Positions 1 to 58,221 of a stretch of 58,221 nt of DNA are shown here, piece by piece. A model generated the notes under the pieces. It had not been told where the DNA came from and searched no databases. It saw only the letters and a program-made list of their open reading frames with translations. Positions within the stretch are counted from its first letter, which is position 1. Every line of letters begins with the position of its first letter. Position numbers and translations under genes: made by a program. The DNA comes from a virus, in IMG/VR virus record IMGVR_UViG_3300010413_000034, positions 1 to 58,221 of that record; one strand, given 5' to 3'.

Positions 1-81
1 TATAAAATTATACTCAGCGCCGACCTCCATGAAAAATTGATTCTTAAATAGCTTTACGTGTCAGTATATAAAAAATTGGTG

Positions 82-110
82 TTGACTTTTTAGCTCAACT
101 ATAGTATAAT
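82..110 (+). promoter_or_regulatory. Sigma70-type promoter of the replication block
   Basis: A TTGACT -35 box (82-87) and a perfect TATAAT -10 box (105-110) are separated by exactly 17 bases. Transcription would start near 117, just upstream of the ligase-type gene at 132. The stretch 1-131 otherwise shows no convincing gene. An open frame from base 1 ends with TAG at 49-51 and could be the tail of an upstream gene, but 16 codons are too few to judge. A host-like promoter here fits early or middle expression by host RNA polymerase. That is inferred from the consensus match only. Confidence 0.8.
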
Positions 111-131
111 AACCTAAGAAATGAGAGAATC

Positions 132-887
132 ATGATTGAAATACCAACAAAGTGCCCAAGTTGTAATAGTGAGCTAGAATTAGTAAACATGCAACTATTC
201 TGTAGAAATAAGAATTGCTCAAGTATAATAAGTAAAAAAATTGAGAAATTTTCAAAGACAGTAAAAATAATGGGATTGGGGCAAAAAACAATTGAAAAAC
301 TAAACTTATTATCTATTCCTGAAATTTATGAATTAACAGAAGAATATATTACAAATACATTAGGAATTAAATTGGGGGAGAAGTTATACAAAGAAATAGA
401 AAAAAGTAAAAGTATACCTATAGGAGTATTTTTAACGGCAATGTCAATACCCTTAATAGGTAAAACTGCCGGCGATTCTTTAACAAAGGTAGTTTCTTCT
501 ATTGAAGAAATAAATGAAACTAAATGCAAACAAGCAGGATTAGGTAATAAAGCAATAGAAAATTTAATAAATTGGATAAATACTGAATATAGTGTATATT
601 CTAGTATGCCAATAAAATTTTCAAAACAATCTAAAGTAGTAGATACACCAGTAAAACTAAATGTAGTAATAACTGGTAAATTAAAAGATTTCTCATCCAG
701 AGAAAAAGCCAAAGAATTTTTATCTCAATATGGGATAAAAGTAATAAACAGTTTAAGTAGTAATGTAAATTATTTAGTAAGTGATGTAGAAACTAGTACT
801 AGTTCTAAATATAAAAAGGCTATAGAATTAAATATACCAATAGTTACTCTTGAACAATTAATTAATAATATTATTAAGGAGAAATAA
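132..887 (+). CDS. ligB: NAD-dependent DNA ligase C-terminal part (LigB-like subunit)
   Basis: The 251-residue product corresponds only to the C-terminal half of bacterial LigA. It has a four-cysteine zinc finger at the N-terminus (CPSC at about 8-11, paired with CRNKNC at about 24-29). Helix-hairpin-helix DNA-binding segments follow (about 45-150). A BRCT domain ends it (about 172-251), beginning near VVITGKLKDF. The adenylation and OB-fold domains, including the catalytic KxDG lysine, are absent, so this protein alone cannot form the ligase-AMP intermediate. Phage T5 is known to encode NAD ligase as two polypeptides, ligA and ligB. By analogy the catalytic subunit should lie just left of this window. 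The ATG at 132 lies 22 bases past the -10 box. The next gene starts immediately after the stop. Confidence 0.85.
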   Translation: MIEIPTKCPSCNSELELVNMQLFCRNKNCSSIISKKIEKFSKTVKIMGLGQKTIEKLNLLSIPEIYELTEEYITNTLGIKLGEKLYKEIEKSKSIPIGVFLTAMSIPLIGKTAGDSLTKVVSSIEEINETKCKQAGLGNKAIENLINWINTEYSVYSSMPIKFSKQSKVVDTPVKLNVVITGKLKDFSSREKAKEFLSQYGIKVINSLSSNVNYLVSDVETSTSSKYKKAIELNIPIVTLEQLINNIIKEK

Positions 888-1634
888 ATGTCAACAAATG
901 TACCAAAATGGGATAGTGAAAGAGAAGCAACATTAGTAAACTTAGTCGGTAATGAAAGTCCAGTAAGTGCCGAAACAGTTAAGAGAGCAGCAGAAGAGTT
1001 AGAAACTACTACAAGGTCTGTTAGTTCAAAACTTAGAAAGATGGGCCATGTTGTAGAATCTCTAAGTAAGGAAGTAGGTAAGAAATTTACTCCTGCTGAA
1101 GAAGAAGAGCTAAGGGCTTTTGTAGAATCTAATCCTAAACAGCATACCTATGCTGAGATCGCAGCATTAGTACTTGATGGTAAGTATTCTGCTAAGAGAA
1201 TCCAAGGAAAGATTCTATCTATGGAATTAACCGATATGGTTAAGCCTACTCCGAAGGTTGAGGTAGCAAAGAAATATTCTGAAGCTGAGGAAGCAAAAAT
1301 CAAGAAGTTAGTATTGGCTGGTGAATATCTAGAAGATATTGCTAATGCTCTTGGAAAGGAAGTAAACTCTATAAGAGGAAAAATTCTATCTATGAGTACT
1401 GCTGATCCTACTATTGTAATTCCAAGACAGCGTACCTATAAGAGTAAGGATACTGTCGATCCTATCGAAGCTTTAGGTGACTCTATTACTGAAATGACAG
1501 TAGAAGAAGTAGCTGAAAAGGTTGGAAAAACAGTTCGTGGTGTTAAAACTATGCTAACTCGTCGTGGAATTAAGGTTAAGAATTACGACGGTGCTAAAAA
1601 GCATGAAAAGATTGAAAGCGCTAAAGTAGCGTAA
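888..1634 (+). CDS. Tandem helix-turn-helix (Myb/SANT-like) DNA-binding protein, D5-position
   Basis: The product has 248 residues and about four diverged helical units: about 8-52, 67-115, 128-168 and 198-230. Each starts with an acidic, Trp/Phe/Tyr-led helix (WDSEREATL, FTPAEEEEL, YSEAEEAKI). Most end in a basic recognition-helix-like segment such as SVSSKLRKMG, AKRIQGKILSM, VNSIRGKILSM and VRGVKTMLTRRG. This is the look of repeated Myb/SANT or HTH domains that bind double-stranded DNA. It lies between ligase and helicase, where I recall T5 carrying D5, an abundant early DNA-binding protein that also affects late transcription. Homology to D5 is a positional inference. A strong AAGGAG site precedes the ATG. 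Codon choice is less AT-biased than its neighbours, and a strong terminator follows, both consistent with high expression. Confidence 0.7.
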   Translation: MSTNVPKWDSEREATLVNLVGNESPVSAETVKRAAEELETTTRSVSSKLRKMGHVVESLSKEVGKKFTPAEEEELRAFVESNPKQHTYAEIAALVLDGKYSAKRIQGKILSMELTDMVKPTPKVEVAKKYSEAEEAKIKKLVLAGEYLEDIANALGKEVNSIRGKILSMSTADPTIVIPRQRTYKSKDTVDPIEALGDSITEMTVEEVAEKVGKTVRGVKTMLTRRGIKVKNYDGAKKHEKIESAKVA

Positions 1635-1650
1635 TTAATATCTAACGTAA

Positions 1651-1685
1651 AATAATACGGGAGTAATATCCCGTATTATTTTTTA
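1651..1685 (+). terminator. Rho-independent terminator after the DNA-binding protein gene
   Basis: A perfect 12-bp stem (AATAATACGGGA at 1651-1662, complement at 1669-1680) encloses a 6-base loop and runs into a T-tract (1679-1684). It would separate the ligase/DNA-binding transcript from the helicase-primase-polymerase genes, or reduce readthrough into them. Confidence 0.9.
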
Positions 1686-1714
1686 TCTAAAAATATAGCT
1701 CAAAGGAATATAAT

Positions 1715-3079
1715 GTGTCAGATATTGCTGGAATTGTACTTAAAAAGATTTTAGAAAATCCAGCTGATGCTTTAGACGTCTGGCCTAAATTAAAAATATA
1801 TTTTTTTAATTCCGATTATAATGCAATATTCTTTGCAATATCCAAATACTATAATAAAAGGAATAAATTACCGTCCTTTAATGATTTATATATAATAACA
1901 AGAGACGAGAGCTTAGTTCTAAAGATAAAAGCTTTAGAATTACTGCCTATTCCCGAAGATGTAGATTTATTAATCGCTGCTGAGGCATTAGCTGATGAAT
2001 ATACACAGGAAGAAACACTAAATCAATTATTTGATTTTGTGGAAAGAATACCAATGCTAGATACATCAGAGGTAAAGAAATCTCTATCTGATATATTAAT
2101 AGTATTGGATGAAAGAACACAAGAAACAGAAGAAATCTATAGGATGAATGAAGTTTACACTATAGATAAAGAAGAAATACATAGCAGAATTCCATTAGGA
2201 ATAAATAATACATTTGATGCAAATACTGGTGGATTATCATTAACAGAATTGATAATGTTGGGTGGAGCTAGAGGATCTGGTAAAACAATAGCTGCATGTA
2301 ATATAGCAGTAAATCAGTATATGCAGGGGAATGTTGGTTTATTTTTCTCTATTGAAATGAGATATAGGGAAATATTTAATAGATTTATATCAATACTATC
2401 CAATGTAAACAATAGGCATATTAGAAATATGAAATGTACCTTTGAAGATTTTATGAAAATAGCTAAAGTTAGAAAAGATATGTTTTGTGATGCAGAAGAA
2501 GTATTTGATGATTTTCTAAAGCATAAAAATTATGAAAAATTTGAAATAGATTTAATAAGCTCCAAAAAATTAAAACCAGATAACCAACTAATTATTGTAG
2601 ATAATCAAATGTTAACGCTTACAGAAATAGATATGAATATACAGAAATTTAAATCTATCTATGGAGATAAATTAAAAGCAGTAGTAGTAGACTATGTAAA
2701 TCAAATTCAAGAAACAGATATATATGATTGGAAAACACAAATAAAACTATCAAAAGCACTAAAAAATATAGCTAGAAAACATGATATAGTTATGATCTCT
2801 CCATATCAAATAGATTCTTCTGGTGAAGCTAGATTTGCTAAAGGTTTGTTAGATGCCGCCGACGTAGCGGCAATACTAGAAGTGCCAAAAGGTTCTGATT
2901 ATATAACATTTAATAGTACTAAAACTAGAAATATTGCCCCATTTTCATTCAATTCACCAATAAATTGGGATACTTTGGCAATATCTCCAGAAGATGCTAT
3001 AATAGACCCAGAATCTAGCGATAATAAAAAAGAGAAAACTAAAGAAGCTGTTGAGGATATAACTGTGCCATGGACGTAA
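1715..3079 (+). CDS. DnaB-type replicative DNA helicase
   Basis: This 454-residue protein is a RecA-fold hexameric helicase that would unwind the fork 5'-3'. Walker A is GGARGSGKT (about 184-192), the form usual in DnaB proteins. Walker B is in VVVDYVNQI (about 326-334), equivalent to the DnaB IDYLQ motif. A helical N-terminal domain (about 1-150) precedes the ATPase. The start is GTG at 1715, seven bases after AAGGAA. The ATG two bases earlier is out of frame. The 3' end overlaps the primase gene by 10 bases, so translation of helicase and primase is probably coupled. The gene holds the place of the T5 replicative helicase. Family identity is secure. Homology to the T5 protein specifically is inferred from order. 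Confidence 0.9.
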   Translation: MSDIAGIVLKKILENPADALDVWPKLKIYFFNSDYNAIFFAISKYYNKRNKLPSFNDLYIITRDESLVLKIKALELLPIPEDVDLLIAAEALADEYTQEETLNQLFDFVERIPMLDTSEVKKSLSDILIVLDERTQETEEIYRMNEVYTIDKEEIHSRIPLGINNTFDANTGGLSLTELIMLGGARGSGKTIAACNIAVNQYMQGNVGLFFSIEMRYREIFNRFISILSNVNNRHIRNMKCTFEDFMKIAKVRKDMFCDAEEVFDDFLKHKNYEKFEIDLISSKKLKPDNQLIIVDNQMLTLTEIDMNIQKFKSIYGDKLKAVVVDYVNQIQETDIYDWKTQIKLSKALKNIARKHDIVMISPYQIDSSGEARFAKGLLDAADVAAILEVPKGSDYITFNSTKTRNIAPFSFNSPINWDTLAISPEDAIIDPESSDNKKEKTKEAVEDITVPWT

Positions 3080-3930
3080 AAGAATTATTAATTAATAAAG
3101 GCATTTATCCATTATCAAGAAGTAGAGATTATGTTATAACTTGTTTAAATCCAGATCATGATGATAAACACCCATCATTAAGAATAGACAAATTAACTGG
3201 TATATTTCATTGTGTAAGTTGTGGGTTTTCTGGTAATATTTTTCATTATTTTGGAATAAAAAATAATAAATTAATAGATATCAGAGCATTACAATTACAA
3301 GAAAAAATACAAAAATTATTAAAAGTTAAAACCTTTTCTTTACCTATAGATGCAGTACCTTATAATAGAAAATTTAGAAATATAAATCCGGAAACCTATA
3401 TGTATTTTTCTGCTTTTCTATCGGAAAGTTTAATGCCTGGCAGATTAATTATCCCAATAAAAGATATATTAGGAAATATAGTTGGATTTCAGGGAAGATA
3501 TATTTATTCAGATATTGAACCTAAATATCAATATTTACCAGAAAATTCAACTATACCATTATTTCCAGCAATTATTGAACCTATTGATGGAAGTATTATT
3601 TTAGTTGAAGGTATATTTGATATGTTAAATTTATGGGATAAAGGATTAAAAAATGTTGTTTGTACTTTTGGCACAGCTTTTGGAAATACGAAAAAAGCAG
3701 AAAAGCAGAAAAGAAATAAAGAGAGGTTAATTCCTTATAGATATCAAGGAGTTAATAAGATATATATAATGTATGATGGAGATAAAGCAGGAAAATCTGC
3801 CGCAAATAATCTAAAAGAATATTTAGATGATTCTTATATAACAGAAACTATAGACTTAGAAGAAGGAATGGACCCAGGAGCATTTACAACAGAAGATGTG
3901 ACTAGATTAAAAGGTATATTATATGAATGA
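3070..3930 (+). CDS. DnaG-type DNA primase
   Basis: This 286-residue primase would make RNA primers for lagging-strand synthesis with the adjacent helicase. A CHC2-type zinc ribbon is at the N-terminus, with ligands C25, H30, C48 and C51. A DnaG core segment follows (IVGFQGRY with PKYQYLPEN, about 136-158). The TOPRIM metal-binding motifs are ILVEGIFDM (about 177-185) and the YDGDKAG loop (about 235-241). No C-terminal helicase-interaction domain is evident. The protein is much shorter than bacterial DnaG (about 580 residues). Its start lies inside the helicase gene and its end overlaps the polymerase start by 8 bases. Confidence 0.9.
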   Translation: MDVKELLINKGIYPLSRSRDYVITCLNPDHDDKHPSLRIDKLTGIFHCVSCGFSGNIFHYFGIKNNKLIDIRALQLQEKIQKLLKVKTFSLPIDAVPYNRKFRNINPETYMYFSAFLSESLMPGRLIIPIKDILGNIVGFQGRYIYSDIEPKYQYLPENSTIPLFPAIIEPIDGSIILVEGIFDMLNLWDKGLKNVVCTFGTAFGNTKKAEKQKRNKERLIPYRYQGVNKIYIMYDGDKAGKSAANNLKEYLDDSYITETIDLEEGMDPGAFTTEDVTRLKGILYE

Positions 3931-6112
3931 TAAAAAGATAGCAGTTATTGAAAAGTATCCTACAAAATATAATTATGGGTCATTATTCCCCTTTCCAATA
4001 GAAAAGTATAGCTTAGTAAATAGTAGGCAAGATAAGGTATTAAAACGAGATATAACCTTAAATTTAGAAGAGTTAAAAAATACATATGATTATTTAATTT
4101 TAATTGGAAAAGAACCAAGTAAATTTGTTGGAAATATTTCTAGCGTAACTGAATATCAAGGTCATTTATTTGATAATAAATACTTGTGTTTAGTTAATCC
4201 TGCTGCTCTGGCTATTCGACCATCTTTAAAAAATGATTTTGATAAAGCTATATTTGATATAGTTAATACTATTAATGGTATTACTCATACTACTCAGTTT
4301 TCTGAAATACAAGGTCTAAAATCAGAAAATGAAATAGTAAAGCATTTACGATATTTACTAGAGCTGATAGATTCTGGCGAAGTTAATACTATTGCTGTAG
4401 ATACAGAAACATCTTCATTATATCCTAGAAATGGACATGTTCTGGGAATTTCAATATCTTATAAAAAGGAGCAAGGAGTATATCTAGATTCTTTAGAAGT
4501 CTCAGATTCTGTAGTTATGCTCTTACAAGAAATTTTTGATAAAACTATAGTTGTATTTCATAATGCTAAATTTGATATAAAAATGCTACAATATCATTTT
4601 GGCTTCACTTTTTCTAATTTTGAGGATACAATGTTAGAACATTATATCCTAGATGAAACGGAAGGTAGTCATAAATTAAAACCACTAGCTTTAAAATTTA
4701 CTAAATTAGGTGATTATGATAGAGAATTAGAAGAGTACAAAGCCAATTATTGTAGAAAACATGGTATAAAACAAAAAGATTTTACATATGAATATTTTCC
4801 TTTTGAAATAATATATCCCTATGCTGCATTAGATACCGCAGCTACTTTTGAATTACATTCAATATTTAGGCCTGCTATTTACAAAAATGATAAGTTAAAT
4901 AATGTATATGAAAACATTTTAAAGAGGGGAACATTATTTCTATTAAAAATGGAAGAGAATGGAATACCTATAAACTTAGAAAAAGTAAAAGAACATATTA
5001 TAAACATAAATGAAAAAATTAATGAACTAACAAAAAATCTATACACATATAAAGAAATTAAGGAAGTAGAAAAAGTAAAAGGGGCATTATTTAATCCTAA
5101 TAGTGTGGCCCATAAAAGATGTTTATTTTTTGATGTATTAGGTTTAAGTAGTAGTAAATTGACCCCTAAAGGTGAGTTGAGCACAGATGCCGAGGTATTA
5201 GAATCTTTGGCAGAACAGCATCCTCTAGTTCATATAATTCAAGAAATACAACAGCTAAAGAAAATTAAATCTACATATTTAGAAAAGTTTCTAACAGAAA
5301 CAGATTTAGATGGAAGATTAAGAACAAATTTCAACATTCATATAGTATCTTCAGGAAGACTTAGTTCATCCGGAAAATTAAATGCACAGCAATTACCAAA
5401 AAAGAACAAAGCACCAAAAGAATGTATAGAAGCTAAAAAGGGCTATAAAATAGTTTCACAGGACTTACAAACTGCTGAAATGTATATAGCTGCAGTTTTG
5501 TCCGGAGATAAGGTACTACAAAAAATATTTATAGATGAAGTAGATTATCATGGGTCTATGGCAGTATTAAAATTTGGATTAAATTGTCATCCTAACGATG
5601 TAAAAAACTTATACCCAACATATAGAGATAGTGCTAAAACAATTTCTTTTGAAATTTTATATAAACTAAATTATAACGAACCGGCACTAGAAAACTTTAA
5701 AAAGTTAAAATGGTGGCTAAAAAGTAAGGAAGAGTATATAAAAGAAAATGGATACATATATTCCTTCTTTGGTAGAAAAAGAAGATTGAAAGATGCTTTT
5801 TCATCTAATAAACAAGAGGCACAACATCAAGTAAGAAGTGGGATAAATTTCTTGGTTCAAAGTGTTGCTAGTGATATAAATTTATTAGCTGCTATTGAAA
5901 TGCAAGATTGGATAGAAAAAAATAATTATATAAATTATATGAAAATATTCGCTCTTGTACATGATTCAATACTAGCGGAAGTTAAGGATGAATATATTGA
6001 GTTATATACAACTAAGTTAAAAGAGATAACTCAGAAAGATAGAGGATTAAGTATACCTAATAGACCTATTGGAATAGACGTTGAAATAGGTACAAATTAT
6101 GCGTTTACTTAA
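3923..6112 (+). CDS. Family A DNA polymerase with 3'-5' exonuclease
   Basis: This 729-residue replicative polymerase carries a DEDDy proofreading exonuclease: DTETSSL (about 159-165), HNAKFD (about 214-219) and YAALD (Y-x3-D, about 299-303). Polymerase motif A is SQDLQTAEM (about 512-520). Motif B is RDSAKTISFEILYK (about 568-581). Motif C is VHDS (about 677-680). Aligning motif B to E. coli Pol I puts Phe at position 762. The usual glycines at 763 and 767 are Glu and Lys, and motif C has HDS where most family members have HDE. No 5'-3' exonuclease domain is fused; that role is filled by the separate gene at 12210. It is shorter than T5 polymerase, which I recall at about 855 residues. Confidence 0.93.
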   Translation: MNDKKIAVIEKYPTKYNYGSLFPFPIEKYSLVNSRQDKVLKRDITLNLEELKNTYDYLILIGKEPSKFVGNISSVTEYQGHLFDNKYLCLVNPAALAIRPSLKNDFDKAIFDIVNTINGITHTTQFSEIQGLKSENEIVKHLRYLLELIDSGEVNTIAVDTETSSLYPRNGHVLGISISYKKEQGVYLDSLEVSDSVVMLLQEIFDKTIVVFHNAKFDIKMLQYHFGFTFSNFEDTMLEHYILDETEGSHKLKPLALKFTKLGDYDRELEEYKANYCRKHGIKQKDFTYEYFPFEIIYPYAALDTAATFELHSIFRPAIYKNDKLNNVYENILKRGTLFLLKMEENGIPINLEKVKEHIININEKINELTKNLYTYKEIKEVEKVKGALFNPNSVAHKRCLFFDVLGLSSSKLTPKGELSTDAEVLESLAEQHPLVHIIQEIQQLKKIKSTYLEKFLTETDLDGRLRTNFNIHIVSSGRLSSSGKLNAQQLPKKNKAPKECIEAKKGYKIVSQDLQTAEMYIAAVLSGDKVLQKIFIDEVDYHGSMAVLKFGLNCHPNDVKNLYPTYRDSAKTISFEILYKLNYNEPALENFKKLKWWLKSKEEYIKENGYIYSFFGRKRRLKDAFSSNKQEAQHQVRSGINFLVQSVASDINLLAAIEMQDWIEKNNYINYMKIFALVHDSILAEVKDEYIELYTTKLKEITQKDRGLSIPNRPIGIDVEIGTNYAFT

Positions 6113-6608
6113 ATTAGAAGATATTTCCTTTCCTGTATATTCACTTTCAAAAAATTATGAAAAGATATATACTGAATTTAATATATTATATATCCAAACA
6201 GCCTCCGGAACATATGTATTAGACAATAAGAATATGAACGGCAATACATTAGGTGAAAGAAGAGCAAAAATAGAAAATACTAAGCTATATAAACCTAAGA
6301 AAACGTGTTATTCAGTAGCGCAATTATTAAAATGTAAGTCTAATATATTTATAGATAATATAGGAACAGTTTTTAAATATAAAAAGACAAAATATGTTCC
6401 ATTAAAATATCATAAAATACTTTCGATACATTATAGAGAAAAATTTGGAGATTATTTCTTATTAGTTAAAGATATATTCTTTCCTATAGTTGTTAATTAT
6501 AGAGAAGCTAATACTTATAGTTACGCTGGTATTTTACATACACCTACTGGATATATTTTATACGAACTAAGTGAAGATAAAAAACCAGATACAAAAAGAA
6601 AAATATGA
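6099..6608 (+). CDS. Uncharacterised protein between polymerase and helicase
   Basis: I do not recognise this 169-residue basic protein. It is rich in Lys and Tyr, without a signal peptide or clear membrane segment, and its middle looks beta-rich. Its start overlaps the polymerase end by 14 bases, and its stop overlaps the next helicase ATG. It is therefore co-translated with replication proteins and probably helps replication or recombination. That role rests on context only. Confidence 0.7.
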   Translation: MRLLKLEDISFPVYSLSKNYEKIYTEFNILYIQTASGTYVLDNKNMNGNTLGERRAKIENTKLYKPKKTCYSVAQLLKCKSNIFIDNIGTVFKYKKTKYVPLKYHKILSIHYREKFGDYFLLVKDIFFPIVVNYREANTYSYAGILHTPTGYILYELSEDKKPDTKRKI

Positions 6609-7870
6609 AAGCAGTTATATCTAATAGAATATATTTAGGAAAGTATGGTAATTTATATGAAGAATTACGTGAAAAACTAAAATATTCTATACCTTCAAAA
6701 ATACCCGGTAAGCCACCGACAACTTATTGTGATGTAACTAGAATAAATAAGGATGTATTAACTATACCTTGTGGAAGAACAGATTTAATACCAAAAGATT
6801 ACACAATAGTAGATAAGCGAACAATTAATAACTGTGAATTTCCAAAGTTTAAATATAAACTATTTGATTCTCAACAGGAAATTTATGACAGTGTGGACGA
6901 TAGTTGTGTAATAAATGCTAACCCTAGTTGGGGAAAAACATTTATGGGAATAGCTTTAGCCACTAAATTAAAGCAAAAAACTTTAATAGTAGTACATACA
7001 AAATATTTAAAAGATCAATGGGTACAAGAAGTAAAAAAATGTTTAGGAATAGATGCAGGAATAATTGGAGATGGAAAGTTTGAGGCAGATAAACTAATTT
7101 GTATTGCTCTTATTCAAACATTAAGGAATAATATTACTAAAGTAAATAAAGCTAATTTTGGATTAATAATAGTAGATGAAGTTCATCATTTACCAGCTAC
7201 CGTATTTAAAAGAATAATTGATAATTTAAAATCAAGATTTAAAATAGGATTAACAGCTACTTTATGGAGAAAAGATGGAACTCATGTGTATATACCAGAT
7301 TATTTAGGCACTAAAGTATATCGCGCTAAAGATGAGCGAAGATTAAAACCAAATATAGTAGTAGTTAATTCTAATATAAAATTAAATCAAAATAGTAATA
7401 TTCCCTGGGCAAATAGATTAACTGAGTTATATAATGATCCGAAATATCTAGAACTAGTATTAAATCTATGTGAAGCTCAAGTTTATAGAGGACATAAGGT
7501 TTTAATGGTTAATGATAGATTAGAGTTTCTATATACATGTGCAGAAATATTAGAAAACTTTATGTGTATAACTGGAGATACTATAGATAGAGCATTTGAT
7601 AAAGATAAAAAAGATGGAATATTAGCTACAATGAGAATATTTTCTGAGGGTGTTAATATTCCACCACTTAGTTCATTAATAATGTCAACTCCTATAAATA
7701 ATAGAGGATTATTAGATCAATTAATAGGTAGAATTTTAAGACAACAAGAAAATAAAATAACACCAGAAGTTATAGACATAGCTTTATCTGGAAAGACTGG
7801 AAAAAATCAATTAGTTCAACGAATTAATTATTATGTAGATATGGGTTATAAAATAAGGTATATAGAATAA
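6605..7870 (+). CDS. Superfamily 2 DNA helicase (T5 D10 / UvsW-like)
   Basis: This 421-residue protein has two RecA-like domains. A Q-type entry (FDSQQEIYDS, about 88-97) precedes motif I, NPSWGKT (about 109-115). This is an atypical Walker A that keeps only the final GKT. Motif II is DEVHH (about 187-191), motif III is LTAT (about 217-220), and motif VI is LIGRILRQQ (about 373-381). This architecture is shared by T4 UvsW, T5 D10 and bacterial RadD/XPB-like helicases, which remodel branched DNA during recombination and fork restart. Its place just before the nuclease genes matches the T5 D10 position. Confidence 0.88.
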   Translation: MKAVISNRIYLGKYGNLYEELREKLKYSIPSKIPGKPPTTYCDVTRINKDVLTIPCGRTDLIPKDYTIVDKRTINNCEFPKFKYKLFDSQQEIYDSVDDSCVINANPSWGKTFMGIALATKLKQKTLIVVHTKYLKDQWVQEVKKCLGIDAGIIGDGKFEADKLICIALIQTLRNNITKVNKANFGLIIVDEVHHLPATVFKRIIDNLKSRFKIGLTATLWRKDGTHVYIPDYLGTKVYRAKDERRLKPNIVVVNSNIKLNQNSNIPWANRLTELYNDPKYLELVLNLCEAQVYRGHKVLMVNDRLEFLYTCAEILENFMCITGDTIDRAFDKDKKDGILATMRIFSEGVNIPPLSSLIMSTPINNRGLLDQLIGRILRQQENKITPEVIDIALSGKTGKNQLVQRINYYVDMGYKIRYIE

Positions 7871-8268
7871 TGATCAGATTTAACTGGCAAAAAATAGTTG
7901 GAAAAACAAAAGGAGATAGAGAAAAAATATTAGAATATTTTTATAATATTTACTTATCTAATAATTTCTCTGAATATTTAGAGAAAAATAAATTTGCCAG
8001 AGAAATATACTTTGAGCAATCAAAAATGTCTTTTTTATTAAATATAAAAGATTTATTAGAAAATTCATTAAATGCTACTAAGGAAGAGCAATACGTTTAT
8101 TTAGATTTAGCTAGTAGACGGAGTTTATTCAATTATTTTAATACAAACAAAAAAGTAGATTACTTACAGAAATGGAAAGTAATAGATTATGATTTAGATA
8201 AATTAAAACTAAATAGATTATTATTATTAGATGATAATAATATATATTTTATATATGAAGGAGTTTAA
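7870..8268 (+). CDS. Uncharacterised small protein
   Basis: I do not recognise this 132-residue, mostly helical protein, which is rich in Leu, Asn, Tyr and Lys. It starts by TAATG overlap with the SF2 helicase stop and ends 2 bases before the SSB-like gene. The Leu-rich C-terminus (about 111-132) could be an interaction surface. It lies roughly where T5 has the unassigned gene D11, as I recall the order. No function is proposed. Confidence 0.7.
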   Translation: MIRFNWQKIVGKTKGDREKILEYFYNIYLSNNFSEYLEKNKFAREIYFEQSKMSFLLNIKDLLENSLNATKEEQYVYLDLASRRSLFNYFNTNKKVDYLQKWKVIDYDLDKLKLNRLLLLDDNNIYFIYEGV

Positions 8269-8270
8269 AA

Positions 8271-8924
8271 ATGGGAGTTTCATTCGGAGACGCACATGGT
8301 TCAGCAAAAAAGGGTGAGTTAGAATATATTAAGATAAATTTTGGTGAAAATAGATTCAGACTTGTCGGAGATTTATTGCCAAGATATTGCTATTGGAAAA
8401 AATTGAAAGATTCTAATATTCCTGTGGAATGTTTAGCTTTTGATAGAAAAGAAGAAAGATTTACAAATGCAGAAAAAGATTGGTTTAAACATTACTTTCC
8501 AAATGAAAAGTGCGTATGGTCTTATGTAATTAGAGTTATAGACCCAACAGATGGAAAACTAAAGTTATGTGGTCTAAAGAAAAAGCTATTTGAACAAATA
8601 CAAACCGCGCAGAAAAAATTAGGGGATCCTACAGATATTGAAACTGGTTGGGATATAATTGTTGAAAAGAAGAAAACTGGACCACATGTCTATAATGTGG
8701 AATATACATTACAACAATTAGATTTAACACCTAGACCTTTAACAGAGGCTGAAAGAGAATTAATTAAAGATATGAAAAGCATTGATGAAGTAGTACCAAG
8801 ACTTACTGCAGAACAGCAGAAAGACTTTATTGAAAATGCTTGGGTTAATCCTCAGGAAGAAGAAAATGTTGATGATGATGCAGCTAAAGAAGTTGCTGAA
8901 GAAGTAGACGATATTCCAGTATAA
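8271..8924 (+). CDS. Putative single-stranded DNA-binding protein with acidic SSB-like tail
   Basis: This 217-residue protein has a beta-rich, aromatic and basic N-terminal two thirds; NRFRLVGDLLPRYCYWKK at about 27-44 looks like an OB-fold strand pair. A strongly acidic tail (about 191-217) ends in VDDIPV. Bacterial SSB proteins end in DDDIPF, a tip that recruits replication and repair partners, and T4 gp32 also has an acidic tail. Position among replication genes, a strong AAGGAG site and a following terminator suggest an abundant protein. SSB is the best reading, but the fold is inferred rather than recognised by a diagnostic motif. Confidence 0.65.
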   Translation: MGVSFGDAHGSAKKGELEYIKINFGENRFRLVGDLLPRYCYWKKLKDSNIPVECLAFDRKEERFTNAEKDWFKHYFPNEKCVWSYVIRVIDPTDGKLKLCGLKKKLFEQIQTAQKKLGDPTDIETGWDIIVEKKKTGPHVYNVEYTLQQLDLTPRPLTEAERELIKDMKSIDEVVPRLTAEQQKDFIENAWVNPQEEENVDDDAAKEVAEEVDDIPV

Positions 8925-8938
8925 GTTAAAATAAATAA

Positions 8939-8969
8939 AACAAAGGCCGAATATACTTCGGCCTTTGTT
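8939..8969 (+). terminator. Rho-independent terminator after the SSB-like gene
   Basis: The stem CAAAGGCCGAA (8941-8951) pairs perfectly with 8957-8967 across a 5-base loop, and two flanking A-T pairs extend it. The downstream T-run is short, so termination may be partial. It separates the SSB-like gene from the SbcD/SbcC pair. Confidence 0.8.
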
Positions 8970-8980
8970 ATTGGAAAACT

Positions 8981-9931
8981 ATGAAAATATTATTCAGTGC
9001 TGATTGGCACATAAAAATAGGACAAAAGAATATACCTATTGCTTGGCAAAAAAATAGATATTCATTACTTTTTAAGAAAATATACGAATTAGAGAAGGAA
9101 GCTAGTATACATATTATTGGTGGGGATATATTTGATAATATACCAAATCCAGAAGAAGTAAGTATGTTTCTAGATTTTATAAGTAATATTTCTATTCCTA
9201 CTTTCATATATGATGGTAATCATGAAGCTACTAAAAAAGGAAAAACATTTTTAACTTTCTTTGAAAATGCAGTAAATAAATTAAATAGTAATGCACATAT
9301 TATAAATGGTATATATGAATTACCTAATCTAGATATAATTCCATATACTCATTTGAAAACTTTTAAGCCTGAAAAATTTCACAATAGTATTCTTTGTACT
9401 CATGTTAGAGGAAATATAGAGCCTCATGTAAAGGCCGAAATAGATTTAGATTTATTTAATAGGTGGGATGTAGTTCTTGCTGGTGATTTACATTCATATG
9501 AAAATAGCCAAAGAAATATATTATATCCTGGTAGCCCATTATCAATAACTTTTCATAGATCAAAAATTAAAAATGGCGTTATTATATTTAATACAGAAGA
9601 TATGACACATGAATGGATAGAATTGGGATTACCTCAATTAATAAGAAAGACAGTTGATAAGGAAAGCGATATTGTAGAAACAAAATATGACCATACAATA
9701 TATGAAATAACAGGAAATATGCTAGATTTAATGAGTATGGATGCTTCTTCACATATTATAGATAAAAAAATAATAAATAAAGGAAAAGAAGCAATTATAA
9801 ATCTAGGTAATATGAGTATAGAACAGGAATTAGCGGAATATCTGAAGAATATTCTTAATATAAGTGACTCAGATATAGATGAAATATTAAAGGTATATAA
9901 TGATTATAATAAAGTATCTGAAATGGGATAA
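8981..9931 (+). CDS. SbcD/Mre11-type nuclease subunit (T5 D12/D13, T4 gp47-like)
   Basis: This 316-residue calcineurin-like phosphoesterase is the nuclease half of a recombination complex. Metal-binding motifs appear in order: SADWHIKIG (about 5-13), IGGDIFDN (about 45-52), DGNHE (about 78-82), CTHVRGN (about 139-145) and AGDLHSYE (about 167-174). The set matches Mre11, SbcD and T4 gp47. Such enzymes process DNA ends and hairpins together with an ABC ATPase, which is the next gene. The two genes overlap by 32 bases, so they are co-translated. The RBS before ATG 8981 is weak (GGAAA), so its level may be kept below that of the SSB-like gene. Confidence 0.9.
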   Translation: MKILFSADWHIKIGQKNIPIAWQKNRYSLLFKKIYELEKEASIHIIGGDIFDNIPNPEEVSMFLDFISNISIPTFIYDGNHEATKKGKTFLTFFENAVNKLNSNAHIINGIYELPNLDIIPYTHLKTFKPEKFHNSILCTHVRGNIEPHVKAEIDLDLFNRWDVVLAGDLHSYENSQRNILYPGSPLSITFHRSKIKNGVIIFNTEDMTHEWIELGLPQLIRKTVDKESDIVETKYDHTIYEITGNMLDLMSMDASSHIIDKKIINKGKEAIINLGNMSIEQELAEYLKNILNISDSDIDEILKVYNDYNKVSEMG

Positions 9932-11744
9932 TTGGTTTTCATACGGTAAAGATAATATAATAAAATTTTCTGATAGTGTACTAAACCAAATAAAGGGCCC
10001 TAATGGAAGTGGAAAAACATCAATACACTTAATACTAGAAGAGACTTTATTTGGTAAAAATTCTAAAGGAATAAAAAAGCAAGCACTAATAAATAGAAAT
10101 ATTAAAAATGCACAGTTATATTCTGAAGTTGGTTTTTCTGTTGATAGTAATGATTATGTAGTAATTCTAAAAAGAAAAGCTACAATACAAATACAACTAT
10201 TAAAAAATGGAGAAGATATATCTTCACATACAGCAACTAATACATATAAAACAATTCAAAATATATTTAATTTAGATTTTAAAACATTCTCACAATTATT
10301 ATATCAAAGCTCTACTTCTAATTTAGAATTTTTGCAAGCTACAGATAGTAATAGAAAGAAATTTCTAATTAATTTATATAATTTAAATATATACTTAGAC
10401 ATACATGAAAAAATTAAATCTGCTGTAAATTCAACTAATACACAAATTCAAGTATTAACCGGAAAAATAAATACTATTGAAGAATGGGTAAGAAAAAATA
10501 AAAGAGAAACTTTAATAAAAAAAGAAAAAGTAGAAATACCAAAGATAAATAAAAAAGATATAGAAGAGTTAGCAGATTTAAAAGCAAAACATGTATCTAT
10601 AAAAAAAATAAATAAAGATATAAATGATAAATTAACGTTTAAAGAACAATTAGCTTCTTTAGATACTAATATTCTTAGTGAGTCACTTACACCACCAAAA
10701 AATATAGAAGAATTGAATGATAAAATTCAAAATTTAAAGAAGAAAAAAATAGAGAAAACAACAATAATTTCACAGAGAAAAACAGAAATAAATAAAATAA
10801 ATAATTTAGATAGTCAATGTCCTACATGTTTACAAACTATTGAACAAGATTTTAAAGAAGAATTAATAAATGATAGGCAAAAAGAAATAGATTTACTAGA
10901 AAAAGAAATTTATGAATGCTCTATGAGTATAAAAGATATAGAAAAACTATTAATAGATGCAAATATTATTCTAAGAAGAATAGAAGAAAGAAATAAAGTA
11001 GAAACAGAAGTAACTAAACTAATGTCTTCTATAAATGAAGAAATACCAGATGAAATAATAATAGAAACAGAATTATTAGAAAATATAAATAATTTATCAG
11101 AAAAAATAAATACTATTACAGAAGAAATACAAAAAATTAGTAAGTACAATGCAGAAGTTGACACACATAATTCAAAAGTATCTGTTATATTAAGTCAATT
11201 AGAAGAATATAATGAACAGTTAAAATCAGTAAGAAAAAATCTAGAAAAAGAAGAGCTTTTATATAATAGGTTAAATATACTAAAGAAAGCTTTCGGACCT
11301 AGTGGATTACCAAATTATAAAATAGATTATTTAGTTTCAGATCTAGAAAAGGAAATAAATAATTATTTAATAGATTTATCACAGGGTAAATTTCAATTTG
11401 AATTTACACTGAAAGATGATAAGTTAAATATAACCATCTTTGATGATGGAATAAATATAGGAATAGAGGAACTATCCGCAGGAGAATTAGCAAGAATAAA
11501 TGCGGCTACATTATTAGCGATACGTAAGCAGATGATGGTATTTTCCTCTACAAAAATAAATATACTATTTTTAGATGAAATTATGGGTGTTTTAGATACA
11601 GATGGAAAAGAAAAACTAGTAGAAATATTATATAAAGAAAATGATCTAAATACATTTTTAGTTTCACATGAATATTCACATCCATTAATTCCTCAGATAA
11701 ATATAGTAAAAACAAATAAAATAAGTAGGATAGAGAATGGTTGA
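9900..11744 (+). CDS. SbcC/Rad50-type ATPase subunit (T4 gp46-like)
   Basis: This 614-residue ABC ATPase has a split head and a long coiled coil. Walker A is GPNGSGKT (about 33-40). The Lys/Glu-rich coiled coils (about 160-300 and 315-460) flank a CPTC zinc hook at about 307-310. The ABC signature is LSAGELARINAA (about 524-535). Walker B is ILFLDEIMGVLD (about 556-567). A switch histidine follows in VSHEYSH. The chosen ATG at 9900 gives an N-terminus (IIIKYLKWDNWFSYG) that aligns with the first strand of gp46 and SbcC proteins. With the preceding nuclease it forms an end-processing complex used in recombination-dependent replication. Very low GC here (Lys and Asn use AAA/AAT almost throughout) matches its neighbours. 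Confidence 0.92.
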   Translation: MIIIKYLKWDNWFSYGKDNIIKFSDSVLNQIKGPNGSGKTSIHLILEETLFGKNSKGIKKQALINRNIKNAQLYSEVGFSVDSNDYVVILKRKATIQIQLLKNGEDISSHTATNTYKTIQNIFNLDFKTFSQLLYQSSTSNLEFLQATDSNRKKFLINLYNLNIYLDIHEKIKSAVNSTNTQIQVLTGKINTIEEWVRKNKRETLIKKEKVEIPKINKKDIEELADLKAKHVSIKKINKDINDKLTFKEQLASLDTNILSESLTPPKNIEELNDKIQNLKKKKIEKTTIISQRKTEINKINNLDSQCPTCLQTIEQDFKEELINDRQKEIDLLEKEIYECSMSIKDIEKLLIDANIILRRIEERNKVETEVTKLMSSINEEIPDEIIIETELLENINNLSEKINTITEEIQKISKYNAEVDTHNSKVSVILSQLEEYNEQLKSVRKNLEKEELLYNRLNILKKAFGPSGLPNYKIDYLVSDLEKEINNYLIDLSQGKFQFEFTLKDDKLNITIFDDGINIGIEELSAGELARINAATLLAIRKQMMVFSSTKINILFLDEIMGVLDTDGKEKLVEILYKENDLNTFLVSHEYSHPLIPQINIVKTNKISRIENG

Positions 11745-12222
11745 TAGTAGACAAAAGGGAGCTAGAGCAGAAACTGCGCTTAAAAAACTTCTTATAGAGA
11801 AAACTGGATTAACTTGGGAAAGAACTCCAGGTTCTGGAGCCCTAAATGAAAGGCATAAATTAAAGGGTGATTTATATATTCCAGGAAAAGATAATAAGTT
11901 TTGCATAGAGGTTAAACATTATAAAGAGGATCACTTAACTAGTAAAGTACTAACAGATAAAGAGCCACAACTCTTAAAATGGTGGAGTCAAGCAGAAAAT
12001 CAAGCATATCTAGTGCAAAAAGATCCTTTATTAATTTTTAAATTTGATAGAAGTAAATGGTTTATAGCATATACAATACATGCCTTTGATGGATTAATTG
12101 TTGACGAATTTCCTGAAATGAATTATAAGCACTTTATACTTTGGATTGATGAAGGTAGTCATCCAATATATATAACCAAACTAGAAAACTTTTTGGGGGA
12201 GAAAATAAAGTGGATTTTATAG
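11737..12222 (+). CDS. PD-(D/E)XK nuclease, Holliday-junction-resolvase-like
   Basis: The 161-residue protein shows a compact PD-(D/E)XK core: E12 in KGARAE, D45 in KGDLYI, and E58-x-K60 in CIEVKHYK. A basic Ser/Gly segment (RTPGSGAL, 29-36) sits between them. This layout is typical of archaeal Hjc-like and phage Holliday junction resolvases. The gene overlaps the SbcC-type gene by 8 bases and the flap exonuclease by 13. That is the place I recall for T5 D14. Resolving recombination intermediates before packaging is the likely role. Other PD-(D/E)XK specificities cannot be excluded. Confidence 0.75.
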   Translation: MVDSRQKGARAETALKKLLIEKTGLTWERTPGSGALNERHKLKGDLYIPGKDNKFCIEVKHYKEDHLTSKVLTDKEPQLLKWWSQAENQAYLVQKDPLLIFKFDRSKWFIAYTIHAFDGLIVDEFPEMNYKHFILWIDEGSHPIYITKLENFLGEKIKWIL

Positions 12223-13046
12223 ACGCAAGACAGGAAACAGATACAAAAGATAGAGAAAATCTAATGATTGTAGATGGGCTAAATTTAGCGTTTAGATATA
12301 AATATGCAAATAAAAAACAATATGCAATAGAGTATCTAAATACAATCAAATCATTAGGTACTTCTTATGATGCTAAAGATATTATAATTCTTGGTGATGG
12401 TGGTTCTGATTATAGAGAAAATATTTATCCTGAGTATAAAAAAAGTAGAAAAGATCTTAAAACAACACAAACAGAAGAAGAGAAACAAAACTTTATAGAT
12501 TTTTTAGAAGAATTTAATAAAACTTTTGAATTATTAAATGAATTTTTTTATACATTTAGGTTTAAAGGGGTAGAGGCAGACGATATAGCTGCTTTCATAA
12601 CTAAATATTATAAACATAAATATAAACATGTTTGGTTAATAAGTAGTGATAAAGACTGGGATTTACTAATAGGTAGAAAAGTATCAAGATTTTCTACTGT
12701 AACAAGAAAAGAAACAACAGCTAAAAATTGGAACGAACATTATGAATATAATCAACCAGATCATATCAGTATTAAGGTTTTGATGGGCGATAAGGGAGAC
12801 GATATTCCAGGAGTAGATGGTGTAGGTATAAAAAGAGCAAGTTTATTAGTAAAAGATTATGGTACTGCTTTTGATGTTTATGCCTCTATGCCCCTTCCAG
12901 GAAAACAAAAATTTATAGAAAATTTAAATAAGTTTGGCGATAAAATTCTACTAAATTATGAATTAATGGATTTAGAAACATATTGTGAACAGGCAATTGG
13001 AGAAGAAAATATGCAAACAATTAGGGATGAATTAGGGGATGTATAA
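12210..13046 (+). CDS. 5'-3' exonuclease / flap endonuclease (T5 D15-like)
   Basis: This 278-residue protein closely resembles T5 D15 as I remember it. Shared blocks include MIVDGLNLAFR (about 19-29), the PEYKKSR arch segment, GVEADDIAAFI (about 117-127), LISSDKDWDLL (about 142-152), KVSRFS, MGDKGDDIPGV (about 192-202) and LPLPGKQKFI-type residues near 229-238. The metal-binding Asp cluster is complete. The start is GTG at 12210, eight bases after GGGGGAG. An internal ATG at 12264 lacks a good ribosome site. The enzyme removes RNA primers and 5' flaps, supplying the function absent from the separate polymerase. It overlaps dUTPase by one base. Confidence 0.93.
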   Translation: MDFIDARQETDTKDRENLMIVDGLNLAFRYKYANKKQYAIEYLNTIKSLGTSYDAKDIIILGDGGSDYRENIYPEYKKSRKDLKTTQTEEEKQNFIDFLEEFNKTFELLNEFFYTFRFKGVEADDIAAFITKYYKHKYKHVWLISSDKDWDLLIGRKVSRFSTVTRKETTAKNWNEHYEYNQPDHISIKVLMGDKGDDIPGVDGVGIKRASLLVKDYGTAFDVYASMPLPGKQKFIENLNKFGDKILLNYELMDLETYCEQAIGEENMQTIRDELGDV

Positions 13047-13477
13047 TGAGATTAAATATTGTATTAGATGATGAAAAATGTATGCCATATAAAGAACATA
13101 CACAAGATATTGGATATGACTTACGCTCAAATAATGAAAATACAGTCGTTCTTCCAGGAGAAAAAACATTATTTAAAACAGGAGTTAAAGCACAAATTCC
13201 GAAGGGACATGTAGGAATAATAGCCCCTAGAAGTGGGCTTGGAACAAAATACGAATTATCTTTAGCAAATACTATAGGAATAATTGATCCAGATTATAGA
13301 GGTGAATTATTAGTTTGGGTTGTTAATAGAGGCAAAGAAGATATTTTTATAAAGAAATATGATAGATTTTGTCAGTTACTAATATTACCGGCTTTAATAG
13401 CTAATCTAAATATAGTAGGAGAATTGGGCAGCACCTCTAGAGGTGTTGGTGGATTTGGACATACAGGAGTAGAATAA
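13046..13477 (+). CDS. dut: dUTP pyrophosphatase
   Basis: This 143-residue trimeric dUTPase has all five motifs: DIGYDLRS (about 22-29), APRSGLGTK (about 61-69), GIIDPDYRGEL (about 78-88), RFCQLLIL (about 109-116) and RGVGGFGHTG (about 132-141). The last motif has His where Ser is usual. It hydrolyses dUTP to dUMP, keeping uracil out of DNA and feeding dTMP synthesis. Its place directly after the D15-like gene matches T5. Confidence 0.95.
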   Translation: MRLNIVLDDEKCMPYKEHTQDIGYDLRSNNENTVVLPGEKTLFKTGVKAQIPKGHVGIIAPRSGLGTKYELSLANTIGIIDPDYRGELLVWVVNRGKEDIFIKKYDRFCQLLILPALIANLNIVGELGSTSRGVGGFGHTGVE

Positions 13478-13478
13478 G

Positions 13479-13649
13479 ATGCCATGTATAAAATGCTCAA
13501 ACGGAAAATGGAAATACGGTGAAAAGGGTAAATGTATTTATGAAACTAAGAAAAAATGCAATGATGCAGCTGCAGCAATACATATAGAAGAAGAGAAAGA
13601 GAATGAAGCCAAGCACAAGAGCAAATATAGTAACAAGAAGGACATATAG
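13479..13649 (+). CDS. Small Cys-rich protein (56 residues)
   Basis: ATG at 13479 opens a 56-residue frame ending with TAG at 13647-13649. The N-terminus carries C3-x2-C6, then C19 and C27, in MPCIKCSNGKWK and GKCIYE contexts, consistent with a small zinc ribbon. The C-terminus is charged and helical (IEEEKENEAKHK). Short MPCxKCSNGKW-type proteins are, in my experience, common in phage genomes without known function. It starts 1 base after the dut stop, and its last 47 bases overlap the reductase start, which argues for a real co-translated gene. Confidence 0.7.
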   Translation: MPCIKCSNGKWKYGEKGKCIYETKKKCNDAAAAIHIEEEKENEAKHKSKYSNKKDI

Positions 13650-15663
13650 TAGACCTCTAAATGATGATGAAACTGAATTTGAAACCTGGGAACAAACTGT
13701 ATATAGGGTTATAGATCATCAAAGATGGCTTTGGGAAAGAGCATTAACACACAAAGAGTTCCCAGATATTCCGTTACATGATTTAACAGAAGATATACTA
13801 GAATGGCAATCATTAAGTGAAGAGCAAGAAAAAGAACTAGAAGACTTACATTATATAATATTAAATCGAGAAGGATTACCTAGTGGAAGAACCCTCTGGT
13901 TAGGTGGTACTAATATTTCTAAAAAACGAGAAGCCAGTCAATTTAATTGTGCCCATACAGAAATACAAACAGTATATGATTTTGTAGATTTATTTTGGTT
14001 ATTACTACAAGGTTGTGGGGTGGGTTTTACACCAAAAGTTGGAACACTAACAGGATTTAGAAAACCAATACCAAATATAAAAATAATTAGGTCTAAAAGA
14101 ACCCAAAAGGGTGGCCACGAGCAAAATGAAGAAACTTTTATAGATGGCGTATGGACAATATCTGTAGGAGATAGTGCAGAAGCTTGGGCTAAATCAATTG
14201 GAAAATTATTAGCTGGAAAATATAAAGCACATACGTTGATTTTTGATTTTAGTCAGATTAGACCGGAAGGAGAAAGATTAAAAGGATATGGATGGATATC
14301 TAGTGGAGATGGCCCAATATCTAGAGCCTATCCAGCTATTGCTAACATACTGAATAAGCGAGCTGGAGCTATACTAACTAAATTAGATATATTAGATATT
14401 GCTAATTGGTTAGGTACTGTATTAAGTTCTAGAAGAAGTGCCGAAATAGCATTAGTTGAGTACAATTCCGATGAATGGAAAGAATTTGCTAGTGCTAAAG
14501 AAAATATCTATACAGATAAAAATATAAAGCATAGAGCACAATCTAATAACTCTTTAGTTTTTTATAATAAACCAAGTAAAAAAGAATTATCAAAAATATT
14601 TGATTTAATAATCAAGCATGGTGGTAGTGAGCCAGGAATAATAAATGGACAAACGGCTAAAAAGAGAGCACCCTGGTTTTCTGGTGTAAATCCATGCGGA
14701 GAAATATTATTAGCAAATAAATCTTTTTGTAATTTGGTAGAAATACCGGTTTCTAGATTTAAAAATAATATGTCCAGATTATTCGAGGTCATACATTTAC
14801 TAGCTAGGGCTAACTACAGGCAGACTATAGTAGATTTTAGAGATGGAATACTACAAGAGTCTTGGCATTTAAATAATGAGTTTCTTAGATTATGTGGTGT
14901 TAGCACAACCGGAACTGCTCAAAGAGACGATTTAACAGAGTATGAATGGAAATCCCTAAATAGAAGTGCCACAATAGCAGCTTGTGGCATGGCCAAAGAA
15001 TTAGGGCTACAAAGACCAAAAAATGTAACCACAGGAAAGCCTAGTGGTACACTGTCTAAGATTATGGGAACTGAAGATCAGGAGGTATGGGAGGGTATAC
15101 ATAAACCATTAGGAAGATATATCTTTAATTGGGTAAACTTTTCTAGAAAGGATCCCCTAGTAGAGAAATTAAAAGATGCAAATTACAGATGGATACTACA
15201 TCCCACTGAACCAGAAGGTATTCTATTCTGCCTGCCAATAGATAATGGGAATTATTTTGATAGGGTAACAGTTAATAGAAATGATGGAACTGAAGAAATT
15301 CTAGAAATAAATAAAGAAAGTGCTATAGATCAATTAGAAAGATATAAAAAGATACAGATGTATTATTGTGATCAGAATGTTTCTAATACAATTAGTTACT
15401 CTCCAGATGAAAAAGAAGATATAGTAGATTGGCTATATGATAATTGGGACATTTATGTTGGGGTAAGTTTTTTATTCAGACAAGACCCAACATTAAGTGC
15501 AAAAGACCTAGGCTATGAATATCTTCCACAAGAAGTTGTAACTAAGGAAAGATATGAAGAGTATATAGCTATATTAAAGGATATAGATTTCTCTAATACA
15601 GGTACTACGGAAGAGATAAATTCTCAGGAAGAATGTGCTGGGGGAATGTGTCCAATCAAATAA
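13603..15663 (+). CDS. nrdJ: Adenosylcobalamin-dependent ribonucleoside-triphosphate reductase (class II)
   Basis: This 686-residue protein matches the monomeric class II reductase of the Lactobacillus leichmannii type. Key residues are visible: FNCAHTE (Cys about 115), NPCGEI (thiyl-radical Cys 365 with catalytic Glu), SFCN (Cys 376) and a C-terminal shuttle pair C-x4-C (678/683) in ECAGGMCPIK. The 365-376 spacing of 11 equals the C408-C419 spacing of the model enzyme. It reduces NTPs to dNTPs using host or environmental B12, with no small subunit or oxygen requirement. The start at 13603 follows a purine-rich GAAGAAGAGAAAGAG stretch. It completes a nucleotide-supply pair with dUTPase. No intein is seen. 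Confidence 0.93.
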   Translation: MKPSTRANIVTRRTYSRPLNDDETEFETWEQTVYRVIDHQRWLWERALTHKEFPDIPLHDLTEDILEWQSLSEEQEKELEDLHYIILNREGLPSGRTLWLGGTNISKKREASQFNCAHTEIQTVYDFVDLFWLLLQGCGVGFTPKVGTLTGFRKPIPNIKIIRSKRTQKGGHEQNEETFIDGVWTISVGDSAEAWAKSIGKLLAGKYKAHTLIFDFSQIRPEGERLKGYGWISSGDGPISRAYPAIANILNKRAGAILTKLDILDIANWLGTVLSSRRSAEIALVEYNSDEWKEFASAKENIYTDKNIKHRAQSNNSLVFYNKPSKKELSKIFDLIIKHGGSEPGIINGQTAKKRAPWFSGVNPCGEILLANKSFCNLVEIPVSRFKNNMSRLFEVIHLLARANYRQTIVDFRDGILQESWHLNNEFLRLCGVSTTGTAQRDDLTEYEWKSLNRSATIAACGMAKELGLQRPKNVTTGKPSGTLSKIMGTEDQEVWEGIHKPLGRYIFNWVNFSRKDPLVEKLKDANYRWILHPTEPEGILFCLPIDNGNYFDRVTVNRNDGTEEILEINKESAIDQLERYKKIQMYYCDQNVSNTISYSPDEKEDIVDWLYDNWDIYVGVSFLFRQDPTLSAKDLGYEYLPQEVVTKERYEEYIAILKDIDFSNTGTTEEINSQEECAGGMCPIK

Positions 15664-15689
15664 AAAAAGAGGGCTTAGCCCTCTTTTTT
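15662..15689. terminator. Bidirectional terminator between converging blocks
   Basis: GAGGGC (15669-15674), loop TTA, GCCCTC (15678-15683) is flanked by seven A on the left and six T on the right. It can therefore terminate both the rightward reductase transcript and the leftward late transcript. It overlaps the last base or two of the reductase stop and the 3' end of the holin-type gene. Confidence 0.93.
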
Positions 15690-16256
15690 ATTGAATGAAA
15701 TAAAGGGTTTAATGTCTTCCCCCGCTATAACTCTCTTTTCTTTTCCTCTGTGATATGCAGCGATACCAAGTATTGCTAATGGAACAGCCCAGAAAACATC
15801 TAAAGCTGTAAAGGCCATAATTATAGTAGCCGCAGAAGAAGTTTTAAATACTACAACATACATAACAGTTAGTACTTGCAGAAAAAATGCTATGGCTGTA
15901 GAATAGCCCCAAAATGGTCTCCACCTTCTAGTCCATTTATCTCCGGATAAAGCTTCTGCTCGTATTGTTTCATTTACTGTTTGCAGTCTACTAGTATCTG
16001 CTACTAATTCATTTTCTGCTTTTTTCATTAAAAGAGTTTCTAATGTTTCTCTATGTTTTGTCTCTATTTCCCTTAGTTTTATAGCAGATTGAGGATCTTT
16101 TGCAATTATTTGTTCTAGCTCAGCAGGATCTTCCGCGCCGAATACTGCGGCTATTATACTACCTATTGCCGCGCCACCAGGTATAGGTAATGCAGCTCCT
16201 AGCATTGGGGCATATTTTGCTACTGTTCTAGCTAATTTTTCTATCTTATCATTCAT
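15675..16256 (-). CDS. 3TM-type phage holin
   Basis: This 193-residue membrane protein is the last late gene. Residues about 15-40 (APMLGAALPIPGGAAIG) form an apolar N-terminal segment. A charged helix follows (about 45-105). Then WRPFWGY leads into hydrophobic stretches at about 117-137 (AIAFFLQVLTVMYVVVF) and 141-165. The WRP-(L/F)-x-GW/Y signature plus two C-terminal membrane spans is the layout of the 3TM holin family. It would form the membrane lesion that times lysis and releases the endolysin at 16557-16967. It overlaps the upstream membrane gene by 8 bases. Confidence 0.82.
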   Translation of the reverse strand: MNDKIEKLARTVAKYAPMLGAALPIPGGAAIGSIIAAVFGAEDPAELEQIIAKDPQSAIKLREIETKHRETLETLLMKKAENELVADTSRLQTVNETIRAEALSGDKWTRRWRPFWGYSTAIAFFLQVLTVMYVVVFKTSSAATIIMAFTALDVFWAVPLAILGIAAYHRGKEKRVIAGEDIKPFISFNKKEG

Positions 16257-16554
16257 CTTTTAGCTCCGATTTTAGTATTAAAGAAGCTATAAATATAAAT
16301 GGAACAACAACTGCCCAAATAGGTGTAGTCATAATAATAACTGCCCCAATAGCATGTCCTAATTTATATGCAGCATCTGGACCTTCTCTTTTCTCCTTTC
16401 TAGGTTCTCCTATTCCGAGTTTTCTTAAGCCTTCTACTACGTAATCTGTAATAGCATGACTAAATTGCTCAGCGGTAAATTTTAACCTAGTCCATGGTTG
16501 ATCCAATTCTTCTAAAAATTGATCTATTTTTTCTAGTCTTTCATCTTTATACAT
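16249..16554 (-). CDS. Small membrane protein of the lysis cassette
   Basis: This 101-residue protein has a charged, helical N-terminal region (about 1-65) and one long hydrophobic segment (about 68-94, GAVIIMTTPIWAVVVPFIFIASLIL). That segment could cross the membrane once or form a hairpin. It lies between endolysin and the 3TM holin and overlaps the latter. It may be a second holin, an antiholin or an accessory lysis protein; topology alone cannot decide. The positively charged stretch before the span suggests the N-terminal region is cytoplasmic. Confidence 0.7.
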   Translation of the reverse strand: MYKDERLEKIDQFLEELDQPWTRLKFTAEQFSHAITDYVVEGLRKLGIGEPRKEKREGPDAAYKLGHAIGAVIIMTTPIWAVVVPFIFIASLILKSELKDE

Positions 16555-16556
16555 AT

Positions 16557-16967
16557 TTACTCCACTATCTCAAAATGTACTAGGTCATCAAAAGTATTAT
16601 CTTTATAATCACCGTCTTTATCCCAATCTCCACCGAATCTTAACTTTACTCCATGCTTTTCAGCTATAAAAAACACTATAGCTTTTAACTCATAAAATTT
16701 TACTCTATCTTTCCATTTTGCTCCCCAATTGCCGGGTATCGGCCAAGGTGCCGCGTCTACGGCTAATGAAGGATAAGAATTATGTTTACTTTGGGGAAAT
16801 TTTAATTTAGAATTTCCTTCTGTATAAGCTTTATTTTGTTCTTCTTCTGTTCGATGGCCACAAAGAATAGTACAATCATAATACTCAATTACTTCATTAA
16901 ATATATCTTGAAGTCTGGAATCACATTGCTCTAATCTAGTTTTTGATGAAGTTCCAAATTTTGGCAT
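16557..16967 (-). CDS. Endolysin, M15 family L-alanyl-D-glutamate peptidase
   Basis: The 136-residue single-domain enzyme fits T5 Lys (about 137 residues) and other phage M15 peptidases. Likely zinc ligands are H62 (SKHN), D71 (AVDAAP) and H131 (VHFEI). GHRTEEEQ (37-44) supplies the substrate-side Arg, and LRFGGDWDKDGD (109-120) matches the T5 LRFGADWNASGDY segment, which in T5 is linked to calcium regulation. It cleaves peptidoglycan stem peptides. There is no signal sequence, so release depends on the adjacent holin. Confidence 0.93.
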   Translation of the reverse strand: MPKFGTSSKTRLEQCDSRLQDIFNEVIEYYDCTILCGHRTEEEQNKAYTEGNSKLKFPQSKHNSYPSLAVDAAPWPIPGNWGAKWKDRVKFYELKAIVFFIAEKHGVKLRFGGDWDKDGDYKDNTFDDLVHFEIVE

Positions 16968-16971
16968 AATA

Positions 16972-18129
16972 TTACCTTAGTACGAGAATAAGCATTCTTA
17001 AATAACGGCATTGTACAGAAGAACCAACACCGTAAAAATCTAAATCTATAGTTCCAGTTCTGGAAACTCTAGATATACCCCAAGTACTAAACCTTTGGTC
17101 TGTATCATTATAATATGAATTATTAGTATAACTCACCTCAATTACATTAGCTTCGGCATGTTGAATTCGAAATGTAGGTTCTACAGCAGCCACATTTCCA
17201 CCAATATCTGCCCATATAAGTAGTGTTTGACCAGACGTTGTAGTAATAGAAGGTCCAGTATATATAGGTTTCCATCCACTTTCTTGATTCCAACTTATTC
17301 CTGGATCTACAAGAATATCATGAGAAGTAACTACGCAATTATTAGCAGAAGCTAATAGTCCTAAACCAGAAACGTCTGCTGTAGTTATAGCTAAACTTGC
17401 TTTAGCTGAAGCGGGAGACTGAGAGCCCCAAGAACTACCAGTCCCCACCAGAAAATATTTCCAACCAGGGGTTGTAGCTGCTATATCTACTAATCTTCCA
17501 TTATATGGCTGTGCCCCTATATTACTTACGGCACCTGCTGCAGAAGTAGCACCTGTTCCACCATTGGCTATTTGCAATGTTCCAGTAACTTGCGTTTGAA
17601 GATTTACAACATTCAAGGTAGCTAAAGCACCCAATCCTGAAATGGCGGCAACAGTATGATTATGTCCAGCAGCTGCTATTCCCGCTTCTGTATAGCTTTG
17701 ATCCTTCCATACTGCTGATGTTGAATCATATACTAATACATCTTTATTTTGTAGTGGTCCTGTTATTGAAGTATCTGTTAATGAACTTATATTATCTGGG
17801 CTACCTGCTTGAGACGGTGCACCACCATCTATTAAATTTCCCTCTGAATCTACAATAACTAGATTTCCAGGAACTAATGTACCACCCAATTTAACTACAG
17901 AAATAGCCAAAATTCCACTATCTTGTATATTTCCAAAGGTATCTGCCTGTAATAGATATCCATTTGATTCTATTCCTACTTTATCAGCCTTACTAGTAAT
18001 TAGTCCCTCAACTAATGTAGATTCTGTTGTTAAATTAGTGCCAACAGAAGTTATAAATGTACTAATTTTTGTTGGGTAATTAATATCTCCAGTTACAGGA
18101 ATAAGGCTTGTATAATTATATGTTGTCAT
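16972..18129 (-). CDS. Tail fibre protein
   Basis: This 385-residue fibre-like protein has a helical N-terminal attachment region (about 1-60) and beta-rich repeats. It carries motifs common in trimeric phage fibres: AAGHNHTVAAISGLG (about 157-171) and IANGGTGATSAAGA (about 188-201). A C-terminal beta-sandwich knob (about 265-385) likely holds the receptor-binding surface. No chaperone or autocleavage motif is visible. It lies between tail-tip genes and the lysis cassette, and its first base overlaps the stop of the upstream gene. Confidence 0.8.
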   Translation of the reverse strand: MTTYNYTSLIPVTGDINYPTKISTFITSVGTNLTTESTLVEGLITSKADKVGIESNGYLLQADTFGNIQDSGILAISVVKLGGTLVPGNLVIVDSEGNLIDGGAPSQAGSPDNISSLTDTSITGPLQNKDVLVYDSTSAVWKDQSYTEAGIAAAGHNHTVAAISGLGALATLNVVNLQTQVTGTLQIANGGTGATSAAGAVSNIGAQPYNGRLVDIAATTPGWKYFLVGTGSSWGSQSPASAKASLAITTADVSGLGLLASANNCVVTSHDILVDPGISWNQESGWKPIYTGPSITTTSGQTLLIWADIGGNVAAVEPTFRIQHAEANVIEVSYTNNSYYNDTDQRFSTWGISRVSRTGTIDLDFYGVGSSVQCRYLRMLILVLR

Positions 18130-19028
18130 TATATTTCCTCTATTTCATAATTTGCTCTATAATAATTAGGAGCAAATTCGGAATATTTTGGTATTTTTGT
18201 TAATTTTACTATCCCACTGTAATCTATTTCTTTATCTCTAGATAGATCTCCTGGGAAGCAAGACATAAAGAAATCTTTTCTTAATCCAACACTACGAAGC
18301 CCGTGCTGTATACTTATTCTACTGCTTTCTGGTATTGTATTTAAAGAAAATTGCCATTTTCTATATGGCGTTGAAAAATTTGATTTTAAACTTCCGGATT
18401 GCGTTCTATACTGTTGAGTATTCTCTTCCCAACTTAAAGAATGACCAAAAGATATATTATATGGAACCTCTATATATTCTCCTATAATTAATCGCCCAAT
18501 TTCAAAATAAGTAATTAATGAATTTGGAACATCTAGTTCCTCTACGGGATCATCTATAGATAATCGTATGACAAAAGATTTAACATTATAAACTACAGAA
18601 TCAATCCAATGTACTAAATTCTTAACTGGTTGAAATTCATCCTCCTTTATAACATCAAATCCCCAAGCATCAATACCCCATAGGAATACACCCCATGGAA
18701 GTATTTCGCTTGCTTGACTACCTTCAGTTATAAGTTGTGTTTCAGAACTATAAAGTAAATTAGAAAAACTAGTTTCCCCATATAAATTAATAGTATATCT
18801 AGTATTTAATGTAAAATTATGTGCTCCTAAAATTATAGCTGAAACAGCTTTAGAAGAGTTAAAAATTCCCTTTATTTCTATTGTGGAATTATCTACTGTA
18901 CGCATAACTTTAGCTTTAGATGAAAATTTCAAATTTTCAATATTTAATACTGGATCTGTAGTAGCTAAACTAGTAAATAATGAGGAAGTATCAACATAAT
19001 TATTTAATACAAATCTTAATTTAGACAT
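18129..19028 (-). CDS. Tail-tip structural protein
   Basis: This protein of about 299 residues follows the hub protein and precedes the fibre. I take ATG 19028 (MSKLRFVLNN), which overlaps the hub stop as TAATG and lies 10 bases after GGAGG. The ATG at 19037 would be too close to that ribosome site. The sequence is beta-rich with a WGVFLWGIDAWGF loop (about 115-127). It lacks diagnostic enzymatic motifs. The position suggests a baseplate or distal tail component that holds the fibre. The family was not identified. Confidence 0.65.
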   Translation of the reverse strand: MSKLRFVLNNYVDTSSLFTSLATTDPVLNIENLKFSSKAKVMRTVDNSTIEIKGIFNSSKAVSAIILGAHNFTLNTRYTINLYGETSFSNLLYSSETQLITEGSQASEILPWGVFLWGIDAWGFDVIKEDEFQPVKNLVHWIDSVVYNVKSFVIRLSIDDPVEELDVPNSLITYFEIGRLIIGEYIEVPYNISFGHSLSWEENTQQYRTQSGSLKSNFSTPYRKWQFSLNTIPESSRISIQHGLRSVGLRKDFFMSCFPGDLSRDKEIDYSGIVKLTKIPKYSEFAPNYYRANYEIEEI

Positions 19029-22000
19029 TATATCCATACCTCCAAAGTTACAAATTTATTTATAGGATCTTCATTAATACCTATTACTAATCCCTTTTTA
19101 CCAGATGAGAAATCAAATCTAAAATGGGTTATTTTTATTATAGAACCCACATTTATAGTTAGTGGTACAGCTGTAGCCTGTACACTATATATAAATCTTT
19201 TTTGTTTTCTTAATTGAATTCTTCTATTTGCCTCATTTAAAGCATCTTGTTTATTATATAATAATGTTTCCTGTACCTCATCTTCTTCTAGTAAAGGATA
19301 CATATCATTTATATACGTAATTGGGTTGGCAACATTTACAATCTTATATTCTGATGTAATATTTTCTAGAACTTCTAATTCTTGTTCTACAACTATACCA
19401 GCAAGAGCTCCTTTATCTTGAACAGTCCAATTTTTCTTATAGCTTAATTTTATATTCTTTTTAGGAATTTCTATGTCAGATAAAGTTAATCCGTTTTCTA
19501 GAATTTGATCTTCTGGTAGTTCTAGACTATATGGTTGTGTAGCTGGATCTTTAAATTGAGTTAATTGTACCAAATTATTTGTTTTATTAAATCTTATGAA
19601 GGCACCTACAGAAGAAGATATTTTATTTAATAACTCTTTTACCTCTTCTTCATCCTCTATATATAAGCCCATTACACTTGTATTTGGAAACCCATTTACA
19701 CCATTTGGATCAAAACTATCTGGATCAAGATTATCTATCGTAACACTTGTTTTCTCTAATAGTAACCACTCAATTAAATGTGCTGCACTATGTAAAACTA
19801 AGGAATAAGGATAAACACCAGGGGAAGTTTCAGCTAAAGAAGATCTTGTGGATTGTCCAATAACATCACAAGTAATTTGTTGTCCTAAATCATGCACTAA
19901 TAATCTAAAACAACCTTTTGATAAATCAACTTCATAATCTCCTGCATCAACTATTGCACCATTAGATCTAACTTCTGTAATAGCTTGTATACTTCCATCA
20001 TGTATTTGATATACATGGTTATATGCATCAATTAATTTAGGAGAAATATTAAAACAATATCCTAAACAGATAGGTGCTGGCGTATTTACAATACTTTCTG
20101 GTATACTAACTATATCTGGATCAAAAACTACAGGAGGAACATCTTTAGTATCTGCAGTAAATGTACTTGATGCTAAAATATTCTCTACATAAGATAATGT
20201 TATAGTATTTGATTGTACGGATACTGAAAGTATCTGGTCTTTGTCCCTAACATCAATGGTTATTTTATCAACACTACTAGAAGTAAATTTATTTATTATA
20301 CCATCAAATATTAATATAAATTGTTCTTTTGTCCATAAAGGATCTCCCAGATATATTTTTAACGGATGGCCTTCCCAACCATATTTAAGAAGTTCATCCA
20401 AATCTCCTTCTGGATTTAATAATTCAATCGCTCCAATAGTAGAAGATAAATCTATTCTAGAAGAAACTTCCGGAATATCATTTACTATTTCATCATAATA
20501 TATACTATTTACTGTATTACCATAAATATCTATAAAAGAGTCGCCCTGTTTCAATATATATGGAAAAGTACCAAAATAACCTACAGAGGTTTCGGTACCA
20601 TTATGATATCCAGCCTCTACTAAAATAATTTTATTATTATCTGTTTCTAGCCAATCTTGATTACCTGTTTTTACTAGGCCTAATAAAGTTATGGTGAAGT
20701 CTACTATTATTCCGTCTTGTGTAACTCTTACCACTATAGTATCAGACCAATTAACACTAGTAGTAATTGTATAAGTAATTATTCCGGTATTTGGGTCTAT
20801 AATAGCACTTCCAAGAGCTGGTTGGGCTGTAATACTATATACTTGAGGGCCAGTTAGTGCACTATATACTAAATCTGCAGCATTTATAAGAATTTCTGTC
20901 TCTTCACCTGGGAGCGCACTTATAGACATTGTAACATCTGGAGCATATAGCTGGGGTTCTACAGTTATATAGATATTTCCATATACTGGAGGAGATAGTG
21001 GAAATCCATCACCATAAATTTCATAAGTTGCGGTAGCAATACCACTATCTATAGTAGGAGTAAAATCTACATCAGCACCATTATTTATAATATTAAATGA
21101 GCCACCAAATATATTACTTAATGCTCCAATACTATATGTAGCAGTAGTTTCTGTTAAAAATTCCTCTGTCGTTGTTTCTGTAATTTCTTCTTCTGTATAT
21201 GTTTCAGTAATAATTCTGTTAACATTTACTACAATGTCATTACTTAATGGAGATGGTATCAATACTTGAAGACCAGTACCGGCCCCTATAGTATAAGTAT
21301 CGTTTGTTACAATTATTTGTGAATTCGGATCTTCTTCATCTTCTAAATATACATTTATTGTTACTGTTGCACTACTAAACTCTGAACTTGCATCTACTAT
21401 TTCATAAGTAAAGCTATCTTGACCAATATAATCTGTGTCTGGTTGATATATTACATAATTTGAATTTCTTATTACGTACCCATGATTTGTTCTTACTTGT
21501 ATAGGCGTAGTTTGAACAACATTATTTAACTTATATATAGTTAAATTTGTACCTATATCATTATTTAATACAAAAATATTAGTTTTAGAATTTATAGTAC
21601 CATCATACTTTGCATTTTGTGGTATTGAAGCTATATCATTATTAGCTTGAATTCCACTAATTTGAACATTAACATTTAAGTTATTTCCATAAGCAAATCC
21701 ATCATAAACAGTCAATACAAAAGAGTCAAAAAAGTTGCTAGAATTATCATGTGTATATTCTATCCCTGAACTAGTTATAGAAAGAGAACCATGAGCAGGT
21801 GCCACACTTTGTGCATATACTAAAGTGTCGCCATCAGCATCTGCAGCCCAGGCACTTCCTGTACTTAAACCTGTAGGAATCGATAATCCGGTTTTAGGAT
21901 TTACAAAAGTACTTCCACCCTTGCTAGCTTTCAAAAATACATTAGAAGCTGGTACAGGTAAAGTATTTCCTAATGTTCCTGAAACCACTCCTGTAGCTGT

Positions 22001-25000
22001 ATTATTTAACGAATCTCTTAAAGTATAAGTATATGAATAACTTCCAACATTTGATCCTGGATCAAATAATATTGTAGAGCCATTTGTTGTAACAGTACAG
22101 TTTAATGTATTCCAACTACCTGTTGGCTGCTGTATTGTCACTGTTCCACCAGTAGGATTTGTAAAATAACCTAATGCTAAAATATCATGAGTTATTTGAG
22201 CACTATTATGCTTTACAATACCAAAATCCGCATCTCCATCAATAGTTGCCTGAGTAATTGTTATCCCAGTAGTTCCACCAGAGGCTTGTGTTATATTATA
22301 ATTATCTAATGTTAGCGCACTTGTTCCTATATTGGTAACATACCAACCAGTATATGGTAAATTACATATTTCTAAAGTACCACCAGTTCCACCACCCAAA
22401 CAATCTATATTAGTTGGACATTGCATCCATCCAGAAACTCCACCTACAGCATTTATTCTATCTAATACACTAGTTTGTTTCCACCAAGTGCCATTCCAAC
22501 AAGCGTGTGTAATTCCATGGGCTGGATCCATTACCCAATTCCATAGATCTTCTTCTGTATCATTATCTAATGCAGAAGCACTACCTATAGTACTTTGTAC
22601 CAGATCACCCACATAATTATCATAGATATAAAGTTGAAAAGGAGTTGGACTTCTGCCACCAAAATCTGTATGTAAATCCGCCTCTTTAATAGCTCCTCCA
22701 TTAGCAACCATATAATCTACTAATTCAGGAATTAGTGTTGAACTAGTTCCTGCATCATTAATAAAGTTACCTCCTAAAGCATACCAATGATTTGGAACTG
22801 CTGCAACGCCTGCATCTAATTGACGCTTTAACTGTGCAACATACCCTTCTGGACTATAATTTGGATCAGAAGGCTCGCAGCCAAAGCCTATAGAAGATTC
22901 TCCTCCCTGTAAACCCTCAAAAAACGGTTTTCCATTCATATGAGCACCTACAGCCTGTATAAGTGCTATATATCTATCCATTAAATTAGAGTTCCATAAA
23001 ACCGCGCAAATACCTCTAATTATACAAACCCCGTCTTTAGTTTTGTGTGTAACCCAATATCCACCGCCATAAGTTGGACTTTCTAAGTAAGTAGGTAATA
23101 CAGTATTATTTGGATTATTTTCCTCAAAATGCCTATCCCTTAGTTCTATAATAGAATATTTACCTTGTGCAGCTAAATAGTTATAATTTTCATCTAATTT
23201 TGTGAAATCATACGCTGTTCCAGCATCATTTTCTATTTCATTCCATGCAATTTCCCACATTACACCAATAACATTAGGTTCACTAAATATCCAAGCCCAA
23301 TCTTCCTTAATTTGATCTGTCCAAGCTTTTACATAATGACCTGGATGAAAACTTTGCGCACCAGCACCACCAGGAGGTTCGGGCTGTGAAAATGTTCCTA
23401 TAGAAATATCATCTATTAAAACTTTTCCTATATTATTAGTTGGATCCCAATCAACTTTTACATTTATTTGGCCAATAGGAATAGGTATAGTCCAAGGACC
23501 ACCTAGTTGTGTCCTTAAACCTCCTGCATCAAAATGATTGACAACAATTCTTCCATTACCACCATTTATTCTAACTTCTATAGCTTCTGCTGAAGATGCA
23601 TCAAAGTCTGTAATATTAGTTCTACATGGAAATATTTTTATAGTATTATTTAAATCATTTTTAAAATCTAAATCTACAGATAATACTCTATCTGTAGTAG
23701 CTTTTGAATTTATATATGCACCGACATCTGCTGCTGTATGTGTTACTCTATTTGCACTTACAACTACACTTCCTGTATCTGTAGTTGGCGAAGTTGCTAT
23801 TCTATTTTCCATATTTAATGGAATTATCGTATTTATTGGCTTTCCTGCTGCGATAAGAGCAGCATTACCATCCATAACATTACCATTTATATAACTTTTA
23901 ACCCAAGCAACAAAATTATAATCTCTATCATCTATACCTTGAACTATTTCCTGAGCTGTTATTCCTGGAAATTTGTTATTTGTTAGAGCGCTGACAGTAA
24001 CGCATCTAGCCATATGATTCTTTGGTGGTGTGCGATAATTTGAATCAAATATTAATTGAGCCGTGGTTCCATCAGTGGTAGGAAAAAAATCTGGTTCGTA
24101 TTGCCCACAACCAGCACTATAATAAGCCGGTATAATTATGCTCTCTAAATCATTTCCATGATTTGCACCTATCATAGTAGGAATTTTCGGTAGATATTCT
24201 ACTGAGGCATTATATACTCTTTCTTCTTGTCTATACTTTTCACCATTACTTACAGCAATATCAAAATCCGATGGGACTATACCCTTAAAACCCTCTGCAG
24301 ATTCTGCAGTTATTACACCTACAATAGTGTCTTCATTCTGATACTTAATAGAGAATTGCCTTAGTAATTCAATATATCTATCTTGCACAACAGGGTCCCA
24401 AAATCTTGCAATAAATCCATTTTTAGTGCAAGCAACCCCATAATACCCATTTGTAGTTATACTTGGTCTATCAAACTGATAATTATCACTGAATCCATAT
24501 TTTTGATTAGTTAATATATATCTTGGAATAGTTCCTACTGGTGTTGTTATGCTAAAATCTCTATTATTAAACGAAACTATTAATTTTTTATTATGTGGTT
24601 TTAAAAAATTAACAAATAAATCTATCAAAGACCAATCGTATACACCTTCAACATTGTCCTCAAAATTACCCCAAACACTATTCATTAATACACCATCTAA
24701 TTGATCTGTATATTCTGGATCAAAAATGAAAGAATATGCATCTGGTATATTATCATTATCTTGTTGCTTTATAAAATGACCAGGTTGCCAATTTAAGGTA
24801 ATTGGAGTAGTGGGTGTGCTCAGATTACTTGGTCTATCTGTATGAATAAACCAATTATTGTCTTCTAAAACAGGTATAATTCCAGTATAAAAATCCCAAT
24901 TTGGATCACCATCAAATTTAGTATTCCAAAAAATAACATTACAACTTAAACTATTTATTGCAACATCATATGCAACTGCAGGTCCTGCACTTGCGATCCT

Positions 25001-28000
25001 ATCGGCTCGCTGATTTTCTATTGCTAATGGTATTCTTCCAGCAAATTCTGGGTATAATTCATATGCTTGAGTTTTTGGTAGTCCATCACCATCTAAATAA
25101 GTATCAAATAAATCTGGGCCAGAAATTCCTCCTCCAATAGACTCCATATTTTCAAAAATAGATAACATTCCTGGTTCATCTGAGCTAATAAAATTAGCTA
25201 ATTGAAGTGCAGGAGTTTTTGGAAAATGAGATGCTAAAGACTTTTCTGTTTCTATTAACCCTGTTAAATATTCCTGCGGTGTAGGAGTAATATCTGCTGG
25301 TGGATTAGATAAAGCGGTTTCATCTAAAGAAATAAATGAAATTCTATCATCATTATCATATGCTTCACCTAAAGCTCTGAATAAATTATCTACTTTTTCT
25401 CTAACCCATGGCTTCCAAATAGCTACCGCTAATTTTGGATCTGGAGTAGAGCTACCACTTAAATAATAATATGCACCAGGATCATTAGGGTGATCAGGAT
25501 TTGGTGGAGATAGCCACACATTATCCATTGCATCGTATACACCTAACCAATCTGGAGCTGCAGTATATTCTAATTTACTAAAATTATGCTCTTTAATTCC
25601 AATCATTATTAGGCTTCTTTTACCATTACCGGTCTGCCATAAAGATTGTACATCTGCCTCTATTTCTGAAAAGTCAAAAACTCCCTCGGTTGGCTCTAAG
25701 TTTTTCCAGAAAAACTTTAATTTTGCACCAACAAATTGATCATATTGAGCAATTTTATTTTTTGCATCATTAGTTTCTCCTTGCATTACATAATGCCCAG
25801 GATACCATTTTTTAACTGTAGAACTAGTAGTTCCAACAGAAGCTTTCCACGAATTTCCAGACACAGATTCAATTTGGCCATTTAAATAGCCATTAGTTTC
25901 AAAAGTATCATTAACTAATGTAGCTCCCGTCCCTGTGCTAGCCTGACTTATATTTACAGATACTGTTGTAGTACTACTTAAATCATTAATAGAATCATAT
26001 GCAGTATATGTAAACCTAGCTTCTCCTATAAATCCTGCTAATGGTTCGAAGTCAACTACAGTATTATCACCAGCGTTAATTTTTGTATTTGTTTGATGAC
26101 ACCCTATTCCAGGAATTACAGAACTAACTATAAGCCCGGTAGGAGGACTAGAACCATTTATATCTATATCATTATCTAATACTGCTAATTGTAGTGGCCA
26201 GGTAGTATTGTTAGGGTATGCGTATACATTTGGTCTAGCTAATATTCCTTCTACTGTTGCTGCTTGCCATGCACCTATATTTAAATAATTAGATAGACGT
26301 ACAGGATCCCCCGAATTCCATGTAATCGGAGAATCTACATCTATTTGATTTGTGCTATAATTTATTGCTAATATATTTACTGGAGAATTATTTCCAATAG
26401 TTATTATATCTGGTTGTACAGTTATTCCATCCACGGATGAGATAATCCCGCCTGTAGATGCTCCTCCATCATGAAACCAAGAAGCATCTGCTACTGTAAT
26501 TTTTGTCCCTGTTCCAGAATTTACTGTATTTGTTTCTTCTTCTGCACTTAAATAAGCTGGAGATGAAGAACTTATTTCAAATGTGTCTAAGGTTACATTT
26601 ATAGATGGACTACCTACAGTTCCTGATGTTACCAAATATGGCGAAAGAGAATTAACAAATCCAGGAGTATCAGATTGTATATTTCCACTAACATTCGTTC
26701 CAAATGTTGTTTCTAAATTAGTAATAGTATCTACATCTGTTATAGAAAATGCAACTTCACAATTTGCTGGCAACAAATTGCTTATAATTTTATTATTCCC
26801 AAACTTATCTAACCCTGCATAGGTAATTAAATCAACTAAATATATAGGATAAGACTTATACGGAGAAGATGTTAAATTAGATCTTGCATTTAATGGGGAT
26901 AGTACTACATTATTAACTATATTATTTTTAAATATATTTCCCGTTTCTGCTATAGACCCTGGCTTGTTGTTAGCAAGAAGACCCCATCCAGATCCATTTA
27001 TATAAGCTATTGTGTTATGAGATATTCTCATATTAGTAGCTGGAGCTGAAGCTGCGGATCCGGTAGTAGAAGTTATAGCTTGTCCAGCTTTGTGATCGAA
27101 AACAACATTTCCTCTTGCTATAGTTTGATTTCCAGATAGTTTTAGCGCTTCTACGTCTGCATTATCTATACTTCTGGCAGTATGTTGTATTACATTTTTA
27201 ATAAATCTATTTCTAACACCTGTATTTGTTCCTCCTGCTGTTCCTGAGCTGCCTATGTCTGCCCCAAGATTACCAGCATAATCTCCAGCCAGTAATTCTC
27301 CTATAGCAGTACCTATATATTCCCAGTCATTCCTTATAGAATTTTCTAAAATAAAACAATCATGCCCTTTAATATCTATACATCTACTACCACCCCAATG
27401 TAAATTATTCTTATACAACACTAATCTTTTTGCTTCTGCTGCGGAATTAGAATATATATGCACTCCAGTATCTGTTAATGTAAGGTCTGGATTTGTAATT
27501 TTCCAATTACCAACATAAGATAAATCACAATATAAAAACTGGCAATCTGAGTGTGGACCAGTTTCATGTATAGAACCTATTACTGATCCACCAGTATTTG
27601 CATATACTAAATGCTTACCTATACAATTATTGGTATTTCCAAGTACAATATTAGCTTCTGGTAAATTTGATGAAGGAGCCAAAAATGTACCGTCTAATTT
27701 AATACCACTTACAGTAACAAAATCTAACCCACTAAAATCTATGCAAGGTTGTGGTGCAGATGAAAAATCAGGAAACGATGATTTATGTGTTCCAGTAACT
27801 TCTTCATCTGCCACCCCATCTAATACATTAGCAACTATTCTAATTCTTGTAGTATCACTAGTGCCGCTTTTTACTGGCTTAATTCTACTAGTAAAAGATC
27901 CAGTTAAAAGATAGGCTGTATCTCCTGGACTAATATTAGAATTCATTACTGCTATTGAACACGGATTTCCAGCGCTAGAACTATTCCAAGCTGCGGTTCC

Positions 28001-28027
28001 GTTTTGTGATACCCAATTTGTTGCCAT
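19028..28027 (-). CDS. Giant fusion: beta-helix, three glycosidase-like barrels, beta-sandwich repeats, tail hub
   Basis: At 2999 residues this is the largest gene here. Residues about 1-590 look like a right-handed parallel beta-helix (stacked Asn/Gly turns such as NNLHWGG and SHNTIAYINGS). Cadherin/VCBS-like repeats occur at about 600-690 and 1930-2440 (LDNDID, FTYTAYDS, DSFTYEIVD). Three diverged TIM-barrel glycosidase-like modules begin YPGHYV (about 737-1070), QPGHFI (about 1077-1405) and HPGHYV (about 1559-1875), with a LamG-like domain at about 1405-1550. Each barrel has a strand-end Glu (LDETAL, TAESAEG, GGESSIG). Residues about 2450-2999 resemble a siphovirus hub, with YQIHDGSIQAITEVRSNG. 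It follows the tape measure, the usual hub position. Start: ATG after AGAGGAAAAA. Confidence 0.8.
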   Translation of the reverse strand: MATNWVSQNGTAAWNSSSAGNPCSIAVMNSNISPGDTAYLLTGSFTSRIKPVKSGTSDTTRIRIVANVLDGVADEEVTGTHKSSFPDFSSAPQPCIDFSGLDFVTVSGIKLDGTFLAPSSNLPEANIVLGNTNNCIGKHLVYANTGGSVIGSIHETGPHSDCQFLYCDLSYVGNWKITNPDLTLTDTGVHIYSNSAAEAKRLVLYKNNLHWGGSRCIDIKGHDCFILENSIRNDWEYIGTAIGELLAGDYAGNLGADIGSSGTAGGTNTGVRNRFIKNVIQHTARSIDNADVEALKLSGNQTIARGNVVFDHKAGQAITSTTGSAASAPATNMRISHNTIAYINGSGWGLLANNKPGSIAETGNIFKNNIVNNVVLSPLNARSNLTSSPYKSYPIYLVDLITYAGLDKFGNNKIISNLLPANCEVAFSITDVDTITNLETTFGTNVSGNIQSDTPGFVNSLSPYLVTSGTVGSPSINVTLDTFEISSSSPAYLSAEEETNTVNSGTGTKITVADASWFHDGGASTGGIISSVDGITVQPDIITIGNNSPVNILAINYSTNQIDVDSPITWNSGDPVRLSNYLNIGAWQAATVEGILARPNVYAYPNNTTWPLQLAVLDNDIDINGSSPPTGLIVSSVIPGIGCHQTNTKINAGDNTVVDFEPLAGFIGEARFTYTAYDSINDLSSTTTVSVNISQASTGTGATLVNDTFETNGYLNGQIESVSGNSWKASVGTTSSTVKKWYPGHYVMQGETNDAKNKIAQYDQFVGAKLKFFWKNLEPTEGVFDFSEIEADVQSLWQTGNGKRSLIMIGIKEHNFSKLEYTAAPDWLGVYDAMDNVWLSPPNPDHPNDPGAYYYLSGSSTPDPKLAVAIWKPWVREKVDNLFRALGEAYDNDDRISFISLDETALSNPPADITPTPQEYLTGLIETEKSLASHFPKTPALQLANFISSDEPGMLSIFENMESIGGGISGPDLFDTYLDGDGLPKTQAYELYPEFAGRIPLAIENQRADRIASAGPAVAYDVAINSLSCNVIFWNTKFDGDPNWDFYTGIIPVLEDNNWFIHTDRPSNLSTPTTPITLNWQPGHFIKQQDNDNIPDAYSFIFDPEYTDQLDGVLMNSVWGNFEDNVEGVYDWSLIDLFVNFLKPHNKKLIVSFNNRDFSITTPVGTIPRYILTNQKYGFSDNYQFDRPSITTNGYYGVACTKNGFIARFWDPVVQDRYIELLRQFSIKYQNEDTIVGVITAESAEGFKGIVPSDFDIAVSNGEKYRQEERVYNASVEYLPKIPTMIGANHGNDLESIIIPAYYSAGCGQYEPDFFPTTDGTTAQLIFDSNYRTPPKNHMARCVTVSALTNNKFPGITAQEIVQGIDDRDYNFVAWVKSYINGNVMDGNAALIAAGKPINTIIPLNMENRIATSPTTDTGSVVVSANRVTHTAADVGAYINSKATTDRVLSVDLDFKNDLNNTIKIFPCRTNITDFDASSAEAIEVRINGGNGRIVVNHFDAGGLRTQLGGPWTIPIPIGQINVKVDWDPTNNIGKVLIDDISIGTFSQPEPPGGAGAQSFHPGHYVKAWTDQIKEDWAWIFSEPNVIGVMWEIAWNEIENDAGTAYDFTKLDENYNYLAAQGKYSIIELRDRHFEENNPNNTVLPTYLESPTYGGGYWVTHKTKDGVCIIRGICAVLWNSNLMDRYIALIQAVGAHMNGKPFFEGLQGGESSIGFGCEPSDPNYSPEGYVAQLKRQLDAGVAAVPNHWYALGGNFINDAGTSSTLIPELVDYMVANGGAIKEADLHTDFGGRSPTPFQLYIYDNYVGDLVQSTIGSASALDNDTEEDLWNWVMDPAHGITHACWNGTWWKQTSVLDRINAVGGVSGWMQCPTNIDCLGGGTGGTLEICNLPYTGWYVTNIGTSALTLDNYNITQASGGTTGITITQATIDGDADFGIVKHNSAQITHDILALGYFTNPTGGTVTIQQPTGSWNTLNCTVTTNGSTILFDPGSNVGSYSYTYTLRDSLNNTATGVVSGTLGNTLPVPASNVFLKASKGGSTFVNPKTGLSIPTGLSTGSAWAADADGDTLVYAQSVAPAHGSLSITSSGIEYTHDNSSNFFDSFVLTVYDGFAYGNNLNVNVQISGIQANNDIASIPQNAKYDGTINSKTNIFVLNNDIGTNLTIYKLNNVVQTTPIQVRTNHGYVIRNSNYVIYQPDTDYIGQDSFTYEIVDASSEFSSATVTINVYLEDEEDPNSQIIVTNDTYTIGAGTGLQVLIPSPLSNDIVVNVNRIITETYTEEEITETTTEEFLTETTATYSIGALSNIFGGSFNIINNGADVDFTPTIDSGIATATYEIYGDGFPLSPPVYGNIYITVEPQLYAPDVTMSISALPGEETEILINAADLVYSALTGPQVYSITAQPALGSAIIDPNTGIITYTITTSVNWSDTIVVRVTQDGIIVDFTITLLGLVKTGNQDWLETDNNKIILVEAGYHNGTETSVGYFGTFPYILKQGDSFIDIYGNTVNSIYYDEIVNDIPEVSSRIDLSSTIGAIELLNPEGDLDELLKYGWEGHPLKIYLGDPLWTKEQFILIFDGIINKFTSSSVDKITIDVRDKDQILSVSVQSNTITLSYVENILASSTFTADTKDVPPVVFDPDIVSIPESIVNTPAPICLGYCFNISPKLIDAYNHVYQIHDGSIQAITEVRSNGAIVDAGDYEVDLSKGCFRLLVHDLGQQITCDVIGQSTRSSLAETSPGVYPYSLVLHSAAHLIEWLLLEKTSVTIDNLDPDSFDPNGVNGFPNTSVMGLYIEDEEEVKELLNKISSSVGAFIRFNKTNNLVQLTQFKDPATQPYSLELPEDQILENGLTLSDIEIPKKNIKLSYKKNWTVQDKGALAGIVVEQELEVLENITSEYKIVNVANPITYINDMYPLLEEDEVQETLLYNKQDALNEANRRIQLRKQKRFIYSVQATAVPLTINVGSIIKITHFRFDFSSGKKGLVIGINEDPINKFVTLEVWI

Positions 28028-28036
28028 TTTTTCCTC

Positions 28037-31000
28037 TTATAAAATTTTAGCTGTAGAAGCTAAAGGATTTCTAATTTTATTTCTATCTCTAGAAACCTGT
28101 ATTAATTCTTTTCCTTGGTCTAGTAAATCTTCCTGACTTACTGCGACCACATCGGTAAGAATCTTTATTGCATTTATAATATCTGAATTATCTGAATCAG
28201 TTGTCGTATTATTTGTTATATTAGTACTATTAGCAAGTACGGATTCCCCCGATCTAATACTTTCTGCCGTTTTTCTAGGAAGTATAGTTTCGCCTTTATG
28301 AATCATTGCTAACTGATCTGCATCTACTTCTTGGGTGCCAGAAGCAAATGAGTTTAGCCCTCTTAATACTTCTAGTATTGGAACCCATGTTGAATCATTC
28401 AAACTTTGTAATTTATCTGTTATAAAATCTAAATGAGGAATTAGTAATTCACTTAATTGTTCTATATCAGAAACTAAAGTTGCTTGCTGCTGTTCCTCTA
28501 ATACATAGAGTATTGAATCTAATACTTGCAATTTTTCAATTGTTTCTAGTTGTAATGTGGATAAAATATCTGTCTGCTCATTTATTGCAACGGCTTCCTC
28601 AGATAAATTTATTCTATCTAATAAAGATTCATCAACTTGTTTTAGTGCGTCTGTGACACTGACAAATAAATCTCTATAACCACTAATAGAGAAAAATTCT
28701 GAAGCTATATTTAATAAAGTTTCTGCACTACTTATAAGATTATCTGCAGCTGCTGCCGATATATCTGTATCAGTAGAAAATATACCATCAATATTTTCAT
28801 AAAATTGTCTTGAAGCTTCAGCTAATCTTTCTGAATTAGTTAAAGGAGATAAATCCCCAACTAAAAGTTCATCTAAAAACTCATTAATGCTATCAGATAG
28901 TTCTTTAAATCTATTTATAGTATTTTGTATTTCTTGTTGTTCTATATTATATCTTTCTATAACTGCATCTTTAAGTTCTAGTACTAGATCTATTTGTTCA
29001 GTTATATTGGTAGGTACGGAATCAAATATTGTAAATAAACCTTCGAAAGTATCTAAAAAGGTTTCTTCGTCTATTACATCATTTAAGTTGGAAAATACAG
29101 AAAAATCTATACCAGAAGCTATAGAGCCTAATCCAGTCTGTAAAGATTTGCTTAATTTTTCTAGTTTTATTCCTAAGAATATTACATCATTCCATTGATC
29201 AAATGAAGATAAAAATGAATTAGTTGCTTTCTGCAGATCTATAGTTGCACTTTTTATTTCATCTAGAGCTTCTTGATTATAATCTTTTATAATTTTTAAT
29301 CTTTCTAGCCCAAAAATTTTCTCAACTAGTGTAATATCTGCGCCTTCATCTATAGCTTCTTGAATTGCGTCTTGAAAATCAAATTCTAAAGCTAATAAAT
29401 CTAATTCTTTTCCTAATAAGCCAAATAATTCTATTTGTCTAGTATATTGTAAATTTAACTCCTCAGCTCTAGAAGTTAATTCTTCTGCTGTTTCTTCTGC
29501 TGCTTTTAATGCCGCCCCTAATTGAATAACAATAGCTAATAAATCTGCTCCAGAAGTATCTATTTCTCCAGTAGCTGTATTAACTCTAGCAGTAAATGTA
29601 TCTGTAGCTAAGGCTAAATCATAAAATGCTCTCAGACTTTCTGATGTATCATCTGCTAAAGTACTTAATAAATCTTCTCTTCCAGCATTGGCTAACTCGG
29701 TTCTTAATTCAGAAAAGCCGACACTTACAATTCCTCTAGCTCTTTCTAATGCTAATTCTGTTAGCTCTGCTTCAGAAAATATACTACTTGCGAAATCCTC
29801 AAATAATTGATCTAATTCATCAAAATCTTTAAAACTAGAAGTAAAGGCTTCTTGCCAAGATGCTAGTATTTCTAATTTTAGTTGCTCAGAACCAGTTACT
29901 TTAGCTACATCACTTAAATCAAGGTTTATACTACTAAAAATATCACTTATATTTAATGTTTGTTCTGTTAATCTAATTAAAGTATCTGTTAATTCTTCCC
30001 CGGCCTGCGAAAACTTGGTAAGAAATGGAAGCGCTGTACCAATTACTTCATTGCTTAAATTACTAAAGAATGCTGCTATAGCATCTGCTTGTTCTTCTGC
30101 AGATTTTCCAACTAAATCTATTCTTATTGGATCAATATTAATAGTACCTAAACTGCTAAATAATTCTACTAAATCTACCTCTACAGCAGATCCAAAAGAA
30201 GAAATTAGTCCTGTAATTACAGTAGTTGTATTATCTAATGAGCTTTGTAGCTCTCTAGCTACGTCTGCTGGTAAATCTTTAAATGACTCTTCTAATCTTA
30301 CTTTTGTTTTTGATCCTATCCCAAATACACCGCTTTTAGTTTTAGTAACCTGTAAAACTAAGAAAGCCCTAGCCTCTTCTGCAGAAGCTATTATTTCATC
30401 ACCAACAAAAGTTATAGCTGCACCTAATTCATATCCAGCACTAATAAGCTCTCTGGTTTTGCTAGTACTTCCTAGCCCAAAGAAATCTGAACTTCCTCCA
30501 GAATTAAAGGATACACCAAAGAAATCAGCAACATCTAAAGTTTCAAAACTACCACCCGCCTTAAAGGAAGCTGCACCTAAGCTCTTAAAAGTATTACTAA
30601 GTTCAATAATAGCTAATTGTAAATCTCTATTTGCACTAAATAGTTCAGTATCTATTTCAACTAAAGAATCTATAGAATCTACTAATGAATTAGTTTGTAA
30701 ATCAATTCCATATAGACCTTGAGTACCTATGTTCTCTCTATATCTATCTCCTGCGCCGGCTCCTGAGATTCCGGAACTTCCAAAAGATACACCTATTTGA
30801 CTAAGTAAGGCTGCCGCAGCTGATGCCATTGCTGCCATTCTAGCAAATGCAGAGAAAGGGTCTCCTTCTCCTTGGGTTAATACAGCATTAACAGCACTGA
30901 CTAAAGCTAATCCTGTCTGTGCAACTTTTAGTATTTCTGCAGCTTTAGATCCTTCTCCTAAAGCTTGTGCGATGGAACCCATTGCACCAGAGGCAAATTC

Positions 31001-34000
31001 TAAAGTAGTGGCTAATCTATCTTGTGTAGTTTTTAAATCCTCTCCAAATTGGTTAGTTAGAGTAGCTAAATTAGATAAACCAACTGCTGCTTGTGATCCT
31101 GAAGCTACTGCTATCTTATTAATAGCTAATAATCCTGCTTGAAATTTAGCTAATGAATCTTCTTCACCTAATTTTGCTATGTTTTCTCTTAGCTCCTTCA
31201 TTGCATCAGAAAATTCAGATACAGAATCTAATGATGAAGATAATTGATTTTGTATATCTAATTTTAATGATTCTTTGTTTAATAATCTAATTGCCTCTAT
31301 AGCTTCGTCTGCTTTTTCTAAATTGTCTTTTCCTACAGCTTCTTGTTTTTCTGCAGCTTTTTCTCGAAGTTCTAAATCTAATTGTGCTGCTTTTGTTAAT
31401 CTTAAACCGGCAGCTAAATTAGCTAAAATAGATTTTCTTTCTATATCTGCTTTTTTTATTGTTGCTGCCAATTCTGTTTCAACTATGGCTAATCCACCTT
31501 CTCTCGCGGCGTTTACTTGCTTTGCTAATTGTAAAATAAGTTGGTTATATTTAACCGCAGCTTCCCCTTTAATATCTCCCCTTTGTAAAGCTTCAGATAC
31601 TTCTAAAATTTGTCTTTCAGCAATTGCTTGCTTTAATAAAAATTCTCTATCTAATCTATCATCCATAAGAGAATTAAATTCTCTTAAATATTCCTGCTCT
31701 ATTTTATAAGATTTAATAGTGTCTTCTATATTAATTATATCCGCAGCTACACCTTCTGCAGTCACCGGAACGCGAACAGATAATTTAGTAGATTCTATTG
31801 ATGACTGCAATGCCTCTATTAACTTCTCTTTTGTATCCTCAGCAGCAAAAGAAATATTTTTTAACCTATCTTCTATTATAGATAATACTTCAATACTAGA
31901 TTTTTGTGCTATTATACCAAGACCTTCTGATTTAGCTACATTATCTAATTCTTGCATAAGATCTTTTATTTCACTAATTCTAGATTGATCTAGTTTTAGC
32001 AAGTCTTCTTGTAGGGATTTTTCTAATAATAATTTTTCTCTTCTGGAAGTTTCTAACTGAGATCTAGCCCTATTTATGTCATCAATAGTAGATGCACTAT
32101 CTTGTAATATTTTATTATTTTCATTTATAGTTTCTTTTGTCTGTGCATATAATCGTGTATTATATGAATGTTGTGCATTAAATAAATCTTCTTCTATTTT
32201 TCTAGTGATATTTAGTAATTTTATTCTTTCTTGTAAGTCTAAGTTTGGGTTTAATTTCTTAAGATTTAATGAATTAATAGCTTTATTATAATTTTTTTGT
32301 GCATTTATTAGATTTTCATATATTGATATAGAACTACCCAATTTTTCATTAACATCTTCTACAGCTATCCCAATAATCTTTTGTAGAGCTTTCATAAATG
32401 CTAATAAGTCTTCGAAAGATTCTCTTACTTCATTATATCTTTCACTCCATTCAATAACATTTTTAACTCCAGCTTCTGCAAATATAGCATCACGTCTAAG
32501 TTTAGCATTATCTCCTTCTCTTACATCAATTGCGTTTATCTTATCTCGTAATGCTTGAAATCTAGCCCATTCTATTGATGCTGCTGAAAGTTCATCTGTA
32601 GTTTTCTTTAATTGTCCACCTAATTCACCTAATACACTTATTTCCTTATCTAAATTGAGAGCTTTAGCTTGTGATTCAGATAACCTATCATATCCACTTG
32701 CTAACAACTGCACACTAGTAATATTATCTTCTAATGAATTTACTATATCAGATAAATTGGTTATATCTAAGAATAAATTTTCTACCTTATCTAAATTACT
32801 TAATCCTACTATGTAGTCTGAAGTTGATTTCTGAAGATCATCAAAAGATTGACCTATTTGTTCAGTTCCATATAAGAGTTCACTTGTGCTTTTTTGCCCC
32901 TTAGTTCCTAATTTTTCTAATTCAGCACCTAATCTTTCTAATTCTTTTGTAGTTAGTGCACTAACTGTAGTAAAATTATCAAAAGACTTTAATAATTGTG
33001 CTATTTCAGGGCCTAATCCACTACGCCTAAAAGCACTTAGAGCTTGCTCTACTTGTTTTCTATAATTAACTAAATCTCCAGCTAGTCCAAAAGAAAGACC
33101 TGCAACTAGTTCATCTATAGTTCCGAAACCATCGGAACTTTTTAATGCTGTATTTAAAGAATCTAAGGTATTAGTGATTTCAGTTAAAATATTTTTCTGG
33201 GCTGTTAATTTTTTATTTGTATTATCCAAAGTAGCTGGTAAATTTGATAGATTTTTCTCATAATTGACTATAGTTTTATTTATTGTTTTCATGGTTTCAG
33301 AGCTCTCATCTAAAACCTTATTAAATTCTTCTGATTCTTCACTTATTAAGCCTAGCCACCTAGCTGCAGTACTTAGAGCTCCACCAAAAACTTCCCAGGC
33401 TATCATCAAAGTTCCAACTACAGGAATTAATTTAAATACACCTCTTAACACACTACCAAAAGCCCCAGATAATTTTAATAAAGCTAAGCTAAGAGCCTGC
33501 GTGGTTTTCCCAACTATAATTTGATCTCTAGCCACTTCTTTAAATTTTATACTTAGACTATTTGCTGCAGAGGCTACATTAGACAAGCCTCCTTGAAGAC
33601 CGGCAAAAAATCCTGTAGATAATCCAGCTTTAACACTTGTAGTAAATATAGCTACACTTCTTGCTGATTTAGTCATACTCGCTGAAATAGTAGCTCCAAA
33701 TAAAGTATATTTTTCTGTAGCTATCCCAAGAGCTGCACCAGCTTTTGATCTTATATCTTGTAATTCTACTATAGTTTTTCTTAGTTCTGGTGTAAGTTTT
33801 TGATTAGAATTAGCAATATCCTTTAAACTTTGATCAGCAGCTTCAAAAGCTCTTTGAACTTTTTCTTCACTATCAATAAAATCTCCAGAAAAAATACTTC
33901 CCAGATTTTTTGTTATAGCTTCTGCTTCATCACTTGATATTTCTGATAATATTTGTAATGGTTCAGCTATAAAATGTATAGCTTCATCAAAATTAATATC

Positions 34001-35062
34001 TTTAAATGTTTCAACAAAATCTTTTGCTATTAAGTCTCCAAATAAATCTACATTTAATTTAGAGAATTTCTGATCTACAACATTTTCTATAGTATTACCT
34101 AGAGCATTTATAGCTGGTATAGCCGCCTGCAAAACCTTATTAGAAAATAATACTATAGCACCAGTTAATGCAATTGTATTCTCTGCAAAAAAAGATAAAA
34201 ATCCACCTATTGGTATATTTACTAATTCAATTAATTGTGTAGCTATAGTTTGAAAATTTGCGGCAAGTACACTATATTGATTTACCGGAATATCTCCAAA
34301 TTCCTCAAATTTTTCGTTTCCTTGAGCTAAAACTTCATTTACTATAGCTTGCTGTTTTTCAAATGTAGTTAATTCTTTTGCTGTTTTACCTAATTCTGCT
34401 GCATATTTTTTAGTTGCTGGTTCTAATCTAAGTATAATACCTAATTCGTCTAATAATTCTGGTTCTGCTTTAATAGCACCCCTAAAAACACGGTTCAAAG
34501 AATCAGTTAAGTCTCTACCTAGTGCTACAGAAGCATTTCGAGAAACTTGAGTTAGTTGTTCTATAGTAGAATTATCGAAACCAGCAGAGGCAGCTATAGA
34601 AGCACTTTGTAATGCTTCTTTCATATTAATTGCACCACCAGTAATTTCTCTCATATTTTTAGCTAAACCTATTAGAGATCGTCCTGTTTGAGTAGCTAGA
34701 GTTTCTGCGGATTCAATTAATATAGTAAAATCGGCAGCCCTTTCAAGAGCGCCGAATGCAGCAGTTAAGGCAAAAACATTAGCAGCTACTGTAGCATATG
34801 CTGGGACAAGTGTGCCCTGCATACCTTGAGCCATTTTTGAAAATGCCTTGGTAGAGTTGTTAGTTGCGTTAGCAGCACCTTTTTGGTTCCTATCATATTC
34901 GCCAATAGTTTTGCTAGCGGTTCTATGTCCTTTTGTAACCTTGTCTTGTGCTACAGTTTGTTTATTTAGAGTATCAGATAATACTCTTAATTGTGCTGTA
35001 GTTTGTGCAAGATTTTCTGCAATTACTTTTAAAACATATGTTTGTGTAATCTTTTTTGCCAT
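28037..35062 (-). CDS. Tape measure protein
   Basis: This 2341-residue protein sets tail length and probably helps DNA cross the envelope. It is mostly alpha-helical with long heptad-like stretches. Its N-terminus contains the tape-measure segment with ALERAADF, ETLATQTGR and AASIAASAGFDNSTIEQL (about 110-175). Hydrophobic regions occur at about 285-315, 540-570 and 1390-1440. Near the C-terminus is MIHKGETILPRKTAESIRSG (about 2264-2283), a motif typical of tape measure ends. No peptidoglycan hydrolase motif was seen. It is about twice the length I recall for T5 pb2. Its ATG overlaps the chaperone stop as TAATG. Confidence 0.93.
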   Translation of the reverse strand: MAKKITQTYVLKVIAENLAQTTAQLRVLSDTLNKQTVAQDKVTKGHRTASKTIGEYDRNQKGAANATNNSTKAFSKMAQGMQGTLVPAYATVAANVFALTAAFGALERAADFTILIESAETLATQTGRSLIGLAKNMREITGGAINMKEALQSASIAASAGFDNSTIEQLTQVSRNASVALGRDLTDSLNRVFRGAIKAEPELLDELGIILRLEPATKKYAAELGKTAKELTTFEKQQAIVNEVLAQGNEKFEEFGDIPVNQYSVLAANFQTIATQLIELVNIPIGGFLSFFAENTIALTGAIVLFSNKVLQAAIPAINALGNTIENVVDQKFSKLNVDLFGDLIAKDFVETFKDINFDEAIHFIAEPLQILSEISSDEAEAITKNLGSIFSGDFIDSEEKVQRAFEAADQSLKDIANSNQKLTPELRKTIVELQDIRSKAGAALGIATEKYTLFGATISASMTKSARSVAIFTTSVKAGLSTGFFAGLQGGLSNVASAANSLSIKFKEVARDQIIVGKTTQALSLALLKLSGAFGSVLRGVFKLIPVVGTLMIAWEVFGGALSTAARWLGLISEESEEFNKVLDESSETMKTINKTIVNYEKNLSNLPATLDNTNKKLTAQKNILTEITNTLDSLNTALKSSDGFGTIDELVAGLSFGLAGDLVNYRKQVEQALSAFRRSGLGPEIAQLLKSFDNFTTVSALTTKELERLGAELEKLGTKGQKSTSELLYGTEQIGQSFDDLQKSTSDYIVGLSNLDKVENLFLDITNLSDIVNSLEDNITSVQLLASGYDRLSESQAKALNLDKEISVLGELGGQLKKTTDELSAASIEWARFQALRDKINAIDVREGDNAKLRRDAIFAEAGVKNVIEWSERYNEVRESFEDLLAFMKALQKIIGIAVEDVNEKLGSSISIYENLINAQKNYNKAINSLNLKKLNPNLDLQERIKLLNITRKIEEDLFNAQHSYNTRLYAQTKETINENNKILQDSASTIDDINRARSQLETSRREKLLLEKSLQEDLLKLDQSRISEIKDLMQELDNVAKSEGLGIIAQKSSIEVLSIIEDRLKNISFAAEDTKEKLIEALQSSIESTKLSVRVPVTAEGVAADIINIEDTIKSYKIEQEYLREFNSLMDDRLDREFLLKQAIAERQILEVSEALQRGDIKGEAAVKYNQLILQLAKQVNAAREGGLAIVETELAATIKKADIERKSILANLAAGLRLTKAAQLDLELREKAAEKQEAVGKDNLEKADEAIEAIRLLNKESLKLDIQNQLSSSLDSVSEFSDAMKELRENIAKLGEEDSLAKFQAGLLAINKIAVASGSQAAVGLSNLATLTNQFGEDLKTTQDRLATTLEFASGAMGSIAQALGEGSKAAEILKVAQTGLALVSAVNAVLTQGEGDPFSAFARMAAMASAAAALLSQIGVSFGSSGISGAGAGDRYRENIGTQGLYGIDLQTNSLVDSIDSLVEIDTELFSANRDLQLAIIELSNTFKSLGAASFKAGGSFETLDVADFFGVSFNSGGSSDFFGLGSTSKTRELISAGYELGAAITFVGDEIIASAEEARAFLVLQVTKTKSGVFGIGSKTKVRLEESFKDLPADVARELQSSLDNTTTVITGLISSFGSAVEVDLVELFSSLGTINIDPIRIDLVGKSAEEQADAIAAFFSNLSNEVIGTALPFLTKFSQAGEELTDTLIRLTEQTLNISDIFSSINLDLSDVAKVTGSEQLKLEILASWQEAFTSSFKDFDELDQLFEDFASSIFSEAELTELALERARGIVSVGFSELRTELANAGREDLLSTLADDTSESLRAFYDLALATDTFTARVNTATGEIDTSGADLLAIVIQLGAALKAAEETAEELTSRAEELNLQYTRQIELFGLLGKELDLLALEFDFQDAIQEAIDEGADITLVEKIFGLERLKIIKDYNQEALDEIKSATIDLQKATNSFLSSFDQWNDVIFLGIKLEKLSKSLQTGLGSIASGIDFSVFSNLNDVIDEETFLDTFEGLFTIFDSVPTNITEQIDLVLELKDAVIERYNIEQQEIQNTINRFKELSDSINEFLDELLVGDLSPLTNSERLAEASRQFYENIDGIFSTDTDISAAAADNLISSAETLLNIASEFFSISGYRDLFVSVTDALKQVDESLLDRINLSEEAVAINEQTDILSTLQLETIEKLQVLDSILYVLEEQQQATLVSDIEQLSELLIPHLDFITDKLQSLNDSTWVPILEVLRGLNSFASGTQEVDADQLAMIHKGETILPRKTAESIRSGESVLANSTNITNNTTTDSDNSDIINAIKILTDVVAVSQEDLLDQGKELIQVSRDRNKIRNPLASTAKIL

Positions 35063-35454
35063 TAAGGTGCCTTCTTAGTAGGCTTTTTCTGCCTTCTTTT
35101 TTGTTCTTCAGCTCTTTGTTGCATTACAATATTATTTATGATGTAAATAAATTGTAAAAACCTAGGAATGTCTTCTATTTCATAAGACTCTATTAGGTAG
35201 GGTAATAATGCATACTCTTTTCCCATATAAGTACCACTAAAACCTTCCCATCTATCTGGTAATACAGAATATACAGTAATAGCCATTTGTACTAAATATG
35301 GAAAATCTGCATAGTCTGCCGGTATTTCTTCTAATTTAGGTTCGGTACCTAACTGTTCACACATCATTAGGTACCGTTCCTTTGTCATTTTTATACTAGA
35401 ATTACTATAAAAATCTGATAATTTTGCTTCTATTAATTCTAGTTGTTCTGAGTA
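35062..35454 (-). CDS. Tail assembly chaperone T-region, made by -1 frameshift
   Basis: This frame encodes 130 residues (YSEQLELIEAKLSDFYS, then MTKERYLMMCEQ to KKPTKKAP). It is entered by slippage at 35454-35460 from the upstream G-type gene, giving a fusion of about 261 residues. An ATG at 35388 could give a separate 108-residue product, but it has no good ribosome site and would discard 22 conserved-looking codons. In lambda-like phages the G and GT proteins coat the tape measure and recruit tail tube subunits. The place, directly upstream of the tape measure, fits exactly. The basic C-terminus (RRQKKPTKK) could contact acidic partners. Confidence 0.82.
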   Translation of the reverse strand, partial: YSEQLELIEAKLSDFYSNSSIKMTKERYLMMCEQLGTEPKLEEIPADYADFPYLVQMAITVYSVLPDRWEGFSGTYMGKEYALLPYLIESYEIEDIPRFLQFIYIINNIVMQQRAEEQKRRQKKPTKKAP

Positions 35455-35846
35455 AAATTTTCAACATCTTCCAACATTCTTGAAACCCAACTATCAAAAT
35501 CTGCCGAATTCTTCATAAGAGTTTCTGCATTTTCCGCATCATATTCTAATAAATCATCGGGTTCTACTTCTGAGATATCCGTTGGTACCAATTTTGGAAG
35601 ATATTTATATTTTAATCCTCTCCAACCTTTAATTACTGCCTGTATATATAAAGATTGAAATAATTCGTTATCTACTTCTTCTTCAATCTGTCTTGTTTTT
35701 CTGCTGATTTTATTATTTACAGCTTTATTTCTTATTTTTACTAGTTCATCTCTTGTAAGATATGCTAGTTGTACTTCAAAACCAGGTAGTCCAGGATATT
35801 CTGCCCAGACTGTTTTACTTGGTACTATTAACTTGGCTAAGTTCAT
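35439..35846 (-). CDS. Tail assembly chaperone, G-type product
   Basis: This 135-residue acidic protein is the unshifted product of the tail chaperone pair. Its N-terminus (about 1-50) is beta-rich (TVWAEYPGLPGFEVQLAYL). The rest is helical with a basic patch (NKISRKTRQIEEE) and an acidic end (EVEPDDLLEYDAENAET). The small size, location between tail tube and tape measure, and a slippery heptamer 13 bases before the stop codon identify it as the gpG equivalent. It should be made in excess over the fusion. Confidence 0.85.
   Translation of the reverse strand: MNLAKLIVPSKTVWAEYPGLPGFEVQLAYLTRDELVKIRNKAVNNKISRKTRQIEEEVDNELFQSLYIQAVIKGWRGLKYKYLPKLVPTDISEVEPDDLLEYDAENAETLMKNSADFDSWVSRMLEDVENFTQNN
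35454..35460 (-). promoter_or_regulatory. Programmed -1 frameshift heptamer (A AAT TTT)
   Basis: On the minus strand the G frame reads GAA AAT TTT ACT. The heptamer A-AAT-TTT fits the X-XXY-YYZ rule. Slipping back one base gives AAA TTT TAC TCA and enters the open T frame, which is closed by TGA just upstream of the site. The zero frame stops 12 bases later (TAG at 35441-35439). This is the standard arrangement of siphovirus tail chaperone genes. Confidence 0.85.
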
Positions 35847-35862
35847 TTGTTCTCCTTATTAT

Positions 35863-35888
35863 ATAGTGGGGAGCGTACTCCCCACTAT
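35863..35888 (-). other. Strong RNA hairpin between tail tube and chaperone genes
   Basis: A perfect 11-bp stem (35863-35873 with 35878-35888, GTGGGGAG core) has a 4-base loop and sits 10 bases below the tail tube stop. On the minus strand it is followed by ATAATAAGG, not a T-run, so it is unlikely to be a full terminator. It may protect the 3' end of the abundant tube mRNA or lower downstream expression. Confidence 0.75.
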
Positions 35889-35897
35889 TTTACTTCA

Positions 35898-37304
35898 TTA
35901 TGCTGACTTATATTCTATAGTTAATTCATTTGTATCTTCAAAACTACCAGCACCTAGAGTATCGTCCCAAGGTTTAGCAGTAAATGAAATTTCAGTAGAA
36001 ATAATATCTTCAACATTAGTAGTAGGAACAGAAATATTCGCGTGTGGCATAATAAAGTCTACACGAGGAACGTCTGATGTTCCACCACCCATATGGAATT
36101 TAAGAGTATAGTCAGTTGTAACAGATTCTTCTATTTTTGCTAATAAATCCTGTAATAGACCACCTGTACCAGTAGCACCAGTATTTAAATATGCAGTTAG
36201 AGAACCTGAGGTTACCCTATTTCCAGCGAAACCAGCTAGAGGTAAGTTAACAATAGCTAATTCTTCTGGTGTTAGATATGAAAAGTTATTTTCTAATGTT
36301 AATGTTGCACCAGTTATTGCCATATTGTATATTGTTCCGGCATTCTGTGATGCGCCGAATAAATCTAGTGTATCACCATCCCAAGTACTTACATCGTCTG
36401 CTGCAGCTATAGTTATTGTATTTGAACCCTGAACTACAGAAACTATTGTTGCCCAAGATGTTTCTGTAACATTATACGCTCTACCACCAACTAAGTCAGC
36501 TACCTGAGCAGCAGTTAATCCGGCCATAGTACCTACTGTAAGCGTCTGTCCAGATACAAGAGATACTACAGTATCATTCATTATAGGTGTATCAGTTGTA
36601 TTATCTATTAACTCTACAGTACTTAACTTATTACGTAAGAAAGTATTTGTAGTAGTTGCTGGTACGGCTTTATAATCTGTGCCAGATACAAAAGTTCCAC
36701 CTTCTCGTAACCATTCATGTACTTGCTGGTTTTCATTTACACGAGAACCAAAGCCTGTCCAGTTAATAGTAGCAATTCCATCGATACTAAAATCAACTTC
36801 TGCCCCAGATACATTAAAATCTTCTACGACATAAGTAGTATTTTCTAGTACGAAAAATAAAGTTAGAGACATTAACTGGTTAGTATTAGATTGTTTAAGT
36901 CCTAGTGTCATACTACCGGCGGTCTGTGCTTCTATACATTTGGTAGCACCAATAGTCATATCTGTCCCCATTGCAGATACCCATAAAGGTAATTCTACAC
37001 AGGTAGTCTTATTTGAATCGTTAGGGTCTGGGTAAGAGCGCACGTATGTACTCATAGATACGTCAACTGGATTAAGTGCAGTATTGAAAGCTAAAGTACC
37101 ACGTACAGGGGTTGTTCCTGCCTCATTAACACCTATTTCCTGCGATGTTGCATCCTGAGAAAATGAATATCCATCTAATACTTTTATTTCCCAGGTATTT
37201 GTAGTATTTGCATTTGCCTGATTAAATAATGTTCCACCACCTGATGTATCCATTACTAGAGTAGATGCAAATACTTTTGTATTTCTTGCTAAGCTTCTTG
37301 CCAT
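35898..37304 (-). CDS. Major tail tube protein (T5 pb6-like)
   Basis: The 468-residue tube subunit matches T5 pb6 as I recall it. The N-terminal ARNTKVFASTL parallels LRNTRIFVSTV. GVNEAGTTPVRGTLAFN parallels TVNEAGPRPTRGSKRFN. YLTPEELAIVNLPLAGF and SGSLTAYLN parallel the pb6 YLTPN and TGSLTAYLN segments. The duplicated tube fold (two gpV-like halves) of pb6 is therefore expected. Differences: about 85 extra residues at roughly 235-318 between the halves, and no C-terminal Ig-like domain. An AGGAG ribosome site precedes the ATG. Codon use is less AT-biased than its neighbours, as expected for an abundant protein. Confidence 0.92.
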   Translation of the reverse strand: MARSLARNTKVFASTLVMDTSGGGTLFNQANANTTNTWEIKVLDGYSFSQDATSQEIGVNEAGTTPVRGTLAFNTALNPVDVSMSTYVRSYPDPNDSNKTTCVELPLWVSAMGTDMTIGATKCIEAQTAGSMTLGLKQSNTNQLMSLTLFFVLENTTYVVEDFNVSGAEVDFSIDGIATINWTGFGSRVNENQQVHEWLREGGTFVSGTDYKAVPATTTNTFLRNKLSTVELIDNTTDTPIMNDTVVSLVSGQTLTVGTMAGLTAAQVADLVGGRAYNVTETSWATIVSVVQGSNTITIAAADDVSTWDGDTLDLFGASQNAGTIYNMAITGATLTLENNFSYLTPEELAIVNLPLAGFAGNRVTSGSLTAYLNTGATGTGGLLQDLLAKIEESVTTDYTLKFHMGGGTSDVPRVDFIMPHANISVPTTNVEDIISTEISFTAKPWDDTLGAGSFEDTNELTIEYKSA

Positions 37305-37347
37305 TAGCTTTTTCTCCTATTATATGATCTAATACTGAGATTTTTAT

Positions 37348-37782
37348 CTATGATTGTAGATCATATGTTATTTGTAGTGTTATTTCTCCTATACCTTTAG
37401 GAGCTAATAATCCTTCGTCTGTATTTATTGATAATATTTTAATATCTTCTGTATAATTACCAGCAGAATATTCTAAATTTCCAGTATTATCAACTATAGT
37501 TTCTATATCTTCAAAAATTTTTTCTAATTCTATCTCTGGGTTTTCTTTTTCGACATATACTCTTATATAAATTATAAGGTTTGCCCATTTAAATCCTCCT
37601 GGTAGATAGTCTCTAGTTTCTGGTCCTGTATTTAAATAAACATATGGATAATCAGAAACCTCATCCCAAAATACTAATTTATTTTCCACATTAGTAAAAA
37701 GATTAGAAGTATATGGAGGATTACCATCAATTTCTTTTAGTTTTGTGACTAAGGCTTGTACTATTTGGCTTCTCTTTGACAT
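37348..37782 (-). CDS. Tail terminator protein
   Basis: This 144-residue protein has the mixed alpha/beta profile of lambda gpU and T5 p142-type terminators. An N-terminal helix (SQIVQALVTKLKEI, 4-17) is followed by strands with aromatic and Pro residues (YPYVYLNTG, about 46-54; IIYIRVYVE, about 70-78). A helix (EIELEKIFEDIETIVDN) and a closing strand (EITLQITYDL) complete it. It would cap the tube at the head-proximal end. The place between neck and tube genes matches. A 10-bp inverted repeat (37322-37331 with 37357-37366) spans its 3' end and may be an RNA hairpin. Confidence 0.8.
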   Translation of the reverse strand: MSKRSQIVQALVTKLKEIDGNPPYTSNLFTNVENKLVFWDEVSDYPYVYLNTGPETRDYLPGGFKWANLIIYIRVYVEKENPEIELEKIFEDIETIVDNTGNLEYSAGNYTEDIKILSINTDEGLLAPKGIGEITLQITYDLQS

Positions 37783-39158
37783 TATTGTAATTCCAGTAAA
37801 ATTCCAGGAAACTTTCTAGATAAAATTTGTAGTGCTAATTTTCTAATTGCACCTTCTATATATATTCTTGGATCTCTTATTTGCGTATGTAGCTTACCAC
37901 CAGGTAAAAATACATCATATGGATATCTTTGATATGTATATGATCCAACCAATAAACCAGATTGAGATCTCGTTAGAGTTAATAACTTTGCAGAATCAGA
38001 AAATCTACCTGTTTGATACCTTAATTTAGTTGGGGGATCATTTGCATCACCCATTTCTTCCTTTACTTTTAAAGCTAAGGCTTGATTAATTAATGACTGT
38101 ATACCAAATAAATTTATATCTTTGCTATAGAGTTCCTCATATTTTTTAAGTGGTGATATTTGTGGTAACGCTTTTCTTTGTTTATTATATTCAGCAGCCT
38201 TTTTACCTATTATAGGTTTTGATGTAGATACTTTTATACTTGTTTTCTTACTTCTCCTTACACCGCCAGATTTTTTCCCAATAATAGCGTTTGTTAGTAG
38301 TTCTTCTACATCATCTAAATATCCTGGTGATGATCTAATATTTGCAAACTTTTCTGGTCTTTTTTCTATTTCTTTAAGTAATGCAGAAGTTTGTCCATTC
38401 AAATAAGCCGATACCATAGTACCTACTTTTGAAGATAAAGCACCTTTAAAATTTCTATTAAAATTGGTATCTTCAAACTCTACTTCTACTCTAGCTTGTG
38501 CATCATTAAAAGAAACTATAGACTCTATTTCTATATTGGTATCTAAGAATAAACCATCTTCTAAATAATCTATAAATTCCGCTGCATCAGCATTTGTAAT
38601 ATTTTTACCATAAAATTTACCTATAAAATCTTTATATTTTGGATCATCCATTCTTAATTTATCAATTTCTTGAGTTAATAATCTAGCTTTTCTTATAACT
38701 TCTTTTTGTTTTCTTGATAAATTAGGCCAATTATCCTCTATTAATCTTAAATTTAGAGATACTGCTGAAATGTTTTTATGCCCTATATCATATTTCTCAC
38801 CGAAACTTGGGTCTATATTTTGTATCTCATCTTTAATATTTCTTAATTGAGTCCATGCAACAGGTAAATTACCTTCTCTCGCCGCCTTTATACCCTCTAT
38901 TTTAGGTCTAACATTAGCAGCTTCTGTAGGATCTAATTGTCCAGTTGCTAATATAGCTTCTGCCTCATGAATAAATTGATCTATAATTTTTAATTCTTCT
39001 ATATTTAAATCTATATAATGTATATAAGTTTTTTCAAGCGCTCTTCTAGTATCTTTCGCACTAGTTGCTTGCCTTTTCTTTATTCTAGCAACTATCTTTT
39101 CAAAAGCTTCATTTAAAGTTACAGCTTTTCCACCAGTAAATGTTCTTTTAATTGCCAT
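37782..39158 (-). CDS. Neck / head-tail joining protein candidate
   Basis: This 458-residue basic protein is helical over about 1-260 and has a Lys/Arg/Ser-rich linker (GKKSGGVRRSKKTSIK, about 293-308). Its C-terminal block (about 375-458) has TGRFSDSAKLL, YTYQRYPYDVFLPGG and RDPRIYIEGAIRKLALQIL. That C-terminal style occurs in neck or tail-completion proteins of long-tailed phages. The position between connector and tail terminator supports it. It is far longer than lambda gpFII or HK97 gp10-type proteins, so the helical N-terminal region is an extension of unknown role. It overlaps both neighbours by a single base. Confidence 0.6.
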   Translation of the reverse strand: MAIKRTFTGGKAVTLNEAFEKIVARIKKRQATSAKDTRRALEKTYIHYIDLNIEELKIIDQFIHEAEAILATGQLDPTEAANVRPKIEGIKAAREGNLPVAWTQLRNIKDEIQNIDPSFGEKYDIGHKNISAVSLNLRLIEDNWPNLSRKQKEVIRKARLLTQEIDKLRMDDPKYKDFIGKFYGKNITNADAAEFIDYLEDGLFLDTNIEIESIVSFNDAQARVEVEFEDTNFNRNFKGALSSKVGTMVSAYLNGQTSALLKEIEKRPEKFANIRSSPGYLDDVEELLTNAIIGKKSGGVRRSKKTSIKVSTSKPIIGKKAAEYNKQRKALPQISPLKKYEELYSKDINLFGIQSLINQALALKVKEEMGDANDPPTKLRYQTGRFSDSAKLLTLTRSQSGLLVGSYTYQRYPYDVFLPGGKLHTQIRDPRIYIEGAIRKLALQILSRKFPGILLELQ

Positions 39159-39733
39159 TATATATTAATATTCCTATAATATTCAAGAATTCTCTTTATA
39201 TGTGGTGGTAATTTTGCTGTATTATCAGTCATAATTACATTTTCTATTGAAGCTCCTTGCATTGCTTTTTTAGGGTTGTACTGCTCTTCTAAATAATATT
39301 CTACCATACTTGCGGCTGCCATTTCTAAATCATCCGGTATAGCGGAATATCCAGCTTTGTATTTTAACTCTAAACTATTTACATGAAATTGACTAGTAAC
39401 AAAGTTAGTAGTAGTTGATAATATTCTATCGTTTTCTAAGTCAATCATATAATCATCTGGAGTATCTAAAACTGTCCAAGTAGTTCCACCATCTGTTGTA
39501 GTTCTAACACTGGTTACTGAAATTAAGGGATATACTTTTGGATATATAACACTAAAATTTACACCGTCATGGTATTCTGTTTTATCTGATCCGTAATAGG
39601 CAATTAATTCTCTTCCTATATAATTAGAGATATAAGAATTTACTGCTGGTATAATAACTCCTAATTTTGAATCATTAGTAGTACTATTTATACCTTTTAA
39701 AGTTTTATATGTTGCTGAAGTGATTATATCCAT
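39158..39733 (-). CDS. Head-tail connector (gp6-like)
   Basis: I take the ATG at 39733 (MDIITSATYKTLKG), six bases after AGGG, giving 191 residues. The upstream ATG at 39772 would place the start codon inside a terminator hairpin. The N-terminal helices (NDSKLGVIIPAVNSYISNYIG), a beta insert (about 55-120), and closing helices (LEMAAASMVEYYLEEQYNPKK) follow the DNA-packaging connector layout of HK97 gp6 and SPP1 gp15. It would form the ring beneath the portal. It lies directly after the capsid gene. Confidence 0.78.
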   Translation of the reverse strand: MDIITSATYKTLKGINSTTNDSKLGVIIPAVNSYISNYIGRELIAYYGSDKTEYHDGVNFSVIYPKVYPLISVTSVRTTTDGGTTWTVLDTPDDYMIDLENDRILSTTTNFVTSQFHVNSLELKYKAGYSAIPDDLEMAAASMVEYYLEEQYNPKKAMQGASIENVIMTDNTAKLPPHIKRILEYYRNINI

Positions 39734-39742
39734 TCTATACCC

Positions 39743-39773
39743 TAAAAATGGTGGTGGGAAACTTCCCACCACC
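39743..39773 (-). terminator. Late-operon terminator below the capsid gene
   Basis: On the minus strand GGTGGTGGGA pairs with TCCCACCACC around a 4-base loop (39750-39773), followed by A and five T. It would cut most transcripts after the capsid gene, keeping connector and tail genes lower. The RBS for the next gene (AGGG) lies immediately past it. Confidence 0.9.
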
Positions 39774-39795
39774 TAAGCCAAATAAACAGCCAAGT

Positions 39796-39817
39796 GTAAA
39801 CTCTAAGAAGAGTTTAC
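39796..39817 (-). other. Second RNA hairpin directly below the capsid stop codon
   Basis: GTAAACTCT (39796-39804) pairs with AGAGTTTAC (39809-39817) across a 4-base loop. It starts 4 bases past the capsid stop and lies upstream of the terminator above. Without a T-run it probably stabilises the capsid mRNA end. Confidence 0.7.
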
Positions 39818-39820
39818 TTA

Positions 39821-41737
39821 TTAAGCGTTGTATTTTAGTACTGCACAGCTACTCTGTGTTGCAGTTCCAGCAATAATCTGTAGGAATGCAAATCTGCGAG
39901 TTGCTACTAGTACGCGTTTCTGATCTACAATAATTGTATCTCTTTCAACATTTAGTCCGCGTAGTTCACCAAATAGATAGTTAGCAGCATTAAGTGCAAT
40001 AGCACCATAAGCTCCACTAGCTGGTGTATCAAAAGCATCTGATACAATAACTGGAGAACCATTAACAGATCCAATCTGACCACGTAGAATTGTTGCATTT
40101 GGACCAACTAGATCAGTAGTACGGAAATCAGGATCATCTAACAGATCATAATAAGTCTTCTGATTTACAATGTATACTACATCACTTGGCATCATGCCCC
40201 AAACACCCATTAGTCTACGTACAGACTGTAAGTCAGCTACTGTTGTTGTAGCTGCAGAACTCTGTGCTAGTTCTGCAGAAGTACCAATATCATCTGCTAG
40301 AGTAGCAACACCATTAATTAGTGCGTTACCTGTTACACCGGCAACAGTTTCTGCCCCAGAATTAGCACGTAGTAATTCTAGATCTGTTGTACGAGCCATT
40401 CTACGAGTTATAGCATTCTGAATTAGTGGTAGAATTGGAAGAATTGCATCTTCTTCTTCTTCATATCCAAGATATTCTTTGGTAGCTAGTTTTTCAGCTT
40501 TTAGTGTAATATCCTGAATTGCATGTGTGCGCGCAACACCGGTAGAACTACCATCGGTAGATTTATATGCTGTATCTGCTACCCAGCTTGCATGCCCAGC
40601 TTCTGGATTGAATGGAAATACCATTGAGCGAGAGTTCATAGTAACTCTATTAGTAAATAGAGGCTCCATAACTAGACGATCTTTAATAGCATCATACATA
40701 CGAGTAGAAAATTCAGTTTCATAATTATCTGCATTTGTTCCGGTTAAATGATCTCCAGCCTTAGTAACTAAATCATTAAAATATTTAGTTTTATCAATAG
40801 GTTTGCCCATTACTTTAGCTAGCATTACAGCTGTATCTACTTCTTTAGGTGTAATTATACTATTTCCACCAGTATTGAACTCCATTTTTGATTTACGGAA
40901 AGCTTCAATTTCTGCGGCTTTTTCTTTTAGTTCGCTACGAAGACCTTCAAGTGCTTCTGAAATAGTAGCATTCTTTTCTTCAAAGCGCTTTTCTGCTTCT
41001 GTCAGCAGTTTTTCTGCTTCTGATTTTCCAGCAATAACAGCTAATTCAGCTATTCTCTTTTCTTCGGCTTCTTTTGCTTCTCTTTCTGCAAAAGCTCTCT
41101 GAATAGCCTTATCTTCTAATTCTTTTAACTGCTCTGGTGTTAAAGAAACGTTATCTTTATCCACAATTTTTTCTCCTTTAGTGACCTCTACTTCAGCATT
41201 TGCTTCAGTTTCAGGTTCTTTATTAAATAACTTTACAAAGTTTTTATACTCTTCTTCCTTTTCGAAAGATTTTTTTATCGAAAATATAGAATCTGCATTC
41301 ATAGGTATACTTACAACCGATAATTCATACATTTCTAAATCTTTAATTACAAAAATATCTGACTTTTGATCATAATCTGCATCTTTAACCATAAAGCCTA
41401 TTGAAAATGCTTTTAATATTCCAGATTTAATTAGATTATATATCTCTCCTGCTGCCTTATTTATTTCTGCAACTACATGTAATCCTTTTTTATTTACACT
41501 ATAGTCTACAACTAAACCTATTGGTTTCTGATGATTATGATAAGCTAAAACTATTGGATTCTTTAAATAATTATCTAACCCTCCCTTAGTCCAAGCTTCT
41601 TCTAAAACAATATCTCCGCCTCTATCTTTAGTTGTGGTGCTTGCCCAACCTTCTACTATTAGAGTATCATCATCTTCGGCAGCAGCTTTTACTCTAAAAT
41701 CTGTAGTTAGTTGCATTTTATATCTATCTTTATTCAT
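39821..41737 (-). CDS. Fused prohead protease, scaffold domain and major capsid protein
   Basis: This 638-residue protein has three parts. Residues about 1-160 are an HK97-family (U35) protease with its triad visible: H67 or H69 (AYHNHQ), S112 (AFSIGF) and E138 (YELSVVSIP). Residues about 195-285 are a charged coiled coil (Glu/Lys/Ala) like the delta/scaffolding domain. Residues about 290-638 are an HK97-fold capsid protein (MVFPFNPEAG, GYEEEEDAI, LNAANYLFGE). HK97 and T5 encode the protease separately; T5 fuses only scaffold and capsid. Self-cleavage near EFNTGGNSII (about 286-295) would free the mature shell protein. Codon bias shifts to less AT-rich in the capsid part. A double hairpin follows. 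Start: ATG at 41737, overlapping the portal. Confidence 0.9.
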   Translation of the reverse strand: MNKDRYKMQLTTDFRVKAAAEDDDTLIVEGWASTTTKDRGGDIVLEEAWTKGGLDNYLKNPIVLAYHNHQKPIGLVVDYSVNKKGLHVVAEINKAAGEIYNLIKSGILKAFSIGFMVKDADYDQKSDIFVIKDLEMYELSVVSIPMNADSIFSIKKSFEKEEEYKNFVKLFNKEPETEANAEVEVTKGEKIVDKDNVSLTPEQLKELEDKAIQRAFAEREAKEAEEKRIAELAVIAGKSEAEKLLTEAEKRFEEKNATISEALEGLRSELKEKAAEIEAFRKSKMEFNTGGNSIITPKEVDTAVMLAKVMGKPIDKTKYFNDLVTKAGDHLTGTNADNYETEFSTRMYDAIKDRLVMEPLFTNRVTMNSRSMVFPFNPEAGHASWVADTAYKSTDGSSTGVARTHAIQDITLKAEKLATKEYLGYEEEEDAILPILPLIQNAITRRMARTTDLELLRANSGAETVAGVTGNALINGVATLADDIGTSAELAQSSAATTTVADLQSVRRLMGVWGMMPSDVVYIVNQKTYYDLLDDPDFRTTDLVGPNATILRGQIGSVNGSPVIVSDAFDTPASGAYGAIALNAANYLFGELRGLNVERDTIIVDQKRVLVATRRFAFLQIIAGTATQSSCAVLKYNA

Positions 41738-42920
41738 TCATTTTATCCTCTTTTGGTTTGCCACCTTGTGATGGATCCTGAGCACTTCCAGCTATATTAG
41801 CTGGGAGATATAATTTATCTGCTATTTCATCATCACTCTCAGGATATCTTAACTCCGCCCTAGATTCATTTCTAGTTAAGATTCCAGCATTTACCATTGC
41901 CGTATGGAAATCTGCTAAGTCTTTTAGTTCCGGTCTTAATGCTAAGACATCTTGTGTTACTGGTTTTATATCATAACCAAAATATAATTCCAAAGATTGT
42001 GTAACTTTATTTACTAAAGGTAAAACTGTAGTTACATAAAATAATTTTAAATTTGGTGTTATATTTGCATTATTTCCAGAATCTAATAAAATTGGAGGAA
42101 CCCCTAGAGCATGTAGTATTTTGTTTTCCTTACTAGTAATACTTTCAACAAAATCTAACTCTTTAAAATTATATTTTGCTAAAGACTCTAATTTAAAATC
42201 TCCATCTAGAATCATTGGTCGTCTTCCACCAGATTTCGGATTATATTTTGTCATCCATTGATAAATCATTCTATTTTTAACTCTCTCAGATAATGGATTA
42301 GGTGTAATTAAAACTAAACCGGGTATTGCCGAATTATCAAAGAAAGTTTGCTGAAATTGATTCATACTTAGTAATAAAGCTATTGTTTTCTTAGCCGCAT
42401 CTAATCTTGATCTTCCAGTATAGATTGTGTCCCCAGCATTTTCTTTTATATGAATTATTTCTTCTGGTGAAAATATTTTATTATTATATTCAAATTGTTT
42501 AATATATGTTTTTTTATCAGCCACTACTTTTACAGATAATGCTGGTAAATTATATAAATAAGCACCATCAAAATATATAAAAGCATCTCCTTCTAAGATT
42601 AAATCCATTATAATATTTCTTTTAAATAGATCTGCATTATAAAAAGGATTTGGTTTATAATTTAATAACGTATGTAATTTTTTATTTCTTATTCTAGTAG
42701 GAGATCCGAAGAAGTCTAACATTTCTCCGATATCTAGAGCTATTCCCGCTGCGGAATCTACGATTAAGTTAACCCCTCTATTCACTACCTCTAGTTCATT
42801 ATATGCTCGCTGATTATTTAGCAAATTGCTAGAAGGTTCGTCTGTTTCACCGAAATCATTAACTATTTCTGGCTGAGCGGGATTAAGTTTTTGTTTTAGT
42901 GTATCCCACAACTTAGACAT
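41730..42920 (-). CDS. Portal protein (HK97 family)
   Basis: The 396-residue portal would form the dodecameric DNA gate. Family features include NRGVNLIVDSAAGIALDI (about 46-63), the wing/stem region LLEGDAFIYFDGAYLYNLPAL-like (about 107-128), FSPEEIIHIKE (about 149-159) and LHALGVPPILLDSGNNAN (about 267-284). ALRPELKDLADFHTAMVNAGILTRNESRAELR closes the crown helices. It precedes the protease-capsid gene, the classic HK97 order, and overlaps it by 8 bases. Confidence 0.93.
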   Translation of the reverse strand: MSKLWDTLKQKLNPAQPEIVNDFGETDEPSSNLLNNQRAYNELEVVNRGVNLIVDSAAGIALDIGEMLDFFGSPTRIRNKKLHTLLNYKPNPFYNADLFKRNIIMDLILEGDAFIYFDGAYLYNLPALSVKVVADKKTYIKQFEYNNKIFSPEEIIHIKENAGDTIYTGRSRLDAAKKTIALLLSMNQFQQTFFDNSAIPGLVLITPNPLSERVKNRMIYQWMTKYNPKSGGRRPMILDGDFKLESLAKYNFKELDFVESITSKENKILHALGVPPILLDSGNNANITPNLKLFYVTTVLPLVNKVTQSLELYFGYDIKPVTQDVLALRPELKDLADFHTAMVNAGILTRNESRAELRYPESDDEIADKLYLPANIAGSAQDPSQGGKPKEDKMNE

Positions 42921-42931
42921 AATTTCTCCTA

Positions 42932-43120
42932 TTAAGTTAGGTCTGCAGTATCAAAAAGAGGTAGATAACCTAATAATGTTCCACTTTCATCATATACTGG
43001 TAATGTTCCAGTTGTTGTAGCTGCTATAGCACTGCCAACTACTGCGGCAGATGTAAACTCATTAGATACCTTATCTTTAAGCATAATAAGTTTATCTGGA
43101 CTTTTAGATTGTATTGCCAT
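42932..43120 (-). CDS. Small protein upstream of portal
   Basis: This 62-residue protein has a basic N-terminus, a Ser/Ala/Thr-rich middle (AAVVGSAIAATTTG) and the end LLGYLPLFDTADLT. It overlaps the HNH gene end by 17 bases and ends 11 bases before the portal ATG. The apolar middle is too weak for a sure membrane segment. It could be a head decoration or portal-associated peptide, but no family was recognised. Confidence 0.6.
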   Translation of the reverse strand: MAIQSKSPDKLIMLKDKVSNEFTSAAVVGSAIAATTTGTLPVYDESGTLLGYLPLFDTADLT

Positions 43121-43499
43121 TTATTTTCTCCTGGTATTTTATTTTTTGTTTCTCGCACCAAGACTTTTGTTTCAAAGCTGTACTTAGTGGAGGTACTTTG
43201 CCATAAATTTTATGTAGTCTTTCCATATGGTGAAACTTACACAGAGTTATAGCTAAATTGTATATTTCATTATAATGTTCTGATTTAAAATCTTCTCTAT
43301 ATTTAAGTATATCTTCAACTGAAGTAATAATAATATTATTTTCTTTTTTCCACTTATTCCATAATAATGTCATCGAATAAAAATGATGAAATTGAAGATT
43401 TTCTGTTGCATTACATATATAACAATAACCTTCTTTTCTATATGCACTTTTTGAAATATCTCTTATATATTTAATTTCATCCCTTTTTAAATTATTCAT
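43104..43499 (-). CDS. HNH endonuclease
   Basis: This 131-residue protein carries an HNH/zinc-finger nuclease core: CYICNATENLQFHHFYSM (about 23-40) gives the first Cys pair and the HH motif. LAITLCKFHHMERLHKIYG (about 84-102) gives the second metal pair and the C-terminal His. HNH proteins next to terminase and portal genes assist terminase cutting in HK97-like phages, which fits this location. A free-standing homing endonuclease is the alternative, but the tight packing between coupled structural genes argues for a packaging role. Confidence 0.85.
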   Translation of the reverse strand: MNNLKRDEIKYIRDISKSAYRKEGYCYICNATENLQFHHFYSMTLLWNKWKKENNIIITSVEDILKYREDFKSEHYNEIYNLAITLCKFHHMERLHKIYGKVPPLSTALKQKSWCEKQKIKYQEKINGNTI

Positions 43500-43500
43500 T

Positions 43501-43848
43501 TTATTTTTCTAGCCTTTTTTCTATTTTTTCTATTCTACGTTCTATACCTTTATGTGATTCTGCACATCCTGCGGTTATTTTTACTAAATCGGATAGCGCA
43601 TCTGATTGTTTTTGCTGTAGGTGAACTATATTTCTTAATAGTTCATTTTGTGTTGCACTTGATATTCTTAATGTTTGAATATCAATACTATCTTGTGCAA
43701 CATATGTATTTATAACTTCTGAATTATGCTCAACTGTAGTCGTTATTCCTGCAGCCCACCAAGTCATATAAACAACGTATACTAAGAAAAAAGCAGCTGT
43801 TTTTGCGAAATCACTCGCCTCTTTAAATTTCTCCATAGCTTTTTGCAT
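43501..43848 (-). CDS. Single-pass membrane coiled-coil protein
   Basis: This 115-residue protein has a Lys-rich N-terminus and one hydrophobic span (about 17-35, TAAFFLVYVVYMTWWAAGI). A long amphipathic helix follows (about 40-115) and ends in EKIEKRLEK. Short N-terminus, one span and a periplasmic coiled coil is the topology of Rz-type inner-membrane spanins. No lipoprotein partner with a lipobox was seen nearby, and the lysis genes are 27 kb away. Other membrane roles are possible. It starts 1 base after the terminase stop. Confidence 0.65.
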   Translation of the reverse strand: MQKAMEKFKEASDFAKTAAFFLVYVVYMTWWAAGITTTVEHNSEVINTYVAQDSIDIQTLRISSATQNELLRNIVHLQQKQSDALSDLVKITAGCAESHKGIERRIEKIEKRLEK

Positions 43849-45150
43849 TTATTCTCCTATTGTATCTAAGTTATGAGAGTGTGTATATAAAGCATATCTT
43901 ATTGCATCAGCAATATGAGAATACTCATTGTGAAGAGGCCTTTCGTTTAATAATCCTTCCCGTGGATCCCACCTATAATTCTCAAACATGTCTATTACGT
44001 TTGTACATTTTTTATCTATAAATAATCTATCGTGATCTACTAGTGATGCTATATAACCAATTCCATCTAAAACTGATTTTTTAGCGTTTATAGTTGTTAT
44101 ATCGAATTCATACGCTAAATCGTACCTGGTTTGAGCCGCCGCAGAATCAATATATATAAAATCTAATTTATGTCTATCTATCATTGACTGTATAGCTTCG
44201 GCATACTGCGCGGTAGAGGATTCATTACTTAAATATTCATCTACAATATATACATTGTATCCATCAGTATATATAATTGCCATTGCTGTAGGATCTCTAA
44301 ATCCTAGATCTAATCCCGCAATTCTATCTTGTACATGAATTGTATCTAAATCTAAATCTAAAATATTATCTTTATTTAGGTTAAATATTTGTCCTTCTAA
44401 CGCTACGAAATCGGATTCATATTCCTGTGCAAATTCAGCTTTACTCATGGAATTTCTAGCATCTTCTACAACTTCCATTGATGCTCTTGGGTTATCTTTA
44501 TATGTACTTCTTATGGAAGCCCATGCTGAATATTGTCCAGTTGTATCAAATCCTCTTTTATAGAATTCATAGAACCAATTTTTCCCTCTAGGGGTACTTA
44601 TAAAAATCGCTTTAGAGTTTGGTTTATCTAATGTAGGTTGAAGTTGAATATTAAATACACTAGCACCATCATCATTTAGGGCGGCCTCGTCAAATATAAT
44701 TAGATCATAACTTCTACCAACTACAGAATCTGCTTGACTTACTGATCCCATTCTTATAATAGATCCATTTTTTAATTCTATTATTTTATCTTTAGCATTA
44801 CTTCTGTCCAATTCTATATCAAAAGAAGCTAATAATTTTCTTTGTAAATCCCAACTTATAGAAGATAAGGAATAATTCGGAGCAATAATTAATATTTGTG
44901 TACCAGGAATCAAAGTTACTAGATGCCCTATAACATTACTTATAAAACTTTTTCCTGTTCTTCTATTTAATACGGCGGTAATAAACCTATATAATGGATT
45001 TTGCACTGCATTAATTAGAGCTATTTGTGGAGGTACGGGTTCAATACCTATTAAATCCAAATAATTTTGTATTGGTAATTTAATAAATCTCTGATCTTCT
45101 GGAAAATCCTGTAACTCTGTTCCACTTATATCATTTCTACTTATTTCCAT
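43849..45150 (-). CDS. terL: Terminase large subunit
   Basis: The 433-residue packaging motor has an N-terminal ATPase and C-terminal RNase H-like nuclease. Walker A is NRRTGKS (62-68). Walker B is DLIIFDEAA (about 148-156). The coupling motif is FISTPRG (about 181-187). Nuclease acidic residues lie in AGLDLGFRDPTAM (about 278-290) and FIYIDSAAA (about 336-344), with a third acid likely in the C-terminal HIADAIRYAL. It follows the adhesin genes by 2 bases. The matching small subunit is unusually distant (54728-55192). Confidence 0.95.
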   Translation of the reverse strand: MEISRNDISGTELQDFPEDQRFIKLPIQNYLDLIGIEPVPPQIALINAVQNPLYRFITAVLNRRTGKSFISNVIGHLVTLIPGTQILIIAPNYSLSSISWDLQRKLLASFDIELDRSNAKDKIIELKNGSIIRMGSVSQADSVVGRSYDLIIFDEAALNDDGASVFNIQLQPTLDKPNSKAIFISTPRGKNWFYEFYKRGFDTTGQYSAWASIRSTYKDNPRASMEVVEDARNSMSKAEFAQEYESDFVALEGQIFNLNKDNILDLDLDTIHVQDRIAGLDLGFRDPTAMAIIYTDGYNVYIVDEYLSNESSTAQYAEAIQSMIDRHKLDFIYIDSAAAQTRYDLAYEFDITTINAKKSVLDGIGYIASLVDHDRLFIDKKCTNVIDMFENYRWDPREGLLNERPLHNEYSHIADAIRYALYTHSHNLDTIGE

Positions 45151-45152
45151 GA

Positions 45153-48026
45153 TTAGTATCTATCTGTATCTGGTCTTACTAAAGCAAATCCGCCTGAATC
45201 ATTACCCTCAGCTACTCTAACTTCACTTATGTATAAAGTTCTAGCAATATCATTTTCTCCAGTTAGTAATCCTAAATATAACCCTATTTGATATTGTTTA
45301 TCAATAGGAATAGGCTCAAAACTTACAGTCATTTCACCTGTTCTAGATAAATTAGTAATTGTGTCTGATAATTCAAATTCAGTTGCTCCAGTTAGCCAAA
45401 CATAATGTGTTCCGTATTCTGATACACCATTTGCATAATAATACCTAGCAATAGAAGTTGATCCATCTCTAGCTAATAAGTCTCCAGGTGCAAAATTTCC
45501 TGTTATAGCCCAAGTTTTAATTTTTCTTATCTTTCTAATATCTATTCCACAAGAATCCTTAAACAAAATATTGTTTACAGAGGCATTATCTACAATTTTT
45601 GTATAATTTCCAGGATCTGTAGATACCGCATGCCAAATATTCATTGTTCCTAATTGATTTAATTTAAAATTAAAAACTAAATCATGCCAAACATCCGCAG
45701 TAGTTGGTGTTCCTAAGCTAGCACTAGATAATGCAGATAACATACCTAATCCTCTACAATAAGTAGTTCTAGGTATAATTGGAACTTGACCATCTGCACT
45801 ATTTATATATCTTACAACTGCATCAAAAGAAGACATACCTAATGCTACTGAAGATCCTGCATAGTCTATTTTTACATTTCCAGCAGAACAAGTGGCTCCA
45901 TTTGGGCAATTAACTAATTCTGGACTAGGTTCCATAGGAGAAACTATTCTCATATACGAATGTGCTAATGGAACACTTGTTGAAAATCTAAAACTCATCC
46001 CTACCCAAAATCCAACATCACCCCATCTAAATTTTAATGGTTTATTATCTATAGTGGCTACAATCTCTGCTCTAGTAGCTGGTTTTGTCGTTCCGAGTCC
46101 ATCAGTTACACAAGCTAATGTATTAGTATTTCCAGCGTGTCTGGCTGGAGTAGAAACAATTGTAGCAGATCCACCAGTATTAGATATATCTATAGCACTT
46201 CCTATAGTTCCACCTGAAAAATTTCCTGTCCATATAACTTCTGATACTGTTTGATTTAATGTGGTAATAGGATTGCCAGTTGCAGCTGTTTGTCCAGACT
46301 GATTAAAACTAGTATCTCTAGCCAATATTTTTATGTCATAAGCAGTATTTCTTTCTAAATTTGGAATTCTTGCTGTGGTTGTTCCTGCTGGTATAGTTTT
46401 TATTTCTTTATTATCTAAATATATTGCATATTCTAATAAATCTCCGGCTGAAGACGCTGCCCAAGATAAATCAATATAAGTATTATATGGTGTTGCTGTT
46501 AATGTAGCTGGACCATCTGGTGCAGTATAATCTACGCCTGCTTCTGCCCATTTTGTACAGCTAACTAATTCAAATTTATCGTCTCCTGCATCAGCAGAAG
46601 TTTTTACTCTTACTGTTTGCTCCGTAAGAAAATCGTTTCCCTGTGTATCTAATGCATCTACTTCAGCTGATGAAAGATAAACACTGGTATCTGCACCATT
46701 GTAAAATATTTGTTCTGTGCCATCATCATATAAAAACCAAAGTTGTGGTTGACTTAAATCTAAATTATCATAAGATATAATAGCGCTTTGATATTTTACA
46801 CCTAATCTCCATTTTTGACATATACATTTTACTGTACCATCTGCTTTATATCTAGCTTGAAAAACATATTGATTATTTGAATCTACATATCTATTTTCAA
46901 AGTTAACATCACTATTTGCTAGTGGAATTGGTTTCGATAATTTCCAAACCATTTTTTTATTAACTTGAGGATAATCAAATTGAAAATCTGAAAGTGCAGT
47001 GACATTAACAGCTTGATTATTAGACACAACCATTCCATCTACTGGGTCACAAGTATATGTTCCAGAACCTATTTCTGGTGTTTGTCCATGTAAATTACCG
47101 TCTGTATCAAAAGTAGACTCAACCAATAGTCCTAATCTGATAATTTGAGAGCTTTGTGTATAGTCTGATTTTTGTATAGTATCTGTGGAACAAACTCTAT
47201 ACATATAATCATATCCTGGCGCTATATCTGCATCTGTATATGAAAAAGTAGCGCTAGATACTGTTGCTACTTGTATCCAGTCTTGCCCATAATTCCAAGA
47301 CCTTTCAATATAATAATTTGTACAATCAGCATTAGTATTATTTGTTACTCTTGTCCATAATAAATCTATACTCTTTTTATCTGCTCCTTCAGTTAAACCT
47401 AAAGATGTTGGTCTAGCTAAATATACACCATCTACAGTTATTGTATATGATGCTTCATTAGAATATGCTTCGTTAAAATTTATAGAATCATCTACAGCTA
47501 ATACTTTCCAAACATATGTTCCCGGAATAAGAGTTGATACTGTAGTTGTTGAGCCCTGTACTAAATTAGTAGCAGAGCCTTGTGAATAAGTACCACTAAC
47601 AGGAGTATTTCCTGGATGATTATGTAATTCATAATGATTTATTCCACTAGCATCTATAGCACCGTTAAAATTTATATCTATAGATCCTAGAGGATTGTCT
47701 GCATTTGGAGTCATAGTAAAATTCATACCAGAAGTATCTGGTGGATCAGTTTCATCGCCAGTTCCACCACCATCTGATGCATTTGCAAATAATTCCCATG
47801 CAGTATTGGTTGCATTTCTTACATAGTAGCCAGCGCCGAATCCGGGATCCCAGGTTGTTCCATCAGCATTTACAATCATATAAGCTTCAGGCGTAGTAGG
47901 TTCTGCCGATAGAGGCTCTAAAAATAAATGATCTAAATGTATGGATTCCAATGTTGGTGGAGTTCCTAAAGCTACATTTTTTATCTCTTGCTGTGTTGCA
48001 GCATTTGTATCCTTAATATTTGGCAC
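45153..48026 (-). CDS. FN3 and lyase-like tail adhesin
   Basis: This 957-residue modular surface protein starts with a short fibre-type region (about 1-90, with NADGTTWDPGFGAGYYV). FN3-like domains follow at about 95-200, 200-300 (LLWTRVTNNT, YMYRVCSTD) and 495-590 (IDLSWAASSAGDLLEYAIYLDNKE-like). A LamG-like beta-sandwich lies at about 300-490. The C-terminal part (about 595-957) resembles jelly-roll polysaccharide lyases or binding domains: WVGMSFRFS, WHDLVFNFKLNQLGTMNIW and ITGNFAPGDL. It probably binds or trims a host glycan. No catalytic residues can be assigned by eye. It shares the adhesin cluster with the 1573-residue protein and lies directly before terL. Confidence 0.75.
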   Translation of the reverse strand: MPNIKDTNAATQQEIKNVALGTPPTLESIHLDHLFLEPLSAEPTTPEAYMIVNADGTTWDPGFGAGYYVRNATNTAWELFANASDGGGTGDETDPPDTSGMNFTMTPNADNPLGSIDINFNGAIDASGINHYELHNHPGNTPVSGTYSQGSATNLVQGSTTTVSTLIPGTYVWKVLAVDDSINFNEAYSNEASYTITVDGVYLARPTSLGLTEGADKKSIDLLWTRVTNNTNADCTNYYIERSWNYGQDWIQVATVSSATFSYTDADIAPGYDYMYRVCSTDTIQKSDYTQSSQIIRLGLLVESTFDTDGNLHGQTPEIGSGTYTCDPVDGMVVSNNQAVNVTALSDFQFDYPQVNKKMVWKLSKPIPLANSDVNFENRYVDSNNQYVFQARYKADGTVKCICQKWRLGVKYQSAIISYDNLDLSQPQLWFLYDDGTEQIFYNGADTSVYLSSAEVDALDTQGNDFLTEQTVRVKTSADAGDDKFELVSCTKWAEAGVDYTAPDGPATLTATPYNTYIDLSWAASSAGDLLEYAIYLDNKEIKTIPAGTTTARIPNLERNTAYDIKILARDTSFNQSGQTAATGNPITTLNQTVSEVIWTGNFSGGTIGSAIDISNTGGSATIVSTPARHAGNTNTLACVTDGLGTTKPATRAEIVATIDNKPLKFRWGDVGFWVGMSFRFSTSVPLAHSYMRIVSPMEPSPELVNCPNGATCSAGNVKIDYAGSSVALGMSSFDAVVRYINSADGQVPIIPRTTYCRGLGMLSALSSASLGTPTTADVWHDLVFNFKLNQLGTMNIWHAVSTDPGNYTKIVDNASVNNILFKDSCGIDIRKIRKIKTWAITGNFAPGDLLARDGSTSIARYYYANGVSEYGTHYVWLTGATEFELSDTITNLSRTGEMTVSFEPIPIDKQYQIGLYLGLLTGENDIARTLYISEVRVAEGNDSGGFALVRPDTDRY

Positions 48027-48039
48027 TTCTACTCCTATA

Positions 48040-48372
48040 TTATGCTATTGTTCCTTGTCTAATAACTACTCTGTCAAAATACGTCTCTTTAGAGCCATCA
48101 TCTATTTGTATTTCTAAAGAGGCTGGGCCTTCGTAAGTTACATTTATTGTATCTGCTGAGGCCCACTCTATTACTATTAGTGAATTTGCCCAATCTGCTC
48201 CTGTTTGAGACGGAGTACATGTAGTAATTGGAAAAATTTCTTGTTTATTTGAAGATATAATTTTTGCCTCTACTGTAGCTGCAGGATTTATAGTAAAGGT
48301 TTGTTCTTTACCTATTATACCCTTTCTTAATTGTACAGAAAACGATATATCGTCACCTGTTACTATATCCAT
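48040..48372 (-). CDS. Small beta-rich structural protein
   Basis: This 110-residue protein is predicted all-beta: DISFSVQLRKG (about 8-18), ATVEAKIISS (about 32-41), SLIVIEWASADTINV (about 64-78) and ASLEIQIDDGSKETYF (about 83-98). It resembles small upper-baseplate or fibre-base domains that pair with adhesins. It sits between the two large adhesins, sharing one base with the upstream stop. It may be an adaptor or chaperone for them; that is inference from position. Confidence 0.6.
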   Translation of the reverse strand: MDIVTGDDISFSVQLRKGIIGKEQTFTINPAATVEAKIISSNKQEIFPITTCTPSQTGADWANSLIVIEWASADTINVTYEGPASLEIQIDDGSKETYFDRVVIRQGTIA

Positions 48373-51300
48373 TATCTAATCTCCAATTTTCTATTAGCTC
48401 CAATTAGTCGTGTAAATTTTACATCTAAAATTTTTGCTTTTCTATTATCATAAATTAATTCTGAGCTTCTTTGACTAGGAACAACAGCTAAGTCTTGTAT
48501 CCCATTAATAATACTTGGACCAGAATTAATATTGCCTTCACCAGTTATAACTCTTAGAGCTACACCTGTAATAGTACTATATACTGTTGTACTGCCACTT
48601 ACCTCAATTGTTGATGGAACTCTACCCGCTATTGTGCTAGATGTAATTATTGAGCCAGCAGATTCTATTATTCTAGTAGCCGATCCAGCAATAGTAGAAA
48701 TTGTTGGTATTGCTCCAGATGCAACTATAATAGTTCCAGATTGTACAATACCAGAAATTGCAGATATTGTTGTTATAGCACCAGCTGCATCGAATACTCT
48801 ACTAACAGATCCAGCAATACTAGAAGCTGTAGTTATACTACCTTCAACTCCTAAGCTTTTGGTTGCAGATCCAGAAATATTAGCAGTTATTGGATTCGAA
48901 ATACGTAAATAATCAACTTGACTCTGATCAGATTGAGTAGCGTGTATATATCCTGTTTGTGAAGGATTACCCCCACTAAATATTCTACCTCTATGAATCC
49001 CTGGAGAAGTGATAACTGTACTTGGGGAGCCTGCTACATATAAAACAATTCCACCAGTAACAGAATTAATTTTTATGTCAAATTCAAGCCATGTATTAGT
49101 TGGAATTTGATCAACATATGCAGAAAATAGTACACCAAGCCCAGTTCCATCATAGGTAACTACTCCATTACTAAAAGTAAATCCGGATGCTCCTATATCA
49201 TTCCAGTTAGATGCATGAAGCATTTCAGAACCACGAATTAAGTTTCCAACCCCAATAGTTCCGTGTTTTCCTGCACCGGATAAGCTAGAAGATGCAACTA
49301 TTGATCCACTTGCTTCTAATACTCTTTCTGCTATACCATTAATGCTGGAACTTGTAGTTATCGTTCCGCTACCATCGAATAATCTATTAGCTATACCAGC
49401 GATACTCGAAGTGGTAGTTATTGATCCACTAGCAGTATGTGTTTGTATTCTATCTGCAGTACCTGCAATACTTGATATAGTAGTTATTGAACCAGTTGCT
49501 GATTTTACATTATCTTTTTCAGCAGTACCAGTAATACTAGAAGTTGTAGTTATTAAACCACTAGCAGTATGCGTTTGTATTCTATCTGCTGTTCCCGCAA
49601 TACTTGATGTAGTAGTTATTGACCCACTAACAGTATGTGTTTGTATTCTATCCGCAGTACCGGCAATACTTGATATTGTAGTTATTGAACCAGTTGCTGT
49701 TTTTGCTCCAACTTTTTCGGCTGTTCCAGCAATACTTGATGTAGTAGTTATTGAACCACTAGCAGTATGTGTTTGTATTCTATCTGCGGCACCAGTAATA
49801 CTTGATATTGTAGTTATTGATCCAGTAACTACAGCAACTTTTTCAGCAGTACCAGTAATACTTGATGTAGTAGTTATTGATCCACTAACAGTATGTGTTT
49901 GTATTCTATCTGCTGTTCCAGCAATACTAGAAGTTGTAGTTATTGAACCAGTTGCTGTTTTTGCACCAACTTTTTCAGCAGTACCAGTAATACTTGATGT
50001 AGTAGTTATTGACCCACTAACAGTATGTGTTTGTATTCTATCTGCTATACCTACAATGCTTGATGTTGTTGGTATATTACCTGATGCAGTTACTATTGTA
50101 TATGCATCTACTGTACCACTAATTGTTGCGGAAGTAGAAACCCCAATTACTTCTTTTACGGTTAGATCTGGTATCGTCAGCGTTCCGCCGCTTATACCTG
50201 TGAACGAAATATAAATTCCGTCGTAACCACTCAGGTCGGTCAGCTTCCAGACTGCCGTCTTTGTTCCGGTGTGATGGGAGTTAAACGCCGGGACTAGATT
50301 GTTTCCAATCCAGAGCTGGCCTATCTGCGCGATACCTGTGCGAGAAACATTATGAAGTGTAATCTCATACGTTTTGCCAACCTGCAGACCAGCCGGATCG
50401 GGATAGGAGTCTATGTACCTGCCGCCAGTCGTTATCGTCGCATGTATGGAACTACTAACAGCCGAGTTGACTGTTACACCTACCGAGGTTGTCCAGCTTG
50501 CTGAAGTATCATTTTCCGCAGTCGTTACATTACAATTAGGATCAGATAATAATTCTACATCTGAAGTACAGGTAGCAATTACTATTCTATCTGCTGTACC
50601 TGATATACTTGATGTTGTTGGTATATTACCTGATGCAGTTATTATTGTATATGCATCTACATCACCGGATATACTTGCTGTTGTTGGTACATTACCCGAT
50701 GCAGTTACTATTGTATATGCATCTACATCACCGGATATACTTGATGTTGTTGGTATTGCTCCACTTACATCTACAATATTACCTACTGAAGCACTTCCTG
50801 TAATACTTGATGTTGCAGTTATTGAACCACTAGCAGTATGCGTTTGTATTCTATCTGCTGTTCCGGCAATAGTACTTTCTGGCAGCTCAGTAATTCTAAA
50901 ATAATCAAGAGTTATTGTCCAAGTATTATTGGCACCATTAAATAACGTATTTGCCGGTGTATCTCCGGCGGATGCAATCCACTTGTAAGTTCCTGGAGTA
51001 TCAACCCATGGCAGACCAGCCCATATTCCAGCTATAATAGGTCCCCATAAAGTTCCGGTAACAGCATCTACTTTAACTTCTACTTCATACAGTTTACCTT
51101 GAACAAGCGGAGGAGCTGTAGTTGGAAGTAGTTGAGATGCACCAGTACCGTCATACGATATAGTACCTCCACTAATAGTCCATCCAGTTGTTAAATTCCA
51201 GCGACTAGGTTGTAGAAACTCAGGATCTAATAACATGCCACCATTGGCTGTTATAATACGTGTTCCAGTACTAGTAATACTAGAAGTTGTAGTTATTGAA

Positions 51301-53093
51301 CCACTAGCAGTATGCGTTTGTATTCTATCTGCTGTGCCGGCAATACTTGATGTTGTTGGTATATTACCACTTGCTGTTACTTCTGTATATGCATCTACGT
51401 CACCATTAATAGCTGATGTTGTTGGTATATTACCACTTGCTGTTACTTCTGTATATGCATCTACATCACCATTAATAGCTGATGTTGTTGGTATATTACC
51501 ACTTGCTGTTACTTCTGTATATGCATCTACATCACCATTAATAGCTGATGTAGTAAGTATTGCTCCGCTTGCATTACGTATTGTAGGTCCAGTTACCTTT
51601 TCGGCTGTACCTGCAATAGTAGAAGTTCCTATAGGTCCAGGATTGAGTACTTCTATTGTACAATCGGTTAATGGATCATATGATGTCCAAAACGATGCTA
51701 AGCTTCCTGTATTGAAGTTATCATCATCTATTCCGGTTGAACCAGCACCACTATTAACTTTAAAATTATCGAATAAAAATTCTCTTTCTGGTATTTCTCC
51801 AGACTGTAAAGTAAATAGCCCTATTCTAGTAGGTGTAATTGTATACGTAGATAGAGATCTTGCGCCAGAATTATTCCAGCTAGACCCATCACTTGACCAA
51901 TGAATAGTATATATATCACCAGTAAGTGTACGTACTACTTTTAGAAATCTAGTACCGCTTGGTATATTATTATTTGAGTATAATACCTCTGTATTATCTA
52001 AATTATCATCTACATATGCCGCATATAGCCTACATGTAGTAGTAGTCTGCCATTGTACTCCTATACGTAAATATTTTCCTGGTGGAGATCCTGTGCCTTC
52101 TCTAAGGGCAAACCCCCAGCCAACTAAATCTCTATCACATAAAGTTAAGCACTCTACCTGAACGTCATAATCAGCATCCGTCATATCCTGGAGGATATGT
52201 GGAGAAGTTATACTTGGAGTAAAGAAAGTGTGCTGTTGATCACCTGGCATATATATGCGAAGTAATCCACGGCCATTTGCTACTAGTACTCTATCTGATG
52301 CTCCGGATATACTGGAAGTAGTTGTTATGCTACCAGATACATTATGTGTAGTTGCTCCAACTGCTCCAGTAATAACAGGCCAAGTAGGTGTATTATTTAA
52401 TGTAAATCCAGAAGACCACTCATCTAAATCTAAACGTAATTCTATAGTGTCGTCTTCACTTACATCTGCTGATCTTACTTGAATAGAATATAAAAACTCA
52501 GTACCAGAAGATTGTAAATCTGTAGTATTTCCTCCAGCTAAACCGTCAGCCTCATCTATACCTTCATTTGGAGTTACAAATGAATATGCTGTTCCTAATC
52601 TTCTAGTAGTGTCTCCAGCATCTGTTATATTTGCAGAAGCGGTTGTTCTTACTACATTAGATGTACTGGTTACATTTGTCCAAGCTCCATAACCACCACC
52701 AGTATTTATTCTATATTGTAATCTAGGTGTTAGATTTAGGGCCTTATTACCTGAAGTTTCTTCTAAGTCTGCACGGAAAAATACAGTAGTATCATAAGCG
52801 ATAGATCCTTTAGTGGGATTAGTTGCTATACTGCCTATAATTGTAGAACCAGATTCTGTTCCATCACTATAAAAAGCCCAAGTATTACAATCTATTACAG
52901 GAGGATTAGTTGCTAAAGCCATTGGTCCTTCATACCAATAACCTTTATCAACTATTTTTACATATTCTGTTCCATTCCATTCAGATTCTGAATAGGTACT
53001 TATCCAACGGCGTTTATAAGTTTTCGGCGCGTTTATCTGCTTGGACTTTTTCATAGACATCACCAAAAACTTGTTTACTGACCATTCTACCAA
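48372..53093 (-). CDS. Giant repeat adhesin with interspersed beta-sandwich cassettes
   Basis: This protein has up to 1573 residues. After an N-terminal region (about 1-265), a LamG/DUF1349-like beta-sandwich (about 270-460, GWGFALREGTG, LFDNFKVNSG) is followed by stretches of a 22-residue repeat of the form ASGSITTTSSIAGTADRIQT. The repeats (about 480-618, 737-840, 990-1260, 1390-1530) are interrupted by three carbohydrate-binding-like cassettes at about 618-735, 845-977 and 1265-1385 (YDGTG, YEVEVKVDAVTG, YRI). It looks like an extended fibre whose stalk repeats carry glycan-binding heads. The start is uncertain: ATG at 53093, 53060 or 53054 (MKKSKQINAP) all lie inside the upstream gene. 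The middle cassette has foreign base composition. Confidence 0.78.
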   Translation of the reverse strand: MVEWSVNKFLVMSMKKSKQINAPKTYKRRWISTYSESEWNGTEYVKIVDKGYWYEGPMALATNPPVIDCNTWAFYSDGTESGSTIIGSIATNPTKGSIAYDTTVFFRADLEETSGNKALNLTPRLQYRINTGGGYGAWTNVTSTSNVVRTTASANITDAGDTTRRLGTAYSFVTPNEGIDEADGLAGGNTTDLQSSGTEFLYSIQVRSADVSEDDTIELRLDLDEWSSGFTLNNTPTWPVITGAVGATTHNVSGSITTTSSISGASDRVLVANGRGLLRIYMPGDQQHTFFTPSITSPHILQDMTDADYDVQVECLTLCDRDLVGWGFALREGTGSPPGKYLRIGVQWQTTTTCRLYAAYVDDNLDNTEVLYSNNNIPSGTRFLKVVRTLTGDIYTIHWSSDGSSWNNSGARSLSTYTITPTRIGLFTLQSGEIPEREFLFDNFKVNSGAGSTGIDDDNFNTGSLASFWTSYDPLTDCTIEVLNPGPIGTSTIAGTAEKVTGPTIRNASGAILTTSAINGDVDAYTEVTASGNIPTTSAINGDVDAYTEVTASGNIPTTSAINGDVDAYTEVTASGNIPTTSSIAGTADRIQTHTASGSITTTSSITSTGTRIITANGGMLLDPEFLQPSRWNLTTGWTISGGTISYDGTGASQLLPTTAPPLVQGKLYEVEVKVDAVTGTLWGPIIAGIWAGLPWVDTPGTYKWIASAGDTPANTLFNGANNTWTITLDYFRITELPESTIAGTADRIQTHTASGSITATSSITGSASVGNIVDVSGAIPTTSSISGDVDAYTIVTASGNVPTTASISGDVDAYTIITASGNIPTTSSISGTADRIVIATCTSDVELLSDPNCNVTTAENDTSASWTTSVGVTVNSAVSSSIHATITTGGRYIDSYPDPAGLQVGKTYEITLHNVSRTGIAQIGQLWIGNNLVPAFNSHHTGTKTAVWKLTDLSGYDGIYISFTGISGGTLTIPDLTVKEVIGVSTSATISGTVDAYTIVTASGNIPTTSSIVGIADRIQTHTVSGSITTTSSITGTAEKVGAKTATGSITTTSSIAGTADRIQTHTVSGSITTTSSITGTAEKVAVVTGSITTISSITGAADRIQTHTASGSITTTSSIAGTAEKVGAKTATGSITTISSIAGTADRIQTHTVSGSITTTSSIAGTADRIQTHTASGLITTTSSITGTAEKDNVKSATGSITTISSIAGTADRIQTHTASGSITTTSSIAGIANRLFDGSGTITTSSSINGIAERVLEASGSIVASSSLSGAGKHGTIGVGNLIRGSEMLHASNWNDIGASGFTFSNGVVTYDGTGLGVLFSAYVDQIPTNTWLEFDIKINSVTGGIVLYVAGSPSTVITSPGIHRGRIFSGGNPSQTGYIHATQSDQSQVDYLRISNPITANISGSATKSLGVEGSITTASSIAGSVSRVFDAAGAITTISAISGIVQSGTIIVASGAIPTISTIAGSATRIIESAGSIITSSTIAGRVPSTIEVSGSTTVYSTITGVALRVITGEGNINSGPSIINGIQDLAVVPSQRSSELIYDNRKAKILDVKFTRLIGANRKLEIR
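49320..50110 (-). repeat. Tandem 60-66 bp coding repeats, array 1
   Basis: About eleven to twelve head-to-tail units encode variations of GSITTTSSIAGTADRIQTHTA. Most are 66 bp; one is 60 bp (a two-residue deletion). Units alternate between QTHT-type and AKTA-type variants, suggesting duplication of pairs and homogenisation. Confidence 0.88.
50575..50880 (-). repeat. Tandem coding repeats, array 2
   Basis: About four to five units of the same 66-bp family, here mainly the DVDAYTIVTASGNIPTTSSIS type. The array separates the GC-rich cassette (50165-50560) from the cassette at 50885-51240. Confidence 0.82.
51349..51546 (-). repeat. Three near-identical 66-bp direct repeats
   Basis: Units 51349-51414, 51415-51480 and 51481-51546 differ by only one visible base (ctacg versus ctaca). 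Each encodes SAINGDVDAYTEVTASGNIP plus TT. Such identity points to very recent duplication or active recombination. Confidence 0.95.
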
Positions 53094-53346
53094 CCAGCAA
53101 CTTGTTTATTTTCCTCCCATGGACTAAATAGTCAACTATATCATTCTCGTAGGAATGTAACCAAGTATCTACTAACATATAATACGGACAACCATGTACT
53201 ATTTGATAGCTTAAAGCTTTTTCTCCTGTCCTAAAGGGAACTTTTTGTAATATACAAAGAACCCCGAAAGAAGGCATATTTTCTAATCCTTGACCACTTT
53301 CCCAAGTAATACCCTCATCATAATATACTCTCCAGGAGAACTCCAT
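53014..53346 (-). CDS. Small conserved-looking phage protein
   Basis: This 110-residue protein contains SWRVYYDEG, MPSFGVLCILQK, YQIVHGCPYYMLVDTW and INKLLVGRMVSKQVFGDVYE. I recall this pattern (PxFGVQxIxQ, YYxxxxxW, a central DYL, GRxxxxxxFxxIY) from small uncharacterised proteins next to phage tail-fibre genes. No enzymatic motif is evident. It lies between the sulfotransferase and the giant adhesin and overlaps the adhesin start by 41-80 bases, so it may be an adhesin-associated factor. Confidence 0.65.
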   Translation of the reverse strand: MEFSWRVYYDEGITWESGQGLENMPSFGVLCILQKVPFRTGEKALSYQIVHGCPYYMLVDTWLHSYENDIVDYLVHGRKINKLLVGRMVSKQVFGDVYEKVQADKRAENL

Positions 53347-53355
53347 TTTTATTCC

Positions 53356-54204
53356 TTATGCAAATAATAATTGTTGTCTACTATCTAAATATCCCATCTC
53401 TATCATCATATCTTCGTGATGTGATATTAATTTTTCTTCTTGTTCTGAAGTTAATATCTCTTTCCAATATCCAGAAGTTCCTTTACTAAAAAAGCTATCT
53501 TGAAAATCGCTTTTTTCCATAAAACCATCATTTTCTTCTTGCTTTTTAACCCTAGAAAATTCACATAGCTTTAAAGCATTTTTAACTCTCTCTTCTTCTA
53601 CAGCTAAATTTAATCCAGTTAATATCCTCGAAAAAGATTTAACTGGATTTAATAACATATCTTCATATCGTACTATAGTAACTGGGAATCTGTCATCTTC
53701 TAACCAAGATCTAACATGATTGCTCCAAGAACCAACAAAATGTACTACATTAGACTCTTCTCTATTTAATCCATAATCATTATAATTTATTAAATCTATT
53801 GATTCATCTATAGTTTTTCCCATATGTTTGGATATACTTATTACCATATCTCTAGGATCTCTAACTAAATAAACTGCTGACTTAGTTAATTCTTTTGGTA
53901 TTAAGGTTATACCATTAACTGCTTCATTTCTATTATGTGTTTTAAAGATTGTTGGATTTTTTGTAGAAGTTGCTGCTTGATTTAATAAGGCACCCGGTCT
54001 AAAAAATACTGCTGCTCCAGGCTCAAATTTATCTATTGGTAATGAGGCGCAGTTTTGATATTCAGAAACTTTAATATCGGTAATAGTTACATTTAATTTA
54101 TTTATATCTAAATAACCATCCGAGTATGCTTGCACAAATAATCTAGCCCAGGTATTTCCGGATTTTGGGTAGGATGCTAGCCAATGTACTCTTCTGACTA
54201 ACAT
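53356..54204 (-). CDS. PAPS-dependent sulfotransferase
   Basis: The 282-residue protein has all main motifs of cytosolic-type sulfotransferases. The 5'-phosphosulfate loop is SYPKSGNTWAR (about 11-21). KTH (about 88-90) carries the probable catalytic His. The 3'-phosphate site is YLVRDPRDMVIS (about 113-124). RYEDMLLNP (about 179-187) and the C-terminal SKGTSGYWKE (about 240-249) complete it. It would transfer sulfate from PAPS to a hydroxyl or amino group on a sugar, lipid or small molecule. There is no signal peptide, so it acts in the cytoplasm. It is embedded in the late operon between small structural genes. The substrate is unknown. A glycan linked to the adjacent adhesins or to the host surface is one idea. 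Confidence 0.9.
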   Translation of the reverse strand: MLVRRVHWLASYPKSGNTWARLFVQAYSDGYLDINKLNVTITDIKVSEYQNCASLPIDKFEPGAAVFFRPGALLNQAATSTKNPTIFKTHNRNEAVNGITLIPKELTKSAVYLVRDPRDMVISISKHMGKTIDESIDLINYNDYGLNREESNVVHFVGSWSNHVRSWLEDDRFPVTIVRYEDMLLNPVKSFSRILTGLNLAVEEERVKNALKLCEFSRVKKQEENDGFMEKSDFQDSFFSKGTSGYWKEILTSEQEEKLISHHEDMMIEMGYLDSRQQLLFA

Positions 54205-54205
54205 A

Positions 54206-54583
54206 TTAGGCTGGTGTTGTATATGTTAAACTATTTAATTTAACTACATCGCCGTTTGCTATGGTTAAACTACTTAAATTTATCTCCTGTCCAGTTACTC
54301 CGCAGGTTACTTCTAATAATTTTAGTGGTGTAGTATCACCATCATAAAAACTAGCATGCTCTATAACTCCGGCTGTGGCGCTAGTATCTGATTTTGGTAA
54401 TCCTGAAAATGTAACTACTCCTGTAGCTACTGTTCCACAAGTTGCATTAAAAGTTATAGTAGCTACTGAAGCATCTGCCGAGGTTTCAAATACTAATTTA
54501 CCTGCAGAAGCCCCATTATCTATAGCAGTTATTACAGCATTGCCTATAGCGTTACGTAGTGCTGTTTCGTGTACGTGAGCCAT
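54206..54583 (-). CDS. Small Thr/Ala-rich protein, probable virion component
   Basis: This 125-residue protein has an N-terminal helix (HETALRNAIGNAVITAID) and a beta-rich remainder high in Thr, Val, Gly and Ala (LVFETSADASVATITFN, VVTFSGLPKS). A good ribosome site (GAGGAGATAGAG) precedes the ATG. Similar small Ala/Thr-rich proteins in long-tailed phages are head decoration or fibre-base proteins, but I cannot assign it. It overlaps the preceding 58-residue gene by 32 bases. Confidence 0.65.
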   Translation of the reverse strand: MAHVHETALRNAIGNAVITAIDNGASAGKLVFETSADASVATITFNATCGTVATGVVTFSGLPKSDTSATAGVIEHASFYDGDTTPLKLLEVTCGVTGQEINLSSLTIANGDVVKLNSLTYTTPA

Positions 54584-54728
54584 TCTCTATCTCCTCTATT
54601 TCTTCGTCTGTTAAAAATTGATAAGCCCATTTTGGAATGAAGTTATCCTTAAATTTTGGTTTTCCATTTTTATCTCTAACTATTCCATATAATTGGAACT
54701 TTCCTTTTTTTGCCTTTACTTCTGGCAT
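54552..54728 (-). CDS. 58-residue protein below terS
   Basis: ATG at 54728 overlaps the terS stop (TAATG) and opens a 58-residue frame ending at 54552. The product is basic at the N-terminus (MPEVKAKKGKFQLYGIVRDK), then has a DNF/PKWAYQFL segment and an acidic helix (DEEIEEIENG). Without it the interval 54584-54727 would be empty in an otherwise fully packed operon. Function unknown. Confidence 0.65.
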   Translation of the reverse strand: MPEVKAKKGKFQLYGIVRDKNGKPKFKDNFIPKWAYQFLTDEEIEEIENGSRTRNSTT

Positions 54729-55192
54729 TATTTTTTATCTCCTGCCATTAATTTACTCAGTAGTGATCCATAATTCTCACCAAACTGTGCACCATTAATT
54801 TGTGTATTTACTTGCAGTTTAGGTGTAGTTTCCTCACGCTGCATTTGCTTTGCTTCAGACTCTCTAAATTTCATAGCTAGTGCTAGTAAATCTGCTATGT
54901 CTTTACTACTTCCTATTTCTGCTTCTTCTAATTCTTCTAATTTCTTTTCTATTATTCTATCTAATGTTGTTTGAATTTTATTTCTATTTAAATACCCTTG
55001 TTCTAAAAATACAGTATCCAGAAATCTTTTTACTTCTTTTTTAGATAAGAAATAAGCTACCCGTTCAACGGGTATTTCTAACATCTCCGCCGTTGCGGAG
55101 ATGTCATTAGTTTCTAAATATTTTGTAGCTACGGCTACCATTTCAGGTGACATTCTGTAGCTTTCTTCTGCATTTATTAGTTCTTGTGTCAT
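54728..55192 (-). CDS. terS: Terminase small subunit
   Basis: The 154-residue protein has an N-terminal helix-turn-helix-like region (about 14-60, SPEMVAVATKYLETNDISATAE then IPVERVAYFLSKKEVKR). A central oligomerising helix pair follows (about 60-115, RNKIQTTLDRIIEKKLEEL and ADLLALAMKFRESEAKQM). A flexible tail ends in YGSLLSKLMAGDKK. This is the layout of small terminases that recognise the packaging site and regulate terL. It overlaps the upstream beta-helix gene as ATGA. The large subunit starts 9.6 kb further on. Confidence 0.8.
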   Translation of the reverse strand: MTQELINAEESYRMSPEMVAVATKYLETNDISATAEMLEIPVERVAYFLSKKEVKRFLDTVFLEQGYLNRNKIQTTLDRIIEKKLEELEEAEIGSSKDIADLLALAMKFRESEAKQMQREETTPKLQVNTQINGAQFGENYGSLLSKLMAGDKK

Positions 55193-57477
55193 CTTCTATC
55201 CGTTGGTGAAGTTACAGGAGGAATATAAAAAAGTGCTCCAGGTTCTGGAGGACCTACTGTATATCTACCAAAGTAATCTTTTTCATATTCTGGTATAGGT
55301 ATGCCTTGATCTAGTATTGAGTTTCCAATACTGGGTTGTACAGATTCGACATCGCCCTGAATTACAGTAAATCCTGGATCAATTATTTGACTATTATCGG
55401 CACCCATTAGATCCTGAAAACCTGTACTCGCTGTTGAAAAGTTTATGCTAGTTGCTCCATCGTCCAGACTGAACTGTGTACCAGTATCATCATCATAGAC
55501 GTTATAATCACTATCCATTCCATCGTCGGTTACCTCATGCCAGGTTAATGGATCTATGCTTAGATTATTTCTTGATGTCCAGCCATATACACCTGAGATA
55601 CCAAAGTCATAATTAACCTGACACCTAGCAGCTGTATTGTTATACATTTTATTTGCTGCATTATTTGTATTCTGCACACCAACCCTTATGCAAGCATGTG
55701 GTGACCACCACGCAACGTTTTGGCTTGCAGTATAGTTTCCAACTACTATGTTCCCTGTAATCTCATTCCCTGAAAAGTTATTACTCAAATCATTGCACAG
55801 CTGAATACCATAGTAGTAGAAGTCATAAATAAGATTATTCCTTATTTTGTTATTCTGGCACGTTCCGCTAGACGTGTTATTCCACCATTCAAAGACATTT
55901 AGCCCATTGAGTATTAGCATATTACCATTAGTAGTAACTGATGTAACATTTGCAGGTATAGTTCCAGATGTCTCGTCTACTTTTGTAATAGTCCAGCAAT
56001 CGTTTATATCTTCTGAGGTTGAAGATCCAGTAATACATATTAACTTGCCACTAGTATATATAAAGGCATCAGTCCAGGTTATCGTTGTTGGATTACCGGT
56101 AGTAGAGATGTTGGTAATGGTTGAACTTTGATTGCCACCATTAGGACACCCTATATTGTATATTTTTGTGTTCTCTACTATCCATCCATTTGGGTTCTGT
56201 GAGCCAAGCGCCATCTCGTCGCCAGTTATTTTAGTACTTTCTCTGATATAGCAATTCGTATCTAGATTGTAAATCTCACTGTTCCTAATAGTAACATTAT
56301 CCCAACTATAACCCGTATTGCTATTTGCAAAATATATTCCTGTTCCACCATCATGGATTTTAACGTTATCAATTAAGAAGTCTGAGGCAGTAACAGTTGC
56401 GGCACTATAATACCCAGATATTCCGCTAAGACAACCTTCGATATCCATATTCCTAAATGTTAAATTTGTAAATGTACCTGTCCCTGTACTACCAGCAATT
56501 ATGAGTCCAGAAACGCACATTTTTAGATCTATATTCTCAAAGGTAAAGTCATTTAATTCATAAGACCCACCTAAAGAGACAATAGAGCCGTGGCTATACT
56601 TAGTGTAGCGTTTGCCATTGGAATTCGGATTCGATCCATCTGAGGCTCTAAAATATATTTTAATGCCACTACCTTGATCACCTCTCCACCATTTGCCATT
56701 TGCTAACTGAGCGTATGTTGCAACCTCCTGCAAAAATACTCCATCTTCACCTATACCAAAATAATTAGTACCCGCATAGTCCCAATACCAATTTGAGCCA
56801 TCTGCTACAAATGTAGGCTGCGCATCTCCATAACCATAGAAAATAGGTCTGGCTCCAGGTGCCTTATCGTCAGTACGTAGAGTTGTGCCATCCCAAGAAT
56901 AAGCACCAAAAGTATGTGGTCCAGGATAATCTCTAACTTGGTTATCTAAGCGCATTCTTCCATAATCTGCTGCGGCTGAGGTTGATATCCAAGTGTCTCC
57001 ACGCTTCCAAAAGATTCTATCTCCTGGTTGTAATAAATACTTTAATGTTGTATTAAAAAAGTACCAACTAATAAATTCATAAGGTGAACTAGGGGTGCCA
57101 TCATTAGTGTCATCGCCACTATTTGAAACAAAGTAATCAACCCCACCATATGGATTTTGATAGTTAGCGTCCCCAGGACGAAGACCATCATTTGTTGCAT
57201 GAGCATTAGTATATGTATAAGAACCTCCCGTAACAGAGAAATTTATTCTTATAGCATTAGCCTCAGAAAACGTTACGGTATGTATTCCATTAGGATCTGG
57301 GCCAGTAGTTACTCCAATGTATCCTAAACTTATACTATCACCCACGGAGAAATCATGTCCAATTATAACTATTCCTGCTTCTTCAGGGCTATATGCATAT
57401 ATACTAGAAATATCAAATATTTCTGCGCTAACAACAGTACTAATGATAAATAATAATAAAAATAAAACTTTTTTCAT
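55189..57477 (-). CDS. Signal-peptide right-handed beta-helix protein
   Basis: This 762-residue protein starts with a clear Sec signal peptide (MKKVLFLLLFIISTVVSA, cleavage likely after A18). A small beta domain (about 20-110) leads into a right-handed parallel beta-helix (about 115-690). The helix is marked by DYFVSNSGDDTNDGT, then stacked turns such as FENIDLK, FRNMDIEG, IDNVKIHDGGTGIY and IRNSEIYN. The end (EKDYFGRYTVGPPEPGALFY) is the Pro/Gly-rich tail common in secreted pectate-lyase-like proteins. Such folds bind or cleave polysaccharide. A Sec signal is unusual for a virion protein, so secretion into the periplasm or medium is possible. It is coupled by TAATG to its upstream gene and by ATGA to terS. 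Its GC is higher than the replication genes. Confidence 0.82.
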   Translation of the reverse strand: MKKVLFLLLFIISTVVSAEIFDISSIYAYSPEEAGIVIIGHDFSVGDSISLGYIGVTTGPDPNGIHTVTFSEANAIRINFSVTGGSYTYTNAHATNDGLRPGDANYQNPYGGVDYFVSNSGDDTNDGTPSSPYEFISWYFFNTTLKYLLQPGDRIFWKRGDTWISTSAAADYGRMRLDNQVRDYPGPHTFGAYSWDGTTLRTDDKAPGARPIFYGYGDAQPTFVADGSNWYWDYAGTNYFGIGEDGVFLQEVATYAQLANGKWWRGDQGSGIKIYFRASDGSNPNSNGKRYTKYSHGSIVSLGGSYELNDFTFENIDLKMCVSGLIIAGSTGTGTFTNLTFRNMDIEGCLSGISGYYSAATVTASDFLIDNVKIHDGGTGIYFANSNTGYSWDNVTIRNSEIYNLDTNCYIRESTKITGDEMALGSQNPNGWIVENTKIYNIGCPNGGNQSSTITNISTTGNPTTITWTDAFIYTSGKLICITGSSTSEDINDCWTITKVDETSGTIPANVTSVTTNGNMLILNGLNVFEWWNNTSSGTCQNNKIRNNLIYDFYYYGIQLCNDLSNNFSGNEITGNIVVGNYTASQNVAWWSPHACIRVGVQNTNNAANKMYNNTAARCQVNYDFGISGVYGWTSRNNLSIDPLTWHEVTDDGMDSDYNVYDDDTGTQFSLDDGATSINFSTASTGFQDLMGADNSQIIDPGFTVIQGDVESVQPSIGNSILDQGIPIPEYEKDYFGRYTVGPPEPGALFYIPPVTSPTDRR

Positions 57478-57956
57478 TAGCTAACCTTTGTTATATTTAA
57501 TGTTCCATTAGTAGAAACCCTAAGTACATTAATATATAAGGCTCCTGGTGGTATTGTTAATTTTTCTATACCGGCTGGAAAATACATACTTGCGGAACTT
57601 GCTGGTGGCGTTTCTAAATTATCTGCTGAAAAATTTACATAACAATCTGTAGGAGCATATATTCGTATAGTATCTCCAGCACTTAATCCGCTAATAAGAG
57701 TATCTAGTTCTGTGTTTACATTTGTATCAGTGTAACTTATATTCCCTATTGCAGCGTCTTCTAAAGCCGCCATCTCCGTGGCATTACTACCTGGTGTTGT
57801 TGGGTTCCAGCCTAAAACTGATCCATAATAAGTGAATTCTTGCCCAGTTGTTTCATTGATTCCTTTATGTCCTATTAAAGGGCCGGAGGTTGGCGGGCCT
57901 TCAGCAGTGGTCCATGACCAGTATTTGATTTCATTTCTTGAATGAGGTGATTGCAT
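57477..57956 (-). CDS. Uncharacterised late protein, possible fibre or receptor-binding part
   Basis: I place the start at ATG 57956 (MQSPHSRNEIKYWSW), 4 bases after the upstream stop, giving 159 residues. A longer reading from 58004 only repeats the upstream gene in another frame. The sequence has a Trp/Tyr-rich beginning, a middle with Thr/Asn/Gly (GSVLGWNPTTPGSN) and a beta-rich end (TIRIYAPTDCYVNFSA, ALYINVLRVS). This fits a small beta-sandwich structural protein. Its stop overlaps the start of the beta-helix gene. Confidence 0.6.
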   Translation of the reverse strand: MQSPHSRNEIKYWSWTTAEGPPTSGPLIGHKGINETTGQEFTYYGSVLGWNPTTPGSNATEMAALEDAAIGNISYTDTNVNTELDTLISGLSAGDTIRIYAPTDCYVNFSADNLETPPASSASMYFPAGIEKLTIPPGALYINVLRVSTNGTLNITKVS

Positions 57957-57960
57957 TATA

Positions 57961-58221
57961 TTATTCCCAATTTCGTTCTTTCCAACCAGACAAAGTATGA
58001 ACATTCTTAAAGTTAGTTGCAGTATTGCGGCTTATTTCTTGTCCATTGGCGTCATAGATCACATCGTCAGGCATTAATTGTAGTGCCTGCGCAGGAATAG
58101 GGTATACTGGAGTGCCGGCAATAGTTTCAGGTACGGTCTGCACTGGATTCCAAGGATCACTAATATCCCACTGCGCAGGAACTTTATATGTACCCCATTG
58201 AGTTCCGTCACGATTCCAAAC
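57961..58221 (-). CDS. 3' end of an unidentified late protein (partial)
   Basis: An open frame enters from the right edge of the window and ends at TAA 57963-57961, giving the last 86 residues of a longer protein. It has Trp-rich DGTQWGTYKVPAQWDISDPW and PIPAQALQLMPDDVIYD-type segments and ends WKERNWE. No start lies in the window; the GTG at 58143 is internal and unsupported by a ribosome site. The composition suits a structural or fibre protein, but that is a guess. Confidence 0.65.
   Translation of the reverse strand, partial: VWNRDGTQWGTYKVPAQWDISDPWNPVQTVPETIAGTPVYPIPAQALQLMPDDVIYDANGQEISRNTATNFKNVHTLSGWKERNWE

Follow-up and report, generated by a model that had tools for sequence, protein, structure and literature searches.

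A baseplate hub in an uncultivated siphovirus-type phage appears to have gained an N-terminal appendage of 2,450 residues. The window, which is the whole 58,221-base virus record from IMG/VR, contains an ORF of 2999 aa (P0001, 19028..28027, minus strand) that combines an N-terminal glycan-type extension with a C-terminal hub like pb3 of phage T5. We consider it likely that the product is a pb3-type hub with a glycan-directed, probably cleaving appendage at the tail tip. The coordinates of the ORF in the first-pass annotation were exact; its strand had to be corrected to minus, as stop codons run throughout the plus strand.

Position of the gene in the tail module

The ORF starts with an ATG, 9 bases past the tape-measure ORF (28037..35062, minus strand), and is preceded by AGAGGA, an RBS-like sequence that overlaps the tape-measure stop (28032..28037, minus strand). 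The window resembles T5 in having a pb2-like tape measure upstream of the hub and a T5-like terminase. The tape-measure protein (2341 aa) is related to T5 pb2 in its N-terminal part, with the T5-like pb2 match covering 10-14% of the tape-measure length, and the terminase showed 52% identity to its counterpart in VspSw_1, a T5-like Vibrio phage of the Demerecviridae. The end of the hub ORF is overlapped by a gene of 302 aa matching phrog_8610 (18129..19037, minus strand), and a putative tail fibre of 385 aa with weak PHROG tail-fibre matches lies at 16972..18129 on the same strand.

In the aligned relatives a phrog_8610-related gene also came after the hub, and the order was tape measure, hub, phrog_8610-type gene and fibre. 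The location that had been pointed out for the hub gene, directly after the tape measure, was the same in the window and in the relatives, scored where the tape-measure gene falls inside the locus. Unlike in the pb3 context of T5, there is no Dit-size gene between the tape measure and the window hub. In VspSw_1 a 207-aa gene separates the tape measure from a 957-aa tail protein; no such gene is present at that point in the window or its relatives. The 302-aa gene behind the hub may be a candidate for the Dit role. In two relatives (L003 and L007) the phrog_8610-type gene after the hub holds a long internal insertion that is absent from the window, so that different tail-tip genes are elaborated within this group of viruses.

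The C-terminal domain is a predicted pb3-like hub

The hub domain comprises residues 2452-2999 (19031..20674, minus strand). Its AF2 model, made from a 16-row alignment, had a pLDDT of 85.6 and a pTM of 0.84. When the model was compared with the PDB using Foldseek, ranks 1-5 were occupied by pb3 of T5/DT57C (7zhj, 7zqp, 8hqz and 9ioz; E 3.8e-18 to 1.2e-14, TM 0.61-0.64), the best structural match of residues 2450-2999. These were followed by hubs of contractile systems, JBD30, RcGTA, Chi and T4 gp27 (gp27/VgrG-type), with gp27 (1k28) matched at E 2.6e-5. In the Foldseek comparison the domain showed the two tail-tube-like domains of the gp27/pb3 fold; pb3 differs in having C-terminal FNIII domains. 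Because the model matched pb3 and gp27-type hubs, the earlier proposal that the C-terminal 550 residues form a tail hub stands, and we assign residues ~2452-2999 to a predicted baseplate hub with very high confidence.

Residues ~2498-2998 matched phrog_8917 (E 1e-52), a family without assigned function. A PDB profile search with the hub sequence matched neither pb3 nor any other solved hub structure, and tblastn against 50,697 phage records gave no match. As judged from the model, the window hub is a homologue of pb3 in structure only, with no detectable sequence similarity. Scans of viral contigs recovered relatives of the hub at 6 and then at 16 loci (overlapping sets), and one further locus was in a bacterial MAG. 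The C-terminal ~548 residues were 24-45% identical to stand-alone hub ORFs of related viral contigs. Wherever a viral contig had the hub ORF complete, this was a stand-alone gene of 462-673 aa, beginning within ~10 residues of the start of homology (~residue 2452 in the window protein).

Extension and hub lie in one reading frame

The reading frame is uninterrupted between extension and hub, and no ATG, GTG or TTG with an RBS occurs in the window near residue 2452, the hub junction. The order of late genes is continuous on either side of the fusion. Codon usage per domain correlated with that of the other late genes at 0.88-0.98 (single-gene controls 0.81-0.99), a match that shows no sign of a join and is no proof of continuity. 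Since the frame is continuous, codon usage is uniform and no start with an RBS lies near the junction, an assembly join is unlikely. The single polypeptide first read here is thus borne out, and the ORF is very probably a genuine single reading frame.

The 2,450-residue N-terminal extension is peculiar to the window: related viral contigs whose hub ORF is complete have the hub alone. The extension was absent from the 17 related records in which it was sought, and viral contigs and phage records yielded no relative of it, so that the fusion rests on a single contig. An assembly artefact that brought a spike gene and a hub gene together, or a stop codon lost through sequencing error, would account for this distribution. 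We regard such an artefact as highly improbable, as frame, codon usage and late-gene order run unbroken across the fusion, a separate hub gene would require a start and RBS near residue 2452 where there are none, and an RBS of its own precedes the 5' end of the fused ORF, immediately behind the tape measure. It is also unlikely, though less so, that the full-length chain is cleaved after translation, so that the 2,450-residue part is released or serves as a non-covalent spike and the virion hub consists of the C-terminal 548 residues. Such cleavage would fit the relatives, in which the hub of complete ORFs is a separate protein with the same start point, but the junction has no alternative start, and neither a protease domain nor an autocleavage motif could be recognised.

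Three glycosidase-like barrels in the extension

Three (beta/alpha)8 barrels of glycosidase-like type are predicted in the extension, all encoded on the minus strand: barrel 1 at residues 735-1080 (24788..25825), barrel 2 at residues 1074-1407 (23807..24808) and barrel 3 at residues 1553-1876 (22400..23371). Barrel 1 shares 26% identity with barrel 2 and 19% with barrel 3, and barrel 2 has a weak GH35 match. The family profile matched the three copies with E-values of 2.5e-100, 5e-87 and 1e-81; as the profile contains these copies, the values prove only that all three are full length. Weak matches to glycosidase families (Pfam GH42, E 0.04; NCBIfam GH35, E 0.03) were under the curated cut-offs. 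The AF2 model of barrel 1, built from 13 rows, was of moderate confidence (pLDDT 70.5, pTM 0.77). Its best Foldseek matches in the PDB were GH35, GH5, GH14, GH42 and GH10 enzymes (E from 1.3e-8), the non-catalytic beta-amylase 7upv being among them, and its best viral fold matches were named glycoside hydrolases. In the model, barrel 1 is a (beta/alpha)8 barrel like known members of clan GH-A. The count of three glycosidase-like barrels given earlier is upheld by the fold match of barrel 1 and the profile matches of all copies.

Four residues, E778, E903, N945 and D972 (E44, E169, N211 and D238 of barrel 1), were invariant in 13/13 rows, the three window copies included. In the barrel 1 model they are placed at the C-terminal ends of strands 2, 4, 5 and 6. 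Strand ends are the usual position of the active site in TIM barrels. The invariant E/E/N/D pattern suggests, within the limits of the model, that an active site is preserved in the three copies. As modelled, this set differs from the classical GH-A pair. At the end of strand 4, where the clan has an Asn-Glu acid/base, Glu was present in 13/13 rows, but the residue before it was variable and never Asn. The column aligned with the strand 7 nucleophile, in the clan a Glu at the strand end, was mostly Gln, with a few Glu in neighbouring columns and a shift in the alignment possible; the invariant Asp sits on strand 6, in place of the strand 7 Glu. The barrels therefore share with clan GH-A (GH35, GH42, GH5, GH10) and GH14 the fold and weak profile matches, and differ from the clan in scoring under the curated cut-offs and in not keeping the canonical catalytic residues. 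Of the earlier description as glycan-active modules, the glycosidase-like fold was confirmed and the canonical GH-A catalytic signature was not found at strands 4 and 7. On the strength of the model we lean slightly towards catalytically active barrels.

The family profile detected no barrel in 16 of the 17 related records. Viral-contig scans with barrel 3, with barrels 1 and 2, with the three-barrel alignment and with the bacterial barrel alignment revealed no relatives, and tblastn against phage records gave no match.

Other parts of the extension

Residues 1-590 (26258..28027, minus strand) form a putative beta-helix-like stretch, proposed solely from a sequence pattern of repeated N-x-I and N-N-x-I rungs. 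Searched against Pfam, NCBIfam, PDB, phages and viral contigs, this stretch gave no match, and PHROGs yielded nothing of significance; it was absent from 398 genomes, and neither a scan of viral contigs nor tblastn against phage records found relatives. The many beta-sandwich repeats that had been noted were matched by Pfam as Big_9 Ig domains (E 8e-19). One bacterial Ig domain of this type lies at residues ~609-692 (25952..26203, minus strand; PF17963, E 5e-7), and tandem Big_9/cadherin-like Ig domains run into the hub at residues ~1880-2449 (20681..22390, minus strand; Pfam Big_9, E 4e-19; NCBIfam tandem-95, E 1e-11). Between barrels 2 and 3, residues 1403-1550 (23378..23821, minus strand) probably form a further beta-sandwich, as suggested by a weak match to phrog_15260 (E 1e-4). 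Barrels 1 and 2 were also considered as an insertion in one beta-sandwich domain, which was not supported, as the phrog_15260 match was no better with the flanks joined (9e-5) than unjoined (5e-5). No recognised CBM family was matched in the window protein by profile searches.

The barrel family in bacteria and in a prophage

Searches with a profile of the three window barrels alone reached exported-looking proteobacterial proteins with E-values down to 9.5e-31. This profile matched 10 of 398 genomes across a phylum. Within a single bacterial family, that of genome G392, an enlarged profile matched ~29 of 100 genomes, with up to 14 copies per genome. The N-termini of the bacterial members are signal-peptide-like. 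By these sequence matches, the barrels appear to belong to an unnamed family of exported-looking proteobacterial proteins. In G392, two members occur among glycosyltransferase-like, sulfotransferase-like and galE-like genes (read from ORF starts), and a genome related to G392 has a member beside a sulfotransferase-like ORF. A Big_9-like stretch and a barrel are combined in an ORF of 1236 aa.

The barrel was also found, independently, in a prophage of G392, where a 493-aa tail-module protein downstream of a TMP_3 tape measure carries it (L038:9924-11405). The N-terminal stretch of this protein matches phrog_6034 and phrog_10241, and tblastn of the protein against phage records gave no match. 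The presence of the same barrel in this tail module and in the window hub indicates that the barrel entered phage tail modules at least twice. The finding also draws attention to a family of exported-looking bacterial barrels, unnamed and locally expanded, that phages have acquired at least twice.

The window has a sulfotransferase gene of its own (53356-54204, minus strand; PF00685, E 2e-26), and sulfotransferase-like ORFs lie near bacterial barrel genes at two loci (L039 and L058).

Comparison with known tail-tip proteins

We know of no pb3 with an N-terminal extension of the window kind. Glycan-binding insertions in the Dit and Tal proteins of siphophages ('evolved Dit/Tal') are established. 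They resemble the window protein in joining glycan-binding modules to core tail-tip proteins, and differ in being small binding modules, mostly of phages with Gram-positive hosts, and in lacking tandem glycosidase-like barrels.

In roseophage R4C and the gene transfer agent RcGTA, the megatron is a baseplate protein that occurs in three copies and has both peripheral and carbohydrate-binding regions (PMC10276861, PMC7296036); the R4C megatron is a homologue of the RcGTA one. RcGTA g15 and R4C gp16 resemble the window protein in placing a TIM barrel ahead of a hub domain on a single chain, and have carbohydrate-binding parts and a trimeric baseplate; they differ in having a single barrel of another Pfam family and a hub divided over two proteins. 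In the R4C megatron, used as a control, GTA_TIM (E 2e-115) preceded Phage-tail_3 (E 9e-20) in one chain; neither family was matched in the window protein, and BLAST between the two proteins gave nothing beyond chance. The GTA hub and megatron align well with pb3 (PMC10038345), and from this published alignment the megatron barrel would precede the second tube domain, not the first. Hubs vary by translational fusion, and Jersey gp32 bears an N-terminal addition (PMC13243795); this gpJ-like hub is similar to the window hub in that respect, but its addition is a small domain. A gpJ-type tip attachment protein, A0A6J5SE07, matched the barrel fold in BFVD and is known here by its name and this match only.

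The statement that no described phage hub has this architecture therefore has to be divided. The principle of a barrel or an N-terminal addition on a hub is already known, in simpler form from the RcGTA/R4C megatrons and also from Jersey gp32, with the Dit/Tal insertions also bearing on it, while the window protein stands apart through its three barrels, their different family and its hub of T5 type. As far as our searches reach, the extension's size of 2,450 residues, three barrels of another family, attachment before the first hub domain and T5-type single-chain hub are new.

Proposed role of the fused hub

By analogy the hub protein is presumably trimeric, and nine barrels with three putative beta-helices per hub trimer are plausible. 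We propose that the hub part closes the tail tube beneath the tape measure, as pb3 does, and that three appendages hang from the tail tip with up to nine barrels together. The appendages would attach to host exopolysaccharide or capsule and probably cleave it, allowing the virion to work its way through to the outer membrane ahead of tube opening. That the appendage is glycan-directed is very probable.

Whether the barrels cut what they bind is where the readings part. They may, together with the beta-helix, act as an adhesin that binds polysaccharide without cutting it, as proposed for the RcGTA/R4C tail-tip sites, which are described as binding sites (PMC7296036, PMC10276861). The Glu of GH-A strand 7 that is not conserved, the strand 4 lacking Asn-Glu and the presence of the non-catalytic 7upv among the best fold matches all agree with binding alone, which we hold to be a serious possibility, if not the probable one. 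Against it, three copies that have diverged to ~19-26% identity retain E, E, N and D at the strand ends, which binding alone would not obviously need. It is very unlikely that the barrels target peptidoglycan, as a tail-associated lysin does, and not capsule or exopolysaccharide, as the fold matches are of galactosidase, xylanase and glucanase types, not lysozymes, and the 136-aa gene at 16557-16967 looks like an endolysin of peptidase type. This gene had no Pfam match.

The reading we prefer, a pb3-type hub with a glycan-directed and probably cleaving appendage, could be carried further. The hub trimer might be a multi-enzyme machine, in which nine active barrels, representing a glycoside hydrolase family not yet described and having a Glu/Asp pair on strands 4 and 6, are fixed covalently, with three beta-helices, to the tube-closing hub, and polysaccharide cleavage could be mechanically linked to tail opening; we offer this speculatively and think it rather doubtful. 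Depolymerases are normally carried on side spikes, apart from the tail core. An enzyme-like array joined to a tube-closing hub would show the extent to which hubs can be remodelled, and the fused hub would be a case for sugar recognition or cleavage coupled to tail opening.

Other genes in the window

Upstream of the terminase, a 1573-aa protein (48372-53093, minus strand) contains many degenerate 'GSITTTSSIAGTADRIQTHTAS' repeats and had no family match. In an ORF of 638 aa (39821-41737, minus strand), a head maturation protease and a major capsid protein are apparently fused, and both PHROG types were matched.

Follow-up and report, generated by a model that had tools for sequence, protein, structure and literature searches.

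Why would a tailed phage place a Sec signal peptide on a late beta-helix protein whose gene adjoins that of the terminase small subunit (terS)? The question is raised by a minus-strand gene, here termed BH762, in a virus record of 58,221 bases that lacks end repeats (the window, meaning the whole stretch of DNA analyzed). Since the terminase large subunit (terL) and the portal protein display 52% and 42% identity, respectively, to those of T5-like Demerecviridae of Vibrio, we assign the record on this sequence likeness to an uncultured tailed, T5-like phage. The reading frame at 55189-57477 (minus strand, ATG start, 762 aa) is exactly as a first-pass annotation had given it, and the features of the locus are collected in Table 1.

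Table 1. Positions of BH762, its parts, and its neighbors in the window.
Feature	Position	Strand	Basis
BH762 (signal peptide, N-terminal module, and right-handed beta-helix), 762 aa, ATG	55189..57477	-	ORF, family profile, fold model
Sec signal peptide MKKVLFLLLFIISTVVSA, residues 1-18	57424..57477	-	score 52.9, top of window
N-terminal module, residues 19-110	57148..57423	-	missing from aligned family members; model pLDDT mostly <50
Beta-helix entry cap, residues 112-230, family motif YFVSNSGDDTNDG...QPGDRIFWKRGDTW...GAY...PGARPIF	56788..57144	-	alignments A1, A2
C-terminal cap, residues 656-750, like the 'choice-of-anchor Q' end of bacterial beta-helix proteins	55228..55512	-	alignment A2; relatives match NF041518
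ATGA overlap, BH762 stop / terS start	55189..55192	-	junction read
Terminase small subunit (terS)	54728..55192	-	phrog_3802, E 7.8e-28
Terminase large subunit (terL)	43849..45150	-	PF03237, PF17289, phrog_2
Upstream 175-aa ORF (start uncertain)	57477..58004	-	no signal peptide; TAATG overlap with BH762
terS-terL insert, 9.6 kb	45153..54728	-	virion-type and accessory genes

The N-terminus of BH762 reads MKKVLFLLLFIISTVVSA followed by EIFD, and it contains the three regions of a Sec/signal peptidase I substrate, namely a charged n-region (MKK), a hydrophobic h-region within the 7–15-residue range (VLFLLLFIISTVV), and an AXA-like c-region (VSA, followed by E). By a simple home-made scorer, the BH762 signal exceeded that of the next ORF of the window, a probable membrane anchor (52.9 vs 31.9), and among 60,000 random N-termini with the composition of the window only 4 reached a score of at least 50. 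The Sec signal peptide called in the first-pass annotation was thereby confirmed; export of BH762 by Sec is well supported by its sequence, with cleavage predicted after VSA18. The BH762 sequence contains neither a second hydrophobic segment nor a lipobox, and no outer-membrane export or anchoring signal, including a T9SS tail, was found in it. An uncleaved membrane anchor in place of a cleaved signal is scarcely credible, given the short hydrophobic core, the canonical VSA-E end, and the lack of a second hydrophobic segment.

Placement beside terS in the late operon held equally well, with terS matching phrog_3802. The late operon runs on the minus strand in the order 175-aa ORF, BH762, terS, a 58-aa ORF, a 125-aa virion-type protein (phrog_3758), a sulfotransferase, a 110-aa ORF, a 1573-aa repeat protein, a second 110-aa ORF, a 957-aa fn3 protein, terL, ORFs of 115 and 131 aa, and the portal gene. 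At the upstream junction, TAATG joins the stop of the 175-aa ORF to the start of BH762, and the overlaps at both ends of BH762 speak for transcription within an operon rather than from a promoter and terminator of its own. The ATGA overlap is compatible with translational coupling between BH762 and terS but is no proof of it. A chimeric contig was judged unlikely because this ATGA junction is exact.

Single-protein searches with BH762 returned no relative, either in family libraries (Pfam, PHROG, and NCBIfam, with E cutoffs of 10, 0.01, and 1), in a tblastn search of 50,697 phage records and of plasmids, or in scans of viral and genome contigs. Relatives surfaced only through a conserved-motif scan, in which a degenerate DNA pattern for GD.[IV].[FW].RGDTW of BH762 was run on viral contigs. 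The scan revealed 11 loci, 10 of them different (L089-L099), whose proteins possess the common entry cap YYVxNxGxDxNxG...PGDxILFxRGDTW...GAYGxGxxPII. A family profile built without BH762 then found BH762 with an E value of 3.5e-8 (searched set of ~1,000 sequences), whereas none of 100 shuffled copies was reported; this profile is not wholly independent, as the scan motif was taken from BH762, but the match spans most of the helix. The same profile also picked up two signal-less proteins encoded between terS and terL in the nearest relatives of the phage (L013 3118-4584 and 4581-6254). A second scan added further viral members, and a genome scan added 37 bacterial and archaeal loci; by a crude scorer, a Sec or lipoprotein-type signal was found in 26 of the 35 non-truncated bacterial members. 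These alignments assign BH762 to a right-handed beta-helix family common to bacteria, where its members would mostly be secreted, and uncultured phages. In a tree of the family entry region, 28 of 40 inner branches were open and BH762 sat on a long branch, so that the tree reveals neither its donor nor whether the signal was gained or lost. Among the members placeable in it, the frequency of signal peptides showed no difference between phages (9/13) and bacteria (23/30).

The predicted fold is consistent with this family assignment. While a single-sequence AlphaFold model of BH762 reached a mean pLDDT of 34.5, the model computed with 25 aligned family members displayed a pTM of 0.62 and a core pLDDT of 70–89. 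Structural comparison of the model revealed BT_1002, PL6, PL9, rhamnogalacturonan lyase, inulin lyases, and GH136 at Z 21–26, and phage tailspikes at Z ~20. In line with these results, a family profile of 25 rows, BH762 being one of them (A2), matched the GH136 lacto-N-biosidase LnbX nearly over its full length, including the C-terminal cap (E 3e-38), and further matched a GH120 xylosidase (9e-20) and the GH141-type BT_1002 (7e-11). Model and alignments support a right-handed beta-helix of GH136/GH141/PL9/PL6-like type with the family N- and C-terminal caps. LnbX (PDB 5GQC) and the GH120, GH141, PL9, and PL6 enzymes possess the same entry cap (YYVSxxGxDxNxG...PGDxxL), beta-helix, and C-terminal cap. 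In contrast to the LnbX group, BH762 is phage-encoded and carries an extra N-terminal module of 90 residues; the catalytic residues were not found in it at the aligned positions, where the alignment is poor.

No catalytic site was identified in BH762 when the GH136 columns of the alignment were read: the columns that we take to hold the GH136 catalytic Asp pair are not Asp in BH762, in a poorly aligned region. A coil motif, [FIL]E[FY]W, is common to BH762 and 11 family members (12, compared with a mean of 2 and a maximum of 6 in shuffles), yet nothing establishes it as an active site. Of the "pectate-lyase-like helix" described in the first-pass annotation, the fold stands (PL9, PL6, GH136, and GH141), whereas a lyase active site could not be demonstrated.

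Our preferred reading, to which we assign a probability of roughly one half, is that BH762 is recent cargo in a T5-like phage and is exported by Sec late in infection as a beta-helix that binds or cleaves glycans outside the cytoplasm. BH762 would be translated along with the packaging proteins in the late phase of infection; its signal peptide would direct it to SecYEG, and signal peptidase I would cut behind the VSA motif. The remaining 744 residues, by model and homology a right-handed beta-helix of GH136/GH141/PL9 type, would fold once outside the cytoplasm. There the protein may bind or cleave a glycan, whether in the envelope, the capsule, or the matrix, and so prepare release or alter the cell surface before and at lysis. 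The first-pass annotation proposed secretion that loosens capsule or acts on neighboring cells, and BH762 may serve in this way; in a cell with an outer membrane, though, Sec by itself takes a protein no further than the periplasm, and reaching the exterior of a diderm host would call for another secretion system or for lysis. Counting against our reading are the lack of an identified catalytic site, of an outer-membrane export or anchoring signal, and of an assigned fold for residues 19-110. Beta-helix depolymerases are usually regarded as virion parts that are set free only by lysis. If phage beta-helix proteins carry export signals, infected cells would remodel extracellular glycans before bursting, and annotation by fold only ("tailspike") would be wrong for a class of genes.

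Known beta-helix proteins offer partial parallels to this reading. Bacterial secreted beta-helix proteins of the choice-of-anchor Q type combine a signal peptide with the same caps as BH762, whereas BH762 lies in a phage late operon and has neither a T9SS tail nor a lipobox. The tailspike depolymerases Sf6, CBA120 TSP2, and Depo32 are likewise right-handed beta-helices and, to our knowledge, phage tailspike depolymerases are encoded among the tail genes without export signals; BH762, in contrast, has a signal peptide, and its gene lies between the 175-aa ORF and terS, not among tail genes.

The composition of BH762 sets it apart from the rest of the operon. Its GC3s is 0.238, whereas the other late genes have 0.123 (z 9.5), and even the highest 760-codon block of those genes (0.153) lies below it; the 175-aa ORF in front of BH762 deviates too (0.202, z 3.1). 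A BH762 relative was absent from the terS/terL relatives and from 19 of their whole records. With both foreign composition and patchy presence, BH762 is a horizontally acquired, moron-like cargo gene that entered the head of the late operon recently. Translational coupling had previously been taken to show that the gene is integral to this operon; the overlap is real, but the foreign GC3s and the absence from the relatives found mark BH762 as a recent import, which limits that claim. Among the family genes of other phages, GC3s deviates both ways, and foreignness is therefore no general rule for the family. In the two cultured relatives that were inspected, terS and terL are direct or near neighbors, and thus the 9.6 kb that part them here, as well as BH762 at the least in front of terS, are extra genes.

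A gene this recent could have been captured from a bacterium together with a signal that is now vestigial, leaving BH762 a neutral passenger or an ordinary virion protein despite its signal. The foreign codon usage fits such a history, as does the fact that no relative keeps BH762 and a single copy is known; moreover, BH762 may be too recent for selection, which counts against the explanation that we prefer. Nonetheless, the 762-codon frame is open and meets the genes on either side in precise overlaps, the signal, being strong and intact, would draw the protein away from capsid assembly, and signal-peptide status clusters in gene sets of other phages, making a vestigial signal quite unlikely.

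Export of late proteins is not out of place in this phage group, judging by the signal-peptide late genes of its relatives. By score, 39 of their 532 late-strand ORFs carry a signal peptide, including an Ig-like protein that starts at the terS stop (L028) as well as curlin-like, FecR, CsgG (L004 and L007; CsgG E 1e-47), pilin-like, and metalloprotease-like proteins. CsgG and curlin-like proteins occur on T5-like marine phage contigs at L007 10370-11486 and L004 17793-20438 (the latter with FecR too), and the CsgG gene of L004 occupies positions 53139-53756 in a record of 61,299 bases. CsgGF is known from marine phages: the OM43 phage Melnitz encodes CsgGF and no other curli genes, and its CsgGF, an exported envelope component of a tailed phage that belongs to a protein family unrelated to BH762, is thought to act around lysis (PMC9004378). 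In L049, L052, L053, L061, L063, L068, and L074, a conserved signal-peptide block lies upstream of terL (in records with a recognized terS, between the two terminase genes) and comprises a pilin-like protein of 165–180 aa, proteins of 130 and 135 aa, and an M48-like protein with GHEIYHC.

Superinfection exclusion would offer another role for an exported product. In phage T5, Llp acts on the FhuA receptor, and in a T5-like phage an exported BH762 could similarly mask or remove a receptor, all the more if its glycan-active fold stripped a glycan receptor; BH762 has no lipobox or anchor, however, and its position is late rather than early, and we regard this role as very unlikely.

Signal-bearing BH762-family genes also lie in the virion operons of other, unrelated uncultured phages. 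The family gene lies between the neck protein and the major tail/tail terminator genes in L091, downstream of the major head protein gene in L114, and downstream of major head, tail fiber, and virion protein genes in L109. In an unbiased set, the upstream neighbor carries a signal peptide for 7 of 11 signal-bearing members and for 0 of 11 signal-less ones (Fisher p 0.004), L108 being counted as positive by eye and a relaxed scorer. Some of these signal-bearing neighbors are tail-fiber-like, such as L106 (DKRITDLTAQTDAISASDLIP) and L105, which matches phrog_24210 "tail fiber protein" (E 4e-6). The premise that virion proteins normally lack export signals can therefore be accepted only with a reservation: signal-bearing fiber-like and beta-helix genes, whose products may be virion parts, do occur in virion operons of uncultured phages. 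In the window, every gene of the terS-terL insert is without a signal peptide by score.

These operons suggest an alternative, an exported adhesion module, in which BH762 would be a spike sent by Sec to the periplasm, where it folds, perhaps with disulfides, and either joins the tail at lysis or coats the cell. The capsid, neck, and tail flanks of the family genes, their signal-bearing and fiber-like partners, and the 10 Cys of BH762 agree with such a spike. On the other hand, the upstream gene and the fiber-type neighbors in the window have no signal peptides, BH762 adjoins terS outside the tail genes, and Cys content is only slightly higher in signal-bearing viral members (median 1.83% vs 1.34%), so that a spike of this kind is unlikely for BH762.

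Two fiber-query scans revealed more such fibers, including a run of four signal-peptide genes after a capsid-like gene (L169-L171), in a set that is biased because the queries themselves were fibers with a signal peptide. Runs of two to four consecutive late Sec-signal genes were located at L169-L171 1780-6460, L168 2737-6576, L164 3001-5510, L105 1433-6239, L114 3538-8189, and L091 1889-6621; each of them ends in a BH762-family beta-helix gene, and several of the genes are tail-fiber-like. The two fibers tested had no counterparts in 50,697 phage records, and no published account of such signal-peptide fiber sets was found in open-access full text. Tentatively, a widespread class of tailed phages might export a fiber/spike module of two to four consecutive late genes, for tail-fiber-like proteins and a beta-helix spike, via the host Sec pathway, acting from the periplasm or cell surface or joining virions only at lysis, with BH762 as the single-gene version. 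These recurring sets are a lead, and a more surprising one than BH762 alone; they raise the question of whether the fibers reside in the virion or in the supernatant. In Bdellovibrio, MAT fiber proteins carry a signal peptide before phage-adhesin-like beta-rich modules (PMC10769870), although these are bacterial genes for predation and are kin to tail fibers, not to BH762.

The terS-terL region has further features. The 1573-aa protein of the window (48372-53093, TTG start) contains many copies of a GSITTTSSIxGTADRIQTHTA-type repeat, and no relatives of it were present among the fetched loci. At the same terS-terL site, L013-L025 carry another insert of ~5 kb, which includes the two signal-less BH762-family beta-helix proteins. 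The phage sulfotransferase between terS and terL is located at 53356-54204 of the window (PF00685, E 1.8e-26), and L013-L025 retain a short ORF that matches only its C-terminal 55 residues.
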